DNA from: an uncultured Pseudomonadota bacterium
GTDB taxonomy: Bacteria > Pseudomonadota > Zetaproteobacteria > Mariprofundales > Mariprofundaceae
NCBI GenBank assembly: GCA_913055645.1
Contig: CAJXLC010000004.1
Location: 1-64,000, forward strand
Direction of reading: 5' to 3'
DNA length: 64,000 bases
Positions 1 through 64,000 of this stretch are shown one piece after another (the first letter of the stretch is position 1; every line of letters starts with the position of its first letter). The translations under genes and the position numbers were made by a program. The notes under the pieces are model-generated. The model did no database searches and had not been told where the DNA came from. It saw only the letters and a list, made by a program, of their open reading frames with translations.

Positions 1-22
1 GAATCACGGAGGTGCTTGCACC

Positions 23-51
23 AAAAGAAACGCCTTAGCGGTTTCTTTTTT
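23..51 (+). terminator. Probable intrinsic terminator at left edge
   Basis: An 11-base stem (AAAAGAAACGC against its complement, with one bulged G) closes a 4-base loop and runs directly into six T on the plus strand. This is the form of a rho-independent terminator for a plus-strand gene lying left of the window. The gene itself is not visible, so the assignment rests only on the structure. Confidence 0.45.
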
Positions 52-372
52 CACGGTGCTTTTCTCAATGTGATAACTGGTCAAAAATGACCAAGCGTTA
101 GCGAGGGAATATTTTTACCACACCCTACTGTTTGCTTTTCGCAAAACCTGCATCATTTAAACTGAAAAAATTCAAATAACGTTGAAATATAAGGATTTTA
201 GCGTTGCATCAGTTATTCAAAATAGGTATTTTGAAAGTGTCTTATTCTCATTGAGTGTTTGTAGGGTGCGATGACAGGATTTCTTTACTAATGTATTTAA
301 GCGCTTTGCAGTTGCAGGCTAGGTATTTATAGCTCTGTAATTTTAAAGAAGACAAATAAATTCTATCAACTA
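52..372. other. Intergenic region, no gene seen
   Basis: No supported coding sequence or RNA gene is seen. A small perfect palindrome (TGGTCA-AAAA-TGACCA) lies near position 78. The right part is AT-rich and presumably holds the promoter of the downstream diguanylate cyclase, but no convincing -35/-10 pair stands out. Confidence 0.4.
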
Positions 373-1935
373 GTGTTGGTGATTATGCTAAAAAATAGCC
401 CGTATCTTAAATTGGTTAGAGTTGCGTTTATAATGCTAGTCTTTTTAGCCTCATCGTCAGTGTATGCAGATAATTATAACATTGGAATCCTCGCGTTTGA
501 GCCCAAGCCCATTGCTAAAGCACGTTGGCAACCCTTGGCGACATACCTCCACCAGAAAATACCACAGCACACTTTTCATGTGCTGCCCATGAGTTATCAT
601 GGTTTAAATAAAGCCATTCATGAAGGCAATATTGACTTTGTATATACTAATCCTGGTCATTATGTTGAATTAGAACATAACGGGTTTGTCTCACGAGCTA
701 TGGCTAGCCAGATTAGTGAAATTGATAACAAAGGTTATGAAGAATTTGGTGGACTAATTTTTGCTCTCGCCAATAGAGATGATATATCTAACTTACAAAG
801 TATAGCAGGCAAAACAATTGCTTCAGTAGATAAAGACTCGTTGGGCGGGTTCCAGATGGAGGCGTATGAACTTCATCGTATTGGTATTAACTTTACTGAT
901 TTGAAAATGCTGTGGACTGATATGCCTCATGACAAAGTGGTGCAAAAAGTAATTCAGCATGAGGCTGATGTGGGCTTTATACGTACTGGTGTGCTTGAGA
1001 GAATGGTTAAAGCAGGCACACTGGAACTTGGTCAGATTAAGATTATAAACGAGCAGAATAACTCTGAGTTCCCTCTGCACTGTTCTACACAATTATATCC
1101 TGAGTGGCCATTTGCTCCTCTAGTTAGCAATGATGATAACATTGTACGTTCTGTTGCAGCCGCACTGTTATTGTTGCCTCATGAAGGTGTCCTTGCACGT
1201 TCTATGCGTATACACGGCTTTAATATTGCGGCTGATTACGAGCCTGTACGAAATATCCTCCGTCAAATGCAAATGCCTCCTTATAACATAATACCAAAAT
1301 ATATTTGGACTTCGATTTGGATAGACTACTCTTGGTACATTTTATTTTCAGTAGTAATTATTTTCGTGATCGTTGTACTTCTACTACGTTTCGAGCACCT
1401 TAATAAAAAACTTTTATATTTGACCAAAGAATTAGATAAACTTAGCCACATAGATGGGCTAACAGGCATAGCAAACCGCCGTTACTTTGATGAACAGTAT
1501 ACACAAGAGTTAAAGCGGGCTTCTCGGACGCACTTACCCTTAACTATTATCATGATAGATATTGATTTCTTTAAAAACTATAATGATTCTTATGGTCATC
1601 AGCAGGGTGATGAATGTTTGAAATCAGTGTCTTCTGTAATTAGAAAAGAATTGAGCAGAAGTACGGATACTGTCTGCAGATACGGTGGAGAGGAGTTTGT
1701 AATTCTACTTCCTGCAACATCAGGTGATGATGCTATGAATGTGGCTGAATCAGTACGCAAAGAGATTATGGATTTAGCAATGCCACACAAAGATTCAAAG
1801 GTTTCAGATGTCGTTACAATATCACTTGGTGTGGCAGCAAGTGAGTCCGGTGATAATCAGCTTCTTATGCAGGCTGATAAAGCTCTATACCAAGCGAAAG
1901 AATATCGGAACAAGGCTTGTTTACATCAACCATGA
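373..1935 (+). CDS. Membrane diguanylate cyclase with periplasmic PhnD-like sensor
   Basis: Probable synthase of cyclic di-GMP with an extracytoplasmic ligand sensor. Residues 1-32 form a signal peptide or anchor ending in a VYA-like cleavage site. Residues about 34-300 resemble PhnD/SsuA-type phosphonate-binding proteins (segment beginning NIGILAFEPKP and the typical YTNPGHY). A transmembrane helix follows at about 317-339, then a GGDEF domain from about 355. The active-site motif is GGEEF (about 438-442), preceded at the standard five-residue distance by an RSTD inhibitory I-site, so product feedback is likely. The first codon is GTG; an ATG four codons on is an equally plausible start, and neither has a strong ribosome site. 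The ligand is unknown. The next gene is a kinase remnant of a family often carrying the same sensor type, so the two may once have been linked. Confidence 0.88.
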   Translation: MLVIMLKNSPYLKLVRVAFIMLVFLASSSVYADNYNIGILAFEPKPIAKARWQPLATYLHQKIPQHTFHVLPMSYHGLNKAIHEGNIDFVYTNPGHYVELEHNGFVSRAMASQISEIDNKGYEEFGGLIFALANRDDISNLQSIAGKTIASVDKDSLGGFQMEAYELHRIGINFTDLKMLWTDMPHDKVVQKVIQHEADVGFIRTGVLERMVKAGTLELGQIKIINEQNNSEFPLHCSTQLYPEWPFAPLVSNDDNIVRSVAAALLLLPHEGVLARSMRIHGFNIAADYEPVRNILRQMQMPPYNIIPKYIWTSIWIDYSWYILFSVVIIFVIVVLLLRFEHLNKKLLYLTKELDKLSHIDGLTGIANRRYFDEQYTQELKRASRTHLPLTIIMIDIDFFKNYNDSYGHQQGDECLKSVSSVIRKELSRSTDTVCRYGGEEFVILLPATSGDDAMNVAESVRKEIMDLAMPHKDSKVSDVVTISLGVAASESGDNQLLMQADKALYQAKEYRNKACLHQP

Positions 1936-2141
1936 GGGTTTACTAATGGATGGGAATATTATTCTTGTTGATTGAGTGGTGCATTACCCTAATCTACAAT
2001 CAAAAATTGATAAAATTACTTGTAATATCAAAATTTTCCTTGCGCTACATTCGCTATATGAGCCGACAAAATAATTCAGCCTGAAACAAAGAGAATTTTG
2101 TTATAGGGCTTGTTGTTTTTGGTTGACTAATGTAGCCGACT

Positions 2142-3233
2142 ATGAATAATATGCTTGCTGGTATTAATGCAAATTTATTCATGATTAAAAGGTGCGGAAA
2201 AGAAAATCCTGAAATCACTAGTCGTTCAGAAGATGTCGAGCAACTTGTGATGGGTGCATCTGATATGATTCGCCAACTATTAACCTTTGCTAGACAAGAT
2301 CGCGTGCAGTTTCAGATTTTCGACTTGGTGCCATTCTTAGATAAAGCCTTTCAATTAGCCAAAGTGTCCATTGCGAAAACAATTGATGTAACACTTGAAA
2401 ATAATGCTGGAGCATTACCTATTTATGGCAATGAAACACAAATTCAACAAGTACTCATGAACATGCTTAACAATGCCCGCGATGCTTTAAAATCAATAGA
2501 TAACGCAAGTATTACTGTTAAACTGGTAGAATATACCCCTAGCGAAAGATTCAAAAAAGCAAATCCCGACATGACTGCGGATACATATGCTAAAATTACC
2601 ATTGTTGATAATGGTAAGGGTATGACTCCCGAAGATGCTGAAAAAATATTTGAGCCTTTCTTTACCACCAAAGAAGTCGGTAAAGGCACCGGGCTTGGTT
2701 TGGCGATGTGTTATGGTGCTATTCAGAGTCATCATGGAACGATTATCGTACAAAGCCAAGTGGGAGTAGGTACAGGATTCCAAATTTATCTTCCTATCTC
2801 TGACAATAAAGCCTTAAATCAATCATTTGTTACATCTGCAAACATCACTGTTGGAGCAGACCAAACAATTCTATTGGTAGATGACGACCAACAGTTGAGA
2901 GAAGCGCAAAATAAGGCACTGCAAATGCTTGGTTATAAAACCCTAGAAGCCAAACATGGTAAAGAGGCTGTGGAGTTATTTGAAGAACATCAAAAATCCA
3001 TCTCCTTAATTCTTATGGATATCACCATGCCAATCATGAGCGGTGTTGCTGCAGCCAAACAAATTCGAGCCATACAACCTGATTCACGCATTATTTTTGT
3101 CACAGGTTATGATCGGGATGACACATTGAATGGCACACAACTTCCTGATGCCCATGAGTTGATTCTTAAAAAACCATATACGATGAACAAACTAAATGCT
3201 GTCATTCAGCAACAGCTTCGAATCACTTCATAA
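2142..3233 (+). pseudogene. Truncated hybrid histidine kinase-receiver lacking its H-box
   Basis: What remains is the C-terminal part of a hybrid sensor kinase: the second half of the dimerisation domain (NNMLAGI onward), an HATPase domain with N-box (NMLNNARDA, about 107), DNGKGM and GKGTGLGLA motifs, then a complete receiver (LLVDDD, phosphoacceptor Asp about 293 in LMDITMP, Lys in LKKPY). In relatives the motif AHDFNNML supplies the phosphorylated His just before the present start. Here the bases upstream read GCC GAC TAT followed by a one-base shift, no His codon, and an in-frame TAG three codons before the ATG. The sensor is absent. I infer a decayed gene; a functional kinase-less phosphatase/receiver product cannot be excluded. 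Confidence 0.6.
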
Positions 3234-3326
3234 TAAATCATGCGAGATAAAAAGTCTGTAGCTTGCACCCTCAAAGATAAAACGTAACATGCCATGCTTG
3301 GCAGTTCATGAGCAAGGGAGACATGC

Positions 3327-3686
3327 ATGACACTTGAGGAACTTTTACAGGCAGTAAAACAAAACAAACACATGCAAGGTGAAGACTTTTCAGGTTTAGA
3401 CCTTTCTAATCAGGATTTGAGCCAAGCTAATTTTTCCAACTGCAACTTCAAGAGTGCAAACCTTCGCAATAGCAATTTAAGCCGTGCAAAATTACGTGAA
3501 TGTGATTTTTCTAAGGCTGATTTACGTGGTGCTGATTTAAGTCACACAGACCTTTTTAATGCTGACATGACAGGTGCAAAGCTTCGTCGTGCGAATTTAA
3601 CCAACTCCAATAGGATTGGTGCTAGAATACGCAAGTGGGCACTCAAAGGTACATATATCGCTGGCGCAACTGCATACGTCGATTAA
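3327..3686 (+). CDS. Pentapeptide-repeat protein
   Basis: A 119-residue soluble protein. From about residue 20 to 95 it is built of A(D/N)LXX pentapeptides (for example ANFSN, ADLRG, ADMTG, ANLTN), which fold as a right-handed quadrilateral beta helix. No signal peptide or membrane segment is seen. A ribosome site GGGAGA lies seven bases before the ATG. It is shorter than the Qnr/MfpA gyrase-protecting proteins and has no dimerisation tail, so that role is not supported. It is followed after 15 bases by an uncharacterised gene, suggesting co-transcription. Function unknown. Confidence 0.8.
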   Translation: MTLEELLQAVKQNKHMQGEDFSGLDLSNQDLSQANFSNCNFKSANLRNSNLSRAKLRECDFSKADLRGADLSHTDLFNADMTGAKLRRANLTNSNRIGARIRKWALKGTYIAGATAYVD

Positions 3687-3701
3687 GGAAATTTCAAAAA
3701 T

Positions 3702-4115
3702 ATGAATACTGTACAAGCTTTGCCTGGCGCATTTCCACTGCATGCGGATAAAGACTTCTTATCTGAAAGCGAGTGGGTAATTTTCAAATTGCTATGTCGC
3801 CCTGTCGAATCGTTTCCTGACAGCACTGCTGAAGAGCTTTCATTGGCTACAGGCAATCAAGTCTCAACTGAGCGATGCGATGAATTGATTCGCATTGTGC
3901 AAATCAATGCCCTTTCAGGCTTGGGTAGCTGGATTGCTCGTCTATTGGCAGAAGCAGGGCTCAACGAAGCGCGTGTGCGTACAGATAGTGCCGCTAACAT
4001 CATGCAAGAAGTAAACAAAAAAGCAGGTTATGCTATTTGCAATGAGGCGACTGTGCATGCGTTAAATAGTTTACAAAAACAATGGAAAGGCGAAAGCAAC
4101 TATACTGATAGTTAA
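3702..4115 (+). CDS. Uncharacterised soluble protein
   Basis: I do not recognise the family of this 137-residue protein. It has no signal peptide or transmembrane segment, looks mainly helical, and contains scattered Cys residues without a metal motif. The start is supported by AAGGAA upstream. It sits 15 bases after the pentapeptide gene on the same strand, so the pair is probably one transcript. A palindromic repeat element begins 11 bases after the stop and may act as the transcript end. Confidence 0.6.
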   Translation: MNTVQALPGAFPLHADKDFLSESEWVIFKLLCRPVESFPDSTAEELSLATGNQVSTERCDELIRIVQINALSGLGSWIARLLAEAGLNEARVRTDSAANIMQEVNKKAGYAICNEATVHALNSLQKQWKGESNYTDS

Positions 4116-4126
4116 TAAATGAACTT

Positions 4127-4246
4127 GTAACCGTTCAGATTGCCGCGTTTTTTTCTGATCACAAGGCGAAAAAGCGGAGCTTACTACTGTAAGCGAGTAT
4201 TTTTAACGCGGTTAGCGGGAAAATAAGCGGTAAGCTGAATGGTTAC
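4127..4246. repeat. 120-bp inverted-repeat element, family A copy 1
   Basis: The ends GTAACCGTTCAGATTGCCGC and GCGGTAAGCTGAATGGTTAC are near-perfect inverted repeats of 20 bases. The centre holds a hairpin (GCTTAC-TACT-GTAAGC) flanked by A-rich and T-rich arms. A second copy with the same ends and layout lies at 23803-23923. Length, terminal repeats and absence of coding capacity are those of a MITE-like or large REP-type element. Confidence 0.8.
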
Positions 4247-4269
4247 CAAAAAGGATAAGAATTAAACCC

Positions 4270-5229
4270 ATGACTGAACACATTCTCATTACTGGTGGCG
4301 CTGGTTTTATCGGCTCCAATATCGCAGCAACATTAAGTCAACGCCCGAACACAGAAGTGGTGGTGGTCGATGATTTTTCTTCGGGAGATTGGCGCAATCT
4401 TATTCATGTGGATTGTGAAGTTCGGGCTGCTGATTGCGATGATGCAAGTGTATTGCAGGAAATCGCTGACGGTCGTTATACAGCTATTTACCACGAGGCA
4501 GCTATTACCGATACAACGGTGATGGATCAACGCCTGATGGTCGAAGTAAACACCAATGCTTTTGCTAAAATTCTCGAAGCCAGTTGTAAATCAGATACCC
4601 GTGTCATTTATGCATCATCAGCTGGCACGTATGGTAACTCTGCTGCACCAAACAGTATTGGTTCGGGGGAAGAGCCAGAAAATATTTATGGCTTTTCTAA
4701 ATTGCTTATGGATCGTATTGCCAAACGTTGGTATGACAAACATAAAGCACCGATTATTGGGCTGCGTTACTTCAACGTATATGGCTGCGGCGAGCACCAT
4801 AAAAATGAGCGTGATGGCAATAAAACGGCATCCATGATGTTACAAATGTATGATAAAGCAAAAGCAGGTGAGCAGTTGCGTCTGTTTAAATACGGTGAGC
4901 AAATGCGCGATTTTGTGTATATCCGCGATGTTGTTGGAGCCAATATTGCAGGGCTCACTGCAACCCAGTCTGGCGTATGCAATGTCGGTTCAGGAAAAGC
5001 TAGGACATTCAATGATATTGTTGAAAACCTCGGTGTTGCATTGGGCACTACATTTGATGTCGAATATTTTGATAATCCATTCTCATTTTATCAGATGCAT
5101 ACCGAAGCAGATTTAACTGAAACCAAGACTATTTTAAATTGGCAACCAGAATGGAGCCTTGAAAAAGGTATCGCTGATTATATTAAACAACTTGAACATG
5201 GTCACCGTGGCCCACAGGTAGCTTCATGA
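4270..5229 (+). CDS. hldD: ADP-L-glycero-D-manno-heptose 6-epimerase
   Basis: Short-chain dehydrogenase/reductase-type epimerase that makes ADP-L-glycero-D-manno-heptose for the lipopolysaccharide inner core. The N-terminal Rossmann motif GGAGFIGSN binds NADP. The catalytic Tyr/Lys pair is YGFSK at about residues 140-144. The segments LRYFNVYG, MRDFVYIRDVV and NVGSGKARTFND match HldD/RfaD, and the 319-residue length is normal. The weak ribosome site AAGGATAAG lies rather far from the ATG. The stop overlaps the next start as ATGA, so the BamE-like gene is translationally coupled. Cytoplasmic. Confidence 0.9.
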   Translation: MTEHILITGGAGFIGSNIAATLSQRPNTEVVVVDDFSSGDWRNLIHVDCEVRAADCDDASVLQEIADGRYTAIYHEAAITDTTVMDQRLMVEVNTNAFAKILEASCKSDTRVIYASSAGTYGNSAAPNSIGSGEEPENIYGFSKLLMDRIAKRWYDKHKAPIIGLRYFNVYGCGEHHKNERDGNKTASMMLQMYDKAKAGEQLRLFKYGEQMRDFVYIRDVVGANIAGLTATQSGVCNVGSGKARTFNDIVENLGVALGTTFDVEYFDNPFSFYQMHTEADLTETKTILNWQPEWSLEKGIADYIKQLEHGHRGPQVAS

Positions 5230-5537
5230 AAACTATTTATTTATTATGTTTATTTATCGCTCTGAGCAATACCGCTTGTATGCATCGTGACACGCTTCAA
5301 GGTAATGTATTTAAAGAAGGAGATATTTCTTTAATCCATAAGGGCGATACCAAATTCCATGTTGAAAATATTCTTGGAACACCTGCCATTAAAGATCTCT
5401 TACACCCCAATCAGGTTCAATATATTGAGCAAGTAAAAAAGACTGACCCAGAAACTGCCTACACCCGTGGTATCATTATTCATTACGATGATGCCCTGCG
5501 TGTGAAGTATCTTAAACGTTTTGGATTTGAACAGTAA
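5226..5537 (+). CDS. bamE: BamE-like outer-membrane assembly lipoprotein
   Basis: A 103-residue lipoprotein: signal peptide with a lipobox ending at Cys18 (SNTAC). The mature part follows the SmpA/OmlA (BamE) pattern: GNV near the start, a helix beginning about residue 37 (LIHKGDTKFHVENILGTP) and a beta segment with Tyr and Val. BamE is the small accessory lipoprotein of the BAM complex inserting beta-barrel proteins. The gene overlaps hldD by four bases. The tail (ALRVKYLKRF) fits the last beta strand of the family. The BAM core genes are not in this window. Confidence 0.75.
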   Translation: MKTIYLLCLFIALSNTACMHRDTLQGNVFKEGDISLIHKGDTKFHVENILGTPAIKDLLHPNQVQYIEQVKKTDPETAYTRGIIIHYDDALRVKYLKRFGFEQ

Positions 5538-5539
5538 GC

Positions 5540-5815
5540 ATGGCGCTAAACCAACCTGGTAAACGCTCCAACATTACATTTCTGATAAGCAGTATCTTCA
5601 CCATCGCCCTACTTAGCATCATCATTGCAGGACACTTGGCACTTATCTTCGCTATTTGGTTTTATTTCAATGATGGTACGGGCATGGAAGTTGTCAGTAA
5701 ATTCACAGGACTTCCCGAAGCATTGCTATGGTTGAGTATCGTTGCGGCATTTATCTTGGATGTTTGGATTGTTATCAATATGCGTAAAGGTCATCAAAAA
5801 GCCAAGTTACGCTAA
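5540..5815 (+). CDS. Small two-helix inner-membrane protein
   Basis: A 91-residue protein with two hydrophobic helices (about 10-40 and 60-80) and a basic C-terminus (MRKGHQKAKLR), predicting a cytoplasmic tail. No family recognised. It starts two bases after the BamE-like gene stop and is probably the last cistron of the hldD transcript. A dispersed repeat follows downstream. Confidence 0.6.
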   Translation: MALNQPGKRSNITFLISSIFTIALLSIIIAGHLALIFAIWFYFNDGTGMEVVSKFTGLPEALLWLSIVAAFILDVWIVINMRKGHQKAKLR

Positions 5816-5869
5816 GGTTTTGTCAGACTTATGCTGATTAACGCCATCTGACACTATTTAACAGCATTT

Positions 5870-5949
5870 GTCATCTTGAGCGAAGTCGAAAGATATTTGT
5901 TTTCAATATGTTGCAAAACAACTCTCTCCACATCGGTCGAGATGACACC
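5870..5949 (+). repeat. Dispersed 80-bp repeat, family D copy 1
   Basis: Begins GTCATCTTGAGCGAAGTCGA and ends CGGTCGAGATGACACC, giving imperfect inverted ends. The same sequence occurs in reverse orientation at 16881-16961. It lies between two convergent gene sets, a usual place for such elements. Confidence 0.7.
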
Positions 5950-5980
5950 TTTCATCCGCGCTTCCCTAGCTTAAGAATTG

Positions 5981-6349
5981 CTAACCGGGGTAAAACCAAA
6001 CAAATGCCACCACCCCATGAGCAATAGCCAAGGTTGTTGCCAGGCCCGCTGATAATACATGCCAAATAAACACATCTTTATCAAAAATACCCATTGCAAT
6101 GCCAAAACCTGCAGCAAGTAAAATAAGAATAAGTAAAGAACCACCCATCCAAAAAAGAATTTGATGTTTGCGCTTGACATCAATCAAACGCTCTGGCGCT
6201 ATTACAACATCATCATTAAATTGTTGCAGAACTTCTGCTGAGTGCTGGGTATTCACAGCTTCCGCAGTGGCTGCATAAGCTGAAGATGATGGAACCATAC
6301 CAAGCATAAACAAGGCAACTACAAAAATATACTTCATAGGGCTATTCAT
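5981..6349 (-). CDS. Small membrane protein at end of oxidase cluster
   Basis: About 120 residues from the chosen start. A signal peptide (MKYIFVVALF onward, cut near SSAYA) is followed by an exported segment of about 40 residues, then helices at about 75-97 and 105-130. Two His residues sit within the last helix (WHVLSAGLATTLAIAHG), which could bind heme, but that is speculation. The ATG used overlaps the stop of the upstream gene; another ATG four codons downstream (6337) is equally good. It ends the series of minus-strand genes that begins at the oxidase. No family recognised. Confidence 0.6.
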   Translation of the reverse strand: MNSPMKYIFVVALFMLGMVPSSSAYAATAEAVNTQHSAEVLQQFNDDVVIAPERLIDVKRKHQILFWMGGSLLILILLAAGFGIAMGIFDKDVFIWHVLSAGLATTLAIAHGVVAFVWFYPG

Positions 6350-6566
6350 CGTCATCATCCTTTTTCGTGGCATGCCACCAGTGCAAAACAATTAACAAAA
6401 CCATAGGAACAAAAACCAAACAGAAAATGAAAACAAAAATTGCCCAAGTCGTATCTATGTTCACATGTAGGTAACGATAGCTATCAACAGATGCCTGCGC
6501 TGAAATAGAGCCACATAGTGTTAGAATTGAAAAAAATATGCTTTGAATAAAACGCCGTAGTTTCAC
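6342..6566 (-). CDS. Small exported single-helix membrane protein
   Basis: A 74-residue protein with a signal peptide (residues 1-25, ending SAQA), a short periplasmic stretch, one transmembrane helix (about 41-63) and an acidic cytoplasmic tail KKDDDDE. It overlaps the FGE-fold gene upstream by four bases (ATGA) and the next gene downstream, so it is a tightly coupled cistron. The shape resembles small accessory subunits of respiratory oxidases, but there is no recognisable family signature. Confidence 0.6.
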   Translation of the reverse strand: MKLRRFIQSIFFSILTLCGSISAQASVDSYRYLHVNIDTTWAIFVFIFCLVFVPMVLLIVLHWWHATKKDDDDE

Positions 6567-7603
6567 TCTGCTACCCCTTCTGGTTTTTTAGTGGATGCAC
6601 AACGGAAACCATAAAAATCCGATGCCATATTAGGTAATGAGTAATTACGATGATAGCTCTCTGTTGAAAAAGGATCACTTTTCCATGAACCGCCACGCAT
6701 AACACGGTAGACATCACGCTCTACATTTTCCTTTCCAGTACCGCTAAACTGATCTTCGCGCGGATGAAATTCAATCGTTTTACCTTTGCTAGTAACATAT
6801 GGATTATACACATCGAAAACCCATTCCGATATATTTCCAGCCATATCCATCACACCATACGGGCTTGCCCCATGTTCATACTTAAAAACAGATGTACTAT
6901 GACCAACATTATAATAAGTATTCAAACGGCTCACATCCATTTGATTACCCCAAGGCCAACGTCGCGCATCTGTGCCACGCGCAGCTTTTTCCCACTCCAC
7001 CTCTTCAGGCAGGCGCTTGCCTTCCCAAGCACAGTAATCTCTAGCATTATACCAAGAAACAAGTGCTACTGGACGATCTTCCGTATTTACAGGAATTTTC
7101 CCATCCACCCAATTCAATGGTGGTCGATAATTCTTTTCAATGACAAATCTCGCATACTCAGCATTGGTAACAGGGTATTTATCAATCCAGAAATCATCTG
7201 TATGTATATGTCTTACAGGCCGATCAGCATCATTAGTACGCACTGAATTCGTTCCCATTTTAAAAGTACCCGCAGGGATATGAACCATTAGATTCAATTT
7301 TTTCCATACATCTACAGGTAATAGCTTGCTTAAATCTTCAGTTGAATACGCTTTTTTCTCATCAATACGCGCCTCATGTTTTGCTTCTATATAAATATCT
7401 TCACCAGCAGCCCGTTCATGCTTATCCACATCAGCAATATCATAACTTATCTTACCGCGCATTTCATCCATACGCATGGAGCCCAATTTCATCACATGCA
7501 ATGAGCCACCAATCATAGCTGCAGCAACGCAGGTTAAAAGAACTGCCATCGCAAGCCGTTTACGACGTTTTTTCTCTTTTACTGAAACAGGTTTACGTGC
7601 CAT
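6563..7603 (-). CDS. Membrane-anchored FGE/SUMF1-fold protein of the oxidase cluster
   Basis: 346 residues. A basic N-terminus and one helix (about 17-40) anchor the protein with its bulk outside the cytoplasm. From about 107 the sequence is a formylglycine-generating-enzyme (FGE-sulfatase) fold: IPAGTFKMGTN, FWIDKYPVTNAEYARF, LPEEVEWEKAARG, MDMAGNISEWV, RVMRGGSW and YGFRCA. After RGGSW, where true FGE enzymes carry the catalytic Cys pair, the segment reads KSDPFSTESYHRNYS without Cys, so sulfatase activation is unlikely. Relatives with this fold but without that chemistry include the NirV proteins of denitrification clusters. Its place among cytochromes suggests an oxidase-assembly or redox-accessory role, which is inference. 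The stop overlaps the next start. Confidence 0.8.
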   Translation of the reverse strand: MARKPVSVKEKKRRKRLAMAVLLTCVAAAMIGGSLHVMKLGSMRMDEMRGKISYDIADVDKHERAAGEDIYIEAKHEARIDEKKAYSTEDLSKLLPVDVWKKLNLMVHIPAGTFKMGTNSVRTNDADRPVRHIHTDDFWIDKYPVTNAEYARFVIEKNYRPPLNWVDGKIPVNTEDRPVALVSWYNARDYCAWEGKRLPEEVEWEKAARGTDARRWPWGNQMDVSRLNTYYNVGHSTSVFKYEHGASPYGVMDMAGNISEWVFDVYNPYVTSKGKTIEFHPREDQFSGTGKENVERDVYRVMRGGSWKSDPFSTESYHRNYSLPNMASDFYGFRCASTKKPEGVAE

Positions 7604-7608
7604 CTACT

Positions 7609-8109
7609 TTATTCTTCCTCATCGCACGGTAATGATTCGCCATCTGCGGGAGCATAATCTGCTGTTCCAGGCAAATCCATTGAGCCATACCAGCGTTTTA
7701 ATAATATCTCACCAAAGACCCCACCCATTGCGCAGAATTCCATATTTAAAATAACAAAAAATCCCCACCACATTAAAGGAATCAGGCTTGCTCCCTCAGG
7801 CGCACCTGTTTTCGAAGTCATATAATAATCTACAGACAATACGACTAATGGTGGAAAGTGAGCCAACCATTTACCACCCCAGCCATAAATCAAACCTACA
7901 ATAACACCTGTAAGCAAAGGTAATAAAAACATAGATAGAACAAACGCAAAGTTATAACCCGCAATACCCCAAAAAAGCTCTATTTGCACTCCCAATAATA
8001 GATGTCCCATATGAAAAAAGAACGCACTCGCAAAAAAAGCCACAAAAAAACGTTCCCATTTGGATGCCCAAGGCTTTGGGAAAACCTTACGTGCTTGTGA
8101 AGAACTCAT
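7609..8109 (-). CDS. Polytopic membrane protein of oxidase cluster
   Basis: 166 residues with about four transmembrane helices (about 20-42, 48-78, 83-98, 108-135) and an acidic, Pro-rich cytoplasmic tail. No heme motif or recognised domain. Its start lies 19 bases after the monoheme cytochrome gene and its stop 5 bases before the FGE-fold gene. This packing places it in the same operon, probably as an accessory or quinone-facing subunit; no sequence motif proves this. Confidence 0.6.
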   Translation of the reverse strand: MSSSQARKVFPKPWASKWERFFVAFFASAFFFHMGHLLLGVQIELFWGIAGYNFAFVLSMFLLPLLTGVIVGLIYGWGGKWLAHFPPLVVLSVDYYMTSKTGAPEGASLIPLMWWGFFVILNMEFCAMGGVFGEILLKRWYGSMDLPGTADYAPADGESLPCDEEE

Positions 8110-8128
8110 GCATCACCTCTAACTGTTT

Positions 8129-8617
8129 TTATTTTTTGGGATAAGGGTTGCCAGTTAACTTTTTATATTCAGATGCCCTTACATCTTGTAAATACCAGTT
8201 TTTAACTTTCATACCTGCAAAATATTGTGCCAATACACGTCGCTCACTTTCAGGCAAAGATGCGTAAGAAGGCATAGCGTATTTTGCTTTCAAACGTGTA
8301 GGGATAATAGATTGTGGATTTTTAGATGAAAAATAATCATACAACCATGCTTCAGTGCGTAGCGAACCAATACCATCCAAACTTGGGGCAGGCACCGTCT
8401 CCATAATATTTTTAACACCCCAAATAGTATGGCAATCTCTACAACCAATATCACGATACAAGTCAGCCCCTGCTAACTGCACACTTTTACTGGCTGTTGA
8501 ATAAAAAGGAATACCCTTGTCAACAATAGGGTTTTTGGAATCATAAATACCCTTCCCAATAGCTGCCACAACAACAAGACCCAAAAGACCAGCGATTAAC
8601 CAATCGCCCTTTCTCAT
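8129..8617 (-). CDS. Membrane-anchored monoheme cytochrome c
   Basis: 162 residues: an uncleaved N-terminal helix (about 7-24) anchors a periplasmic class I cytochrome c domain. The heme site is CRDCH at about 59-63 and the likely axial Met lies in YAMPSYASL. The segment APSLDGIGSLRTEAWL is closely paralleled in the other cytochrome of this region (14909-15508), so the two are probably paralogues. It is placed where a CcoP-type electron entry subunit would be expected, but has one heme rather than two. Likely delivers electrons to the CcoN/CcoO pair; inference. Confidence 0.82.
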   Translation of the reverse strand: MRKGDWLIAGLLGLVVVAAIGKGIYDSKNPIVDKGIPFYSTASKSVQLAGADLYRDIGCRDCHTIWGVKNIMETVPAPSLDGIGSLRTEAWLYDYFSSKNPQSIIPTRLKAKYAMPSYASLPESERRVLAQYFAGMKVKNWYLQDVRASEYKKLTGNPYPKK

Positions 8618-8618
8618 G

Positions 8619-8891
8619 TTAGCTTCTACCCTGTTCTTTCAAATATTCTTTACGAAGATCTTCTTGCTTCTTCATGACCTCTTTCATTTTTTTAAACTCT
8701 TCAGGGTCCATTTTATCTTTATCATTATCATCAAACACAAGATACTTGATATCTTCATCAAACTGATCATGTTTAGTAGCCCAGTGCAAACCAATAACCA
8801 CAGCTATTAAAAGAGATGCACCACTAATTAACCAAATATAAATCGTCCAGCCATCACCCCAGCTATTCATTGTTGCCGTTAATTCAGCCAT
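8619..8891 (-). CDS. CcoS-like small membrane protein with extended tail
   Basis: 90 residues with one transmembrane helix (about 18-37) and then WATKHDQFDEDIKYLVFDD. This closely follows the CcoS pattern, in which a helix is followed by W-A-x-x-x-x-Q-F-D-D and an IL-DD motif. CcoS is a small cbb3-oxidase maturation protein. Here an extra charged, probably coiled-coil tail of about 30 residues (KMDPEEFKKMKEV) is present that CcoS lacks. It precedes the monoheme cytochrome gene by one base. The assignment is by motif only. Confidence 0.55.
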   Translation of the reverse strand: MAELTATMNSWGDGWTIYIWLISGASLLIAVVIGLHWATKHDQFDEDIKYLVFDDNDKDKMDPEEFKKMKEVMKKQEDLRKEYLKEQGRS

Positions 8892-8912
8892 TATAAACTC
8901 CTTTTTTTCATC

Positions 8913-9221
8913 TTAAATCAAATAACCATCAAGTAATTGCACTGCAGCAAAAATTGCTGCCACAATCACACCTAATACAATCATTGCTATCAGAGCCTTT
9001 TCGCCTGTTCTAATATTACTCATGTCTGTGTGTCTAAAAAACAGACCAATCACACCCACAAAAACCACCATAGCAATCATCATGAAAGCAAAAATACCAA
9101 CGCTATAGCTTTGGCTACGCATACTCTCAATACCAAAAGAAGTGGCATCGGCAGCCATGCACTGACTACTCAGCGATAAATATAAAGTAAATATCAATAA
9201 CGTGGAGGTATATTGCATCAT
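8913..9221 (-). CDS. Exported two-helix membrane protein
   Basis: 102 residues: signal peptide (cut near CMAADA), a short periplasmic segment, then helices at about 42-64 and 76-99. No family recognised. It is the first cistron downstream of the terminator that closes the ccoN-ccoO transcript, so it either begins a second transcript (a promoter would lie in 9222-9290) or is reached by read-through. Two consecutive ATG codons open the frame; the ribosome site is weak. Confidence 0.55.
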   Translation of the reverse strand: MMQYTSTLLIFTLYLSLSSQCMAADATSFGIESMRSQSYSVGIFAFMMIAMVVFVGVIGLFFRHTDMSNIRTGEKALIAMIVLGVIVAAIFAAVQLLDGYLI

Positions 9222-9293
9222 ATCACGGCATTGTATCCATAATATAATAAATGAAAAGAGAAACTAAATTTCATTAAAAAATTTCTTATAGAC

Positions 9294-9326
9294 AAAAAAA
9301 ATGCCGCCCCAAAGGACGGCATTTTT
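9294..9326 (-). terminator. Intrinsic terminator after ccoN-ccoO operon
   Basis: Read on the minus strand, ATGCCGTCC-TTTG-GGGCGGCAT forms a stem whose only irregular pair is a U-G wobble, followed by seven T. On the plus strand the same pair would be C-A, so the structure is best for minus-strand RNA. It lies 15 bases beyond the stop of the 45-residue gene. Confidence 0.8.
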
Positions 9327-9341
9327 ATCAGTCGATCTAGT

Positions 9342-9479
9342 TTATTTTTGATGCTCATCACGAGGATCAGGTGTACCTTTTTTATGGTTATCAACGAAGA
9401 AACTATAAATAATGGGTACAATCAGAGCAAAAGAAATAACCAGCAGCCCACCAAGTTGAGCATTGTCAATATCAATCAT
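9342..9479 (-). CDS. 45-residue CcoQ-like membrane protein
   Basis: A short open frame starting MIDIDNAQLGGLLVISFALI, with one transmembrane helix (about 9-29) and a charged cytoplasmic tail (VDNHKKGTPDPRDEHQK). The ATG is preceded by AGGAG at a good distance. It lies 14 bases after the 226-residue gene and just before a strong terminator, so it is the last cistron of the oxidase transcript. Size and shape are those of CcoQ, the small cbb3 subunit, though sequence identity to it cannot be shown here. Confidence 0.65.
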   Translation of the reverse strand: MIDIDNAQLGGLLVISFALIVPIIYSFFVDNHKKGTPDPRDEHQK

Positions 9480-9493
9480 ATTAATCTCCTATA

Positions 9494-10174
9494 TTAGTGT
9501 GCAATGGTATGATCAGGCTTCCAAGTAATTGGAGGCAAACGTTTTACTGTGATAATGACAGCAAGACAAAAACAAAAGAAATAAATCACAGACGTTGTAT
9601 AACCTTTATCCCACCAAGGTTGCTTGTGTTCACGAGTGCCATCTTCTCTATAGTTTCCTTCAAAGTTTGCCAGGACAACTTCATTACCAATAACTGAATA
9701 ATCATCTAAATGAACATGCTGATTATTAAGTTCAATAATTTTAGGTGCCATAATACGCAAGTCATTCATTGAAATAGGATGCTGCGTACGCTGGAAAGCA
9801 AAAGGTGAATCATATTTCTCCAAAGAAGCTTCGATCATTGCCATAGCTTTTTCATCAGCCTCACCTGTGCTAATACTCTTATCGTTCAACACACGCTGAA
9901 CTGGCTGAGAATTCATCAAGGTAATATAATCCATATACATCGCAGCATTTGGACGTTGTCCAAACAGTGGGAAAGTCCAAGCAACTGCCGTAAGAAACGT
10001 AAGAATCAATAAACCTACAACTGGACGTGGTAGTGGATTGTTATTTTCCATAATTCCGCCCAAGCTTTCATTCTCCCAAATATGCGTAGCTAGATCATTT
10101 TTTGTAGAATCACTGAGTGTCTGTAATGGATGATTTAATTTCAGTCCATCTAATAATGGTAAAAATTTTGACAT
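9494..10174 (-). CDS. Oxidase-cluster membrane protein, uncharacterised
   Basis: 226 residues with helices at about 50-68 (PVVGLLILTFLTAVAWTFP) and 189-207 (SVIYFFCFCLAVIITV), enclosing a periplasmic domain of about 120 residues. No CxxCH heme motif. The order ccoN, ccoO-like, this gene, CcoQ-like suggests it takes the position of CcoP but without its hemes. No family recognised. It starts 12 bases after the ccoO-like gene. Confidence 0.65.
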   Translation of the reverse strand: MSKFLPLLDGLKLNHPLQTLSDSTKNDLATHIWENESLGGIMENNNPLPRPVVGLLILTFLTAVAWTFPLFGQRPNAAMYMDYITLMNSQPVQRVLNDKSISTGEADEKAMAMIEASLEKYDSPFAFQRTQHPISMNDLRIMAPKIIELNNQHVHLDDYSVIGNEVVLANFEGNYREDGTREHKQPWWDKGYTTSVIYFFCFCLAVIITVKRLPPITWKPDHTIAH

Positions 10175-10186
10175 CTAATATCTCCC

Positions 10187-11131
10187 TTACTTCAAGTTTA
10201 ATGCGAAGTCAATCAGCATACGAGCCTCTGAATCTGCTGGAGGCTCAGGTACTTCTGGTGGATAAATACGGTCACCTTCACGGTATGCATCAAATTCCTC
10301 ATCCCATTTCTTCAAATCAATTTTTTTGCCATTAGCATCTTTTGGACCCCAAAGATAATCATAACGAGGCATAATTGAATGTGGTTGAACCAAACGTGGA
10401 TTAAAGAAGTGCAATGTCATCCATTCTCTTGATGAATTACGCGAACCTACATGCAACAAATCTGGTGCTTTACGGTCAGAACCAAATGCTGTTGGTGATT
10501 CACCATTGAAATCACCCAATACTGGAGGGCGACCAAATGATTGCCAGTCATGCGTTCCTTCTGGAAGAAGTGTATGACACCACCAGCAGCCTTCACGTAT
10601 AAACATAGTTTTACCAGAACCAGCTAAAATTTTCTGATCAGCTGCTGCTAATGTTGCATTGACACTCCAGCCGCGTGTGGCTGTTGCGAATTCAATATAT
10701 GGCGTTTCAACACCATCTTTTATTGAGCTCCGAACAAGAAAAACACCACCCTTTTCTTCGCTGACCTGACCTGTCTTACCTAAAGATGCACTGAGAGCCT
10801 GCACAGCAGCCCCTAAGATATGCTTATGAACCAAACCACTTGGAAGTGATGTGCCTGGTTTAAACACATAGGCTGATACTTCATCAATTGCAGCCCCTGT
10901 CGCAGGGTCTTTTTTCAATGTTACTTTGATTGGCTTGTCATCACCATGGAGAAACAAATCCCCATAATCAAAAGCACTTGTTTTACCATAAGTCAGCTGT
11001 TTTTCCAAAGCTACACTTGTTGATGACACGCTGGAAATGTCCAGCCCTGGAAAATATATTGTAATCATCATTGATGTAGATAGCGCCACACCAAAAAGAA
11101 TTGATCCAACTCGATATTCACGGAATCCCAT
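10187..11131 (-). CDS. ccoO: CcoO-like monoheme cytochrome subunit, enlarged
   Basis: 314 residues: one N-terminal helix (about 8-28), then a periplasmic region of about 150 residues with no counterpart in ordinary CcoO, then the heme site CWWCH (182-186) in the context FIREGCWWCHT. This matches the CcoO pattern FIREGC-x-x-CH. The probable Met ligand is in HSIMPRYDYL, again as in CcoO. Normal CcoO is about 200 residues with the heme near residue 70, so this protein carries an insertion of roughly 110 residues before the heme. Position directly after ccoN supports the role: it accepts electrons from soluble cytochromes and passes them to CcoN. Ribosome site GGGAGGACGG. Confidence 0.85.
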   Translation of the reverse strand: MGFREYRVGSILFGVALSTSMMITIYFPGLDISSVSSTSVALEKQLTYGKTSAFDYGDLFLHGDDKPIKVTLKKDPATGAAIDEVSAYVFKPGTSLPSGLVHKHILGAAVQALSASLGKTGQVSEEKGGVFLVRSSIKDGVETPYIEFATATRGWSVNATLAAADQKILAGSGKTMFIREGCWWCHTLLPEGTHDWQSFGRPPVLGDFNGESPTAFGSDRKAPDLLHVGSRNSSREWMTLHFFNPRLVQPHSIMPRYDYLWGPKDANGKKIDLKKWDEEFDAYREGDRIYPPEVPEPPADSEARMLIDFALNLK

Positions 11132-11170
11132 TCTAACCGTCCTCCCTCTTTTTATTTTATCTCTAAAGTA

Positions 11171-11190
11171 GCAGGAGCCCGAAGGCTCCA
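11171..11190 (-). promoter_or_regulatory. UUCG hairpin between ccoN and ccoO
   Basis: On the minus-strand RNA, GGAGCC-UUCG-GGCUCC forms a six-pair GC-rich stem closed by a UUCG tetraloop, an exceptionally stable structure. No T run follows, so it is not a terminator. It sits in the 72-base gap between ccoN and the ccoO-like gene and probably serves mRNA stability or differential expression. Confidence 0.6.
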
Positions 11191-11203
11191 GCCCTATATT
11201 CCC

Positions 11204-12610
11204 TTAACGTACGTATGCAACTTCATGTGGAAGAATACCATGAGGAATCTTCTCACCGTGTTTCGCAGTCATATACATATTCCACAACCATACGATATTA
11301 CCCATGAATACCAAGGTACCACCAATCCAACGTACAATCATGTATGGATGTTCTGCAATCACGATATCCAAGTATGGTACTTCATAGATCTTACCAGCAC
11401 CTTGAATCAAGCCCGCGATGGTCATTGATACCCAATACAATGAGAATCCAACCAATAACATCCAGAAGTGGAAGTTCGCCAAGCTTAGAGAGTACAATTT
11501 ACGACGTAACAAGGTTTGCATGCCGTAATAAACCGCAGCCGCTTCAGCAAAGGTTGAGAAACCAAGCAATGCCAAATGAGCATGTGCCACAATCCAACCA
11601 GTACCATGAACATACCAGTTAATCGCACGTGTTTGCTGGAAACCACCCTGCATATTCAATGGAATCGCTAGAAGCACACCAGTGATGGTATATTTAAGCT
11701 CAATATTTTCCACGAACATTGCCCATTTGCCTTGCATGGTTAACAAGATATTACATACATAAGCAACCGCTGGCACAAGAATCAATACACCTTCAACCGA
11801 TGCAAATGATTTCAACCATTCAGGCAATGGAGAACTCATAATATGATGCGCTGCTGGTGTTGAATAGAACACCACAATAGACCAGAAATGCAAATGACCC
11901 ACGCGATGTGAATACAACGGATTACCCGTAACTTTCGGTACGATGTAATATGTAATCGCTGCTGCAACAGGCGTAATCAACAAGCCCAATACATTATGCG
12001 CAAACCACCATGTCATCAGTGCTTCGTTCAAACCAGTCAAATGCAAGAATTCAGGCATATTACCGACCAAGAACACAACAATTAACATAAAGAAAGAACC
12101 TACAAAGAACCAGTTCGTTGTATAGATGCCTTGTGTACGACGATTAATAACCGTCATAAAGGTGTTAACGAACAATGGCGCAACCATGCAAAGCGCAATA
12201 TACAAATCAATTGGCCAGATGAAATCTGAATACTCACGACCAGAAGTCATACCGAACCACAACGTAGAAAGTGCTAACATCAAGCCAACATTCCATGACA
12301 TGCAGTTCCAAACACCTAACTTTTCAGACCACAACTTGGTATTACCCAAAGCTGGTACGATGTACATCGCAGACATCGCAAAAGCACCCGTAATCCAACC
12401 AAAAATCACTGTATGCACATGCACTTGGCGCATATGACCAAATTGCAATGCATAATAATGCGTAAACCAATCGGGAAACGCCAACTTCGCCGCATTAAAC
12501 GAGCCTAAACCCGTACCAACAATAAACCACATGATACACGAAAAGCCGAAGAACAACGATGTTGTACCACCAGGAATATCTTCCTCTTTCGCAAACAAAT
12601 ATTTAAGCAT
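11204..12610 (-). CDS. ccoN: cbb3-type oxidase catalytic subunit I
   Basis: 468 residues, about twelve transmembrane helices. It is the heme-copper catalytic core that reduces oxygen to water. Ligands visible by position: His64/His66 in RQVHVHTVIFGW (low-spin heme), His205 in WWFAHNVLG (CuB), Tyr249 six residues before His255-His256 (FYSTPAAHH; the cbb3-type active-site Tyr and CuB ligands), and His343/His345 in WIVAHAHL (heme ligands). All catalytic residues are thus present. It starts MLKYLFAKEED with AGGAG upstream. Neighbours: a 35-residue membrane protein 56 bases upstream and a CcoO-like gene downstream. No canonical CcoP follows, which makes the complex atypical. Confidence 0.92.
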   Translation of the reverse strand: MLKYLFAKEEDIPGGTTSLFFGFSCIMWFIVGTGLGSFNAAKLAFPDWFTHYYALQFGHMRQVHVHTVIFGWITGAFAMSAMYIVPALGNTKLWSEKLGVWNCMSWNVGLMLALSTLWFGMTSGREYSDFIWPIDLYIALCMVAPLFVNTFMTVINRRTQGIYTTNWFFVGSFFMLIVVFLVGNMPEFLHLTGLNEALMTWWFAHNVLGLLITPVAAAITYYIVPKVTGNPLYSHRVGHLHFWSIVVFYSTPAAHHIMSSPLPEWLKSFASVEGVLILVPAVAYVCNILLTMQGKWAMFVENIELKYTITGVLLAIPLNMQGGFQQTRAINWYVHGTGWIVAHAHLALLGFSTFAEAAAVYYGMQTLLRRKLYSLSLANFHFWMLLVGFSLYWVSMTIAGLIQGAGKIYEVPYLDIVIAEHPYMIVRWIGGTLVFMGNIVWLWNMYMTAKHGEKIPHGILPHEVAYVR

Positions 12611-12666
12611 TTACTTACTCCTTTTTATTAAAAAAATTAACCAAACCAACCAAAAAAATCTATCTT

Positions 12667-12774
12667 TTAATCTTCCTGATCTTCGTCATGTTGGCCAGGC
12701 ATCAATAGATACCATGCAAACCACATACTCGAAAATGCCAAAAGAATTCCTAACATCGATGCTACTGTTGCCAT
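12667..12774 (-). CDS. 35-residue single-helix protein before ccoN
   Basis: A short frame beginning MATVASMLGILLAFSSMWFA with one transmembrane helix and an acidic tail (PGQHDEDQED). The ATG has an excellent ribosome site, AGGGAG, seven bases upstream. It lies 28 bases after an 87-residue membrane protein gene and 56 bases before ccoN on the same strand. Too small for routine gene calling, but start signal, hydrophobicity and position argue it is real, probably a structural or assembly microprotein of the oxidase. Confidence 0.65.
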   Translation of the reverse strand: MATVASMLGILLAFSSMWFAWYLLMPGQHDEDQED

Positions 12775-12802
12775 CTTTACACTCCCTATCCCTTATTTGA
12801 TA

Positions 12803-13066
12803 TTACTCTTTAATTTTTCCTTCGCGAATGCCATGCAATTTCAAGGCATACCCAAGAATCCATACAAAAACAGCACCAAAAATAATCATTACCCAGTTAC
12901 CGAAACCTTCAAATGTAAATGGTGAATATGCATCGGATCCCCACAAGCCAGCTTCAGGAAACGGACCGCGACCCACTGCCAACTGCGTAGCAATTGTAAA
13001 CACAGAGCCATTACCCATACCAGTAATGAAACCAGATACAATAAGTAGCCATACTGAATTTTTCAT
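12803..13066 (-). CDS. Two-helix membrane protein opening the oxidase operon
   Basis: 87 residues with a first helix (about 4-25), a Gly/Pro-rich periplasmic loop (GRGPFPEAGLWGSDAYSPF) and a second helix (about 55-76) followed by a basic cytoplasmic end. No family recognised. The ribosome site is AGGGAGGAG, and a good sigma-70-like promoter lies just upstream, so this is the first gene of the oxidase transcript. Confidence 0.65.
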   Translation of the reverse strand: MKNSVWLLIVSGFITGMGNGSVFTIATQLAVGRGPFPEAGLWGSDAYSPFTFEGFGNWVMIIFGAVFVWILGYALKLHGIREGKIKE

Positions 13067-13113
13067 ACTCTCCTCCCTATTAAAACTACATTAATCAATT
13101 TTAATCTCGCCAA

Positions 13114-13141
13114 ACATTAAGGCAATTTAACCTAGTGTCAA
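13114..13141 (-). promoter_or_regulatory. Candidate sigma-70 promoter of oxidase operon
   Basis: On the minus strand a perfect -35 hexamer TTGACA is followed after 16 bases by TAATGT, a fair -10. The implied transcript would begin about 40 bases before the first gene (start 13066). No complete FNR-type dyad is seen nearby. Based on pattern only. Confidence 0.4.
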
Positions 13142-13213
13142 GCCCATAAGTTAATTAAGGTTATAAACAAGCTTGCATTGCCATAACTTCCTTTCACCCG
13201 CATACTTGCAGAT

Positions 13214-13408
13214 ATGAAAGAACTACTTATTTATAGCATTAGCGCTTGCGCTTCACTATTTATTTTAGGCTATGTTGTACACATTTTTATAGGCGGACTT
13301 GTTGAACCTCTAACTGAAGCCATTGCCATTGGAGCAGCGGTTTCTACGAGTGCCTCTGTCATGGCATGGATGGTTCGAGATGTCTTAAAAACACGTAAAA
13401 AACGTTAA
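13214..13408 (+). CDS. Small two-helix membrane protein
   Basis: 64 residues with helices at about 5-27 and 33-52 and a strongly basic C-terminus (DVLKTRKKR). No family recognised and the ribosome site is poor. It stands alone on the plus strand between two minus-strand oxidase-related operons and converges on the 153-residue gene. Probably real, but uncertain. Confidence 0.45.
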   Translation: MKELLIYSISACASLFILGYVVHIFIGGLVEPLTEAIAIGAAVSTSASVMAWMVRDVLKTRKKR

Positions 13409-13433
13409 ATCAATAAACGCCGAGAAAAACTAT

Positions 13434-13895
13434 TTATTTATAAAAAGCTAATGCCTTGGTCACAGCATTAAAATCATCTACGGAAAACTGCCCTTTATGA
13501 AAAACATATTGCTGTTTTTTCCCCATCTCGTCAGTTCCCGTTAAACCAAAAGATTTCTCCGCTTTATCTGAAAAAAAACGAATATCACGCATCAAAAGGC
13601 GCTGTTCATTGTTTTTAAGCTTCAAAGCAATACGTTCTTTGGATATATCCAAAACAACTGGCGCAGAAGGCATCAGCAAAAGGCGGCGCAAGATACGGCC
13701 TCCACCCACCATTAAAAAGAAAAATCCCAAGAATATCAACACTTCACCTAACATTTGATTATCACCTACAAACCAATAACGTAGGCCAATTAACAGCAGA
13801 AATGCCACAGTAGGAACATATAATAATAAATCCCAAATAATCCCCACTTTATCTGCTTGTAAAGAACACTGCACCTCTTGCCATGATTTAGCCAT
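13434..13895 (-). CDS. Two-helix membrane protein, uncharacterised
   Basis: 153 residues: helices at about 21-40 and 49-65 (LGEVLIFLGFFFLMVGGG), then a soluble C-terminal domain of about 80 residues facing the cytoplasm, with a beta-rich pattern (VVLDISKERIALKLKNN). No family recognised. Its start overlaps the preceding thioredoxin-fold gene by eight bases, so it is the last cistron of the mini-oxidase operon. Confidence 0.6.
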   Translation of the reverse strand: MAKSWQEVQCSLQADKVGIIWDLLLYVPTVAFLLLIGLRYWFVGDNQMLGEVLIFLGFFFLMVGGGRILRRLLLMPSAPVVLDISKERIALKLKNNEQRLLMRDIRFFSDKAEKSFGLTGTDEMGKKQQYVFHKGQFSVDDFNAVTKALAFYK

Positions 13896-14397
13896 TGCTA
13901 GTCATCCCAAGGACATGTTGTATTTCTGGTTCAATTTCAAAACGCAATACGCGCCCAGGGGCAATATATTCCACTTTTCCCTGAGCATTAATTACAAATG
14001 TCCATGGCTCACCACGCACTTGAAATGTATTATAAGCTTCAGGATTATAATATTGATCCATATGCAAAAATAAAACTTTATCGCCATAACGGTTAAGCAT
14101 TACTTTCAAAAGTTGCAGCTGTTGATCACATTGTGTGCAATGCCCTGGTGTTGCAAATTCTAGAACAATCGGTTTACCTTTTTTAAGAGCCTCATCAAAT
14201 GATAATTGATACATTCGCGGATCTGGATAGCGGTAACTTGTAAGCTTAGACATATCACCACCAGCATCTGCCAGTGTTTTGGTTTTTAATGAAGGTACTT
14301 GCTGCCCAATATGAAACACACCACCACCGCCATTAAATGCATCACACCCATTCAATAACAACAACGCAGCAACACACAAGCCTAAATATCGCATCAT
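13888..14397 (-). CDS. Thioredoxin-fold lipoprotein
   Basis: About 169 residues from the ATG overlapping the upstream stop (CGATGATG; the next ATG is equally possible). A signal peptide with lipobox LLLNGC is followed by a thioredoxin fold: the segment PIVLEFATPGHCTQCDQQ carries a CTQC active-site pair, and later EPWTFVINAQGKVEY matches the region around the cis-Pro strand. It is probably tethered outside the inner membrane. Its place between a subunit-I-like protein and cytochrome genes suggests a redox or copper-insertion helper, similar in position to Sco or TlpA factors. The role is inferred. Confidence 0.75.
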   Translation of the reverse strand: MMRYLGLCVAALLLLNGCDAFNGGGGVFHIGQQVPSLKTKTLADAGGDMSKLTSYRYPDPRMYQLSFDEALKKGKPIVLEFATPGHCTQCDQQLQLLKVMLNRYGDKVLFLHMDQYYNPEAYNTFQVRGEPWTFVINAQGKVEYIAPGRVLRFEIEPEIQHVLGMTSNG

Positions 14398-14912
14398 CGT
14401 TCCTCTTTCCAGCCTGCACATGTTTTAAAAATATTATACGCCCAAATAAAGTTTGCCAAAAGAACCAAGGTGCCAAAAATACCCATGGTCGCCAGCCAAG
14501 GTTTTACAATTTCTTCCACTTCAGCTGGAGAAACATGCTCACTGGCGATACCACCAGCAACACCTGCCACAGTAAAAAACACCACCATACCAATCAAACC
14601 AAAGTTATGAATCCAAAAATGCCACTTAACCAATTTAAGGCTATAAATTGGGCGTTTAACCAAGCGCGGAACAATATAATAAACGGCTGCAAAAATCGCC
14701 ATTTCAACCCAGCCCAGCAAGTTAATATGCGTGTGGGCGCGCACAATCAAATTACCATGCATACGATGATCAACAAAGTGGCGAAAATCTGAAATCCCCC
14801 CCATCAAAGCGCCCCATGAAAAACCAATCATACTATAAATCACACAAGCAAAAATAAACCATAAGGTATATTTAATGTACTCCTGATCTTCCCACGGTTG
14901 CTGCGCCATCAC
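14394..14912 (-). CDS. Miniature heme-copper oxidase subunit-I-like protein
   Basis: 172 residues, about four transmembrane helices. The segment VRAHTHINLLGWVEM...AVYYIVPRL parallels VHVHTVIFGW...AMYIVPAL of the full CcoN in this window, so it corresponds to roughly the first quarter of subunit I. His60/His62 match the heme-ligand region. The CuB ligands, active-site Tyr and second heme-ligand pair of CcoN are absent, so it cannot reduce oxygen alone. It overlaps the upstream cytochrome by four bases (GTGA) and the thioredoxin lipoprotein downstream. Possibly a quinol- or heme-b-binding electron-transfer subunit; inference. A truncated pseudogene is unlikely given tight coupling and intact frame. 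Confidence 0.75.
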   Translation of the reverse strand: MMAQQPWEDQEYIKYTLWFIFACVIYSMIGFSWGALMGGISDFRHFVDHRMHGNLIVRAHTHINLLGWVEMAIFAAVYYIVPRLVKRPIYSLKLVKWHFWIHNFGLIGMVVFFTVAGVAGGIASEHVSPAEVEEIVKPWLATMGIFGTLVLLANFIWAYNIFKTCAGWKEER

Positions 14913-15508
14913 TTCACTCCTTCACTACTTGCTTTTTTATCACGAATATCTGTATATTTTTCTTTCCATGTATTTGGCGCCCATGTCTTCACCATAGAGT
15001 CAATGAATGGTGATTCGCCTTTCGGAGGCACTGGTGATGATGATGAACCTTGATCAGAGCGAAGTTCGGACAAAAACACTGCCAAATCATGAATGTCTTG
15101 TTTTGGCAACAGAGCTACATAATAAGCCTGTTTAGGGCTCTTGCCATGGTCCATGGTTACATCACCATAAGTTTTCTCTGGCTCTAGTAAAAAATTCTCC
15201 AGCCACGTCACACTACGCCTTGAACCAATGCCATCCAAGCTATTGCCCATATTGGTACCTTCAGCCATCGCCCTATGACACTCAGAACATGCCTGGCGAC
15301 GGTAAATTTGAGACCCACGTTTCCCAGTTTCCGTTAAATCAAAATGTGTATGCTGTTCAAAAATAGGCTTATCACGCGTTGACATCTCATATTGCATAAT
15401 GCCAAAAGCAATACCGGCTAGGATAATAAAGGCTCCAGCCACAATAAATAAAAGTTTTTCGCCTGTTTTCAAAAGGTGTTTTTTAGTTGGTTGGTTGTTT
15501 TTTGTCAT
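14909..15508 (-). CDS. Membrane-anchored monoheme cytochrome c
   Basis: 199 residues. An N-terminal helix (about 18-39) anchors a class I cytochrome domain with heme site CSECH and a following segment NSLDGIGSRRSVTWLENFLL that is closely similar to the cytochrome at 8129-8617. A candidate axial Met is not as clear as in that paralogue (VTMDHGKSP). First gene of a four-gene overlapping operon with the mini subunit I. Presumably the periplasmic electron partner of that protein. Confidence 0.8.
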   Translation of the reverse strand: MTKNNQPTKKHLLKTGEKLLFIVAGAFIILAGIAFGIMQYEMSTRDKPIFEQHTHFDLTETGKRGSQIYRRQACSECHRAMAEGTNMGNSLDGIGSRRSVTWLENFLLEPEKTYGDVTMDHGKSPKQAYYVALLPKQDIHDLAVFLSELRSDQGSSSSPVPPKGESPFIDSMVKTWAPNTWKEKYTDIRDKKASSEGVK

Positions 15509-15557
15509 AATGACGGCATTATCAGCCTTAACTTATACATTGCAACAAGGATTATTC

Positions 15558-15974
15558 ATGCTTACTCGTTTCTATATCATATTCGCAGCACTCTTTCTTT
15601 TATCAGGCTGCTTGACGCAGGCGGATCAACAACAAGAAGCAGATCAATTGGTTAACAAACTTCATCAGTCCATACAGCAAAAGAAATGGGATGTAGCAGA
15701 ACAACTTTTTAACCCTAAGTTCTTCAAAACTGAGTCAAAAAGACATTGGCAACAAAAATTAAACACGTTGCAAAGCAAGCTTGGGAAAATTATTAGCTTT
15801 CAAATTGTTTCAAAATCCAAAGACCCACGTTTTAGTGGGGACTTTTATATATACATTACATCCATTCGCCATGAACATGGCTTTAGCCATGAAACCATAA
15901 CTATTATCAAAAGCCTTGATGATAAACCACTAGCTATTTCGGGCTATTTAATCAAGGCACAGAAGAATCTATGA
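15558..15974 (+). CDS. Small lipoprotein, uncharacterised
   Basis: 138 residues from the ATG opening MLTRFYIIFAALFLL. The lipobox is LLSGC. The mature part (helix with QLVNKLHQSIQQKKWDVAEQ, then a beta-rich half) resembles DUF4019/DUF3887-type NTF2-like folds, a tentative match. An upstream in-frame extension exists, but it overlaps the divergent cytochrome gene and lacks a signal sequence, so the later start is chosen. It overlaps the next lipoprotein gene by four bases. Confidence 0.65.
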   Translation: MLTRFYIIFAALFLLSGCLTQADQQQEADQLVNKLHQSIQQKKWDVAEQLFNPKFFKTESKRHWQQKLNTLQSKLGKIISFQIVSKSKDPRFSGDFYIYITSIRHEHGFSHETITIIKSLDDKPLAISGYLIKAQKNL

Positions 15975-16336
15975 ATATAAAGAGAGCAATCTTACTTTCT
16001 ATCGTTATTGCTCTGCCTGCATGCAGTCAAATGTCAAATACCGAAACACCGCAAACAGTTGTCAATCAATTAACTGGTACATGGCTAAGCGAAAGTCGCG
16101 ATGGAAAGGTTATTTTTTATTCTGATCAAACTGCAAAAATGCTATTTCCCAAACACCAGCCACCTATCAAACTCATATCAACCTATGAAACAGTGAAAGA
16201 TGAAAGCATTGGCATTAATCTAGGTGGATTTTGGAGCGGCCCCGCATTAATCAACACATCTAAGTTACAAGGGCAGCATTTAACCATCAGATTCCCTGAT
16301 GAGAACCCCATTACGCTTTTCAGAGTTAAGCCTTAA
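15971..16336 (+). CDS. Small lipoprotein, uncharacterised
   Basis: 121 residues with signal peptide and lipobox ALPAC at Cys18. The mature part is beta-rich (GTWLSESRDGKVIFYSDQTAKM), as in lipocalin-like or DUF-type lipoproteins that begin with a GTW strand. It is coupled to the preceding lipoprotein through an ATGA overlap. A long repeat-filled gap follows. Confidence 0.6.
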   Translation: MNIKRAILLSIVIALPACSQMSNTETPQTVVNQLTGTWLSESRDGKVIFYSDQTAKMLFPKHQPPIKLISTYETVKDESIGINLGGFWSGPALINTSKLQGQHLTIRFPDENPITLFRVKP

Positions 16337-16337
16337 T

Positions 16338-16474
16338 ATAGTCATTCAAGTATTAAAATACCGTCATGCCCGAGTGCTTTTATCGGGTATCCACTAAGCA
16401 TAACACGTTGATGTCTATGGATCCCCGCCTTCGCGAGGATGACTATACAGGGGTTTCAATACTTGAACTACTAT
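16338..16474. repeat. 137-bp inverted-repeat element, family E copy 1
   Basis: The outer ends ATAGTCATTCAAGTATT and AATACTTGAACTACTAT are imperfect inverted repeats. Inside is CCGTCATGCCCGAG...CCCCGCCTTCGCGAGGATGAC, the widespread TCAT-CCGCGAAGGCGGG-type repeat. A related unit is at 16704-16784. Gap 16337-17078 contains no supported gene and is filled by four repeat features. Confidence 0.65.
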
Positions 16475-16483
16475 ATATTGTAA

Positions 16484-16646
16484 CTCTTGAATAACAAAAT
16501 GATGAATCTATCATTTATTATTCATTCGTCGGGTTTTCACAATGCGGCATGTGTCGCTCTTGAATAACAAAATCGTAAGCGCCTGGTTTTATTGCTCTCA
16601 GATTGGGAGCCGCGAAGCGGGTTGAGATGCTCTTGAACAACAAAGT
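16484..16646 (+). repeat. Three 17-bp direct repeats at exact 73-bp spacing
   Basis: CTCTTGAATAACAAAAT occurs at 16484 and 16557 identically and at 16630 with two substitutions (CTCTTGAACAACAAAGT). Both intervals are exactly 73 bases, with unrelated 56-base sequences between. Three units, long non-repeating spacers and no cas genes argue against CRISPR. Nature unknown. Confidence 0.6.
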
Positions 16647-16703
16647 CAGGCTTACTTTTTAAAACGAGACAAAACATTGAGTTGTAAATTTATAGTAAAT
16701 AAG

Positions 16704-16784
16704 CCGTCATTCCTGCGAAGGCGGGAATCCAGTTGACTTTGCATGCGTTCCAGTAAATGAATTTCCGCCTTCGCGAGAAGGACG
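16704..16784. repeat. Inverted-repeat element, family E copy 2
   Basis: Begins CCGTCATTCCTGCGAAGGCG and ends TTCCGCCTTCGCGAGAAGGACG. The two halves are inverted copies of the same GCGAAGGCGG motif seen in the 16338-16474 element. The central part (TTGACTTTGCATGCG) differs. Confidence 0.65.
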
Positions 16785-16880
16785 TGTATTTTATATTGTT
16801 CCGCCTTACAAGAGAAACCGTTCTTTTACCCATAAAAAGTGATGTAAAATATTGCTTTAGTTAGAAGAATGCTGATTAAA

Positions 16881-16961
16881 GGTGTCATCTCAACCGAAGT
16901 GGAGAGAACTACTTCACAACATATCGAAATCAAAGGTTTTTCGACTTCGCTCAAGATGACC
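16881..16961 (-). repeat. Dispersed 80-bp repeat, family D copy 2
   Basis: Reverse-complement copy of the element at 5870-5949: both share GTCATCTTGAGCGAAGTCGA, a central ATATGTTG and CTCTCCAC-TCGGT-GAGATGACACC. The copies diverge mainly in the middle. Confidence 0.7.
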
Positions 16962-17021
16962 AATCGTATCAAATACCATTCATCAGTATTTTTCTAGAGT
17001 AACATGCAATCCAATAACAAT

Positions 17022-17057
17022 AAAAAAAGGGGCGATGCTCTCGCATCGTCCCTTTTT
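17022..17057 (-). terminator. Intrinsic terminator of the cytochrome c4 gene
   Basis: GGGGCGATGC-TCTC-GCATCGTCCC forms a ten-pair stem with one wobble, flanked by A runs on one side and T runs on the other. Read on the minus strand it ends in seven T, 21 bases after the cytochrome stop. Confidence 0.85.
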
Positions 17058-17078
17058 AATTTCAATCAACAACCGCGT

Positions 17079-17828
17079 TTAGCGACGTGGTGCTGATGGG
17101 TTTCCTGCGGTTGCAGGGCGAGCCACTGTCAAAAATGCAGCTACATTTGCAATATCTTCATCCGTCAGTTTTACTGCCACCTTACGCATTAGACCCATAG
17201 GATCATTGTCGCGAGCTGCGTCATCATCCGATGATTTCGTTGTCGCTCCCAAACGCCAAGCTTCCAGTTCATGTTTTAAATAAACATAACGTTGGCCACC
17301 AATCGCTGGGAACATATTACCCGCAGAGCGACCGTGAAAAGCATGACAACTCTTACATGCAGGAACACCGCGCTTTGGAATACCATAGTCCGCAATCACT
17401 TGACCTTTGTATACTGTGCCAATCTCTTCGCCATCTTTACGCATCTGATCCAAGTCAGAACCCATAAACGGTGTTTTTAACGAATGCACATAAGCAGCAA
17501 CATTATCACGCTGCTCTTTAGTCAAAGCTTTCGCAATATCATTCATCTGATACATGGTATTATCCATGCGTTTGCTTGTAGCAAAATCTTCAAGTTGCTT
17601 CCTAATATATTTTTGAACTTGATATGCTAGACGTGGGGTTCCCATATCATCAGCACCCATGCCGCCCATACCATGGCAACTCGCACAAGCTGGTACAGTA
17701 TCGCCAATGCCATTTTCAAAAATAACACGACCAGCAGCTGCATCGCCAACACCTTCAGCCATTGCAGACTGTGACACAGCCGTCACACTTAATAGTGCCG
17801 CAGCACTTAACATCATTAAACGCTTCAT
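17079..17828 (-). CDS. Diheme cytochrome c4-like protein
   Basis: 249 residues with a cleaved signal peptide (MKRLMMLSAAALLSVTAVSQ, cut near AMAEG). Two class I cytochrome domains follow, with heme sites CASCHG (about 48) and CKSCHA (about 150) and the paired motifs ALTKEQRDNVAAYVHSL and KLTDEDIANVAAFLTV. This is the layout of periplasmic cytochrome c4, the usual electron donor to cbb3-type oxidases. The start is fixed by GGGAGGAG before the ATG; a longer frame upstream lacks a signal sequence. A 44-residue membrane protein is encoded 37 bases upstream, and a strong terminator follows. Confidence 0.88.
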   Translation of the reverse strand: MKRLMMLSAAALLSVTAVSQSAMAEGVGDAAAGRVIFENGIGDTVPACASCHGMGGMGADDMGTPRLAYQVQKYIRKQLEDFATSKRMDNTMYQMNDIAKALTKEQRDNVAAYVHSLKTPFMGSDLDQMRKDGEEIGTVYKGQVIADYGIPKRGVPACKSCHAFHGRSAGNMFPAIGGQRYVYLKHELEAWRLGATTKSSDDDAARDNDPMGLMRKVAVKLTDEDIANVAAFLTVARPATAGNPSAPRR

Positions 17829-17865
17829 TCCAACTCCTCCCTTATATAAATCAATAATAATCGAA

Positions 17866-18000
17866 TTAATCGTCTTTATTGCATGCAGATTTATACATAA
17901 AAATCGCAATCCCAAAAAAGAAAATTGCCATTCCAATATACATCTTCCAAACATCTGCAGTTGTAAAATTAATCGATGCTTCAATAAATTTGCCCAACAT
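17866..18000 (-). CDS. 44-residue membrane protein upstream of cytochrome c4
   Basis: Short frame opening MLGKFIEASINFTTADVWKM, with one helix (about 19-36, YIGMAIFFFGIAIFMY) and a charged end. The ATG is preceded by GGGAGG. It shares strand and probably transcript with the c4-like cytochrome. Likely a membrane tether or oxidase-associated microprotein; no family recognised. Confidence 0.6.
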   Translation of the reverse strand: MLGKFIEASINFTTADVWKMYIGMAIFFFGIAIFMYKSACNKDD

Positions 18001-18189
18001 AATCAGCCTCCCAGCATTAAAAATAACCTTTAACTAAAAACTAAGTCGCCACACTGACGATTTCTTAGAATAACTCAAGCCCACTCTAATACATCCAGCA
18101 GGCAAATAATTCAGCGCAACTATAAACATCTATTTTATTACACGCAATAGCTTTATGGATATATAAACAATATACAGTCCAACACACGG

Positions 18190-18378
18190 TTATTTTGTCT
18201 TCGCGGCACCATCGCCTTCCACCGACAAACACTCAAACACTTCCTCACGATTCACTAAAACTTCGCGCGGTGCATCAATACCAATCCTCACCTGCCCACC
18301 TTTAACACTTAGCACCTGAATTTGAACATGATCACCAATAGTAATGGTTTCACCTGTCTTGCGTGTCAGAATAAGCAT
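18190..18378 (-). CDS. csrA: Carbon storage regulator CsrA
   Basis: 62-residue RNA-binding dimer that represses or stabilises target mRNAs by binding GGA motifs. It begins [16 protein letters not shown] and contains [11 protein letters not shown] and VLVNREEV, the conserved beta1 and beta5/alpha regions with the key Arg. Normal length. It sits alone between a cytochrome region and a DUF4399 gene on the same strand. Confidence 0.95.
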
Positions 18379-18425
18379 ATCATTTAACCTCTAAACCATG
18401 AAGCCATACGCATGCCGAAAGCCAC

Positions 18426-18836
18426 TCAATGCACATCCACATGAATAGTTTGACTCCAACCCTTACCATAAGAGATATGATGCCCATCTGCAAATTGCAA
18501 CGTCAGTGTATGTTTACCTTCTGACAATTTCAAAGTAGTTTCAGTTTGACCCTTTCCGAAATGTATATGTGTTGCATCTTTCGCTACAGCCTTACCCGCT
18601 GGCACAAAATCACCATCAATAATAATATGGAAATGCCCTGAGCCTTTTTGAATTTTACCTGCTTTTGCTACACGCATACCGTCCACAGCCATCTCAACAT
18701 GAATACCATCTTCCTCATCATACGAAGCATTGTTTACAGGTGATACAAAATGCACACCATGCTTTTCACCTTCGTGCGCCCAGCCAGTGCCCGCAAATAA
18801 CACCAACATCATTGCAATACCAAATATTCTTTTCAT
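18426..18836 (-). CDS. DUF4399 periplasmic protein
   Basis: 136 residues: signal peptide (cut after TGWA), then a His-rich N-terminus (HEGEKHGVHFVSPVNN) and the DUF4399 core with GHFHIIIDGD, ATHIHFGKGQTE and GKHTLTLQFADG. Proteins of this family are secreted; the His clusters suggest metal binding, but the function is not established. Ribosome site GGAG is seven bases before the ATG. Confidence 0.8.
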   Translation of the reverse strand: MKRIFGIAMMLVLFAGTGWAHEGEKHGVHFVSPVNNASYDEEDGIHVEMAVDGMRVAKAGKIQKGSGHFHIIIDGDFVPAGKAVAKDATHIHFGKGQTETTLKLSEGKHTLTLQFADGHHISYGKGWSQTIHVDVH

Positions 18837-18946
18837 GCTTCACTCCTTTACCTATTAAGATATGGCAGCAGACTAGCGATTCAAGCTATTGGCATCTACC
18901 CATGAAACGTTAGGGTTTCTGCATATCAACATTTGGAGCAAAATCA

Positions 18947-19453
18947 GTGCCGCAAAAAAACTATGTCCCTGAACGATTTCAAAGCCCTGAATACCTAGCA
19001 GCCTTAGCCGACACAAGCGCTCCGCAAACGGCTATATTTCATAAAAATGCATTAAATCATATGCAAGAAATAGCGGTAAAAGGCTACCCCAATGAAATAT
19101 GTGGGCTGTTATTGGGGAATATAACTGCCCAAGACTGGAATATTCACGACGTACGACAAATAGACAACATCAATACTGAGCGTGCTGCTGATCGCTTTCA
19201 GCTTGATCCCAAGGGTTATCAAGCTGTTGACCGTGAAATTCGCGGTACAGACATAGAAATTATCGGTGTCTTTCATTCACACCCTGATTGTCCTGCCAAG
19301 CCTTCCCCTACTGATTTAAATAATGCTTGGGAAGGCTTTTTATACCCTATCATTAGCGTCTGTGATGGCAAAGTTGCCAATATTCACTGCTGGGAACCCA
19401 ACGATTTATCTGGAAAATTTCACCCCGTTCATATGTCCAAGGCAAACTCATGA
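18947..19453 (+). CDS. JAMM/MPN-family metalloprotease
   Basis: 168 residues. The JAMM zinc-isopeptidase signature is complete: Glu in NEICGLLLG (about 52), HSHP (His110, His112) and Ser/Asp in PSPTD (about 125). Bacterial members remove or mature small ubiquitin-like sulfur carriers (for example in cysteine or cofactor synthesis), but no ThiS/MoaD-like gene is seen nearby. The start is GTG with GGAG upstream. The stop overlaps the TPR lipoprotein start (ATGA). Confidence 0.85.
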   Translation: MPQKNYVPERFQSPEYLAALADTSAPQTAIFHKNALNHMQEIAVKGYPNEICGLLLGNITAQDWNIHDVRQIDNINTERAADRFQLDPKGYQAVDREIRGTDIEIIGVFHSHPDCPAKPSPTDLNNAWEGFLYPIISVCDGKVANIHCWEPNDLSGKFHPVHMSKANS

Positions 19454-21204
19454 AATTACTCATATTCGCATTATGCATAATTATTGTCAGCCTAAACGCT
19501 TGTACAACACTACAAAAAAAGACTGCTCAGCCTATGGTTCATAAACAACCCGTAGTACAAGAGCCCACGCAACCTCGCAGTGAACGCTCCCTTTATTTGG
19601 GTGCCCAAACTGCCATGCGTAACGGACAAATTACACTAGCCATTGAGTTTTTAGAAGCATTAGTGACCCAACGCAACCATGAAAAAGAAAGCAATCTTGT
19701 TGACCTCACACCCATACTTCAGCTTACCGATTTGTTATTAAAGAGTAATCGTCCCAAAGATGCGCTGAAATATTTACAAGCACCTGTTCGGCTTACAAAA
19801 CTAAGCAAAGACAACAGTGCAGAACAAAAAGACCTATATCTCATGTATGCACGTAGCCTTGCAGGCGTTAAAGAATATAATAAGGCCTTAGATTCACTTA
19901 TCAAACTACTTAACCAACACCCAGCTTTCATGCCTGCCCGCCACTTACAAATCACGCTGTACATTCACACAAAACAGTTTGCTCTCGCCCATGTCGCTAT
20001 CAATATTGCCATTCAACAACAAGATACGCCAAGGCTTCGTCAGTTTCAGGCCGATGTTTTTGCTCGCCAAGGAAAGTTTCAAAAAGCTTTCAATAGCCTA
20101 AAAAAAATGCATGCCTTAAACACCAAAGATGACACAGCTATTCTTTTGCTTAGTCAGCTTGAAATACAACAAAAGCACCCTGATAAAGCTGAGAAAATCC
20201 TGCGTGACTTTAGCAAAAAGAATCCGTCTAGCTTACGCGTGCAACATGCTTTAGCACGTTTTCTCATTCAATCCAAGCGCCCTCAAGAAGCTATTGTTAT
20301 CTACAAAAGAATGCTTTTATCACTACCAGAAAGTGCTGAAATTCAATCAGCTTTGGGATTATTGTATTATCAGCAGCAACAGTTCAAAGAAGCTGCCGAG
20401 CATTTTCATAAAGCACGACAAACAGCCCCCCAAAATCAAAGTTATCGTTTTTACTATGCAAGCAGCCTAGAAGCATTACAAAAGAACAAAGAAGCCCGTA
20501 CATTATACCAACAAATCAACCCACAGCATGCGCTTTGGAAAGAAGCGCAACTACGTTTGGCGAGCATGGACTTTATTGCAAAAAAATATACATCCAGCCG
20601 TCAACACATACAAAATATTCTCAAAAAAGACCCTACCAACAGCCAAGCTTGGGTGCTTTTATCCACCACCTATTTAGCACAAGATAAATTCCAGCAGCTT
20701 TTAGATAAGACACAGCCTGCCATGTATTTGAAACAGATTCCTGCACGCCTACAAATGAACCGCGCCATTGCATTCGAGCATTTCAAACATTACGAAGATG
20801 TTGAACGCACTCTAAAATCATTGCTTGATCATAACCCCGAGCATGCTGACGCGCTCAATTTTTTAGCTTACACCTATGCAGAACAAGGCATTAAACTTGA
20901 TGAAGCAAAAAATTATATTCAACGTGCTTTAACCCAAAAAGCCAATGATGGTTATTATCTCGATACATTGGCATGGATTTATTATAAAAATGGCGAGTAT
21001 CATCATGCCATAAGTACCCAACAAAAAGCCTTAAAGATTATAACCGATGACGCAACCATGCATGAACATTTGGGTGATATGTTTTGGAAGCAGGGTGAAA
21101 AAGAAAAAGCCATTCAACAATGGCAAAGCGCCCTATCATTGCAACCAGATACCCCAAGCGCGCTACAGCTTAAAATCAAACATGGGCTAAACGACTCCCC
21201 ATGA
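19450..21204 (+). CDS. Large TPR-repeat lipoprotein
   Basis: 584 residues: signal peptide with lipobox SLNAC, then TPR-like helical pairs through nearly the whole length (for example ALGLLYYQQQQFKEAAEHFHKA and LNFLAYTYAEQGIKLDEAKNYI). It probably sits at the outer membrane as a protein-interaction scaffold. It is coupled by ATGA overlaps to the JAMM gene upstream and lolB downstream; TPR proteins next to lolB are common in proteobacteria. Confidence 0.85.
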   Translation: MKLLIFALCIIIVSLNACTTLQKKTAQPMVHKQPVVQEPTQPRSERSLYLGAQTAMRNGQITLAIEFLEALVTQRNHEKESNLVDLTPILQLTDLLLKSNRPKDALKYLQAPVRLTKLSKDNSAEQKDLYLMYARSLAGVKEYNKALDSLIKLLNQHPAFMPARHLQITLYIHTKQFALAHVAINIAIQQQDTPRLRQFQADVFARQGKFQKAFNSLKKMHALNTKDDTAILLLSQLEIQQKHPDKAEKILRDFSKKNPSSLRVQHALARFLIQSKRPQEAIVIYKRMLLSLPESAEIQSALGLLYYQQQQFKEAAEHFHKARQTAPQNQSYRFYYASSLEALQKNKEARTLYQQINPQHALWKEAQLRLASMDFIAKKYTSSRQHIQNILKKDPTNSQAWVLLSTTYLAQDKFQQLLDKTQPAMYLKQIPARLQMNRAIAFEHFKHYEDVERTLKSLLDHNPEHADALNFLAYTYAEQGIKLDEAKNYIQRALTQKANDGYYLDTLAWIYYKNGEYHHAISTQQKALKIITDDATMHEHLGDMFWKQGEKEKAIQQWQSALSLQPDTPSALQLKIKHGLNDSP

Positions 21205-21728
21205 GAAAGACGCTATACATTGTTATTGGTCTATTTCTACTGACTTCTTGTAACACGCTACATCCAAGCATGCCTACCCAAAAGAGCAGTGAATACAAAC
21301 CTTGGCATACTTTTAATGGACAACTATCTATTTTAACAGCCACACACCGTTGGCAGGTTCTTATTCATTGGCAGGCAAGCTTGGAGTCTGGAAATGCCCG
21401 ATTAACCCACGCTGCAACTGGGCGCATCATTGAGATTCAATGGCAGGGTAAGCATATCCAACTACGTGATAATCAAACACATACAGCGACATGGAAGCCC
21501 ATTAAAGCGGGCACACTTATGCAATATGGCATTGTATTGCCACCACAAACGATTGCTAGAATACTTCACCATCACATTCCGCCCGCTTTGAAACTTAAAA
21601 AGAATGATACTTGGCAGGGACAACTATACAGCAATACCATTCGACTACGCTGGCAGAACAATCGTCATAAACTCACTATGACAGACATCTCTCATGGTCG
21701 CACCGCTATTCTGCGTATTTTTCCATGA
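21201..21728 (+). CDS. lolB: Outer-membrane lipoprotein receptor LolB
   Basis: 175 residues with lipobox LLTSC. LolB accepts lipoproteins from LolA and inserts them into the outer membrane. Family features seen: FNGQLSILTATHRWQVLIHWQ, a Gly-containing strand with LTHAATGRIIEIQW, and the C-terminal strand TIRLRWQNNRHKLTM. Slightly short for the family. Position immediately before ispE, overlapping by four bases, is the classical proteobacterial order and supports the call. Confidence 0.82.
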   Translation: MRKTLYIVIGLFLLTSCNTLHPSMPTQKSSEYKPWHTFNGQLSILTATHRWQVLIHWQASLESGNARLTHAATGRIIEIQWQGKHIQLRDNQTHTATWKPIKAGTLMQYGIVLPPQTIARILHHHIPPALKLKKNDTWQGQLYSNTIRLRWQNNRHKLTMTDISHGRTAILRIFP

Positions 21729-22657
21729 ATTTTACCATGTCCGATTCAGGAGCAATTCTTGCACCTGCGAAAATAAACTTGCACTTAAAAGTTACAGGTT
21801 TATTGCCTGATGGTCGTCATGAGTTAGATACCAGTTTTGCCTTTGTCGATGTCTATGACACCCTACATATCACAGCGTCCAAACAATTATCAGTTGACTG
21901 TTCTATCCCATCATTATCTGGTGATAAAAATCTAGTTTTTCGCGTGCTGCAAGCACTTAAGGAACAATATCATATTCAGCAAGGGCTGGATATTTACATT
22001 GATAAAAAGTTGCCTGCAGAAGCAGGCTTGGGTGGCGGCTCATCTGATGCTGCAAGTGCCCTCTTGGCAGCCAATCAACTTTGGGACTTGCGTCTTTCTC
22101 AACATGCATTGATTGATTTCTCTGCCGATTTTGGCGCAGACATCCCCTGCTTTCTGTTTGGAGAAGCCAGTCTTGCCACAGGTATTGGTGAGAAGTTAGT
22201 GCCTTACCCTAAAACCATACCAAGCTCATATATTTGCCTTGCCCGCCCAGCCAATGGCTTATCAACAAAAGAAGTTTTTCAACATTTTGATAGACAAAAT
22301 AGTAAGACAAGCCACTCTCAAAAAGAAGCATCAAAACACACCGATTCACAAAGCCCATTGACCCATCAAGGAAGCGCCGATACTATCCGCGCCGCTTCGC
22401 AGGGTAAGGTTTCCATCGGAGAAAATGCTTTGGAGAAAAGTGCCATCGCATTACTGTCGGAAGTCGGTTTACTCTTGCAAGCCATGCGGCAAAAAGTCGA
22501 TTTGGCTTGGATGAGTGGAAGTGGTTCAACCTGTATTGCTTTGTGTTCAACACAACAACAAGCCTCATTGCTTGCAAATGATTTGCAGCAAAAAGGACTT
22601 GCTAGCTGGACACACGCAGGAAGATTGCTTAACAAGCATCCTGCATTTGTGAAATGA
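21725..22657 (+). CDS. ispE: 4-diphosphocytidyl-2-C-methyl-D-erythritol kinase
   Basis: GHMP kinase of the MEP isoprenoid pathway. Motifs: APAKINLHLKV at the start, the ATP loop LPAEAGLGGGSSDAASALLA, and WMSGSGSTCIAL near the end. At 310 residues it is longer than the usual 280-290. The excess is a hydrophilic, low-complexity stretch after VFQHFD (about 190-230, rich in Ser, Lys, His and Gln) that interrupts the family pattern. Catalytic motifs are intact, so activity is expected. An internal ATG five codons in is an alternative start. Confidence 0.93.
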   Translation: MNFTMSDSGAILAPAKINLHLKVTGLLPDGRHELDTSFAFVDVYDTLHITASKQLSVDCSIPSLSGDKNLVFRVLQALKEQYHIQQGLDIYIDKKLPAEAGLGGGSSDAASALLAANQLWDLRLSQHALIDFSADFGADIPCFLFGEASLATGIGEKLVPYPKTIPSSYICLARPANGLSTKEVFQHFDRQNSKTSHSQKEASKHTDSQSPLTHQGSADTIRAASQGKVSIGENALEKSAIALLSEVGLLLQAMRQKVDLAWMSGSGSTCIALCSTQQQASLLANDLQQKGLASWTHAGRLLNKHPAFVK

Positions 22658-22660
22658 TAT

Positions 22661-22735
22661 TGGGGCGTAGCCAAGCGGTAAGGCAGCGGGTTTTGATCCC
22701 GTCATGCGCAGGTTCGAATCCTGCCGCCCCAGCCA
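22661..22735 (+). tRNA. tRNA-Gln (anticodon TTG)
   Basis: Acceptor stem TGGGGCG pairs with CGCCCCA. The anticodon stem-loop CGGG-TTTTGAT-CCCG carries TTG, and the T-arm contains GGTTCGAATCC. The CCA end is encoded. It sits between ispE and prs, the conserved location for tRNA-Gln in proteobacteria. Confidence 0.97.
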
Positions 22736-22801
22736 TTCACAATAATATGATTATTTGCAACCATATTTGTCATCAACACGCGCTAACGGAGCATTGTTCT
22801 C

Positions 22802-23752
22802 ATGGCTAAACCTAAGAAGTTACGTTTATTTTCTGGAACATCCAACCCGGAACTCACAGCTTCCATTTGTGAACATATCAAAATGCCTGTTGGCGATATT
22901 CATGTCCAACGTTTTTCAGACGGCGAAGTTTTCCTACAATTCGAAGAGACTATTCGTGGCCTAGATGTTTTTATTATCCAAAGCACATCAGCTCCTGCCA
23001 ACGATAATTTGATGGAATTACTAATTGGCATTGATGCAGCCAAACGTGCATCCGCACATGAAATTTGTGCTGTCATTCCGTATTTCGGTTATGCCCGCCA
23101 AGATCGTAAGAGCGCTGGTCGCACACCAATTTCTGCAAAACTGGTCGCCGACTTATTACAAGCTGCAGGTGTCACCCGTGTACTAACTATGGATTTACAT
23201 GCCACACAAATCCAAGGCTTTTTCAATATTCCTGTGGATAATATCTTTGCAGGCCCTTTATTTGCCAAAGATATTGAATCCCGTAACAATTTAGAAGACA
23301 TCATCGTTGTTTCACCCGATGTTGGTGGTGTGGTTCGTGCACGTGCGCTTGCCAAACGTTTGCATGCAGACATTGCGATTGTAGATAAACGTCGCCCAGC
23401 TCCGAATGTTGCAAAAATCATGAATATTATTGGCGATGTCGAAGGTCGCCATTGCATCCTTGTTGATGATATGGTGGATACTGCAGGCACGCTTTGTAAT
23501 GCTGCTGAAGCACTGTTGGATCGCGGTGCAAGTAAGGTGAGCGCCTATGCAACCCATGGTGTTCTATCTGGCCCTGCTGGTGAACGCTTGGCTGCATCCA
23601 ACCTTTCTGAGTTGGTTATCAGTGATACCATCAAACAACCTGAGCATATTCTTGCTACTGGCAAAGTGCGCATTTTAACCGTTGCGAACCTTATGGGTAA
23701 AGCCATTAAACGTATTTATAATGCTCGCTCTATTAGTAGTCTGTACGAATAA
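22802..23752 (+). CDS. prs: Ribose-phosphate pyrophosphokinase
   Basis: 316 residues, normal class I length. It makes PRPP from ribose 5-phosphate and ATP for nucleotide, His and Trp synthesis. Seen: [13 protein letters not shown] start, catalytic flexible-loop motif [15 protein letters not shown], the metal/ATP residues in [12 protein letters not shown], and the PRPP loop [10 protein letters not shown]. It follows tRNA-Gln and precedes rplY in the standard order. Confidence 0.96.
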
Positions 23753-23802
23753 AAATAAGCTCTAAGCAGTTTTTTAATATTTTGTAACTTCAACATGATA
23801 AA

Positions 23803-23923
23803 GTAACTGTTCAGATTGCCGCTGATTTGCTCAAAATCAAGGCAAAAAAGCGCAGCGTACTTCTGTACGCGAGCCTTTTTCAACCCAGAGCTTGGGAAAA
23901 TCAGTGGTGAACTGAATAGTTAC
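23803..23923. repeat. 121-bp inverted-repeat element, family A copy 2
   Basis: Ends GTAACTGTTCAGATTGCCGC and TGGTGAACTGAATAGTTAC match those of the element at 4127-4246. The central hairpin is GCGTAC-TTCT-GTACGC, again between an A-rich and a T-rich arm. It fills most of the 311-base prs-rplY gap; the rest of the gap shows no gene. Confidence 0.8.
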
Positions 23924-24063
23924 AATATTTTATTATAAATATCTCTTCCATCTAGCACAAAAAGCCATAGAGTGCGCCGCGCTTTCATGCGGGTTTTCTC
24001 GCTTGTAAGTATCTGTATCGGGACAACCCACCAGATTCATTTTAATTATTGAGGTATAAAACC

Positions 24064-24711
24064 ATGACTGACTTAATCGTCGAAGCAGAATTACGCGAAA
24101 CCACAGGTAAGGGCGATGCGCGCCGCATGCGCCGTGCAGGCTTGTTACCAGGCATCATTTACGGTGGCGGCAAACCAGATTTAGCCATCACAATCAACGC
24201 CAATGCAATTGGCAAACTATTAAACGAAGAAGCTTTTTATACCTCTATGTTAGAAGTAAAAGTAAAAAGCAAACGTGGTAAAAATACTGTATTGCTAAAA
24301 GATGTGCAATGGGATCCCATCACAGACACAGCTATGCATTTAGATTTTGTGCGCGTTTCATCAAAAGATAGCGTAACCGTTGAAGTTCCAGTTGTTGCTA
24401 TCAACTTTGAAAAATGTCCTGGTGATGTTGCAGGTGGTCTACTGGATGTGATCCGCCATGTATTAGAAGTAACATGTCGTGCAGACTCTATTCCTGATTC
24501 TATTGAAGTTGACTGCGCAAATATGGACATTGGTGATACAGTTCATATTGAAGACATTACCCTTCCAGAAGGTGCTGAAGTTCAACATGATGTAAACTTC
24601 ACCGTTCTAAATATATCTGCTCCGAAAGTAGAAACAGCACAAGAAACAGATGAAGAAGTAAGTGCTGATGATGTTGCTACTGAAGAAAGTAGCAGTGAAG
24701 AAGAAGCGTAA
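24064..24711 (+). CDS. rplY: Ribosomal protein L25/TL5/CTC, long form
   Basis: 215 residues. The N-terminal L25 domain (EAELRETTGKGDARRMRRAGLLPGIIYGG) binds 5S rRNA. The C-terminal TL5/CTC beta domain follows from about residue 100, and an acidic tail ends the protein. The start chosen has GAGG upstream; a further in-frame start five codons before is less likely. The neighbour pth follows after six bases, the usual pair. Confidence 0.95.
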   Translation: MTDLIVEAELRETTGKGDARRMRRAGLLPGIIYGGGKPDLAITINANAIGKLLNEEAFYTSMLEVKVKSKRGKNTVLLKDVQWDPITDTAMHLDFVRVSSKDSVTVEVPVVAINFEKCPGDVAGGLLDVIRHVLEVTCRADSIPDSIEVDCANMDIGDTVHIEDITLPEGAEVQHDVNFTVLNISAPKVETAQETDEEVSADDVATEESSSEEEA

Positions 24712-24717
24712 TATTTT

Positions 24718-25290
24718 ATGAAACTATTGGTCGGACTTGGCAATCCCGGCTCTAAATACAAGGAAACACGCCATAATATTGGCTTTCGTTTTCTTGATCA
24801 GTTGGCTGAATCAGAGGGGGTGCGGTTTTCCGCAGCCCCTCGTTTTCGTGCTGAAACTGCCAATTGGCAGAGCCCTGAAGGCAAGGTGTTATTGGTAAAG
24901 CCTCACACCTTTATGAATGACAGTGGTGAGTCCATTAGCCCTTTATCGCGTTATTACAATATTGAACCGAAAAACATTATTGTTATCTATGATGATTTGG
25001 ATATGTCTTCTGGAAAACTACGTATCAAAAAAGGTGGTGGTCATGGTGGGCACAATGGGCTTCGTTCCCTCAACCAACATCTTGATAATAGCGATTATAC
25101 ACGTATAAAAATAGGTATTGGCAGACCAAGCAATGGTGACATTACAGCTTGGGTATTGGGGCGCGCCAACGAAGATGACCGTGCCGATGAAGCTCGTATT
25201 TTTCATGTCTTGGAAGAGGAATTCTGTCATATCCTTGCTGGAAAAACAGACACCGCCGCGAACAAGATTCACAACAAATTAAACCCTTAG
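24718..25290 (+). CDS. pth: Peptidyl-tRNA hydrolase
   Basis: 190 residues. It releases peptides from peptidyl-tRNA that drop off ribosomes. Motifs: GLGNPGSKYKETRHNIGF (with the catalytic His in RHN), KPHTFMNDSGES and the GGGHGGHNGLRS segment. Full length and intact. Coupled closely to rplY. Confidence 0.96.
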   Translation: MKLLVGLGNPGSKYKETRHNIGFRFLDQLAESEGVRFSAAPRFRAETANWQSPEGKVLLVKPHTFMNDSGESISPLSRYYNIEPKNIIVIYDDLDMSSGKLRIKKGGGHGGHNGLRSLNQHLDNSDYTRIKIGIGRPSNGDITAWVLGRANEDDRADEARIFHVLEEEFCHILAGKTDTAANKIHNKLNP

Positions 25291-25324
25291 AATAATATAT
25301 TTATTCGTATCAGGAGATTTACCC

Positions 25325-26419
25325 ATGGCACTTTCCATTGGCATCGTCGGACTTCCCAATGTTGGAAAATCAACTTTATTTAACGCCTTAAATGGTGGTG
25401 GCGCAGAAGCAGCTAACTACCCATTTTGCACCATTGATCCCAATGTTGGATTGGTCAAAGTTCCTGATCCACGTATGGACGCATTAGCAAAAATTGTGAA
25501 CCCACAGGCTATGCAACATGCTGTGGTTGAATTTGTTGATATTGCAGGGCTGGTTGCAGGTGCTGCCAGTGGCGAAGGTTTGGGCAATAAATTTCTTGCC
25601 AATATACGCGAATGCTCTGCTATTGCCCATGTGGTGCGCTGTTTTGATGATGAAAATGTAACCCATGTTGCCAATTCCATTGACCCGCTGGCTGATATTG
25701 AGGTTATTGATACAGAATTGATGCTTAAAGATATGGAAAGCATGCAAAAAGCTGTAGAGCGAACTATGAAAACAACCAAATCTGGGAATAAGGATGCGTT
25801 GGCTTTACTTGCCGTACAAGAGCGTGTTCTTAAAGGTTTGGAAGATGGTGTTACCGTACGTCGCCAAAATTTAACTGATGATGATATTGAAAAAATTAAA
25901 GATTATTGCCTACTCACAGGTAAACCTGTGTTATACATCGCCAATGTTGATGATGGTTCATTGCCTGATGGCAATGCCTATGTGGAAAAAGTTCGCGCTT
26001 TTGCCGCAGAAGAAGGTGCAGAAGTTGCCATTGTTTCCGCCCAAATTGAGGCTGAACTCGTTGAAATGGATGACGAATCCAAAACTGAATTTTTATCTGA
26101 TTTAGGCTTGCAAGAACCTGGGCTAAATACTGTGATTCGTACCGCCTATAGCTTGCTTAATCTTATTACTTATTTCACCGCTGGTGTAAAAGAAGTGCGT
26201 GCTTGGACGATTCATATTGGAGATACTGCTCCCAAAGCGGCTGCGGTCATTCATAATGACTTTGAAAAAGGTTTTATTCGTGCTGAAACCATTGCTTATG
26301 AAGATTTTGTCAATCTAGGTGGTGAAGCCAAGTCCAAAGAGGCAGGTAAAATGCGCTTGGAAGGCAAGGAATATATTGTGCAAGATGGCGATGTGCTGCA
26401 TTTTCGCTTTAATGTCTAA
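25325..26419 (+). CDS. ychF: Ribosome-associated GTPase/ATPase YchF
   Basis: 364 residues of the Obg-related YchF/OLA1 family. P-loop GLPNVGKSTLFN, switch region ANYPFCTIDPN, DIAGLVAGAASGEGLGN, and the C-terminal TGS domain (FTAGVKEVRAW to the end). The family prefers ATP and acts in translation and stress response. AGGAG-type ribosome site before the ATG. Last of the conserved lolB-ychF gene block. Confidence 0.96.
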   Translation: MALSIGIVGLPNVGKSTLFNALNGGGAEAANYPFCTIDPNVGLVKVPDPRMDALAKIVNPQAMQHAVVEFVDIAGLVAGAASGEGLGNKFLANIRECSAIAHVVRCFDDENVTHVANSIDPLADIEVIDTELMLKDMESMQKAVERTMKTTKSGNKDALALLAVQERVLKGLEDGVTVRRQNLTDDDIEKIKDYCLLTGKPVLYIANVDDGSLPDGNAYVEKVRAFAAEEGAEVAIVSAQIEAELVEMDDESKTEFLSDLGLQEPGLNTVIRTAYSLLNLITYFTAGVKEVRAWTIHIGDTAPKAAAVIHNDFEKGFIRAETIAYEDFVNLGGEAKSKEAGKMRLEGKEYIVQDGDVLHFRFNV

Positions 26420-26438
26420 TAAAGCATTATAACGCTGT

Positions 26439-27401
26439 ATGTCCGTCGTCATACTTTGGGTTACCAAGGCAAGCAAATCACAGCAACACATCTTACGCAG
26501 CCTTCAATCTGCTACAGAGATGAACGTGCATGTCTGCAACGATGAACAACATGCTATAAAAACAGCTGAAAAGATTAAGCCAAGCGTGATTTTACAAAGT
26601 ATGCAAGGCACCCATAGTTTAGACTTATTGCGCACCTACAAAATACACATTTTATTGACTCATATTCCTGTCATCATGCTTGGGTTAAATATTCCAAAAC
26701 CTATGCGTGATTACGCTTTTTTTCGTGGTTGCAATGATTATATTGAAACAACTGCAAACAAGCAGGAATTACTAACACGCATCCGCCTACAAAGTGCGGC
26801 ATACCTCCAAAAACTCCAATGTATTGATGTTAAAAATAGTTTAGAGACAACAACTGCCAAACTAGAAACATGCCAAACAATGCTAAAACATGTCTCATCT
26901 TTGGACGCTTTGACAGGTATTGCGAACCGTCAGACTTTTTCCCAACATTATGAACGTGAATGGGGCCGTGCTCTACGTGAAACTGAGCCATTGTCCGTAT
27001 TAATTGCCAATATTGACCATTTCAAAGCATACAATGATCACTACGGTTATAAACAAGGTGATGCCTGCCTGAAACGCGTTGCACAACTGATCCAAGAAGT
27101 CCTGCAACGACCCACCGATTTCTGTGCTCGCTATTGTGGTGAAGAATTTATTATATTATTACCCGCCACAACAGCCAAGGGTGGTATTTATATCGCAGAA
27201 AAACTGCGCAAGGCTGTTATGGATTTAAACATCCCTCATCAGCACTCTGAAACCCAGCCATGCCTTACATTATCATTGGGACTATCCACGACATCACCCA
27301 TGCTCAAACATAAATCTCGTGATTTAATTCGTGCCGCAGACCACGCTCGTTTTGAAGCCAAAAGACAAGGGCGAAATAGACTTATTTGTAAGAGTATTTG
27401 A
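26439..27401 (+). CDS. GGDEF protein with degenerate receiver domain
   Basis: 320 residues. The N-terminal 120 resemble a response-regulator receiver, but where the phosphoacceptor Asp belongs the sequence reads VILQSMQG, so it is a pseudo-receiver. A short linker helix leads to a GGDEF domain (LTGIANRQTFSQHY). The active motif is CGEEF (about 233-237) rather than GGEEF; the first Gly is Cys. An RPTD I-site lies five residues before it. Such substitutions can weaken activity, so this may be a weak cyclase or a c-di-GMP receptor. No membrane segment. 19 bases after ychF. Confidence 0.85.
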   Translation: MSVVILWVTKASKSQQHILRSLQSATEMNVHVCNDEQHAIKTAEKIKPSVILQSMQGTHSLDLLRTYKIHILLTHIPVIMLGLNIPKPMRDYAFFRGCNDYIETTANKQELLTRIRLQSAAYLQKLQCIDVKNSLETTTAKLETCQTMLKHVSSLDALTGIANRQTFSQHYEREWGRALRETEPLSVLIANIDHFKAYNDHYGYKQGDACLKRVAQLIQEVLQRPTDFCARYCGEEFIILLPATTAKGGIYIAEKLRKAVMDLNIPHQHSETQPCLTLSLGLSTTSPMLKHKSRDLIRAADHARFEAKRQGRNRLICKSI

Positions 27402-27408
27402 GGCATAA

Positions 27409-27440
27409 AAAAGGGCAGAGAATCAATTCTCTACCCTTTC
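27409..27440 (-). terminator. Intrinsic terminator of slyD-like gene
   Basis: AAAGGG-x-AGAGAA and TTCTCT-x-CCCTTT pair around a TCAA loop with a single mismatch. On the minus strand a run of T follows, so it best serves the slyD-like gene; it also lies just after the plus-strand GGDEF gene and may act for both. Confidence 0.7.
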
Positions 27441-27468
27441 CAGTATCATTTAGCCTATATTATTTAAA

Positions 27469-27948
27469 TTAGTGGTTGCAATCCGCAGAGTGTACATGGC
27501 CATGTTCTAATTCTTCAGCCGTTGCCTCACGAATAGCACGAACAGTCACATCAAAGTGCAATGCTTCATCTGCCAAAGGATGGTTCCCATCCACGGTGAC
27601 TTCTTCATCATTAACAGCAATAACATTGACAACCTGAACACCTTGGTCTGTTTCAGCTTGAAAGCTCATACCCACTTCAATATCCATATCGCTTTCAAAC
27701 ATTTCGCGCGGTACAGCAGCAATCAACTCTTCATTGCGAACACCATAGCCATCTTCAGGACTAACAACTGTATTCAATGAATCACCCACAGTTTTGCCTT
27801 CCAATTCACGTTCCAAACCAACCACGATATTTTCTGCACCATGCAAATATGCCAAAGGCTCTTGACCTTCTGAACTATCCAAGACCTCTCCCTGTGCATT
27901 TTTCAGGGTATAATCGATTGTCACAACTTTGTGATGGGAAATTGTCAT
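27469..27948 (-). CDS. slyD: SlyD-type FKBP peptidyl-prolyl isomerase
   Basis: 159 residues of the FKBP superfamily. Features: VVTIDYTLKNAQGEVLDSS, PLAYLHGAENIVVGLEREL, and the inserted-flap domain with PEDGYGVRNEEL. The His-containing tail (HGHVHSADCNH) resembles the metal-binding end of SlyD, shorter than in enteric bacteria. Role: cytoplasmic proline isomerase and chaperone, possibly nickel handling. Ribosome site AGGAGAG. Confidence 0.88.
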   Translation of the reverse strand: MTISHHKVVTIDYTLKNAQGEVLDSSEGQEPLAYLHGAENIVVGLERELEGKTVGDSLNTVVSPEDGYGVRNEELIAAVPREMFESDMDIEVGMSFQAETDQGVQVVNVIAVNDEEVTVDGNHPLADEALHFDVTVRAIREATAEELEHGHVHSADCNH

Positions 27949-28091
27949 TGTACTCTCCTACAAATTAAATTCAGGTGAACACTCTAAGTAATAAAAGGCA
28001 CTGAATCTTTGAAAAGCGGCACGCTACGTATCCATTGGAGTACAGCAAGAACATTCAATATAATTAAGTCTTCTTAACCCAAATAACTTCC

Positions 28092-28247
28092 CGCATGATT
28101 CATAAATCGTCGTGATGATTGCACAGAAGCTTTCTTTGCAACGGATTTTGAAGAACATGTTCGTAGCTGTGCTTACGAACAATTGATGAAAAATTTATTA
28201 CGAATAAAGGGGCAAGCAAGGGCGCGACAGTATTTATGAATCATGCG
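28092..28247. repeat. 156-bp inverted-repeat element, family C
   Basis: The ends CGCATGATTCATAAAT and ATTTATGAATCATGCG are a perfect 16-base inverted repeat. The interior holds a hairpin GTTCGTA-GCTGTGC-TTACGAAC. Same architecture as families A and B but with different ends. The rest of the 27949-28263 gap shows no gene. Confidence 0.75.
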
Positions 28248-28263
28248 TGTTATATGATTTATC

Positions 28264-28998
28264 TCATGCTTGACTGGGTAATGCTATATAAAAAATCGAG
28301 CCCATCCCCAGTGTAGACTCACACCATATTTGCCCACCATGGGCTTGTACCAGTGATTTTACCACAGCTAAACCCATGCCGGAATGCTTTTTATCCGTTG
28401 AGAAAAATGGTTGGAATACACGTTGCACATCGCTCTCACTCATGCCCACGCCACTATCTCGAACAACCAATACATCCACGCCTGAACGCTTTTCTGTATG
28501 TAATGAAATATGCCCGCCCACTGGAGTAAAATGTAAAGCGTTATCGAGCACCGCTGTTACAATGCGTTCCAATGCCAAAGGATCTGCCCAAATGGTCGAT
28601 AATTCACGCGCTGTAATGCTGATACCTTTATCTTCCAATATCTCCTTCTGACGCTCTAACACTCGCTCAATCCATTCCGACAACTGGATATGTTCAGGCT
28701 CTAAATCGTCAAACATGCAATGATAGATGTCATTGGCTCCAGAAACCAAAGCATCCATATGTGTAATCACATCAGCCATCATTTCCAAGCTCTCTGGCAA
28801 ATCATCTTGAACCACGTGACACATAGCCGCCGAATCATTGTTAGCATCACGCAAAGACATCTGAATATCGCTTAATAATGCATTCATATTAACCAATGGA
28901 TTACGTAAATCATGCGAAAAAACATACATCAACTGTGCCATATCCTGTCTGGATATAGCAAAAGTATCCGCCTGTTTTTTATTCTTTTTCATATCCAT
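28264..28998 (-). CDS. Soluble sensor histidine kinase
   Basis: About 244 residues, without transmembrane helix or recognisable sensor domain. The H-box is MYVFSHDLRNPLVNM, followed by N-box (ALERIVTAVLDNALHF), DSGVGMS, FFSTDKKHSGMGLAVV and GSIFYIALP: a complete HATPase. The start at 28998 has AAAGG upstream; an upstream TTG is less likely. No response regulator is adjacent, so the partner is unknown. Confidence 0.82.
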   Translation of the reverse strand: MDMKKNKKQADTFAISRQDMAQLMYVFSHDLRNPLVNMNALLSDIQMSLRDANNDSAAMCHVVQDDLPESLEMMADVITHMDALVSGANDIYHCMFDDLEPEHIQLSEWIERVLERQKEILEDKGISITARELSTIWADPLALERIVTAVLDNALHFTPVGGHISLHTEKRSGVDVLVVRDSGVGMSESDVQRVFQPFFSTDKKHSGMGLAVVKSLVQAHGGQIWCESTLGMGSIFYIALPSQA

Positions 28999-29111
28999 GA
29001 AATAACGCAACCTTTCTAAAATTTACACACCAAGATGCTATAGAGTTTAATCGCTTTAAGGTATTTTTCATATAGCATAAACATGCTATAGCATAGATAG
29101 CCTTTGCAACA

Positions 29112-30338
29112 TTAGAATTTCAACACATTGTCATACAATCGATAATCATTCTTATCGGCATCTGATAATGCTTTCGCAATTAAAGCCCTCGCTTTGGGCT
29201 GTAAATCATCTGATAATAAACTTTGATACACACCTTTGTAAAAGGCATCTGGAATCACATCAACATAAAAATGCACAGAGCCTGTCTTCTTATCCAACTC
29301 ATCCGCAACAAAGATACGTGATTCACCTGGCATTAAGCGGGTATCCTGTTTTTCTTCCCAGCCATCATCATAGGCAACCTCACGTATGATAACCCACTGC
29401 CAATGTTGTAATACATTGCCTTGTGCATCCAAAGACTCTGCTTTTACCAACACCTTCGGTGTCACATAGGTTGGAAATGCGTGCCCTATATTGACTGATG
29501 TCATGGTAAACGTCGCTAAATTACCTTTCTTTTCAAGATTAAACTTCAAACCGCTGCGCACCATATTTACATCATGAATACCCTTAAAAGCATGTTTTCT
29601 ATCAGGCATATGACATGTTTGGCACTGAATACCTTGACCCGAAAAACGACTTTGTTGCCATTCAAAAACAGTGTTCTCTAATGGCTTTCCATGAATCGCG
29701 TAGTCTTGTGGAAATTGATGGCACGAAGCACAGAATTGTGATTTTTCAAAATCCTTTGTCGCAATAAAGCCGTTATGTGCAGCACCATCCAAATGTCCGA
29801 CAGCATGACTGTCGCGTCGCGGTGGTCCAAAACGCTGCCCGTGCCGAACATGACAGACTGCACATGTCACGCCCACATGTCGCAGAGGAAGTTTTGTTTG
29901 CTTAGCATCCAAATCTGCGTCCCTAGAGAATCCTTCCGGGTTTTCTAATAGTGTGGAAAGTGTTGCATTCATATCACCAGCATTGCGGTATAACTGCTCT
30001 TCTAACGGTGCATGGCATACCAGGCAATCATTCCCTTCCCCATGCCCCATAGCTGGAAACTGCCCTACTAAACCAGGTGAGTAGGCATGGGCATGTCTAC
30101 TATCACGCCAAGCATTAAATTGCTCTTGATGACACTGAGCACAGGCTTCTGGTCGCATATTATTTTCAAGCCCTGCATGAGCCTTGCCCGCTGCTTGAGG
30201 TGCATCCCAATAATCCAATGGCAAAGGTTCATTAGAAGATGCAGCAGTAAGACCTAATCCCATAAGAACTAAAATAATCGGCATCCAACATGTTTTGTTC
30301 ACATTCACCTCATAAAAAAGGGCAGCCGATATACACAT
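29112..30338 (-). CDS. Pentaheme c-type cytochrome
   Basis: About 400 residues. An N-terminal hydrophobic signal sequence (MPIILVLMGLGLTAA) is followed by five CxxCH heme sites: CAQCH, CLVCH, CAVCH, CASCH and CQTCH, spread over the first 250 residues. Extra His residues between them could give bis-His ligation, as in the cytochrome c554/hydroxylamine oxidoreductase-like multiheme group. The last 150 residues are heme-free and beta-rich, with NIGHAFPTYVTPKV, a segment found in that group. The first codons are uncertain (GTG or an internal ATG before the signal). A periplasmic electron carrier or oxidoreductase; substrate unknown. Confidence 0.85.
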   Translation of the reverse strand: MCISAALFYEVNVNKTCWMPIILVLMGLGLTAASSNEPLPLDYWDAPQAAGKAHAGLENNMRPEACAQCHQEQFNAWRDSRHAHAYSPGLVGQFPAMGHGEGNDCLVCHAPLEEQLYRNAGDMNATLSTLLENPEGFSRDADLDAKQTKLPLRHVGVTCAVCHVRHGQRFGPPRRDSHAVGHLDGAAHNGFIATKDFEKSQFCASCHQFPQDYAIHGKPLENTVFEWQQSRFSGQGIQCQTCHMPDRKHAFKGIHDVNMVRSGLKFNLEKKGNLATFTMTSVNIGHAFPTYVTPKVLVKAESLDAQGNVLQHWQWVIIREVAYDDGWEEKQDTRLMPGESRIFVADELDKKTGSVHFYVDVIPDAFYKGVYQSLLSDDLQPKARALIAKALSDADKNDYRLYDNVLKF

Positions 30339-30370
30339 ACCGACCGCCCATTGAATCGTTGTTTATAATA

Positions 30371-30423
30371 CTAGGGCTCGGTTAAACTTACGATGTTACT
30401 ACTCTAAGTCCGACGAGTCCTAG
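30371..30423. repeat. 53-bp palindrome related to family B ends
   Basis: CTAGGGCTCGGTTAAACTTA and TAAGTCCGACGAGTCCTAG are imperfect inverted repeats around a short centre. The right arm closely resembles the right arm of the element at 32176-32345 (TAAGTCCGACAGACTCCTGG). It lies between two minus-strand genes and could also act as a transcript end. Confidence 0.55.
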
Positions 30424-30427
30424 CTTG

Positions 30428-30742
30428 TCACATAGAACCATGCTTCATAGAGCATGGGTTACATGGATTCATTTTCTTCATACTGCAAGGGTTATGATTT
30501 TTCATATGCTTCATAGAGCATGGGTTGCATGGGTTCATCATCTTCATGCTGCAAGGGTTGTGCTTTTGCATATGCTTCATAGAACATGGATTACACGGAT
30601 TCATTTTCTTCATACTACAAGGGTTATCATGGCTCATTTGTTTCATGGCACATGGGTTTCCATGTTCCTCAGCCATCATTGTTGAGCAGCCCGCCAATCC
30701 CAACATGAACACAGCTACTGCTATTCCTAAAATCTTTTTCAT
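30428..30742 (-). CDS. Cys/Met/His repeat lipoprotein
   Basis: 104 residues: signal peptide with lipobox GLAGC, then NPCSMK-type units to the end. The larger period is 22 residues, of the form NPCSMKKMNPCNPCSMKHM plus three, present about three times at DNA level as 66-base repeats. The mature part is thus very rich in Cys, Met, His and Lys, with Cys-x-Met and Asn-Pro-Cys motifs. Thioether and thiol side chains so dense suggest binding of copper(I) or a similar soft metal; this is inference. An exported outer- or inner-membrane lipoprotein located beside the pentaheme cytochrome on the same strand. Confidence 0.75.
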   Translation of the reverse strand: MKKILGIAVAVFMLGLAGCSTMMAEEHGNPCAMKQMSHDNPCSMKKMNPCNPCSMKHMQKHNPCSMKMMNPCNPCSMKHMKNHNPCSMKKMNPCNPCSMKHGSM

Positions 30743-30976
30743 ATAAACGCCTCCAAAAATAATACAGCACTCTCCCTCACTGCTTGAAACGCTTAAGTCG
30801 CAATATTTCCAGTATCATTACAAACTTATTTTACACACCACAACAAGTATCCATAAAAATAGTCGTGATTCAATGATATGAAAAAAGTAACCGTTTAAAG
30901 CCATACATTACTTACAAAGCAACCCAAAATAAAAAAACACTTTACCTTAGCCTCTATTTCAGAGATAAATGCCATT

Positions 30977-31543
30977 ATGCAATGGACTTTATCAAACCAA
31001 CTTACCGCCGCACGCGTTGCGCTCATACCGCTGCTTATCGTCGCATTCTATTTTATTCCAAATCCTTGGAATCATTATACCACAGCATTTATTTTTGCGC
31101 TGGCAGGTTTCACAGATTGGCTTGATGGTTATATTGCTCGTCATCGCAATGAAGTTACCGCATTTGGTCGTTTCTTAGATCCTGTTGCAGATAAACTCCT
31201 TGTTGCTACATCTCTGGTTCTACTCGTTGAGGGTGGCTATGCGCCAGCTATTCTTGCTGTCATTATTATTGGTCGAGAAATCACCATTGGAGCCTTACGC
31301 GAATGGCTGGCTGAGGACTCAAGAATTGTACACGTCTCACAAATGGGGAAATGGAAAACCGCCATGCAACTAGCTGCTATTGAAGCATTGTTTTTACATC
31401 TCGAAATTATGGATTTTAATTTCCACCAAGCAGGACTTGTGCTTTTATGGTTAGCAGCCGTACTCACGCTATGGTCTGGTTATGAATATTTACGCAATGC
31501 ATGGCTTGAACTTAAGCATCAGGATCATACAGAAGAAAGCTGA
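30977..31543 (+). CDS. pgsA: CDP-diacylglycerol-glycerol-3-phosphate phosphatidyltransferase
   Basis: 188 residues with several transmembrane helices. The CDP-alcohol phosphotransferase signature is complete: D-G-x2-A-R-x8-G-x3-D-x3-D in DWLDGYIARHRN and FGRFLDPVADK. It makes phosphatidylglycerol phosphate, a precursor of phosphatidylglycerol and cardiolipin. Start NQLTAARVALIP is typical. A single gene between opposing genes. Confidence 0.94.
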   Translation: MQWTLSNQLTAARVALIPLLIVAFYFIPNPWNHYTTAFIFALAGFTDWLDGYIARHRNEVTAFGRFLDPVADKLLVATSLVLLVEGGYAPAILAVIIIGREITIGALREWLAEDSRIVHVSQMGKWKTAMQLAAIEALFLHLEIMDFNFHQAGLVLLWLAAVLTLWSGYEYLRNAWLELKHQDHTEES

Positions 31544-31558
31544 CCTGAATTCTTACAG

Positions 31559-32176
31559 CTACATATTTATAAGCTCAAGAAATTCATATCGTGATATTTC
31601 TTTTGCGCCCAAACTAGCCAAGTGCTCAGTATAAAACTGACAATCAATACACTTCCAACCTTCATCTTTCCCTCGCTGCACCAACATCGCCAGTGCCATT
31701 TTAGAAGCATCTCGTTTAATAGAAAACATAGACTCTGCAAAAAACATCTTATTCAATAATACACCATACAACCCGCCAATAAGCAACTCACCTTCCCACA
31801 CCTCTACAGAATGAGCATAAGCCTCATTATGCAATGCTTTATAGGCGACCAGCATTTCAGGCAGCAACCATATGCCATCAGCCTTGTGAACCTCTTTACA
31901 TTGCCCAATGACCTGTGAAAAATCTTCATCCCATGAAAAACGATAACGCTGTTGTTTCAAACGACGCGATAAGCGTTTAGAACAATAAAAATCATCTAGA
32001 AAAAATACCATACGGGGATCTGGAGACCACCAAAGAATGGGTTGCCCCTCTGAATACCACGGAAAACAGCCCTGTGCATAAGCCTTTAACAATGTTGCGA
32101 CAGATAAGTCGCCACCTACAGCCAATAATCCATCTTCATTGGCTTGAGTGGGTTCAGGAAAACTCACCACCATCAC
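31559..32176 (-). CDS. aat: Leucyl/phenylalanyl-tRNA-protein transferase
   Basis: 205 residues. It adds Leu or Phe to N-terminal Arg/Lys of proteins for ClpAP (N-degron) degradation. Seen: FPEPTQANEDGLLAVGGDLS, GCFPWYSEGQPILWWSPDPR, HSVEVWEGELLIGGLYGV and FFAESMFSIKRDASK. The family is usually about 225-235 residues; this one lacks the short N-terminal lead. The GTG/ATG start directly abuts the terminal repeat of the element on its upstream side, and no ribosome site is seen there. The N-terminus may have been altered by that insertion. Confidence 0.92.
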   Translation of the reverse strand: MMVVSFPEPTQANEDGLLAVGGDLSVATLLKAYAQGCFPWYSEGQPILWWSPDPRMVFFLDDFYCSKRLSRRLKQQRYRFSWDEDFSQVIGQCKEVHKADGIWLLPEMLVAYKALHNEAYAHSVEVWEGELLIGGLYGVLLNKMFFAESMFSIKRDASKMALAMLVQRGKDEGWKCIDCQFYTEHLASLGAKEISRYEFLELINM

Positions 32177-32345
32177 TAGGAGGCTATCGGATTTAGGGTG
32201 ATCGTAGAGAGCAGGTGGAGTAACGAGTCAAAAAATAGCATGATTTTGAGGCGCATAGTGGCAACTATGTAACGATAAATCAGGATGTTTTTGACCTTTA
32301 TCCCTGCCGCGCAGTAGATTTCTCATAAGTCCGACAGACTCCTGG
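32176..32345. repeat. 170-bp inverted-repeat element, family B, abutting aat
   Basis: Ends CTAGGAGGCTATCGGATTTA and TAAGTCCGACAGACTCCTGG match as inverted repeats in 16 of 20 positions. Inside are further inverted arms (GTCAAAAAATAGCATGATTTT against AAATCAGGATGTTTTTGAC) around a hairpin CATAG-TGGCAA-CTATG. It fills the entire gap between the aat start and the stop of the CheA-like gene. Confidence 0.75.
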
Positions 32346-32354
32346 ACTCGATGA

Positions 32355-35069
32355 TTAATCAGATATGCTAACAGAACCCAATAATGCCTGCACATTTTTT
32401 AGAATATCATCGCCATTGAGATGTTGTTTAACCATATACGTATCAGCACCCGACTCCATCGCACGCATACGATCTTCTGCACTCTCACGCGTTGAAATAA
32501 TCATCACTGGCAAGTCTTCATATTCAGGCTGATTACGAATGCGTCGAACAAAACCAAAACCATCCAAACGCGGCATTTCCAAATCCGTCACGACCATGTC
32601 ATACGAGCTAGTTTCTAGCTTCTCAAGCCCATCAAGACCATCAATCGCCGTATCCACAGTAAAACCAATACTTTCAAAAATACCTTTCTCTACTTCGCGT
32701 GCGATAAGAGAATCTTCCACAAGTAATATCTTGCAATGAATTTTTTCTTCATCGCTTACATCAATTTCAATCGTCTGATCTGGTGCTGTACGACCCATTT
32801 CTTTAATGCCGTAAGGCTCTAACAGCATGACTATAGAGCCATCGTCAGCAATGGTATTGCCCATCAAACCTTGTGGCTGATAGCGTTTAATATATGGGTC
32901 AAGGTTTCGAACCACAACCTCAACATCGTCCATCAACTCATCCACCACAATACCTACGTAACCTTCAATATGTTCAGCAATAAGCACATTGGGTGTCTTA
33001 GACAACACTGCATCAGCACCTTCGCCACTCAACATGCGTCGCATATCCACAATAGGAACTTGGTGTTTTCCATACATAATAAACTGTTTATCACCCGCTC
33101 CTGCCTTCAATGCTTGCTTATTTAACGGAATCGCTTGCTCAACCATATGCGTTAACATACCAAAACGAACATTGCCCATACGAAACATGAGAGCCTTCTG
33201 CACCGCAATACTCACAGGCAGTGATAAAACAAAGCGCGTGCCCTGACCTTTTTCAGTATGAATACGAATCGAACCCGTTAGGCGACGTATCGTATCTTGT
33301 ACCACATTCATACCAATGCCTCGACCTGATGTCGCATCCACTTCTTCTTTGGTTGAAAAGCCAGGGCGAAAAATCATTTCAAGAATTTCAGCAGAATCCA
33401 TGTTATCTGCTTCAACCTGCGTGGTCACACCGCGTTCAACGGCCACTTCTTTCATTCTATCAACATCAAGACCTTGTCCATCATCCACCACTTCAATGCG
33501 CACTTCACTTCCACTCAACCTTGCAATAACCGCAACCTGACCTTCTTCAGGTTTTCCCAAAGCCAAACGTTCTTCAGGTGATTCAATGCCGTGAGCAACC
33601 GCGTTATTCAACAAGTGAACCAAAGGTTCAACCAACGACTCTGCCACCCCTTGATCCACCTCTAGGGTTTTACCACCAATGAGCAATCGCGCACGCTTAT
33701 TTAAACGAACAGCGGCATCGCGGACGGCACGAGGAAAGGTTGAAAAAATACTATCCAATGGTCGCAACATCAATGACAATACTTGATCTCGTAAATCCCT
33801 GTGTACCAATGCATCACGTTGTTTTGAGACATTTAATTCTTCAATAAAATGCCGCTGTTTGCGCATTAGGCCTTCAAAGCTACGTTCCAATGAATGTATC
33901 AATAGCTCACGCTTATTTTCATCAAAATCAGTGAGTGATTTAGAAAAATAACGCCATTCCCGCTGCAAGCCTCTTAACTCTGAGCCCATCTCTAAAACAG
34001 TCTGCTCAAAACTACCACCACGTGATTGCTCGGTACTCAACTCAACAACTTGATTGGATAGGTTCTCAAGGCGCTCTGCATCCACCCGCAAAAAACGACC
34101 CGAACTACGGCGTTGAGCTATTGTTTTCATTTCAATCTTAGCAATATCGGGGCGATACGTATCAGCATCAGAAAACGCATTTTCTGGCAATGGTGTAAGT
34201 TCATCACTTTGCACAGTATTGTCTTCTTTATCTTCAACACCTTCAGTAAGCTCTGATACAAGTCTTGTAACTTCAAGGTCATCAGCAACTTCTGTTACGC
34301 CGTCGGAAGGTATATCCAATTCATCCGTCAAAGCACCGAGGTCTAATTCATCAGGTAACTCAACCTGTATTTCTTTGGCATCTTGGCTCAACTTCTCTTT
34401 GGCACGCTCAGCCTTCCATAAGTCAGCCTCATCAGCACCAATCAAACCTGAAAAGTCTTGTTTAGGTTTTTTATTACTCTGCTTTTCATTCGCTATAGAA
34501 GCACTATTAGCATCCGTTTCAGGTAAAGAATCTAAATCAACAGTAAGTCCATCATCTTGAACCCAAGATGCTAAATCAGGCATCTCCTCATCCAAACCAA
34601 GCTCAATCGTCTCTAACCCTATACCCTCACTGACTTGCTGCTCTTCACTAACTTCTGTTAACCCTTCTGGTAAAGCTTCTTCTTTTGCGGTCTCTAACAA
34701 AGCATTATATTTTTCACGTAATGGTTCTAGATCAATATTTTTCTGAGCATCTGGATCTTGCAAACGAACATCAAGTTCATCGTGTAAATCATACAAGAAC
34801 TGCGTCATCGCAGGTATGCGCCATGATGGATTTTCAATCAGTTGTTCCATCACATCTTCAAATAGATGTGCAGCCCCTCCAATATCACTAACCCCTAGCA
34901 TCAACGCCGAGCCTTTAATGGTATGTGCATCTCGGCGCAGAGCAATTAAACCCTCTGAATCTAAACCGCCCGATTCAAAAGCCACAAGCCCCTGATTCAT
35001 CGAATTTAAGCGCTCACGAGCCTCATCAAAAAAAGAAGCTAAAAAATTGGATAGGTCGAAATCAGCCAA
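32355..35069 (-). CDS. CheA-type kinase with C-terminal receiver (PilL/ChpA-like)
   Basis: 904 residues. Order: Hpt domain with HTIKGSALMLG (phosphorylated His near 48), long acidic linker (about 130-310), dimerisation region, HATPase (LLNNAVAHGIESPEER, DDGQGLD, SGRGIGMNVV), CheW-like coupling domain, then receiver (LLVEDS, DMVVTDLEMPRLDGFGF, Lys in YMVKQ). It receives signals from the MCP through CheW and phosphorylates receivers, here its own and probably that of the PilB-REC protein. A single Hpt differs from the many in ChpA. The start is TTG. Last gene of the operon. Confidence 0.9.
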   Translation of the reverse strand: MADFDLSNFLASFFDEARERLNSMNQGLVAFESGGLDSEGLIALRRDAHTIKGSALMLGVSDIGGAAHLFEDVMEQLIENPSWRIPAMTQFLYDLHDELDVRLQDPDAQKNIDLEPLREKYNALLETAKEEALPEGLTEVSEEQQVSEGIGLETIELGLDEEMPDLASWVQDDGLTVDLDSLPETDANSASIANEKQSNKKPKQDFSGLIGADEADLWKAERAKEKLSQDAKEIQVELPDELDLGALTDELDIPSDGVTEVADDLEVTRLVSELTEGVEDKEDNTVQSDELTPLPENAFSDADTYRPDIAKIEMKTIAQRRSSGRFLRVDAERLENLSNQVVELSTEQSRGGSFEQTVLEMGSELRGLQREWRYFSKSLTDFDENKRELLIHSLERSFEGLMRKQRHFIEELNVSKQRDALVHRDLRDQVLSLMLRPLDSIFSTFPRAVRDAAVRLNKRARLLIGGKTLEVDQGVAESLVEPLVHLLNNAVAHGIESPEERLALGKPEEGQVAVIARLSGSEVRIEVVDDGQGLDVDRMKEVAVERGVTTQVEADNMDSAEILEMIFRPGFSTKEEVDATSGRGIGMNVVQDTIRRLTGSIRIHTEKGQGTRFVLSLPVSIAVQKALMFRMGNVRFGMLTHMVEQAIPLNKQALKAGAGDKQFIMYGKHQVPIVDMRRMLSGEGADAVLSKTPNVLIAEHIEGYVGIVVDELMDDVEVVVRNLDPYIKRYQPQGLMGNTIADDGSIVMLLEPYGIKEMGRTAPDQTIEIDVSDEEKIHCKILLVEDSLIAREVEKGIFESIGFTVDTAIDGLDGLEKLETSSYDMVVTDLEMPRLDGFGFVRRIRNQPEYEDLPVMIISTRESAEDRMRAMESGADTYMVKQHLNGDDILKNVQALLGSVSISD

Positions 35070-35088
35070 AGAAAGCTCTCAGCCCTAA

Positions 35089-36546
35089 CTAAATTAGTTT
35101 CTGCAGATCAGCTGCCACATCATTCAAACGATAAGATGCATCGCGAGATTTCTGCATCTGCGATGCTGAATCTTGTAATAAATCCGAGATTTGACGCATG
35201 GTCAATACAAACTCTTGCGAGCTTTCATCCTGTCGCCCAGTCGCTTGTGCGATGGTACGCACAGCTTGACTTGTTTTCTCTGACATGTTCTGCATTTTAT
35301 CTAATGCTTCACTGGCACGTTCGGCAATTTTCACACCTTGCTCCACCTCTTCAAGACCAGAACGCGTTACTTCAATCGATTCCTGTGTCGAAACATGCAC
35401 ATCATCCACTACGACTTGGATTTCTTCTGTAAATTGTCTTGCTCGCTCTGACAGTCGACGCACTTCACCAGCCACAACCGCAAATCGTTTACCAAACTCA
35501 CCTGCCGCAGCAGACTCAATTGATGCATTCAATGCCAATAAATGGGTTTCATCGGCAAGTTCCTGAATTGAACTAATGGAATCAAGAATTTGCTCTGCTT
35601 TACGACCCGCATCTGTCACTTTCTCAGCAATTGTTGTCACTTCTTGACGAATTCTATCCATGTAACCAATAGCTTCATTCACCGCTTTGGAACCATCTTG
35701 AGCAGATGATGCCGTTGCCATTGCAATGCGCTCGACGCTTGCCGCCGTAACCGCAATTTTTTTCGCGGCCTCGGACATATCTTCAAGCTCTTCTGTCACC
35801 CCAGCCACAGACATAGCCTGTGTATTCGAAGCAGTCGCTTGCTGGTCAACTGCAGTCAAAATTTCATCTGACCCACCTGTCACACCTTTTGCCATTTCAG
35901 AAATTGTGCCTGAAATATTGGTGACAAAACTTCGATTAAAGAATGCCATTACGAACACAATAAATACAATGATTGCCACATTAATAAGTGAATATGTCGC
36001 AAGTTGATCTTCTTTACCTTGACGCTCCGAATCCAACTGCGTTGCCAAGCGTGATGCCACATCATTTAGCTTTCCCTGTGCCACAAACACCAAGCTTTGT
36101 GCCACCACGGTCACATTACTTGCCATCTCAGAAGAAATTTTACCACTGGTGATATCTTCGGAAATTTTAATAACTTCCTCCATTAAATCATGTACTTCAG
36201 TCAAGGTCTTTACATCTCCTGCATCCAAAGAAGGAAGTTGGTTCACCTGCCCATAAAGACGCAAGAAATCATCCGATGCTCTCTTAATCTTATCAATGTC
36301 CAGCTTATTTCCCGTCAATGTAAAGTCATTCAATGGTAAAAGAACGTTGGGCAAAGAACCTTTAAAACGTTCCAATGTTGTTTGCTGCCCATAAAGATTA
36401 GAAAGATCTCGCACACCATCACCCGCACGGTTAAATGCCACAAACACCGTGCCAATCAGTACAGCAAATAGAATCACAGAAACCACAATATTTCGCCGCG
36501 CCAAGTCCCTTATACTTTTTACATCACGTTTCTTTTCTTCTACCAT
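35089..36546 (-). CDS. Methyl-accepting chemotaxis protein
   Basis: 485 residues: helix 1 (about 20-42), a periplasmic helical-bundle sensor of about 140 residues, helix 2 (about 185-205), then the long signalling coiled coil. The hairpin tip reads LADETHLLALNASIESAAAGE with GKRFAVVAGEVRRLSERA. Canonical receptors have IEAARAGE, so the tip Arg is replaced by Ala here. No C-terminal CheR-binding pentapeptide. The ATG used is preceded by GGAGAG; an upstream GTG would swallow that site. It sits between CheW and CheA genes, as PilJ does. Confidence 0.88.
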   Translation of the reverse strand: MVEEKKRDVKSIRDLARRNIVVSVILFAVLIGTVFVAFNRAGDGVRDLSNLYGQQTTLERFKGSLPNVLLPLNDFTLTGNKLDIDKIKRASDDFLRLYGQVNQLPSLDAGDVKTLTEVHDLMEEVIKISEDITSGKISSEMASNVTVVAQSLVFVAQGKLNDVASRLATQLDSERQGKEDQLATYSLINVAIIVFIVFVMAFFNRSFVTNISGTISEMAKGVTGGSDEILTAVDQQATASNTQAMSVAGVTEELEDMSEAAKKIAVTAASVERIAMATASSAQDGSKAVNEAIGYMDRIRQEVTTIAEKVTDAGRKAEQILDSISSIQELADETHLLALNASIESAAAGEFGKRFAVVAGEVRRLSERARQFTEEIQVVVDDVHVSTQESIEVTRSGLEEVEQGVKIAERASEALDKMQNMSEKTSQAVRTIAQATGRQDESSQEFVLTMRQISDLLQDSASQMQKSRDASYRLNDVAADLQKLI

Positions 36547-36660
36547 AAGTCTCTCCACAAGCTTTCTTGTTTTCTAAGATTACTAAATTTCACGCACAAG
36601 TTAATAGTGAGTGCATAGTGCATGATTCATAGCTTTAATCAATACACAAACATCAACTTG

Positions 36661-37152
36661 CTATGCGAATAGCGCCGCCGCATCTATGACACGGTATGCA
36701 TGCCCATCGATATTTATGCTGCCACGAAAAAATTCACTTGAATCATCATTTAGCTCAGACAATTCACTTTCTTTAACCCTAAACAGCTCAGACACACTAT
36801 CCACCCGCAAAGCCAAATTCATAACAGAATGCCTTAAACTCACAAAACGGCTTGCTGCACTATCCTCAGCAGCTTTCCCCTCAAGATGCATCACACGACA
36901 CGGATCAATCACACACAGAATATGCCCATGAACATTACACACGCCGAGCAAATGATCTGGTGCCATAGGCACTAAACTTAATGGCTGTAAACGAATGACT
37001 TCCGAAACATCCGATACAGGAATCAATACCGACTCGTTTGCGATATTAATCTGCATCAATTCAGCATAAGCAGTACTCATTTCAGGCATCGAACCATCAT
37101 CTTGCAAAACTTTCTCTGTTATGCTCTGCTCTACTTCCTCACTTTCCTGCAT
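36661..37152 (-). CDS. CheW-like coupling protein
   Basis: 163 residues. After about 25 acidic residues comes a CheW domain: ANESVLIPVSDVSEVIRL, LLGVCNVHGHILCVIDP and a final YRVIDAAALF. It links the MCP to the CheA-type kinase. Ribosome site AGGGAGGAG. It starts two bases from the PilB-REC stop, so the two are translated together. Confidence 0.85.
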   Translation of the reverse strand: MQESEEVEQSITEKVLQDDGSMPEMSTAYAELMQINIANESVLIPVSDVSEVIRLQPLSLVPMAPDHLLGVCNVHGHILCVIDPCRVMHLEGKAAEDSAASRFVSLRHSVMNLALRVDSVSELFRVKESELSELNDDSSEFFRGSINIDGHAYRVIDAAALFA

Positions 37153-37154
37153 GG

Positions 37155-39359
37155 TTAACTCCTCCCTTGGGCAGCTGCACTAATGCGTGCATACATTGTA
37201 AGAATCTTGCGTACCCGAGCTTGTAACTTCATCGGCTCTACAGGCTTACAGATATAATCATCAGCTCCAGAATCAAGTAAAAATACCTCATCATCTTCAT
37301 CTTTACGTGATGTTAAAAGAATCAAAGGAATGCCGCCAAAACCAGGATGTTCACGCACTTTTTCTACAAACTCTAAGCCAGACATATTGGGCATTTCATA
37401 ATCTGTAACCACCAAATCAATAGATGTTGATAAGCGTTGCAAAATATCCCAACCCTGTTGCCCATCCTCTGCCTCTAAGACCTCAAAACCATCCGATTGC
37501 AAAACAAATTTCACAAGGTTCCGAATACTCGTTGAATCATCGACAACCAATATTGTTTTTTTTCCTGAGTTCATCGACAAGGATGAACGTTTCACATCCC
37601 TCATTTTTACAGCTGCACCCAAAGACATCAAGCTTCCATCAGAGGTTAGTCGCTCAGCAAGTTTAAATCCTTCTGGAGACGTAGAATTACGCAACACCTC
37701 AGCAATGCTTGTTAAGCCAGCCAAAGCCTTATTCAAACCATCTTCAAATAAACAAAACATACCTTCTTCACGGGCTGCTAGCATCAAATCACTATCTGCT
37801 GCACCGCGCGCTATCAGCTCCTTCATGCGATCATTCACGTACAAAACCTCATGCACACCCAAACGACCTTTATAACCAATATTCATACAAGCCTTACAGC
37901 CAACTGGCTCATAAAACATTAGTCCTTCGGGGATAGCAAAGCGCTCACAAAACTCTTTATCAGGTCGCACCTTCTTTTTGCACTTCGGACATAAACGACG
38001 TGCCAAACGCTGCGCTACCACCAAATTCAACGATGATGCCAACATGCTTGACTCTATGCCCATTTCTATCAAACGCGTAATCGTGGATGGCGCATCATTG
38101 GTATGCAGTGTTGAAAGTACCAAATGCCCTGTTTGAGCCGCATGCAGCGCAATTTCAGCCGTTTCTTCATCACGGATCTCACCCACCATGACAACATCAG
38201 GATCCTGTCGCAAAATAGATCGTAAAGCAGCGGCAAATGTCATCCCAGATTTTGGATTCACTTGCACCTGATTGATGCCCTTCAATTGAAATTCAACAGG
38301 GTCTTCCACTGTAATTAGATTACTTTCTGCATCATTGATGTGATGCAAGAATGAATAAAGTGTGGTTGTTTTACCCGAACCAGTCGGCCCTGTAACCAAC
38401 ACTGCACCTGTCGGTCTGGCAATGCATTCACGTACACGTTGATCCGCCAATTTTTCAAAGCCTAAAACATTCAAGTCTAATGATAGACCACTTTTATCTA
38501 AAATACGCAGTACCGCTTTCTCACCATGCATCGAAGGTAACGTTGATACACGCATATCAAAACTTTTGCCCCACAGTTTCACACGCGTACGGCCATCTTG
38601 CGGTGTTCGTGTATTGGAAATATCCAAGTTGGATATAATTTTAATACGTGAAAGCACCAAAGGGTGCGCCTTTACAGGAAATTTCAGTGCCGCGCGTAAA
38701 CGTCCATCTACACGCATACGAACCACACTTACTCGCTCACCCGCTTCAATATGAATATCCGATGAACCCATTTTCATCGCCTGAACCATAATACCATTCA
38801 CCAATTTAATAATCGGTGAATCAGCCGCACCTTTTTTCAGCGCCGCAATATCAGTGTCATCTTTATCTTCATCTCTTGCTGTCGAAAAGCTACCGTCCTC
38901 TTCCAAACTGGACATCGCATCTTCAAAAGCTGCGTCACCTTGATAAAGCTCTCGAATTTTCTTTTGAATAGCATCAGGACGCGCTAAAATTGCTTTAACA
39001 CGTCGCCCTAATTTAAACTGTAAGGCATCCAAAGCAGAAAAATCCATTGGATTACCCATTGCCACAATCAGTTCGCCACCCTGCTCACCCACTGGGATAA
39101 AAGAAAAATCCAAACAAAGCTTCTCAGGGCACTTCTTTAAAATTTCTTCTCTGGGCTTAAAACTAGAAACATCCAAATAGGGAACCTTGTAAATACGCGC
39201 AAGCGTTTGTAACACGACCTCTGCATCAACTCCATCAACAGTAAGCAAAGAAAATAACAAGCCTTTTTTCTCAGTTTCTTGCATTTGTAAAGCATCATCA
39301 ATCTGCTCTTGAGAGACGATTCCACTTTCCACCAAATGACGCTGTTGCGCTAATAACAT
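37155..39359 (-). CDS. PilB/GspE-type secretion ATPase fused to a receiver domain
   Basis: 734 residues. Residues 1-150 are a GspE/MshE N-terminal domain. The ATPase core follows: Walker A GPTGSGKTTT near 323, Asp box (LITVEDPVEFQLKGINQVQVN), Walker B (VVMVGEIRDEETAEIALHAAQTGHLVLSTLHTN region) and a tetra-Cys zinc site (CPKC near 455, CKAC near 490). The core ends near 570. Residues about 600-725 form a full response-regulator receiver (LVVDDS, VVTDYEMPNMSG, YICKP) with its Asp and Lys. PilB drives type IV pilus extension; a fused receiver would put the motor under direct control of the CheA kinase encoded downstream. First gene of the chemosensory operon. Confidence 0.92.
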   Translation of the reverse strand: MLLAQQRHLVESGIVSQEQIDDALQMQETEKKGLLFSLLTVDGVDAEVVLQTLARIYKVPYLDVSSFKPREEILKKCPEKLCLDFSFIPVGEQGGELIVAMGNPMDFSALDALQFKLGRRVKAILARPDAIQKKIRELYQGDAAFEDAMSSLEEDGSFSTARDEDKDDTDIAALKKGAADSPIIKLVNGIMVQAMKMGSSDIHIEAGERVSVVRMRVDGRLRAALKFPVKAHPLVLSRIKIISNLDISNTRTPQDGRTRVKLWGKSFDMRVSTLPSMHGEKAVLRILDKSGLSLDLNVLGFEKLADQRVRECIARPTGAVLVTGPTGSGKTTTLYSFLHHINDAESNLITVEDPVEFQLKGINQVQVNPKSGMTFAAALRSILRQDPDVVMVGEIRDEETAEIALHAAQTGHLVLSTLHTNDAPSTITRLIEMGIESSMLASSLNLVVAQRLARRLCPKCKKKVRPDKEFCERFAIPEGLMFYEPVGCKACMNIGYKGRLGVHEVLYVNDRMKELIARGAADSDLMLAAREEGMFCLFEDGLNKALAGLTSIAEVLRNSTSPEGFKLAERLTSDGSLMSLGAAVKMRDVKRSSLSMNSGKKTILVVDDSTSIRNLVKFVLQSDGFEVLEAEDGQQGWDILQRLSTSIDLVVTDYEMPNMSGLEFVEKVREHPGFGGIPLILLTSRKDEDDEVFLLDSGADDYICKPVEPMKLQARVRKILTMYARISAAAQGRS

Positions 39360-39601
39360 ATAAAACCCATATCTCTCCTAAGGGAAGGATTAATACACGT
39401 GAACATAATGGTCTACCCAGCTAAAATCAAGCCAATGATTTGAATGGTCAACTCATAATTACCTAGCAAGAAAAAGTGATATTTTCACATGCAGATAATC
39501 ATCTTGCTTCCAATAGCCTACTAGATGATTTTCCCCTCTCATTACTCAAAAGCATTTCACTAAATCATATGCTTTACAAAATTAGGCGTTAGTCTGCCGC
39601 A

Positions 39602-40888
39602 ATGTTAAATCAAAAAATGTCTATACTTACATTATTTTGTATTTCCACATTACTGATGCTTAGCGCCTGCTCACATGCGCTAAAAACAACATCATTACCC
39701 CTGCCTACAAGCACGGAAAAGCCAACTGCCTCCCTAGAAAAAAAACTTAAAAACATTCAAGAAAGTACAAACCGCGTATCACAGGATCCATTCTTACAAG
39801 GACTACTACCCCAAGACATTGCTCGCGCCCAAGCTTCAGCGAAAAAACATATACTTCCACACTGGTCACGTATCATGAAGCGTTCAACCTTTGTGCGCCA
39901 ACGCCTTATCGACACATTGGTAAGCATGCATGCACCGCTTTCACTACAACTTATTCCCATTGTAGAATCAGGTTACCAGCCATATGCATTGTCTCGCACA
40001 GGCGCGATGGGTTTATGGCAACTTATGCCTGGTACTGCCAAGCATCTTGGCATTAAAAAGAACCGTTATATAGATGGTCGCCGCAACGTGGAAAAATCAA
40101 CCCGTGCTGCTGTTACATATTTACAAACACAATACAAACGTTTTGGTAACTGGCCATTGGCATTTGCTGCCTACAATATGGGGCCGTATGGCCTTGCAAA
40201 ACGCTTGAAAAAAACGGCATGGACATTGGACAATGGCCTAGAAAATATGCCCGTGCCCATAGAAACTCGTAATTATGTACGACAAATCATTGGTCTGACT
40301 GCCTTATTTAACATGCAAACCATTAGCTTTCCGGACCCTATTCCAACCCAAGTAATGACTTTGCATGCTCCTGTTGACCTTAAACAACTTGCAAACTCAT
40401 CCAAGCTGCCCAAGTCACTTTTATTTCGAATCAATCCAGGCTTACACTATAGCCAATATTTACGACATGATATCACGATTCATGCCCCTAAAGAAAGCCT
40501 TCTTTCATTGCAAAAACAACAAGATTTCCATCGCCCCAAATATATTAAAGTCAAAGTTCGATCAGGCGACTCATTGTGGAAACTGGCACATCAGCATCAT
40601 ACCAATGTTACCCACCTACACAAACTCAACCCCAAACTTCCACGCACCTTAAAAATAGGTATGCCTATTACTGTACCGGCTTATTCTTTTGCGCGCGCTA
40701 CAGCAACCAGTAACCCCTTGTTATCCCAAGGTCGCCGTATTCGTTATAAAGTCCACAAAGGCGATTCTTTATGGAGCATCTCTAGACGCTTTGGCACATC
40801 CACACACGCCATTTCCCGTGCCAATCAACTATCTAAAAATGCAATCATTCGTCCTGGAGACAGATTATGGATTCTAGCTCGTATTTAG
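39602..40888 (+). CDS. mltD: Membrane-bound lytic transglycosylase MltD with two LysM
   Basis: 428 residues: lipobox MLSAC, then a lysozyme-like SLT domain (LIPIVESGYQPYALSRTGAMGLWQLMPGT with the catalytic Glu, AAYNMGPYGL) and two C-terminal LysM domains (VRSGDSLWKLAHQHH, VHKGDSLWSISRRFG) that bind peptidoglycan. It cleaves murein glycan strands with formation of 1,6-anhydro ends. Its last 22 bases overlap the start of the peptide-binding protein gene in another frame. Confidence 0.93.
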   Translation: MLNQKMSILTLFCISTLLMLSACSHALKTTSLPLPTSTEKPTASLEKKLKNIQESTNRVSQDPFLQGLLPQDIARAQASAKKHILPHWSRIMKRSTFVRQRLIDTLVSMHAPLSLQLIPIVESGYQPYALSRTGAMGLWQLMPGTAKHLGIKKNRYIDGRRNVEKSTRAAVTYLQTQYKRFGNWPLAFAAYNMGPYGLAKRLKKTAWTLDNGLENMPVPIETRNYVRQIIGLTALFNMQTISFPDPIPTQVMTLHAPVDLKQLANSSKLPKSLLFRINPGLHYSQYLRHDITIHAPKESLLSLQKQQDFHRPKYIKVKVRSGDSLWKLAHQHHTNVTHLHKLNPKLPRTLKIGMPITVPAYSFARATATSNPLLSQGRRIRYKVHKGDSLWSISRRFGTSTHAISRANQLSKNAIIRPGDRLWILARI

Positions 40889-42537
40889 TTCGTCTATGTT
40901 TTATTTTTACGCTACTTGGCTTACTCACTGCTTGCTCATCTGAGTCCAGCACACAACCAAGTGCTTCATCTAACACCATCAGCGATAACACCCCTGCTTT
41001 TGGTGACCGCCTTATCACTGCATCTATTGGCGATGCTTCAACACTGATTCCTATGATTGCAGGCGATAGTGCTAGCCATGAAATCGCAGGCTGGTTATAT
41101 CAACCCCTTCTAAAATTTGATAAAAATTTAAATATTACAGGACAACTTGCCCAATCTTGGGATGTGTCTGATGACGGACTCAGCATCAGCTTTCATCTTC
41201 GTCCAAATGTTACTTGGAGTGATGGCAAGCCTTTCACATCAGAGGATTGTGCGTTCACATTGGCATTGATTCAAGATGAGCATACCCAAAGTGCCTACAA
41301 ATCCGATTATGCCAAAGTAACATCTTTTGAAACCCCTGATAAACAAACCTTTGTTGTGCATTACAAAGAAGTTTATTCCCCTGCTCTTTCCACATGGGCA
41401 GGTTTGGCAATCATGCCCAAACATATCTTTGAACACGAAGATATTATGCATACAGATTTGGCACGTCACCCCAAAGCCACTCTAGGCGCATATATGTTAA
41501 AGGATTGGCAAGCTCAACAATCCATCACGCTGCAAGCCAACCCCAATTATTACGATGGCAAAGTATGGATTGCAGAGCGCATGACCCGCATTATTCCTGA
41601 TTCAGCCACCCAGTTTTTAGAGCTTACAGCAGGTAATATTGATGAAATGGGGCTAACACCCACCCAATATTCCCGTTTATTTGAAAGTAAACCTGTATTA
41701 AAAGCGCATTATAATCGCTATAAATACCTGCAATCCGTTTACACATATTTAGGCTTCAATCTAAAACGCCCACTCTTTCAAGACCACCGCATACGTGAAG
41801 CTATCGCTTATGCTATTGATCGTCAGGAATTGATTAATGGGGTTTTATTAGGTCACGGTGAAATCATTGCATCACCATACAAGCCCGGCACATCATGGGT
41901 GAATAAATCGCTAAAACCACGTGCTTTTAACCCAGATAAAGCAAGGAATATACTTGCCAGTGCTGGTTGGATTGATTCTGATAAAGATGGTTACCTTGAT
42001 AAACATGGCAAAATGCTTTCATTCACTATTATCACCAATAATGGCAACAAACAACGTGCTGATACGGCAACCATTATTCAACAACGGCTCAAACAAGTCG
42101 GCATAAAAGTGAATGTGCGACTCATCGAATGGTCAGCTTTTATTGAGAATTTCATCAACAAACGTCAATTTGATGCTGTGATTCTAGGCTGGTCACTCAC
42201 GCCTGAACCCGATCAATATAGTATCTGGCATTCATCCCAAACTGGAGCTAGGCAATTTAACTTTTTGAGCTACAGCAATGCCAAGGTTGATAAAGCATTG
42301 ATTGAAGCCACGCGCACCTTTGATAAAAGTAAGCGCAAGCAATGGTATGACATCATGCAACAAGAAATTTATAACGATGTTCCCGTGGTATTTTTATATG
42401 CACCTTACTCATTACCTGCCGTACACAAACGTATTCAAGGCATCAAGTCTGCCCCAGCTGGCATTGGTTATAACAGTGAATTTTGGTATGTTCCCCAAGA
42501 AGCACAAAAATATCAAATCACCAGCATGCAGCCATAA
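40867..42537 (+). CDS. Oligopeptide-binding lipoprotein (SBP family 5)
   Basis: 556 residues with lipobox LLTAC and the ABC family-5 binding-protein fold: LAQSWDVSDDGLSISFHLRPNVTWSDGKPFTSED, YLGFNLKRPLFQDHRIREAIAYAIDR and a closing FWYVPQEAQ. It would capture peptides or similar solutes in the periplasm. GGAGA precedes the ATG, which lies inside mltD. No permease or ATPase gene is nearby. The overlap with mltD suggests murein-peptide recycling as a possible role (inference). Confidence 0.87.
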   Translation: MDSSSYLVRLCFIFTLLGLLTACSSESSTQPSASSNTISDNTPAFGDRLITASIGDASTLIPMIAGDSASHEIAGWLYQPLLKFDKNLNITGQLAQSWDVSDDGLSISFHLRPNVTWSDGKPFTSEDCAFTLALIQDEHTQSAYKSDYAKVTSFETPDKQTFVVHYKEVYSPALSTWAGLAIMPKHIFEHEDIMHTDLARHPKATLGAYMLKDWQAQQSITLQANPNYYDGKVWIAERMTRIIPDSATQFLELTAGNIDEMGLTPTQYSRLFESKPVLKAHYNRYKYLQSVYTYLGFNLKRPLFQDHRIREAIAYAIDRQELINGVLLGHGEIIASPYKPGTSWVNKSLKPRAFNPDKARNILASAGWIDSDKDGYLDKHGKMLSFTIITNNGNKQRADTATIIQQRLKQVGIKVNVRLIEWSAFIENFINKRQFDAVILGWSLTPEPDQYSIWHSSQTGARQFNFLSYSNAKVDKALIEATRTFDKSKRKQWYDIMQQEIYNDVPVVFLYAPYSLPAVHKRIQGIKSAPAGIGYNSEFWYVPQEAQKYQITSMQP

Positions 42538-42546
42538 AACACTCAG

Positions 42547-43784
42547 TTACAGCGTAATCTCAAAGCGCAACAAACCCGCTTTTACAACAGGTGCTGCCGA
42601 ATCACCACCAGGATTCTGAACCCACTGAAAGGATGGTTGTACCGCAAACCAAAGTGTCGCAACCAAACGGTAGGTCAATTCAACTGCCGTTTCTGAAACC
42701 TTACCTGCATTCGGGGCGGCATGGAAATCAGCACGCGCTACCGCAATACCCAAATCATCTTCCGCACGTGTCGGCACAATACCATGCATATGCAAACCAC
42801 CACCAATATAGGTATAGATTTCATTGCGTGATTTGGGTGTATAACCATATTGCAAGAAAGCACCAATCACACCATCACCATCCAACTTCACCAACTCCTG
42901 GTCAATCACACCATATAAACCATAATCATTCGAAAAGGTTTGTCCGCCGAAGGTTTTATTGGCGGTATGCTGCCAGTAGCCTAATTTATAGGTTCCTGAA
43001 TCACTGCTCAAACCCGTTTCTGCAACCCATAACTTTCCTTCTACCGATTTAAACGTACGTGTTGCTGAATCACCATCATACATAGCTGCTTGCACATAAA
43101 AGTTCTCACTTGGATTGATTTTCACACGCACACCCAATGCCGCTTTTGGAAAAATATATGCTGGCACATTACCCGTCAAATCAGGACCAATACCAAACGA
43201 ACTATTCAAGAATAAAGAGCCATAATCAGTTACATAAAATTCCGAATTCATATCATGCAAGCCAGCCAAAATAGAGAACATCCCACCAGCAAATTCTTGC
43301 TGATACCATGCTTCATGTACAATCCATTGATTAGGGGCTTCAATATTTGAATAGCCCTGTAAATCACCCGTATAATCTGTTGGGTTACCGCCACTATTGC
43401 CTAAGCCATACACAAAAAATGTACCGCCAGACCACATACCAGCTTTTTCAGTATCAACAGTAAGTGTTAAATCTGTGTCCGATTGATACACAGTCTTTTT
43501 CAAACCATTGGCAGTGACAGGGTTGGCAGTAAAGTTCTTTGCAAACTCACCCGTATAAACAGCTTCTATCGTAAAACCTTGATCATCCATTACCTCACGT
43601 TGCCCCCCCCCCAATCACCTGTAATTCCTGACCAAGTCATCAAGCCACCTTTATAATGATGAACAGTAGCTTCACGCTCTGAACTACTGGGGCTTCCCAA
43701 AAAAGAGCCATCTGCCTGCACAGGTGTAACACCGATGCATACCAAAACAACTAATATCACACCTACATTTTCATTCATCGACAA
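42547..43784 (-). pseudogene. OprB-like porin interrupted at a poly-G tract
   Basis: The N-terminal frame (43784 down to 43590) encodes a signal peptide and TWSGITGDWGGG, then shifts. The remainder (43614 down to 42547) continues in another frame as QREVMDDQGFTIEAVYTGEF and a beta-barrel ending LRFEITL with aromatic strands throughout. Together they make a carbohydrate-selective-porin (OprB) protein of about 410 residues, where the family has GDWGG-x-R. The break falls exactly in a run of ten G on the coding strand; eight or eleven would restore the frame, eight giving the family pattern GDWGGQR. This is a phase-variation switch in the off state, a real mutation, or a sequencing error. Confidence 0.82.
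43603..43612 (-). repeat. Homopolymer of ten G (coding strand) in porin gene
   Basis: An unbroken run of ten C on the plus strand within codons for the conserved GDWGG motif. It is the longest G/C homopolymer I noticed in the window and is the point where the two porin frames separate. Confidence 0.9.
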
Positions 43785-43875
43785 ACCCCACCCTGAATAC
43801 TATGGGTTACTTAGCATTACACATAAAAAGTAATCATTATGTCACCAAAATTGTATCGTTAAGCGTTGATATTAG

Positions 43876-43888
43876 ACAATATAATTGT
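43876..43888. promoter_or_regulatory. Possible operator upstream of porin
   Basis: ACAATATAATTGT is a near-perfect AT-rich palindrome located about 90 bases before the porin start. Fur/Zur-type regulators bind such dyads, but the sequence does not match a known box closely. Weak evidence. Confidence 0.25.
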
Positions 43889-43940
43889 TAGACTTATGTA
43901 TAAAATCTCTCTCCTACCTACTTCATAAAACAGTCATTTT

Positions 43941-44699
43941 TTAATTCCACTGACACATATACAAGCGTGAAAAGATTAACGATATGATAGCAATGCAACA
44001 CACGATAATTGCCCCAGTAGGCAGGTCAAAAATAGCCGATGTAAACAGCCCTACGGCATAACCAATCGTGCCAAGCCCGTATCCAGCCAATAATCTAAAA
44101 CGCCGCATGCGTAATATAGTCAGCGCAGGAATAATCAGACTGGCAAAGACCAAATACACACCGATAAGTTGTACGGATGCTGTTACTGTAATGGCAAACA
44201 ATAGGTAAAACACCGTGCCTTTGATATGTTCCCTAAACATAAACCAGACACCAAGCACCGCAGCGTAAATCAATGCCGTAGGAATCAAATCATGTAGATT
44301 GACCCAGAGAATCTGACCGACCAGCAAATCCTTCAGATATTCCCCGCCATGTGGATTCTTACTCAATAGAATAATACTGATACTGGCAGCCAACACGAAC
44401 AGAATACCAATCAACGGCTCCAGTGACCCTGCATGCTTCTTCTCCAGCCATGAGAGCAATAATGCGCCTGACATCGCCGTCGCAGTAGCGACAACCTGCA
44501 CACTGGTTCCATGCATAGGTAGTCCCAACATATCGGCAGCTATAATGCCAACACCAGCCACCTGTGCGATGGCGAGATCAATAAAGACAATGCCACGCTC
44601 CAACACTTTGATTCCCATTGGAACATGCGTAGTCAAGACCAATATGCCTGCCAGCAAAGCAGGTCCGAGAATGCTCAGGTCTAGCCCTTCTGTATACAC
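43941..44699 (-). CDS. Metal ABC transporter permease (ZnuB/MntB family)
   Basis: 252 residues with about eight hydrophobic helices of the ABC-3 family. Conserved family segments seen: LERGIVFIDLAIAQVAGVG and LLFAITVTASVQLIGVYLVFASLIIPA. It would import zinc or manganese together with the binding protein encoded just upstream (stop and GTG start are two bases apart). No ATPase gene of this system is found in the window, which is unusual. Confidence 0.85.
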   Translation of the reverse strand: MYTEGLDLSILGPALLAGILVLTTHVPMGIKVLERGIVFIDLAIAQVAGVGIIAADMLGLPMHGTSVQVVATATAMSGALLLSWLEKKHAGSLEPLIGILFVLAASISIILLSKNPHGGEYLKDLLVGQILWVNLHDLIPTALIYAAVLGVWFMFREHIKGTVFYLLFAITVTASVQLIGVYLVFASLIIPALTILRMRRFRLLAGYGLGTIGYAVGLFTSAIFDLPTGAIIVCCIAIISLIFSRLYMCQWN

Positions 44700-44701
44700 G
44701 A

Positions 44702-45628
44702 TTATTTTGCCTGTGCCGCGATTAGTAAACGATGGATCGTATCATCATATAGCCCGAAAAGATCAGAAGCTGCATCGGTACCACCAACAGTAAATGGCAA
44801 TTTCACCGCCTTAATATCTGCTCTGCCAGCCAACCATTCGGCAGCACGCGAATTCTGATAGGCGGCATAGATAATCATCGCCACTGGTTGCTGTTTTAAT
44901 TTGGACAACAAGCTGGAAAGATGCGACGTTGTTGGAGGTACGCCGGGCACAGGTTCCAGTGCATCAGATTCGACCATACCCAGCCAGCGCAACAAATATG
45001 CCCAGCCTTTGTGATAGACAAGCACGCGCTCTCCACGCAGCGGCATCGCCTGCTGTTGCCAGCGTTGCAGCGCCGCATTCCAACGCCCGGTAAAATCCTG
45101 ATAACGTGCTTGATAAGCATCGGCGTGAGCTGGGTCAATCTGCTGCAATCGCTGCAGTAATACAGCAGCTACAATCGCAATATTACGTGGATCAGTCTGA
45201 ATATGCGGGTTCCCACTGGGATGAATATCGCCCATCACACGATCGACTCGATTAGGAATATTCAGTTTCTGCACATAATTTGCCGCAGCCAAATAGCCAA
45301 CCTTACCGGGTTGAATCTTCGGGTTGGCGCTTTGCCGTAACAATACAGGCAACCAACCAATTTCCAATTGGGCGCCTGTAGCAATCACCAAATTTGCTCG
45401 CCGCATACGTGCAATCAGGCTTGGACGCGCCTGAATATGATGCGGATCCTGAAGTGCATGGGTTGCCGTATAGATAGACACATTATCCCCACCAATTTCA
45501 GTCGCTAAAGCGGCCCATTCTGGTTCACAAGCAAAGACACGGATGCTTGCCCATGCTGGCGAAGAAAATCCAGCCATGATTGCGCCAGTCAATAAAGCAT
45601 ATATTGTCATACGTAAATGATGTTTCAT
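44702..45628 (-). CDS. Periplasmic zinc/manganese-binding protein (ZnuA-like)
   Basis: 308 residues: signal peptide (cut near PAWAS), then a cluster A-I metal-binding fold. Expected ligands are present: His in DPHHIQARPS, His in NPHIQTDP, His in VLVYHKGWAYLL, and Asp in TVGGTDAASDLFGLYDD. The long His-rich loop typical of enteric ZnuA is absent. Local base composition is notably GC-rich (38 of 60 bases in 45001-45060). It works with the permease downstream. Confidence 0.87.
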   Translation of the reverse strand: MKHHLRMTIYALLTGAIMAGFSSPAWASIRVFACEPEWAALATEIGGDNVSIYTATHALQDPHHIQARPSLIARMRRANLVIATGAQLEIGWLPVLLRQSANPKIQPGKVGYLAAANYVQKLNIPNRVDRVMGDIHPSGNPHIQTDPRNIAIVAAVLLQRLQQIDPAHADAYQARYQDFTGRWNAALQRWQQQAMPLRGERVLVYHKGWAYLLRWLGMVESDALEPVPGVPPTTSHLSSLLSKLKQQPVAMIIYAAYQNSRAAEWLAGRADIKAVKLPFTVGGTDAASDLFGLYDDTIHRLLIAAQAK

Positions 45629-45663
45629 TATAATCTCCTATTCTTTTTTCTTCTTAATATGGG

Positions 45664-47091
45664 TTAGAATTGATGCGCACCATGCGCACCAAGCAGCATG
45701 ATATATTGCAGCCCTAACTGATAATCTACTTTCGGCTGAGTCGCATCACGCGACAATTGCAGACGAATACGTGAAAATTCACTATTGCTAAATCCAACCA
45801 CAACACTATCCCGACGTGGACGGTGTCCGCCTGTATCCAACAGACCACCAGTAATGACGGCAGCACCACTGTTATTGGCAAATAATTCCGAATGTCTTAC
45901 ACCCACGCGCCAACGGCGCATGAATTGATAGACACCTTCGCCATACCAGCCGAATTGCCGTCCCTGATAAGCTAATAGCGGCGTAGTGACACCAAATAAA
46001 CCATTCTCATAACGATAAAAGAATTCGCTTTGGAAACGAAAATTCTGGTACAGACGATTACCATTGGGAGCCCATTTCCAAACCATATTCGCCAATAACA
46101 AACGACTATTGCCAGAGAATCTACCAGCCACATTGCCTGCCGCATCAAAGGCATCACGGGCAATCGCACGCGTCTGCAAATAGGAGAGACCTGCCTTCCA
46201 ACTTTGGCTGTAACCGATATCGCCGCCGACATTCATGAATGCATCCCATGTGCCCTGTCCACGAAATGCACCGCCACCACCAGGAAATGCATTGCCACTA
46301 TAAAGCTCACCACCCAATTCTAAGAAGGTGTCGGTAGGTGCCAACCAGCGCAGTTGCACACCATCATCGCCGAATTGCGTATTTAAAAAAGCTCGATTGG
46401 GCAAGGGGCGATCTAAGAAATCATCATGATGGGCGTGGAACTGATTCAGGTAGCCGATGCCGGAGAAAAAACGACCCGCTTTTACTGTCATGCCCAATGG
46501 GGCATTTAAGGTCTGTACAAAGGCTTCTTCAACATTGGCACCGCCTTCGGGAGCCAATGATACAGTCAGACTGCCATAGAACATATTATCAATATTCGAA
46601 GCCAGATCAAGTTCAGATTCGTTTAGACTAAAACCGCGCTTTCCTAATCCGGCAGCATCTCCTACAGCAAAGCCCGGAATAGCAAAACCCGATGTTGGCT
46701 GGGTAAACATGTAATAGCCGCCATTCAACACCGCGCTGATCTCAGGATTAAATGCATTCGCTGATGCGCTTCCAGAACTTGTTGCAGGTTGGGGCATTGC
46801 GACGGGAGATGCTAATGGTTGCGACTGACTATATTGCGGCGACGTTATAGATGGAGACACGACTGGGGATGCCGCTGGAATTGTCTGTTCCGATGCTTGT
46901 GCCTGTCGCTGTTCCAGTCGATCCAGCCGAGACTGCATTTTCTTGAGTAATGTTTCAGTCTGCTGCAACTGTTGTTTCAAATTGTTAATTTCTTGCTGAT
47001 TATTTATTTCCGCTGCCAGAGGCTGTAGCGGATACATGGTATATGTCGCCATCACAAGCGCACATATCGCCCATTTTTTTATGCTATTCAC
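45664..47091 (-). CDS. Outer-membrane beta-barrel protein with coiled-coil N-terminus
   Basis: 475 residues: signal peptide (cut after PLAA), a coiled-coil segment (INNLKQQLQQTETLLKKMQS), a Pro/Ser/Gln linker (about 68-112) and a beta-barrel finishing with Phe (GAHGAHQF), the normal signal for BAM insertion. No TonB box or plug domain is evident. Located before a ZnuA-like gene, it may be an outer-membrane zinc-responsive porin; such proteins do occur beside metal ABC genes, but the function here is inferred. Confidence 0.75.
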   Translation of the reverse strand: MNSIKKWAICALVMATYTMYPLQPLAAEINNQQEINNLKQQLQQTETLLKKMQSRLDRLEQRQAQASEQTIPAASPVVSPSITSPQYSQSQPLASPVAMPQPATSSGSASANAFNPEISAVLNGGYYMFTQPTSGFAIPGFAVGDAAGLGKRGFSLNESELDLASNIDNMFYGSLTVSLAPEGGANVEEAFVQTLNAPLGMTVKAGRFFSGIGYLNQFHAHHDDFLDRPLPNRAFLNTQFGDDGVQLRWLAPTDTFLELGGELYSGNAFPGGGGAFRGQGTWDAFMNVGGDIGYSQSWKAGLSYLQTRAIARDAFDAAGNVAGRFSGNSRLLLANMVWKWAPNGNRLYQNFRFQSEFFYRYENGLFGVTTPLLAYQGRQFGWYGEGVYQFMRRWRVGVRHSELFANNSGAAVITGGLLDTGGHRPRRDSVVVGFSNSEFSRIRLQLSRDATQPKVDYQLGLQYIMLLGAHGAHQF

Positions 47092-47238
47092 AGTATTATC
47101 CTATGCCATATCAGGAAGCCTCTGAATATACAGAGCCTCCTCAATTGATGGGCTTTATACCAACCTATTGAATTGGCAACACCTAAAAATATCCCTGTTA
47201 TATTAGGGTGTTATTATGTATCTACGAAGGGAAGGTGA

Positions 47239-47538
47239 TTAGGAATGTAAAGGTGAGCCGCGAATATGCGTGACTAACGCAAGGTGCAATATCTGACGCG
47301 CCTGCAATGCTGAAACAGGTATTGCACTTTGCTGGGTATAGTTTGGCATCGGGCTGCTATCAACAGTGAAGCCGTGTGCCGTAACCTTTTCCAGACTGCA
47401 CAACATACAAGAAGTATTCAGCAGGTGTACACCATGTTGATGGTGGTGAATGCTGGATGCCGATACAAGACAAATAAACAGCCCTACCCATGCCAGCAGT
47501 GCTGGCAACCTACGGCGATGCAGTCGTTGTATCATCAT
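47239..47538 (-). CDS. Small exported His/Cys protein (DUF2946-like)
   Basis: 99 residues: basic N-terminus and hydrophobic segment (LPALLAWVGLFICLVSAS), then SIHHHQHGVH and a CMLC pair. This short arrangement resembles DUF2946-type proteins found in metal-transport operons. Possibly a periplasmic metal-binding accessory factor. It leads the metal-uptake gene set on the same strand, 147 bases before the outer-membrane protein gene. Confidence 0.55.
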   Translation of the reverse strand: MMIQRLHRRRLPALLAWVGLFICLVSASSIHHHQHGVHLLNTSCMLCSLEKVTAHGFTVDSSPMPNYTQQSAIPVSALQARQILHLALVTHIRGSPLHS

Positions 47539-47634
47539 GCCCGAACGGTAGAATAAAAAAAACTTACGTCAACATTTAGCAGGCAGAACAGTCATCACGA
47601 CGATTAATGGATCATATGAGAATTCGTAATAACG

Positions 47635-47662
47635 AAAAAAAGCCGAGTATCAAATACTCGGC
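47635..47662 (-). terminator. Intrinsic terminator of secreted-protein gene
   Basis: GCCGAGTAT-CAA-ATACTCGGC is a perfect nine-pair stem; on the minus strand it is followed by seven T. It lies 35 bases after the stop of the 47698-48225 gene. Confidence 0.88.
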
Positions 47663-47697
47663 TCTCCTAAATTTTAAACCAACTTGATATAATGAAA

Positions 47698-48225
47698 CTA
47701 ATCTTTTGTTACATTCGCATAAAAAGCTGTGCCTGTTTTCTTATCTTCATAAATCATCATCCATACATCAACACCCTGTGAAGTATCGGGTAAGTAATCC
47801 GATGGAATAATCGCTTTAATCTTTTCACGAACACCATGATCATTCAACAAAATAGTACACAACCCCCCTATCGCATAAGCTGTGTTATCAGCAGTGCTGT
47901 CATCTTTAAAACTAAAACTACAGTTTACACCATTATCTTTAAAGCCATCACTATGATCTTCACTTAAAACATCAACATTTAAGGTAATGACATCATTATT
48001 CTTAATCCCTGATGTTTGATTTAAGAAAATAATTTGCGAGCCTTTTTCCATTTCGGCAATAAAATCACTAAACTTACCCATTACACTCACTTTAAACTCA
48101 TAATCAGCGACTGTCTTATGAAACACAGCAACATTCACATGTGTAGTACCAGCAGCTTGCGCAGGCATAACAATCGCTATCGCAAAAGTCGCCAACACGC
48201 ATAATTTTCCAATCATTTTAATCAT
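47698..48225 (-). CDS. Secreted protein of unknown function
   Basis: 175 residues: signal peptide MIKMIGKLCVLATFAIAIVM cut near AQAAG. The mature protein is beta-rich, with two Cys that may form a disulfide (VNCSFSF and GGLCTILL). No family recognised. The start has GGGAGGAG in good position, so an earlier in-frame start is rejected. It is a single gene with its own terminator. Confidence 0.65.
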   Translation of the reverse strand: MIKMIGKLCVLATFAIAIVMPAQAAGTTHVNVAVFHKTVADYEFKVSVMGKFSDFIAEMEKGSQIIFLNQTSGIKNNDVITLNVDVLSEDHSDGFKDNGVNCSFSFKDDSTADNTAYAIGGLCTILLNDHGVREKIKAIIPSDYLPDTSQGVDVWMMIYEDKKTGTAFYANVTKD

Positions 48226-48302
48226 CAGTACTCCTCCCATTTCATGAACAAAACTAATCCTATCTTACAAAAAATAAAAAGTCTCGAAAAAAGTAAAAGG
48301 CT

Positions 48303-49832
48303 TCATAAAGATTCTATATCTATGTTTTTTATATTTGCATTCAGAAGCCCTAATAAACCACCATCACTACTAGGCTTAAAATCTTGCAAGCGCTGGGATG
48401 ATACCGCCAGAACAGGCTCATACCACAGTGGTATATATACTTGATCTTGCTGCATTTTTTCCTGAACTTTTGCATATAAATGTTGACGCTGTTTTATACT
48501 TTCACTCTCAGAAGCTTTCTCCAGCCATGTATCAACATCAGCATTGCTATAACGACCACGGTTAGCACCTTTGGGCGGCCACATCTCAGAATATAAAATC
48601 CAGCGATAAATATCAGGATCAACAATCCCTACCCATGACAATGAGAACACCTGAAAATCACCACGTTTGATACGCGCATAAAAACCACCCCATTCAAGCG
48701 ATTCAATGGATACTTTTATACCGATTTTTTGCCACATATCGGCAATCGCCGTAGCTAGCCGTAATCGAGCAGGATCGGTACTGGTGCGATAATTCAGTGT
48801 AAAACGAATACCATCTTTGGCTCGTGGAAAACCTGCTTTATCTAACATTTTTTCAGCTTCTTGAGGATTAAATAATGTTTCAGGTAAAGATGTCGTTGCC
48901 CAGTGGTTGGGCGTTAATACCGTTTCTGCTAATTCGGGCAAATCGGAAAACAAGGCTTTTTTTAAACGCTTGCGATCTACTGCCAATGCCAATGCCTGAC
49001 GAACATGCACATCTTTAAGTATGGTGTCTTGAATATTTAGACCAATATATGAAAACGTAGTCGATGCACGTGTTTGAAGCGTTAAATGTTTTTGTTTTTT
49101 TAAATAAGGCAATAAATCAGTTGGCAAATCATTCTGTGTAAAATCAATTTCACCACGCACCAACTTCAAACAGCGGGTCACTGCATCTTTAACGCGAATA
49201 AAATGTAACACTTCTATGTTGGATGTAGATGAAACGTGTACACGTTTTAAATATAAATCATTACCATGCCATGATTGCAGTTCAAAGACTCCAGCTCCCA
49301 TCATGTTACGCGCTTGATGTGGCTTGTTTGCCATAGTTTCTGGCACAATCCCCAAGGACAATCGCGTGAGCAGTGAACTATCCGTTTTATTCAAATGCAA
49401 GCGCAAGCGATAAGGTGAGAGAACTTCGACTGACTCAATTGCGGCAAACCCTGCACGCAATGGGCTGCCCAGATCTTTATTAAGAACGCCACGCAAAGTT
49501 GCGGCAACATCTTTTGCCTGCAAATGCGTGCCATCATGAAAATACACATCTTTTTTTAACTCAAATGTCCATGTTAAAGCATCAGAATGTTGCCATGAAG
49601 CCGCAACATCAGCTTGCGGCATAAAATCATCATTCAAACGAATTAAACCACGATGCAACAAAGCTTGAATTTTATGTGATGCTGCATCCGTGGCAAAACG
49701 TGGATCGAGCGACATGGGCAGTTGCGCTACACCAACCCGTAACTCGCCTTGCTCAACAGCTTGTTGCTGGCAAGCTGTTAAAACTAGCGATAAACAGAGT
49801 AACCCCCATCGTAAATATTTTAACACGTCCAT
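48303..49832 (-). CDS. Peptide-binding lipoprotein (SBP family 5), second copy
   Basis: 509 residues with lipobox VLTAC. Family-5 features: LRVGVAQLPMSLDPRFATDAASHKI, TFELKKDVYFHDGTHLQAKDV, SYIGLNIQDTILKDVHVRQALALAVDRK. It is a distant paralogue of the protein at 40867-42537. It overlaps the RlmD-like gene upstream by 13 bases. No permease or ATPase is adjacent. Confidence 0.85.
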   Translation of the reverse strand: MDVLKYLRWGLLCLSLVLTACQQQAVEQGELRVGVAQLPMSLDPRFATDAASHKIQALLHRGLIRLNDDFMPQADVAASWQHSDALTWTFELKKDVYFHDGTHLQAKDVAATLRGVLNKDLGSPLRAGFAAIESVEVLSPYRLRLHLNKTDSSLLTRLSLGIVPETMANKPHQARNMMGAGVFELQSWHGNDLYLKRVHVSSTSNIEVLHFIRVKDAVTRCLKLVRGEIDFTQNDLPTDLLPYLKKQKHLTLQTRASTTFSYIGLNIQDTILKDVHVRQALALAVDRKRLKKALFSDLPELAETVLTPNHWATTSLPETLFNPQEAEKMLDKAGFPRAKDGIRFTLNYRTSTDPARLRLATAIADMWQKIGIKVSIESLEWGGFYARIKRGDFQVFSLSWVGIVDPDIYRWILYSEMWPPKGANRGRYSNADVDTWLEKASESESIKQRQHLYAKVQEKMQQDQVYIPLWYEPVLAVSSQRLQDFKPSSDGGLLGLLNANIKNIDIESL

Positions 49833-51118
49833 AGACTCATACTTTCAACATGCCCCGAATAAGGGAATAAATCCAAGGCTCGCAATGCATGTAAAACATA
49901 ACCTTGTTGCTTCATCTCTTGTGCATCACGACCGCCAGATATTACATCACAATGCACTAGGATTACTTTTTTAGGTAGCAACCGATTCATCAAACTACAA
50001 ATATTCTTCGCACCTTTACGGGGCGGGTCAACAATCAACACATCTGCACCCACAAATGGTGACACATCAAAACGACCAAATAAATCTGCCTGCTGATATG
50101 TGGCTGATAGCTTTAAACGCTTGGCATTAGCATTGGCAGCACGCACACTAGCCATATTCACCTCTGCCCCCAATACTTGCATCCCTAAAGCCGCCAAAGG
50201 CAACGACAAATTCCCTGCTCCAGAAAATAAATCCACCACATGTTTCGCACCCTCACTCCATGAGGAAATTTGATCAATCATCATGCGGTTTCCTCGCTGT
50301 TGACCCTGCACAAAATCATCAGGGCCAATATGAACAGCAATATCTGCCAGACCTGCTGGAAGCTTGTCATACAGTTGATACACTGGTTTATTCAAAGCTC
50401 TTAATCCCTGCTTATCACGGCACCAGCATTGCAATACCATGCCTTGCCAAGCTATATCTGGCATCAGTTCCATATGACATGTGCCTTCATATTCCAAAAC
50501 CACATGTATGCCAGTAGATAATTGCACAGCATATACCGATTCAGGCATTTCGTGCGTTTCAAATGCACTACCTATAAAAGCAAGCTGCAATGCCTTTCTT
50601 AAGGCATCCAACTCACTGGTGATCACCATGCAGAACTCCGCTTCAATAACATCATGGCTTTGATAACCACGAAAACCCAATATCACTTGACCCTGCTTAT
50701 TTCGCCCAATATGCCAGCGCACACGCCGTCGATGCTGGCTTTCATCGTGCATATCCATTTGTTGAATTGGCAACCACTGACTATCTTTTGTCATAGTCTT
50801 GGAAAAAGCATCATGAACCCATTGAGATTTTATTTCTGCATGCTCATTTACATGCAAGTACTGCAAAGCACAGCCACCACAACTTGCCGCTACTGAACAT
50901 TTCGCATGCACACGTTTATCAGAGGACTCTTCAACACTTGAAAAAGAAGCTCTTGCGATACTTCGCCGTTTATGAATATTCGACAAAGACAATACATCAC
51001 CTGGAATAGCCTGCCGAACAAGACATGTTTTATGGGAGATATGTTGCGAAGATATATCCACCAAAGCATCTCCACCTGGCAATAAACATCTTACTTTAGC
51101 TGTTAAAACATCTGACAT
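49820..51118 (-). CDS. 23S rRNA (uracil-5-)-methyltransferase, RlmD/RumA family
   Basis: 432 residues. N-terminal TRAM-like beta domain, then the iron-sulfur Cys cluster (KCSVAASCGGCALQYLH), and a C-terminal methyltransferase domain with VDLFSGAGNLSLPLA (SAM site), VDPPRKGAKN and the catalytic Cys in VILVHCDV. SAM-dependent C5 methylation of a specific uracil in 23S rRNA is expected; a TrmA-type tRNA target is less likely because of the FeS motif. Cytoplasmic. Confidence 0.87.
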   Translation of the reverse strand: MSDVLTAKVRCLLPGGDALVDISSQHISHKTCLVRQAIPGDVLSLSNIHKRRSIARASFSSVEESSDKRVHAKCSVAASCGGCALQYLHVNEHAEIKSQWVHDAFSKTMTKDSQWLPIQQMDMHDESQHRRRVRWHIGRNKQGQVILGFRGYQSHDVIEAEFCMVITSELDALRKALQLAFIGSAFETHEMPESVYAVQLSTGIHVVLEYEGTCHMELMPDIAWQGMVLQCWCRDKQGLRALNKPVYQLYDKLPAGLADIAVHIGPDDFVQGQQRGNRMMIDQISSWSEGAKHVVDLFSGAGNLSLPLAALGMQVLGAEVNMASVRAANANAKRLKLSATYQQADLFGRFDVSPFVGADVLIVDPPRKGAKNICSLMNRLLPKKVILVHCDVISGGRDAQEMKQQGYVLHALRALDLFPYSGHVESMSLWTC

Positions 51119-51128
51119 CGCTAAAAAA

Positions 51129-52934
51129 TCAGCGAATCAAATCAATCGGGCCAATGGTGATGGGTTCGGGTGAACGAAAACGCAAACGCACACCTTTAAT
51201 CTCGGCTGGCAGTTTGGATCTAGAAATCGTTACAGCAATATCCACATCATCATCTTCACGAACAAAAACCTTATGCCACTTATACTTAGCATCCTGCACA
51301 GCCAGTTTCACATAACCACCTTTAAAATTAAGTCTACCCACACTTGCTTTATGAATGATAATCTTTCGTAACTTCACAGCTTTATCCAAATATAAACGGA
51401 TTTGACCTTTTTTATAGGCCGTAAAGAGTTCTTTACCACGATAAGACTTTAACGCTTCAAAATACACATGCTTTCCACCCTTGAATTCATGAGGTTTAGA
51501 AACATCTACATCACTACCATCAGAGCGTGTCATTTTGTAAGCAACGCTATAAGTAATTGAGCGTGCAATATGTCTGGGTTTAGGTTTACTAATTCTCTTA
51601 GTCGGCTTAGATTTTTTAACTGTTGCAACAGGTTTCACCTGTTTTACCACTGCTGCTTCTGCTTCTTTTTTTACGATTGGAGCAGCTTTAACTTTCGCTT
51701 CTGGCCTTACTTCTGGCCTCACTTCTGATTTTACTTCAGGCTGTTTATCATGCTTCGTAACAATCGTTTTTTGTATGGCCGGTGTGGATACCATAAGAGG
51801 TCGTTCTGCAACACTCATAACAGAGATAAGAATCCAGCCAAGTAAGGCTAACATCAAACATGCTCCACCCCATGTAGCCACAACTTTCCATTCAACAGCG
51901 ATATATTTCGCCCAGCTTGATGCAAACACATCGCTCTTTGGCAACACTGAAGACAACATGCCAAACAATTTGGAAAACTTCAAACTAACACTTCTCAGCG
52001 ATGCTTTTAGTAAACCTTTGGCTATCGAAACATTTGAGTGCGTGGGAATACTTACTGATTTTTTAGATAAACCAGGAGCCACCGCCTTATCAGATAACCC
52101 TCTAGCAATAATATCAAGTTCTTGATGAACCAGCGCACAACTTGCGGGGCGGTCATCAGGATTCTTCGCCAACAAACGTAAAATAAGATCTGAAATTTCC
52201 AATGGTAAAGAACGGTTCAATTCATGTGGGGAAACTGGTGATTCACGCACCTGTTTTTCCATAATCTCAAATTCGCCACCGCCTTGCGCAGAGGCATCAA
52301 AAGGAAGTTTTCCTGTCACCATTTGATAAAGCAAAATACCAAAAGCATACAAGTCAGTACGCTCATCAATAGGTTGGTTGAGAATCTGCTCTGGTGCCAT
52401 GTAGCGAAATGAACCAACTGTCGCGCCACTTTGCGTTAAATCATCATCACCTTTGGCAGGTTTTGCCAAGCCAAAATCCATCAGTTTTATATCGCCGTTA
52501 TCGGCTAACAATACGTTGGCTGGTTTTAAATCCCTATGTACAAGGCCAATCTGATGTGCAGCTTCCAAGCCTAATAAAATCGCTTGAGCAATGCGCACCA
52601 AATCTGTAATCGCATGTTTTTTCTCAGTCCTTAAATATTCCCTTAAGTTTTTACCATGTATCATCTCCATAATCAGAGCCATATGTTCGGCATCTTCATA
52701 AAGGGATAATAATGTTACAACATTAGGGTGCATCAACTGTGCATGCATGCGTGCTTCACGACGGAAACGCTCTTTTAAATCTTCATTTTGTAACAGGTGT
52801 GGATGCAAAACTTTAATGGCAACTTCACGATGAAGTTTCTCATCCGTTGCACGGTACACAATGCCCATACCACCAGATCCTAGTTCAGAATCTAGGATAT
52901 ATTGCCCCAAATGTGCCGTGCCATTTTTAATCAT
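51129..52934 (-). CDS. Membrane Ser/Thr protein kinase with extracytoplasmic domain
   Basis: 601 residues. Kinase domain 12-275 with all motifs: LGSGGMGIVYRA, VAIKVL, HRDLKPANVL, MDFGLAKP, MAPEQ. A single transmembrane helix lies near 351-373. Outside it is a repetitive charged linker (KPEVKSEVRPEVRPEAKV and Lys-rich stretch) that could span the periplasm, then a beta-rich domain of about 130 residues (KLRKIIIHKASVGRLNFKGG, GVRLRFRSPEPITIGPIDL). That tail resembles galactose-binding-like folds, a tentative view. It probably senses the envelope and phosphorylates cytoplasmic targets; substrates unknown. Confidence 0.87.
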   Translation of the reverse strand: MIKNGTAHLGQYILDSELGSGGMGIVYRATDEKLHREVAIKVLHPHLLQNEDLKERFRREARMHAQLMHPNVVTLLSLYEDAEHMALIMEMIHGKNLREYLRTEKKHAITDLVRIAQAILLGLEAAHQIGLVHRDLKPANVLLADNGDIKLMDFGLAKPAKGDDDLTQSGATVGSFRYMAPEQILNQPIDERTDLYAFGILLYQMVTGKLPFDASAQGGGEFEIMEKQVRESPVSPHELNRSLPLEISDLILRLLAKNPDDRPASCALVHQELDIIARGLSDKAVAPGLSKKSVSIPTHSNVSIAKGLLKASLRSVSLKFSKLFGMLSSVLPKSDVFASSWAKYIAVEWKVVATWGGACLMLALLGWILISVMSVAERPLMVSTPAIQKTIVTKHDKQPEVKSEVRPEVRPEAKVKAAPIVKKEAEAAVVKQVKPVATVKKSKPTKRISKPKPRHIARSITYSVAYKMTRSDGSDVDVSKPHEFKGGKHVYFEALKSYRGKELFTAYKKGQIRLYLDKAVKLRKIIIHKASVGRLNFKGGYVKLAVQDAKYKWHKVFVREDDDVDIAVTISRSKLPAEIKGVRLRFRSPEPITIGPIDLIR

Positions 52935-53022
52935 GCGACAATCTTAGCAGGTATAGGTACATTCACACAATCACTATAAAAAGTATTTACCCTTAAAACA
53001 TATTTATTTTTAATGACTTTCA

Positions 53023-54168
53023 TCAGTCCAATCTTAGGTCACGCACACGGTCCAGAGCCTTCAAATAGTCTGGACATACTTGCTTACCCTTACCCTGTAC
53101 CAATAATTTAAATGTTTCGCCCATGCCAAATGGTAACAACATACGTTTGGCATGGGTCAACGCCTGTATTGATTGAAGTGAGCCTTCTTGAGCTAAATCC
53201 CCAATGACTTGCTGCACCATAGGGCTTTGTGCCAACCAACCACCCTGCGTGATAAAAGAACATGGTAATAAACCCTGCTTTACCCCTACGTTCGCCAAAT
53301 CAGTAAAATCCACATGTGCGGTCAAATCACACTGTCCAGGGTCTACCAATACATCTTCAATCACTTGATGATTCTGATGCCCCATCAGCGTGCCTTCCAT
53401 ACGGTTAGGTCTATAATACTCTTGTTGGCTATAACCATAATCCACACAAAACACAAAACCTTTATCTATCACATCTGACACAGCCTTCTGCCATGCAGGT
53501 AATGCAGGGTTGTATTCACTGATATAATCGTTCGGCCATGCTTCTATCAACATGGGATCAATCATTGGCTTATCTGTCATCGGCTTATGTGATGTAGCCC
53601 ACACCAAAACACCGTCTGATAATTGAACACCACGTTCATAAAAATGATGATTACGCCAAATAAAGCTTCGCACAGGAAAAGCATCAGGTAGTTCATTGCA
53701 CATCATAAGCACGGGTAAATCAGTTTTTACATCTGCAAGTTCAGTATATTGCTGAACATCAAAACCTTTCTCAGCATAATGAGCTTGCTGCCGCTCACGC
53801 ATCCAAGTACTGCGTTCCACCGCAATCACTGTTGGAGGCACAATATCTTGATGCTGCAAGAATCTTAATACTTGGGTCAATAAGCGTCCTGTGCCACCAC
53901 CTTGCTCCAACAATACCCAGTGCTCTGGTTTGCCCAATTGCTGCCAACCCCAAAGCATCAAATCCGCAAAACCCATCGCCAACCAAGGTCCTAAATCAGT
54001 GCCTGTAACAAAATCACCAGCCTCTCCAAACACATACTCTGACTCATAATATCCTAACTTTGGCTCATACAAAGCAGTGCGCATAAAGTCTTCAAATGAT
54101 AAAAAACCATCTGATTCTCGAATATTCTCGGCAATTATTGATTGTAGTGCAGTAGAGTTGACGCTCAT
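53023..54168 (-). CDS. MidA/NDUFAF7-family SAM-dependent methyltransferase
   Basis: 381 residues. It carries the family segments ISFEDFMRTALYEPKLGYY-like start (LSFEDFMRTALYEPKLGYY), VFGEAGDFVTGTDLGPWLA, WVLLEQGGGTGRLL and FCVDYGYSQQEYYRP. Eukaryotic relatives methylate an Arg of a complex I subunit. Bacterial targets are not known. Cytoplasmic. Confidence 0.85.
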   Translation of the reverse strand: MSVNSTALQSIIAENIRESDGFLSFEDFMRTALYEPKLGYYESEYVFGEAGDFVTGTDLGPWLAMGFADLMLWGWQQLGKPEHWVLLEQGGGTGRLLTQVLRFLQHQDIVPPTVIAVERSTWMRERQQAHYAEKGFDVQQYTELADVKTDLPVLMMCNELPDAFPVRSFIWRNHHFYERGVQLSDGVLVWATSHKPMTDKPMIDPMLIEAWPNDYISEYNPALPAWQKAVSDVIDKGFVFCVDYGYSQQEYYRPNRMEGTLMGHQNHQVIEDVLVDPGQCDLTAHVDFTDLANVGVKQGLLPCSFITQGGWLAQSPMVQQVIGDLAQEGSLQSIQALTHAKRMLLPFGMGETFKLLVQGKGKQVCPDYLKALDRVRDLRLD

Positions 54169-54281
54169 CTTCCCCCCGATTAACGTAGCGCCATACTATG
54201 AATGCTCTTGCGCTTTTACCAGCATGAGATAGCATAGTTTATTGATTAAGCCCTACAGGGCATATAACGAGGAAAAAATAC

Positions 54282-54611
54282 ATGTCCGACAACATTATAA
54301 ATGTGACTGATGATAGTTTTGAAAACGATGTTTTAAAGGCTTCTGGTGCTGTACTGGTTGACTTTTGGGCACCTTGGTGTGGTCCCTGCAAACAAATTGC
54401 ACCTATTTTGACTGAAATTGCTGCCGATATGGGTGATAAAATTACCATCGCAAAAGTTGATATTGATGATAACCCTAATACACCAGGGAAATATGGTGTG
54501 CGCGGTATCCCAACCTTGATGATTTTCTCTGATGGCAATGTTCAAGGCACCAAAGTTGGCGCAGTAACCAAAGGTAAGTTGGTTGATTTTATTAACGAAC
54601 ATCTCGATTAA
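54282..54611 (+). CDS. trxA: Thioredoxin 1
   Basis: 109 residues with the WCGPC active site in [16 protein letters not shown] and the cis-Pro loop [12 protein letters not shown]. It reduces cytoplasmic protein disulfides. Normal length. GAGG precedes the ATG, and a strong terminator follows 19 bases after the stop. Confidence 0.97.
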
Positions 54612-54630
54612 TATCGTGTTATGGTTCACG

Positions 54631-54660
54631 AAAAAAGCAGGGGTCTCCCCTGCTTTTTTT
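54631..54660 (+). terminator. Intrinsic terminator of trxA
   Basis: AAAAAAGCAGGGG-TCT-CCCCTGCTTTTTTT: a seven-pair GC-rich stem with flanking A and T runs, useful in both directions but placed right after trxA. Confidence 0.92.
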
Positions 54661-54697
54661 ATGCCCCAAGTACGCCCTCATTCTGCTATGGAAAATC

Positions 54698-55195
54698 ATG
54701 CGTATTCTTGGCGTTGACCCAGGCTCCATCAAAACAGGCGTGGGTATTTTAGATACGCAGGGCAATCATTTGTCCTATGTCTACCATACTGTTATCCAAG
54801 CTGGAAAAGGCGATTTTAGCGAACGCCTCACCAATCTGTTCCTTGGGTTAAATGACATTATTGCCGAGTTTCAACCTGATGCAGCCGCCATGGAAGATGT
54901 GTTTGTCTCAAAAAATGTCACTTCTGCACTTAAATTGGGGCAAGCACGCGGCGCACTGATTGCGGCATGTGGTCACCATAAACTACATGTGGAACCATAT
55001 TCTCCAACCAAGGTAAAACAATCACTCACAGGCTTTGGCAGAGCTGATAAAGCTCAAATGCAACATATGATAAAAATACTTCTCAAGCCTCCATTACCAC
55101 TACAAGAAGATGCAGCCGATGCGCTTGCCGTCTGCATTTGTCACGCGCATCATGCGCCCATGCAAGCATTACATACAAAAAGGAAAAAACCATGA
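54698..55195 (+). CDS. ruvC: Holliday junction endonuclease RuvC
   Basis: 165 residues with the four acidic catalytic positions in GVDPGSIKTGVG, AMEDVF and EDAADALAV. It resolves Holliday junctions with RuvAB. The stop overlaps the ruvA start (ATGA). Confidence 0.96.
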   Translation: MRILGVDPGSIKTGVGILDTQGNHLSYVYHTVIQAGKGDFSERLTNLFLGLNDIIAEFQPDAAAMEDVFVSKNVTSALKLGQARGALIAACGHHKLHVEPYSPTKVKQSLTGFGRADKAQMQHMIKILLKPPLPLQEDAADALAVCICHAHHAPMQALHTKRKKP

Positions 55196-55755
55196 TTGGC
55201 TGGTTATCAGGCAAGATTCGAGAAATTGACCCTGTAGGCATGGTGCTTATCGATGTGCAAGGTGTAGGTTATGACGTATTAGTTAGTCTACAAACCTTAT
55301 GCAACCTTAAACTCGGCGATACGACATCATTATCCATTCATACCCATGTTCGCGAAGACCAATTGGTATTATTTGGTTTTTCTGATGCTTCTGAACGCGA
55401 GACTTTTCGTAAATTGAATAAAGTGACAGGCATCGGTGCAAAAATGGCTCTTAATTTGATGTCTGGTATGTCTTCAAGTGATTTGGCGACTGCCATTGAA
55501 CAAGCCGATGATTTGGCTATTGCACGCACACCTGGTATTGGTAAAAAAACAGCACAACGTCTTATTTTGGAGTTACAAGGCAAACTCGAAGTTGGACATG
55601 CTGATGCATCGGGATCCCATGAACTTCACGATGTGAAATCTGCTTTGCTTAATTTGGGTTATAAAGCGCCACAAGTGGACAAAGCACTGAAATCCATCGA
55701 TAGCACATCAGATTTTGAAGCATGCTTTAAAGCTGCCTTAAAAGCACTGACATGA
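55192..55755 (+). CDS. ruvA: Holliday junction DNA-binding protein RuvA
   Basis: 187 residues from [14 protein letters not shown]-fold N-terminus, two helix-hairpin-helix motifs ([32 protein letters not shown]) and the RuvB-binding C-terminal domain. The longer upstream frame overlaps ruvC and is rejected; AAGGA precedes this ATG. Overlaps ruvB by four bases. Confidence 0.96.
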
Positions 55756-56789
55756 CCGAGTATTCAAGCCCAGAAGAACGTATGATTACAGCTACAAATC
55801 AGGCTGAAGACTGGGATATCGCACTGCGCCCCAAACAACTCGCTGACTATATTGGGCAAGAAAAAATTCGTGAGAATCTTAATATTTTCATCAAAGCAGC
55901 CACTGCTCGCCAAGAATCTTTGGATCATGTATTATTATATGGTCCACCAGGTTTAGGCAAAACCACGCTTGCCAATATCATTGCCCATGAAATGGATGCA
56001 ACGATTCGCAGCACCTCTGGACCTGTGATTGAGCGCCCGGGTGATTTAGCTGCCATGCTGACTAACCTTGAAGAAGGTGATGTATTATTTATCGATGAAA
56101 TTCACCGTTTAAGCCCACAAGTCGAAGAAATTCTTTACCCTGCTATGGAAGATTTTCAACTGGATATTGTTATTGGACAAGGCCCTGCGGCGCGTTCTAT
56201 CAAAATGGATTTACCACGTTTTACCTTGGTTGGCGCTACCACACGTGCCGGGCTACTTACCAATCCTTTAAGAGATCGTTTTGGTATTCTTCAACGTTTG
56301 GAGTTTTATTCACACGATGAACTTACACAAATTGTCACCCGTTCTGCGCAGTTGCTCGATATCCCAAGTACATCTGAAGGCTCTTTGGAAATGGCAAAGC
56401 GCTCACGTGGCACACCGCGTATTGCCAATCGCTTATTAAGGCGCGTTCGTGATTTCGCACAAGTCGAACATCAAGGTGAAATTGATCAACACATCGCTGA
56501 CAGCTCACTCACCCGTATGGAAGTCGATCATTTGGGTTTAGACCAAATGGATCGCCGTTTATTGCTTGCCCTGATTGACCGCTACAATGGTGGTCCTGCT
56601 GGATTAGATACCCTTGCTGCATCCATTGCTGAAGAACGTGATACCATTGAAGATGTACTGGAGCCTTATTTGATGCAAGAAGGCTTGATTGCACGCACAC
56701 CACGTGGTCGTGTGGCAACACCTTTAGCATACGCCCACTTAGGAAGAACTTTACCTCATGATGATACCCCACAAGGTTCATTATTATGA
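55752..56789 (+). CDS. ruvB: Holliday junction branch-migration ATPase RuvB
   Basis: 345 residues. Walker [15 protein letters not shown], Walker [11 protein letters not shown], sensor-type segments GATTRAGLL and RDRFGI, and the C-terminal winged helix. It powers branch migration as a hexamer on RuvA. Coupled to ruvA and ybgC by ATGA overlaps. Confidence 0.97.
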
Positions 56790-57205
56790 ATTTCCCTATC
56801 CGTGTTTATTATGAAGATACCGATCATGGTGGTGTGGTATATTATGCCAATTATTTAAAGTTTATGGAGCGAGGACGCACTGAATTCTTGCGCAGTCATG
56901 ATATCGAGCTTGATCAACTTCAGCATGAATATGGCATCATGTTTGTCGTCACTGAAGTAAATATTCGTTATAAAGGTGCGGCGCATTTCAATGATATGCT
57001 TAATATTGAAACACTGCTCACCCAAGCCTCTGGCGCACGTATTATATTTACTCAGCACACACAAAGGACATGTAGTGGTATGCAAGACACACTGCTTACC
57101 GATGCCAATGTTCAACTTGCCTGTGTCAATCATCACGGAAAACCTTGTTTGATTCCGAAAGCATTATTATCTATTTTACAGCAACATATTCATAAAGAGA
57201 CATAG
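56786..57205 (+). CDS. ybgC: Acyl-CoA thioesterase YbgC of the Tol-Pal operon
   Basis: 139-residue hot-dog-fold thioesterase. The active-site Asp lies in [24 protein letters not shown], which is the YbgC signature. It leads the tol genes as in most proteobacteria. Nine bases separate it from tolQ. Confidence 0.93.
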
Positions 57206-57214
57206 GGAGCAACT

Positions 57215-57910
57215 ATGGCAGAACAACTAAGTGTATGGGCACTGATTCTTGGTGCAGGCATTGTCGTAAAAGGTGTGCTCATTCTCCTTTTATTACTATC
57301 CATTGTCTCATGGGGCATTATCTTCAACAAAGCACGCATTTATCGAAAGGCTCGCCAAGATGCAGCCGCATTTTCCGATGCTTTTTGGAGTGGCTCGGAT
57401 ATGGATACCATTCTTGCCAGTATCCCCAACCGCTATCCCAATAGCCCGCTACCCAACATTTTTCAAGCTGGCTACCGTGAATATATTCGTCAACGTGGTG
57501 ATGCCAAACAAGAGACTTCTGGCAACAAAATCACTGCTGGCCATGGTCTGGAAGGCATTCGCCGCTCATTGGATGCTGCCCTTTCACGCGAAATGGAACG
57601 TCTTGCACGTCACTTGGCATTTCTTGCCACGGTTGGCTCAACCTCACCTTTTATTGGTCTCTTTGGCACAGTATGGGGCATTCTTACAGCATTTCAGGGT
57701 ATTGCAGTCTCACAAAACACATCACTAACAGCCGTAGCACCTGGCATTGCCGAGGCCTTGGTTGCCACAGCATTCGGATTGGTCGCCGCCATTCCTGCTG
57801 TAGTTGCATACAATAAGTTTACCTCCGACTTGAAACGCCAAGCCGCTAGCATGGAACAATTCGCTTCTGAATTTCTAAATATCATGTCACGTCATATTCG
57901 CCGAGGTTAA
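57215..57910 (+). CDS. tolQ: Tol-Pal motor protein TolQ
   Basis: 231 residues with three transmembrane helices (about 16-36, 135-160, 170-195). MotA/ExbB-family motifs GSTSPFIGLFGTVWGI and GIAEALVATAFGLVAAIPAVVAYN are present. With TolR it uses the proton gradient to energise TolA during outer-membrane constriction. GGGAG ribosome site. Confidence 0.95.
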   Translation: MAEQLSVWALILGAGIVVKGVLILLLLLSIVSWGIIFNKARIYRKARQDAAAFSDAFWSGSDMDTILASIPNRYPNSPLPNIFQAGYREYIRQRGDAKQETSGNKITAGHGLEGIRRSLDAALSREMERLARHLAFLATVGSTSPFIGLFGTVWGILTAFQGIAVSQNTSLTAVAPGIAEALVATAFGLVAAIPAVVAYNKFTSDLKRQAASMEQFASEFLNIMSRHIRRG

Positions 57911-57914
57911 TCGT

Positions 57915-58352
57915 ATGTGGGCAGGTCAAAGTGGCTGGGGTGGCTCCAGCAATAAATGGAACAAAGACAGTGAACCCATGGGTGAAATCAATGTTACGCC
58001 ATTGGTGGATGTCATGTTGGTATTATTGATTATTTTTATGGTCGCAGCACCATTACTCACACAAGGTATCAATGTTGATTTGCCAGATGCCGATGCGCCA
58101 GCCATGCAGCAAAACATCGAGCCATTGGTGATTAGCATTCGTAAAAATGGTGATATTCATATGCAAAAGCATAAGGTGAAACTCAAACAACTGGCGGCAC
58201 GCATTCAAGCTATGCGTGAAAACAACCCTAAACTGCCTGTTTTCATTCGCGGTGATGCCAAAACACAATATCAATACATTGCTCAAGTGATGAGCAACCT
58301 AGAGAATGCAGGAATCAAGAAGGTCGGACTTGTCACAGAGCCAATCCGTTAG
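57915..58352 (+). CDS. tolR: Tol-Pal motor protein TolR
   Basis: 145 residues. A single helix contains the proton-channel Asp in VTPLVDVMLVLLIIFMVAAP; the periplasmic domain ends KVGLVTEPIR. ExbD family. It overlaps the predicted tolA start by 47 bases. Confidence 0.93.
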   Translation: MWAGQSGWGGSSNKWNKDSEPMGEINVTPLVDVMLVLLIIFMVAAPLLTQGINVDLPDADAPAMQQNIEPLVISIRKNGDIHMQKHKVKLKQLAARIQAMRENNPKLPVFIRGDAKTQYQYIAQVMSNLENAGIKKVGLVTEPIR

Positions 58353-59094
58353 GAATCATCATTATAGCTCATTTAGCGGGCTGGATTTCCTGTTCGCTGT
58401 ATTGGCTCATATCCTCATTATCAGTATCATCGCTATCATCGCATGGTGGCAGAGTAATCATATCCCTACCCCACCACTCAAACGCATTGAAGTGAGCATG
58501 ATTTCTGCACAAGCATTAAAAAATCTACAACACCGTGCACATAAAACCCATAAAAAGAAAGTAAAGCCGATAAAAAAAGTTCAAAAACCAAAATCCAAGA
58601 AAAAGCCTGTAATAAAGCCAAAAACCAAACCTAAGAAAAAACCTGTGCTAAAGTTAAAAGCCAAACCTAAGAAAGCGCAAACCGTGACAAAAAAGGCTAA
58701 AGTCGAACCTGACTTTGACCCTTTCGCACCCATTGAATCAAACAGCGACAAACAAGCTAAACCACGAAGTAAACCCAAACCAGATATGGCTGATATCATG
58801 GGTAAACAGCTTTCAACGCAAGAAATTGATCGTTATATAGCCATGATGCAAGCTGCAGTGCAAGCCAAGTGGAAAGTTCCCGGTGGTATCAGCGAAAAAA
58901 CACCCGATCCGCTGGTTGAAATGATTTTACAACGCAATGGTCAGCTACTTAGCGTGCGAATCTTGGAATCATCAGGTAATAGTACACTGGATCAAACCCT
59001 GATTGCCGCCATTCGAGCCGCTGCACCGTTTAACATACCAGCCAAACAGTTTGAAAGCTTTCGCAGTAACCGCATTCGCTTTCACCCATTGTAA
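58306..59094 (+). CDS. tolA: TolA
   Basis: 262 residues: a transmembrane helix (about 28-48), a long Lys/Pro-rich segment (about 75-150, KKPVIKPKTKPKKKPV type) and a TonB-like C-terminal domain (about 165-262, with VQAKWKVPGGI and VRILESSGNSTLDQ). It bridges the inner-membrane TolQR motor to Pal/TolB. The Lys-Pro linker is shorter than the long Ala/Lys helix of enteric TolA. The ATG lies within tolR; a TTG eight codons on is an alternative. It converges on bax within five bases. Confidence 0.88.
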   Translation: MQESRRSDLSQSQSVRNHHYSSFSGLDFLFAVLAHILIISIIAIIAWWQSNHIPTPPLKRIEVSMISAQALKNLQHRAHKTHKKKVKPIKKVQKPKSKKKPVIKPKTKPKKKPVLKLKAKPKKAQTVTKKAKVEPDFDPFAPIESNSDKQAKPRSKPKPDMADIMGKQLSTQEIDRYIAMMQAAVQAKWKVPGGISEKTPDPLVEMILQRNGQLLSVRILESSGNSTLDQTLIAAIRAAAPFNIPAKQFESFRSNRIRFHPL

Positions 59095-59098
59095 TCAC

Positions 59099-59881
59099 TT
59101 ATAGCGCATGAATAAGCTGCTGATTACTACGAATCATGTTTTGAATAATACGCACATAATCCATGCCACGTTCGGAATAGTCTTTTAAACCCATTGCAAG
59201 AAATTCTGCATCAAGTGGCTTGTGTTGGCGCCGCAAGGAGTGACGTAGATTACGAAACAGCTTATACGATGAGGAGGTGTTTAAATTATGTATATAAGCA
59301 CGAACCGATAAGTCTACCGTTGCAAATTTCTGCACCTCATGCGTCGCTCCTACATTTCTGCGTAAAGGCACCAAACCACAACCTTTTGTAAAACACCACT
59401 GACCAAAATAATTGTTTGCTTGACGTGCAAAACGCGAGTTACCCCATGCCGATTCATTCGCAGCTTGGATCAACACCAATGCTGTTGGAATCTCATCCAC
59501 ACGATCCAAGATAGTCCGCCAAAAACGCCCATCCGCCTTACCCATCCATTGAACCTGATAGCGTTGCGCGATACTTTTCAAAACAGCCGCTTCAAAAGCG
59601 TTATTCTTCCGCCATGCAAGCAAACGCCCACGTTCTTGCATCACACGCCTGTTTTCTTTTTCAACAATGGGCTTCATAAATTGAAGAAACGATTTTTTTC
59701 CCCAGCGCTTGCTAACCTCATCAGAGGCAACTACAACTGACTCATCTTTTTTTGTATGCAAGTCAGTCGATAAGGCTTTTTCTTCTTTAAAAGCAGCCTT
59801 ATCCTGAGTCTTCACCGTATGTTTTGTCTCCATACAGGCTGTTAAAGAAAGAATCACGAAAAAAGAAACAACCCAGTACAC
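59099..59881 (-). CDS. Bax-family glucosaminidase lipoprotein
   Basis: 260 residues with a signal peptide and lipobox SLTAC. The catalytic domain (about 95-255) is of the glucosaminidase family as in E. coli Bax: IPTALVLIQAANESAWGNSRFA with the catalytic Glu, NNYFGQWCF and a closing YVRIIQNMI segment. It presumably hydrolyses peptidoglycan. It follows queC by four bases on the minus strand. Confidence 0.85.
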   Translation of the reverse strand: MYWVVSFFVILSLTACMETKHTVKTQDKAAFKEEKALSTDLHTKKDESVVVASDEVSKRWGKKSFLQFMKPIVEKENRRVMQERGRLLAWRKNNAFEAAVLKSIAQRYQVQWMGKADGRFWRTILDRVDEIPTALVLIQAANESAWGNSRFARQANNYFGQWCFTKGCGLVPLRRNVGATHEVQKFATVDLSVRAYIHNLNTSSSYKLFRNLRHSLRRQHKPLDAEFLAMGLKDYSERGMDYVRIIQNMIRSNQQLIHAL

Positions 59882-59885
59882 GAAT

Positions 59886-60599
59886 TTAATCTCTCAAATA
59901 AGGCAAAGGATCACTTTTACCCAACGCTTCAAAACCTGCACGCCTAAAGATACATGAATCACAGTGCCCACAAGGCATTCCCTGCTCATCAGGGTCATAA
60001 CATGAACGCGTCAAGCTATAGTCCACACCCAATTCCAAGCCCATAGCAATAATTTCTGACTTGTTCAAACTAATCAGAGGCGCAACCACTTCCAGATCCC
60101 GCCCTTCAGAGCCTGCTTTGGTAGCCAGCAAGGCTGTTTTGGCAAACGAATTTAGAAATTCAGGGCGACAATCAGGATAACCAGAATAATCCACAATATT
60201 TGCACCAATCACAATTTTTGTTGCTCCTACTGTCTCTGCCAAACCTGCTGCTAATGAAAGAAATACAAGGTTCCGTGCAGGCACATAGGTTACAGGAATA
60301 TCTCCATCATCCGCAGCATCTTTAGGAACATCCAAATCAGTAGTCAATGCAGAACCACCAATCACACCCAAATCGACCCGAATAACACGATGATCTGTAA
60401 TACCATTTACACCTGCAATAGCAGCAGAGGCTTCAAGCTCAACACGGTGCCTTTGTCCATAATCAAAAGCCAACGTGGTACACTGCCAAGCTTTTTCACG
60501 TACTGCCCAAGCCAAAGTTGTTGCCGAATCCAATCCACCCGATAACAACACCACTGCTTTTATTGCATCATCTTTCACCGCATTCTCCACATTACACAC
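59886..60599 (-). CDS. queC: 7-cyano-7-deazaguanine synthase
   Basis: 237 residues. PP-loop LLSGGLDSATTLAW at the start and four zinc-binding Cys (CYDPDEQGMPCGHCDSC) near the end. It converts 7-carboxy-7-deazaguanine to preQ0 for queuosine. Overlaps queE by eight bases. Confidence 0.95.
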   Translation of the reverse strand: MCNVENAVKDDAIKAVVLLSGGLDSATTLAWAVREKAWQCTTLAFDYGQRHRVELEASAAIAGVNGITDHRVIRVDLGVIGGSALTTDLDVPKDAADDGDIPVTYVPARNLVFLSLAAGLAETVGATKIVIGANIVDYSGYPDCRPEFLNSFAKTALLATKAGSEGRDLEVVAPLISLNKSEIIAMGLELGVDYSLTRSCYDPDEQGMPCGHCDSCIFRRAGFEALGKSDPLPYLRD

Positions 60600-61236
60600 C
60601 TGTTTTCTCCGCCCCCCAAATAACCTTATGCATTTGCAGTTGCATACGAACAGGCAATTTATCGCGCAAAATCCAAGCGCATAAATCTTCTGGATTCAAT
60701 GCACCCCAACATGGCGATAATAAAATCGTTGCTGATGTATCTTGCAAGCGTTCATCAATCACCCGCTTTGCCCATGCATAATCAGCCTGATTGCTTAATA
60801 CAAATTTAATTTCATCATGGGCTTGTAAGTATTGTAGATTTTCCCAACGGTTACGCTTTTCTTCACTACTACCAGGCGTTTTAATATCAACAACCTTACG
60901 CACTGCAACTGGCACGGTGCTGATATCCAATGCTCCCGATGTTTCCAACTGCACAGTGATGCCCGTAGCCAATAATTTCTGCAATAAGTCGATACATGAT
61001 TTTTGTGCCAAAGGCTCGCCACCTGTCACCAATACCAATGGATTATTCCATGCCGAAACCTGTGCAACCACATCATCAATCGCCATGCTTTTTCCACTAT
61101 CAAAAGGAATAGCCTGCAAAGTATCACAATATGTACATCGCAAAGGGCAGCCTGCCAAACGCACAAATGTACATGGCACACCAACCAGCGTGCTTTCACC
61201 TTGAATACTCTGGTAAATTTCGTGAATGTTAATCAT
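60592..61236 (-). CDS. queE: 7-carboxy-7-deazaguanine synthase
   Basis: 214-residue radical SAM protein with the CxxxCxxC cluster in GCPLRCTYCDT (about 31-38), then VTGGEPLAQ and ETSGALDIS. It makes 7-carboxy-7-deazaguanine, the substrate of QueC. Same operon as queC. Confidence 0.93.
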   Translation of the reverse strand: MINIHEIYQSIQGESTLVGVPCTFVRLAGCPLRCTYCDTLQAIPFDSGKSMAIDDVVAQVSAWNNPLVLVTGGEPLAQKSCIDLLQKLLATGITVQLETSGALDISTVPVAVRKVVDIKTPGSSEEKRNRWENLQYLQAHDEIKFVLSNQADYAWAKRVIDERLQDTSATILLSPCWGALNPEDLCAWILRDKLPVRMQLQMHKVIWGAEKTGV

Positions 61237-61252
61237 AAGTCAGGCAGAAATT

Positions 61253-62032
61253 TTATTTTTTATTTGTCTTCAATGCAGATAAGCGAGATCTAGCATGCTC
61301 TGCAGCCTTAGAATCAGGGTATTCATCAATCAATCGTTGTAATACCGCTCTGGCATCACCCAAACGTTCAGCTTGCTGATAGGCAATGCCCAATTTCAAT
61401 AAACCTGCCTGATATTTACTACTTTTCGGATACGTTTGCGTCAATGTATTAAAAGCTTCTACAGCAGATAAAAACTCACCTTTTGCTAACAAGCTTTCAC
61501 CCAACCAATAATAAGCCTGATCGGCATATTCACCACTTGGATACACATTTAAAAATGTCTGGAATGCGTTAATTGCTTCATCATAACGACCACTTTTCAA
61601 TGCCAAATATGCCGCAGTATAATCATTCTTTTCTGCAGGTTTATAATCATTTTTTGATTGCTTAACGGTCTGTTGAATATCGGAATTAATCTGATCTATC
61701 TTTGTGGTCAATATTTGTTTTTTGTTTTTTTGTTTCTTACTAAGAGGTCGTTTCTTCTTTACTATGATGTGATGTTTTTTATTCTTTTGTGCCTTGATGG
61801 ATGCCATCAATGCATCAATATCAGCCTGTTGTTTCGCAACCGTCTTTTCCAACTCAAGAAGCCGTTTATCAGATAATTCGTATGTTTGACTAAGTTGCCC
61901 CTGCCTTTCACTCACATGCTCCAAAGACTGAAGCACAAAGCCTTTATCCTCTTGCCAAGCAACACCTTTTTTAGCCGCACAACCTGATAAACCCATCAAG
62001 AGCAAACACATAGGCACGAAAAAAACAGCCAT
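61253..62032 (-). CDS. cpoB: Tol-Pal coordinator CpoB (YbgF)
   Basis: About 259 residues: a hydrophobic leader with Cys at LMGLSGC, a coiled-coil (about 45-75), a Lys-rich linker and three TPR repeats (AYLALKSGRYDEAINAFQTFL, AYYWLGESLLAKGEFLSAVEAF, and a third), as in CpoB. It coordinates peptidoglycan synthesis with outer-membrane constriction. The start is uncertain: this ATG lies inside the stem of the terminator after pal, and the leader lacks positive residues unless translation begins further upstream (GTG/TTG before NIKQPSV). An in-frame ATG 21 bases downstream gives a shorter leader. Confidence 0.85.
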   Translation of the reverse strand: MAVFFVPMCLLLMGLSGCAAKKGVAWQEDKGFVLQSLEHVSERQGQLSQTYELSDKRLLELEKTVAKQQADIDALMASIKAQKNKKHHIIVKKKRPLSKKQKNKKQILTTKIDQINSDIQQTVKQSKNDYKPAEKNDYTAAYLALKSGRYDEAINAFQTFLNVYPSGEYADQAYYWLGESLLAKGEFLSAVEAFNTLTQTYPKSSKYQAGLLKLGIAYQQAERLGDARAVLQRLIDEYPDSKAAEHARSRLSALKTNKK

Positions 62033-62050
62033 CGGCGAAACCGATGGCTG
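62017..62050 (-). terminator. Hairpin with T-run between pal and cpoB
   Basis: On the minus strand AGCCATCGG-TTTCG-CCGATGGCT is a perfect nine-pair stem followed by GTTTTTTTC. It has all parts of an intrinsic terminator yet overlaps the start region of cpoB, so it probably attenuates rather than ends transcription. Confidence 0.8.
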
Positions 62051-62075
62051 TTTGATATTCAACACCTGCAAGGTC

Positions 62076-62552
62076 TTAACGACTAACAATGTCCGCATGA
62101 CGGTTCTGAGCCCAGCATGCTTCGCCAGTTCCAGAACAAGCAGGGCGCTCTTCACCATAAGATACAGTATCTATATGACTTGCACTTACGCCACGAGCCA
62201 CCAAATAAGCTTTAACACTATCAGCACGTTGCTGACCCAATGCCAAGTTATATTCACGGCTACCGCGTTGATCACAGTTGCCTTCAATCGTTACAGTAAT
62301 CCCACCATGATCATTCAACCATGCTGCATAGCCATCCAATGTAGCGCTACCTGCTGCGTCCAAATTTGCGCTATCAAACGCAAAATATACTGAGCTTGAA
62401 GCTGGTTTAGAGGCCATTGATTTCACAGAATGCGTTGCAGCAGCACTGTGTTTTGTCATCCCGCTATCTGTGGTCACTTCATGCTTGGCACAACCTGCAG
62501 CCATCAAAGCAAACGAAGCTAATCCTACAAAAAGTAATTTATTCAATTTCAT
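62076..62552 (-). CDS. pal: Peptidoglycan-associated lipoprotein Pal
   Basis: 158 residues: lipobox LMAAGC, a Ser/Lys/Thr linker and the OmpA-like domain (VYFAFDSANLDAAGSATLDGYA, IEGNCDQRGSREYNLALGQQRADSVKAYL) with peptidoglycan-binding Asp and Arg. It anchors the outer membrane to murein and is recycled by Tol. Between tolB and cpoB. Confidence 0.96.
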   Translation of the reverse strand: MKLNKLLFVGLASFALMAAGCAKHEVTTDSGMTKHSAAATHSVKSMASKPASSSVYFAFDSANLDAAGSATLDGYAAWLNDHGGITVTIEGNCDQRGSREYNLALGQQRADSVKAYLVARGVSASHIDTVSYGEERPACSGTGEACWAQNRHADIVSR

Positions 62553-62689
62553 CCGTACCTCCCGAATTTAACCCTACAAAATAATTGCCTGTATTGAACA
62601 CCAAAGATGATAAATTGTCCAGTATCAACATACCATCTAGCTATTCATAGCACAAAAAAACCAAGTTAGACATGACTCATGTAAAAAAC

Positions 62690-63952
62690 TTAGTGCCGTG
62701 ACCAAGCAGGATCAGAAGCATCATGATTGGCAGCTGTAATCGGCACAGGCTTGCCACCCCAGCTTGGTACACGATAAATACGTCTCATGCCACGATCTTC
62801 TGCCGAATAAAGTAACATTTGCCCATTGGGTGACCATGATGGTGACTCAATCGCCTGCCCTGTTGCCAAATAACGAACATCCGTTCCATCCACACGCATG
62901 GTTGCCAATGCATATTCCCATTTTTTCTTGGTAATAAAGGCAATACGATCTCCTTTGGGTGACCATACAGGTGATGTGTTATACGCTGCTTTCAGACTGA
63001 TACGTTGTGCTTTTCCGCCAGCCACTGCTTTGCGATAAATTTGTGGTGAGCCCAAACGACTACTGGCAAATGCAATCCACTTGCCATCTGGCGACCATGT
63101 TGGTGTGGTATCGATACCACGATAATGGGTAAATTGTCGCCATTTTTTTGATTTTATATCATAAATATGAATGTCTGAATTACCCGTCCAAGATAAGGTT
63201 GCTGCAATAAAACGACCATCAGGCGAATATTCAGGTGTACTATTCAAACCATGAAAGCGTCCAAAGCCATTGCGTTTCCCTGTCACAAGATCAAAAGTTT
63301 CAAGTCGAGGTCGATTACCAACATAGGTATTCAGTGCCACAAAACGACCATCAGGCGACCAATCGGGTGATAATAAAAGGGTAAAATCTGTACCTACAGC
63401 CTGCAAGTTATAACCATCTTGATCCATATACATCAAATCGGACTTATCACCATGTTTGGTAACATAGAGTATCTCACTTGAAAAATGACCTGGAATATTG
63501 AGCACCGCTTGATAAATATGATTCGATAACTGATGCGCCAAACCACGCAAGGCATCTTTTTTCACTTCAAAACTCTGTTTGAGTAACTCTTTACCTCGAA
63601 ATGGTTGATGAACCTGTAAATCAACATGCCATACAGCATCCGTCTCTGTTAATTTACACAGTGCCAGTACATCTGCACCAATAATGCGCCAATCGGCATA
63701 ATCAACACTTTGAAATGCTTCCTCTGGTGAGGCTAAGAAACCCACTTCATTGAGTGCATGAAATGATTGGCTGGATTCCAAATCATGCTTTATCACATGA
63801 TTTAATAAGACTTGTTGCTTCTCTTGGTCGGGCAAAGCATCAACCATCAAAGCTATATTTAAGGGTTTGTAGTCGGATTGATAAATATCAAATTCAACCG
63901 CATAACTAAGTTGTGAGATAAAAAGTAAAGGCAGAAGTAATAACTTATACAT
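62690..63952 (-). CDS. tolB: Tol-Pal beta-propeller protein TolB
   Basis: 420 residues from MYKLLLLPLLF: signal peptide (cut after SYAVE or SYA), N-terminal domain, and a six-bladed propeller with recurring WSPDGRFVA, YSPDGRFIAATL, WSPDGKWIAFAS, WSPKGDRIAF and WSPNGQMLLYSA. It binds Pal and TolA in the periplasm. A longer frame upstream is not a signal peptide. The ribosome site is weak. Confidence 0.95.
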   Translation of the reverse strand: MYKLLLLPLLFISQLSYAVEFDIYQSDYKPLNIALMVDALPDQEKQQVLLNHVIKHDLESSQSFHALNEVGFLASPEEAFQSVDYADWRIIGADVLALCKLTETDAVWHVDLQVHQPFRGKELLKQSFEVKKDALRGLAHQLSNHIYQAVLNIPGHFSSEILYVTKHGDKSDLMYMDQDGYNLQAVGTDFTLLLSPDWSPDGRFVALNTYVGNRPRLETFDLVTGKRNGFGRFHGLNSTPEYSPDGRFIAATLSWTGNSDIHIYDIKSKKWRQFTHYRGIDTTPTWSPDGKWIAFASSRLGSPQIYRKAVAGGKAQRISLKAAYNTSPVWSPKGDRIAFITKKKWEYALATMRVDGTDVRYLATGQAIESPSWSPNGQMLLYSAEDRGMRRIYRVPSWGGKPVPITAANHDASDPAWSRH

Positions 63953-64000
63953 AACAAAACGTTCTAACGGCTGATATTTTGATTGCAAGGTTGAATTTGA

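Follow-up and report, generated by a model that had tools for sequence, protein, structure and literature searches.

The oxidase locus

The window, a 64,000-nucleotide stretch of DNA from an uncultured member of the Mariprofundaceae, carries a block of oxidase genes at 5981-15508, nearly all on the minus strand. Every gene listed for this block in the first-pass annotation was found in its place by reading the open reading frames and by profile searches. The set encodes an O2-consuming enzyme of respiration in bacteria that oxidize iron or nitrite; CcoP, the two-heme subunit that usually receives the electrons, appears to be replaced in it by a heme-less stand-in and two one-heme cytochromes. 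The genes of the block and a nearby cytochrome c4 gene are as follows; counts out of 53 refer to loci whose sequence extends 6 kb or more downstream of ccoN, and counts out of 50 to those extending 4.7 kb or more upstream.

5981..6349, minus: small membrane protein, final gene of the block; kept in 48/53 loci
6342..6566, minus: single-helix small protein; kept in 48/53 loci
6563..7603, minus: membrane-anchored FGE-fold protein without the catalytic cysteines; FGE-sulfatase E 1.4e-54
7609..8109, minus: four-helix membrane protein; no family, AlphaFold pLDDT 84
8129..8617, minus: membrane-anchored monoheme cytochrome c, CcoO-like; Cytochrom_C E 9.5e-5
8619..8891, minus: CcoS-like protein; FixS E 0.003 (sub-cut-off), motif ATKHDQFDEDIKYLVFDD, kept in 50/53 loci
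8913..9221, minus: 102-aa membrane protein; kept in 50/53 loci
9494..10174, minus: CcoP-like but heme-less, 226 aa, with a soluble domain flanked by two membrane helices and no CXXCH; FixP_N E 2.4e-4 (sub-cut-off)
10187..11131, minus: CcoO, a 314-aa enlarged subunit II with one heme (CXXCH at aa 182); FixO E 1.2e-17
11204..12610, minus: CcoN, catalytic subunit I, 468 aa; Pfam COX1 E 5.8e-75
12803..13066, minus: 87-aa membrane protein immediately upstream of ccoN; in 50/50 loci with upstream sequence
13214..13408, plus: 64-aa membrane protein; in 63 loci, on the opposite strand in every one
13434..13895, minus: small membrane protein, two helices; no family, kept in 46/50 loci
13888..14421, minus: thioredoxin-like lipoprotein containing CXXC, a chaperone candidate for copper or thiols; Thioredoxin E 2.9e-6
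14394..14912, minus: mini subunit I with ~4 helices and an invariant HxH; COX1 E 7.1e-18
14909..15508, minus: membrane-anchored monoheme cytochrome c, CcoO-like; Cytochrom_C E 4.8e-9
17079..17840, minus: Cyc1-like diheme cytochrome c4, probably the electron donor; closest solved relative 1h1o_A, E 1.8e-17

The catalytic subunit

The closest solved relative of the window CcoN is that of P. stutzeri (3mk7_A, E 1.1e-61, ~30% identity), and it is the sole full-length COX1 protein in the source genome. The subunit is catalytically complete, as had been proposed: H60, H207, H257, H258, H347 and Y251 (P. stutzeri numbering) are invariant in 78/78 CcoN sequences, and H345, the partner of H347 in the HxH pair, is seen when the window protein is aligned pairwise with 3mk7_A. 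All six histidines of heme b, heme b3 and CuB and the active-site tyrosine of helix VII (Tyr251) are thereby kept, and by its ligands the protein is C-type. Four residues held in typical CcoN are altered throughout the same 78 sequences (Y237H, S240G, Y317A and E323Q); T215 is retained alongside Y251. We take Y237, S240 and Y317 to be the conserved K-channel residues of the C family, and E323 to be a residue common to NORs and cbb3. Because these channel residues are altered, the window CcoN, whose ligands and fold place it in the C-type family, is classed there as a variant rather than a standard member.

Cytochromes and a heme-less CcoP-like protein

CcoO, the monoheme subunit of canonical cbb3 enzymes, is present and enlarged, as described earlier. 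Its FixO match is confined to aa 169-262, ~140 additional residues separate the membrane anchor from the heme domain, and it matches CcoO chains in the PDB with E 1e-13. The 8129-8617 and 14909-15508 cytochromes, each with a single CXXCH and a single N-terminal helix, are paralogues (profile-profile E 5e-32), as had been noticed. Both are related to canonical CcoO in profile-profile comparison (E 1.2e-6 and 1.5e-6, respectively); the idea that they are split halves of CcoP was rejected since they lie nearer to CcoO. An orthologue of the c4 gene lies directly upstream of the 14909-15508 orthologues in gammaproteobacterial and Nitrotoga loci; this context and its similarity to c4 make the c4 protein a likely Cyc1-like donor.

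cbb3 oxidases normally use CcoNOQP. The earlier statement that no standard CcoP is visible holds genome-wide: a profile search of the source genome found no CcoP with two CXXCH motifs above cut-off, which refutes an ordinary ccoP elsewhere unless it lies in the missing 0.5%. Nor does the rest of the genome hold an ordinary ccoNOQP cluster, whose presence, had these genes not been conserved together, would have told against a distinct enzyme.

The only FixP_N match in the source genome is the 9494-10174 protein. FixP_N is matched in 20 of 25 of its orthologues, with a best E of 7.5e-5 and all scores below the Pfam gathering cut-off, and CXXCH occurs in 0/110 related ORFs. Comparison of its profile with that of canonical CcoP gives a weak match (E 0.0046), in which the motif GGIxENNNxLPxPV aligns, also weakly, with DGIRELTNPPPRWW of CcoP. 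The predicted fold has no match in the PDB. Another heme-less CcoP-like protein is encoded on a second contig of the source genome, C6. The FixP_N resemblance makes the 9494-10174 protein a probable, heme-less derivative of CcoP.

Accessory and assembly genes

The miniature second subunit I, recognized earlier, corresponds to COX1 positions 310-434, and its H60 and H62 are invariant in 22 sequences. It matches CcoN chains in the PDB and also resembles NorB. The FGE-fold protein has SUMF2 (1y4j, E 1.9e-37) as its closest solved relative. Its catalytic segment reads RGGSWKSDPFSTxxYHRNY with no Cys in 22 sequences; the catalytic pair that defines a formylglycine-generating enzyme is missing, and the non-catalytic assignment stands. 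The thioredoxin lipoprotein was also confirmed, its lipobox LLNGC and CTQC motif being read in the sequence. The CcoS-like assignment is retained though the FixS match is sub-cut-off. The seven small membrane proteins are all there, six on the minus strand and the 13214-13408 protein opposite; the predicted fold of the 7609-8109 protein has no PDB match and no solved relative.

FixI and CcoG had been reported missing. This is correct within the window, and FixI is absent from the whole source genome, which has a CopA-type ATPase only. It is incorrect for CcoG beyond the window: two copies of a CcoG homologue, scoring below the equivalog cut-off, lie on contig C6 alongside eight further cluster genes. 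CcoG escaped notice because this genome has the cluster divided between two contigs; in PV-1, most of the C6-type block comes directly after the CcoN cluster. CcoG is part of the oxidase gene set. A genome-wide search found neither FixH nor SCO. Of the canonical ccoGHIS assembly genes, the source genome therefore has the CcoG homologue and a weak CcoS, and lacks FixH and FixI.

Conservation and distribution

Gene order is kept in dozens of genomes of Zetaproteobacteria, Gammaproteobacteria and Gallionellales/Nitrotoga. CcoO and the heme-less protein accompany CcoN in 53/53 loci, the FGE-fold protein in 48/53 and mini subunit I in 46/50, so the association is not due to chance, and the co-occurrence of CcoN, FGE-fold protein and mini subunit I suggested as a check is borne out. 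In a few genomes ccoN does not have one or other of the FGE and mini-subunit blocks as its neighbor, and these blocks may therefore be accessory rather than stoichiometric parts.

Among 41 zetaproteobacterial genomes with the system, 22 have no CcoP above cut-off and carry the system alone (14 of these are at least 90% complete); a full CcoP occurs alongside the cluster in 19. In five Nitrotoga genomes this CcoN and the mini subunit are the only COX1 (subunit-I-type) proteins, and no CcoP scores above cut-off. Both in these and in the source genome, the enzyme is the only heme-copper oxygen reductase found. As a control, ordinary cbb3 loci of related genomes carry a diheme CcoP, with neighbors resembling CcoG, FixH and P-type ATPase genes. 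Among 398 genomes sampled across the phylum, no case appeared outside Zetaproteobacteria, so the distribution is patchy; the gammaproteobacterial and Nitrotoga cases derive from a separate contig scan.

A model for the enzyme

The reading we favor, at a probability of roughly two in three, is a cytochrome c:O2 oxidoreductase that is C-type (cbb3-like) and belongs to the "distal" branch, and in which the heme-less CcoP-like protein and two CcoO-like cytochromes replace the diheme CcoP, with a dedicated assembly set. From gene content, order, conservation, residue states and genome-wide absences, all observed directly, we infer the activity, the accessory roles and a single complex holding the cytochromes and the heme-less protein. 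The earlier proposal of a distinct oxidase with its own assembly set survives in the conserved accessory genes and the lack of a heme-bearing CcoP. It gives way in that a relative of CcoP, though heme-less, is probably there, CcoG is one of the set, and the catalytic clade very probably has a name already.

In this model, a reduced periplasmic cytochrome, probably the adjoining diheme c4, would pass electrons to the membrane-anchored c hemes, and these through heme b to the b3-CuB site, the place of O2 reduction in CcoN. The two monoheme cytochromes would stand in for diheme CcoP, giving with CcoO three c hemes again, and the heme-less protein would hold CcoP's structural place. The thioredoxin lipoprotein may substitute for the absent SCO, FixI and FixH in assembly. 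Mini subunit I could handle heme b or carry an additional one, the FGE-fold protein could be a scaffold, and the CcoG homologue, CcoS-like protein and small membrane proteins would complete the assembly set.

A rival arrangement, which we consider unlikely though it is the strongest competitor, is an oxidase of CcoN-CcoO alone, with the monoheme cytochromes as free, membrane-anchored electron carriers in the manner of cytochrome cy; the heme-less protein would then be an assembly factor rather than a CcoP remnant. A Paraburkholderia plasmid has a CcoN-CcoO-type locus without an annotated CcoP, the FixP_N similarity is short and sub-threshold, and cytochrome cy is positioned beside CcoN via its helix (PMC7876108). 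Against it, CcoO and the heme-less protein are never missing from the 53 loci with enough sequence and sit adjacent in the window and in loci read gene by gene, and both cytochromes are strongly co-conserved. A heme-copper NO reductase or other non-oxidase, to which the NorB resemblance of mini subunit I might point, is improbable: the CuB histidines and cross-link Tyr251 form the C-type oxidase signature missing from NorB, E323, which we take to be shared by NORs and cbb3, is Gln, and no other heme-copper oxidase candidate was found in the five Nitrotoga genomes. That this is an ordinary cbb3 operon with ccoP relocated is least probable of all, since the CcoP of the 19 genomes, where loci were read, belongs to an additional full ccoNO(Q)P cluster that includes a CcoN of its own, and the source genome, the five Nitrotoga and 22/41 genomes have none above cut-off.

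Beyond the favored composition lies an evolutionary reading that we hold at even odds. The diheme CcoP would have been lost from this heme-copper oxidase lineage, and electron entry rebuilt with a duplicated pair of CcoO-like cytochromes placed around a heme-less relic of CcoP. Proton uptake would follow a route different from those of characterized C-type oxidases, copper and heme would be inserted by machinery particular to the lineage, and the enzyme would be the only cytochrome c oxidase in Nitrotoga and in many iron oxidizers.

Nitrite is too oxidizing to feed a quinol oxidase, and for this reason the enzyme should be the working oxidase in Nitrotoga. It is apparently the sole terminal cytochrome c oxidase of these nitrite oxidizers and of several iron-oxidizing Zetaproteobacteria, and would therefore set their oxygen affinity and energy yield. 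A cbb3-type oxidase had been predicted in Nitrotoga, and "high-affinity, proton-pumping cbb3" was inferred from annotation (PMC6050957). Despite this label, the subunits, copper-insertion genes and three presumed K-channel positions that define characterized cbb3 enzymes are replaced here. The gene set provides named targets for cryoEM or proteomics and tests the modularity of electron entry and proton uptake across the heme-copper superfamily.

Comparison with known systems

The "distal" cbb3 clade is reportedly that of Ducluzeau et al. 2008. Papers on iron oxidizers name two cbb3 forms, "proximal" and "distal", whose subunit composition reportedly differs (PMC7029218, PMC8788666); genomes carry two forms, one ordinary and one of different subunit composition, and Sideroxydans ES-1 has a Cyc1 homologue next to a cbb3 cluster (PMC7029218, PMC10734462, PMC8788666). 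The window CcoN very probably belongs to this named branch; in our tree, which was built without reference distal sequences and whose node support is low, it falls in a long-stemmed clade apart from canonical CcoN. The clade of the catalytic subunit is very probably a known one already. For the subunit set no published account was found, and the "distal" passages of the same three papers describe no heme-less CcoP-like protein, two monoheme cytochromes, mini subunit I, FGE-fold protein or altered channel residues.

The FGE-fold protein shares its fold with SUMF2 and its relatives over the whole domain; unlike them, it is membrane-anchored, lacks the catalytic Cys and is encoded within an oxidase cluster. 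Unlike the canonical ccoNOQP system of P. stutzeri (3mk7), the source genome has no diheme CcoP, FixI, FixH or SCO, and Y237, S240, Y317 and E323 are altered. Common to both are the CcoN fold, the heme and CuB ligands, the CcoO heme domain, and the CcoS-like and CcoG-like factors.

Gene order and conservation of the cluster

The cluster belongs to a 1.88 Mb genome (completeness 99.5%) assigned to Mariprofundaceae because its CcoN is 88-94% identical over most of the protein to several records of that family. Read from 15508 to 5981, on the minus strand unless stated, its genes are:

14909-15508, anchored monoheme cytochrome
14394-14912, mini subunit I
13888-14421, thioredoxin-like lipoprotein
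153-aa membrane protein
13214-13408, opposite strand, 64-aa membrane protein
87-aa membrane protein
11204-12610, CcoN
10187-11131, CcoO
9494-10174, heme-less CcoP-like protein
102-aa membrane protein
CcoS-like protein
8129-8617, second anchored monoheme cytochrome
166-aa four-helix protein
6563-7603, FGE-fold protein
two small membrane proteins

Several adjoining frames overlap by short stretches (14909-14912, 14394-14421, 6563-6566), as seen in operons. The 80 contigs retrieved with CcoN were scanned with a profile of each gene; gene order and strands, down to the single gene on the opposite strand, recur in Zetaproteobacteria, Gammaproteobacteria and Gallionellales/Nitrotoga. Among loci with enough flanking sequence, 53 of 53 carry both CcoO and the heme-less protein; the 87-aa protein is present at 50 of 50, the FGE-fold protein at 48 of 53, and mini subunit I and the thioredoxin-like protein at 46 of 50. 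The 64-aa gene, between the cluster halves, keeps its opposite orientation in 63 loci.

In related loci, a fused MFS/spermidine-synthase-like protein, CcoG and a second heme-less CcoP-like protein are encoded next downstream; in Mariprofundus PV-1 small cytochromes and a divergently oriented third mini subunit I follow. In the window's genome the counterparts lie on another contig, C6 (46119-49580 and 56098-61429), so that here the module is divided between two contigs. The C6 block also encodes a 470-aa membrane protein, whose orthologues sit within the Nitrotoga cluster, and a DUF420-like protein, which resembles CtaM oxidase assembly factors and may act likewise.

The third COX1-like mini protein (181 aa, C6:48462-49007; 14463-15008 of stretch L089) carries the motif DPLAHAHINLVGG, adjoins a 189-aa Bact_hydrolase-like protein and the DUF420-like protein, and is 75% identical to a protein adjoining the PV-1 oxidase cluster. 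The fused protein (857 aa, C6:58832-61405; 8832-11405 of stretch L090), a consistent CcoG neighbor in the module, has no obvious oxidase connection. C6 carries two ccoG genes ~18 kb apart, 57519-58835 (L090) and 39608-40909 (L089), and the first ~400 residues of their products, as printed, look identical; recent duplication and a gene-conversion or assembly effect are candidate readings.

Heme content and accessory proteins

The 9494-10174 protein is the sole FixP_N (Pfam) match in the genome (E 2.4e-4, under the gathering cut-off); FixP_N also matches 20 of 25 orthologues. CXXCH is absent from all 110 related reading frames. When the profile is compared with that of canonical CcoP, GGIxEDNNRLPxPV aligns weakly with DGIRELTNPPPRWW (E 0.0046), and the second heme-less protein is akin to the first (E 2e-7). 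Paralogy links the two anchored monoheme cytochromes (E 5e-32), and both are nearer canonical CcoO (E about 1e-6) than CcoP. With CcoO they bring the c hemes to three, as many as canonical CcoO and CcoP have together, and they may substitute for the CcoP hemes.

A diheme cytochrome c4 (17079-17840) adjoins the cluster. Its nearest solved relative is cytochrome c-552 (1h1o), which we take to be the Acidithiobacillus Cyc1-type protein. Since a Cyc1 homologue also adjoins a cbb3 cluster of Sideroxydans ES-1 (PMC8788666), the c4 is likely the electron donor to the oxidase. In the FGE-fold protein the catalytic segment lacks cysteine, and SUMF2 is the nearest solved relative; the protein is most safely read as a scaffold or chaperone.

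Oxidase content of the genomes

Besides the window CcoN, the genome has no second full-length COX1 protein, no CcoP over the cut-off, and neither FixH nor SCO; its copper ATPase is CopA-type only. The thioredoxin-like lipoprotein, which carries CTQC, is a candidate to take over the missing SCO function. By-eye reading places a bd quinol oxidase on C6. Across zetaproteobacterial genomes (n = 78), the heme-less protein occurs in 41 and a CcoP over the cut-off in 40; in 22 the heme-less protein occurs without such a CcoP.

Five Nitrotoga genomes have no COX1 proteins other than the window-type CcoN and mini subunit I, and no CcoP over the cut-off. Because nitrite is unable to reduce quinone downhill, the window-type enzyme should be the oxidase at work in Nitrotoga. 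A cbb3-type oxidase has been predicted there (PMC6050957).

Relation to known cbb3 oxidases

Compared with P. stutzeri CcoN (3mk7), 78 CcoN sequences retain all metal ligands, Tyr251 and Trp203 and are uniformly changed at four positions: Y237 to H, S240 to G, Y317 to A and E323 to Q. The first three correspond to residues attributed to the C-family K-channel (Hemp and colleagues). Ordinary CcoN of related Zetaproteobacteria, Rhizobium, Sphingobium and Bernardetia retain all four. Two divergent CcoN on Cupriavidus and Paraburkholderia replicons share Q323 with the window clade, and the Paraburkholderia one also H237. In the CcoN tree the window clade stands apart on a long stem, with low node support.

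On Paraburkholderia fungorum plasmid pBIL (2158-6842 of stretch L099), two c-type cytochromes, one resembling 14909-15508, precede a CcoN-CcoO pair with no annotated CcoP nearby. This CcoN has Leu for Trp203; the locus may be a simpler relative that lacks CcoP.

Papers on iron oxidisers speak of a proximal and a distal form of cbb3 (PMC7029218, PMC10734462), to which PMC8788666 ascribes different subunit compositions. No published description of the window-type gene set was found in a search that did not extend to the founding paper on the distal form. Since the zetaproteobacterial loci examined are of two kinds, ordinary and window type, the latter is very probably the distal form.
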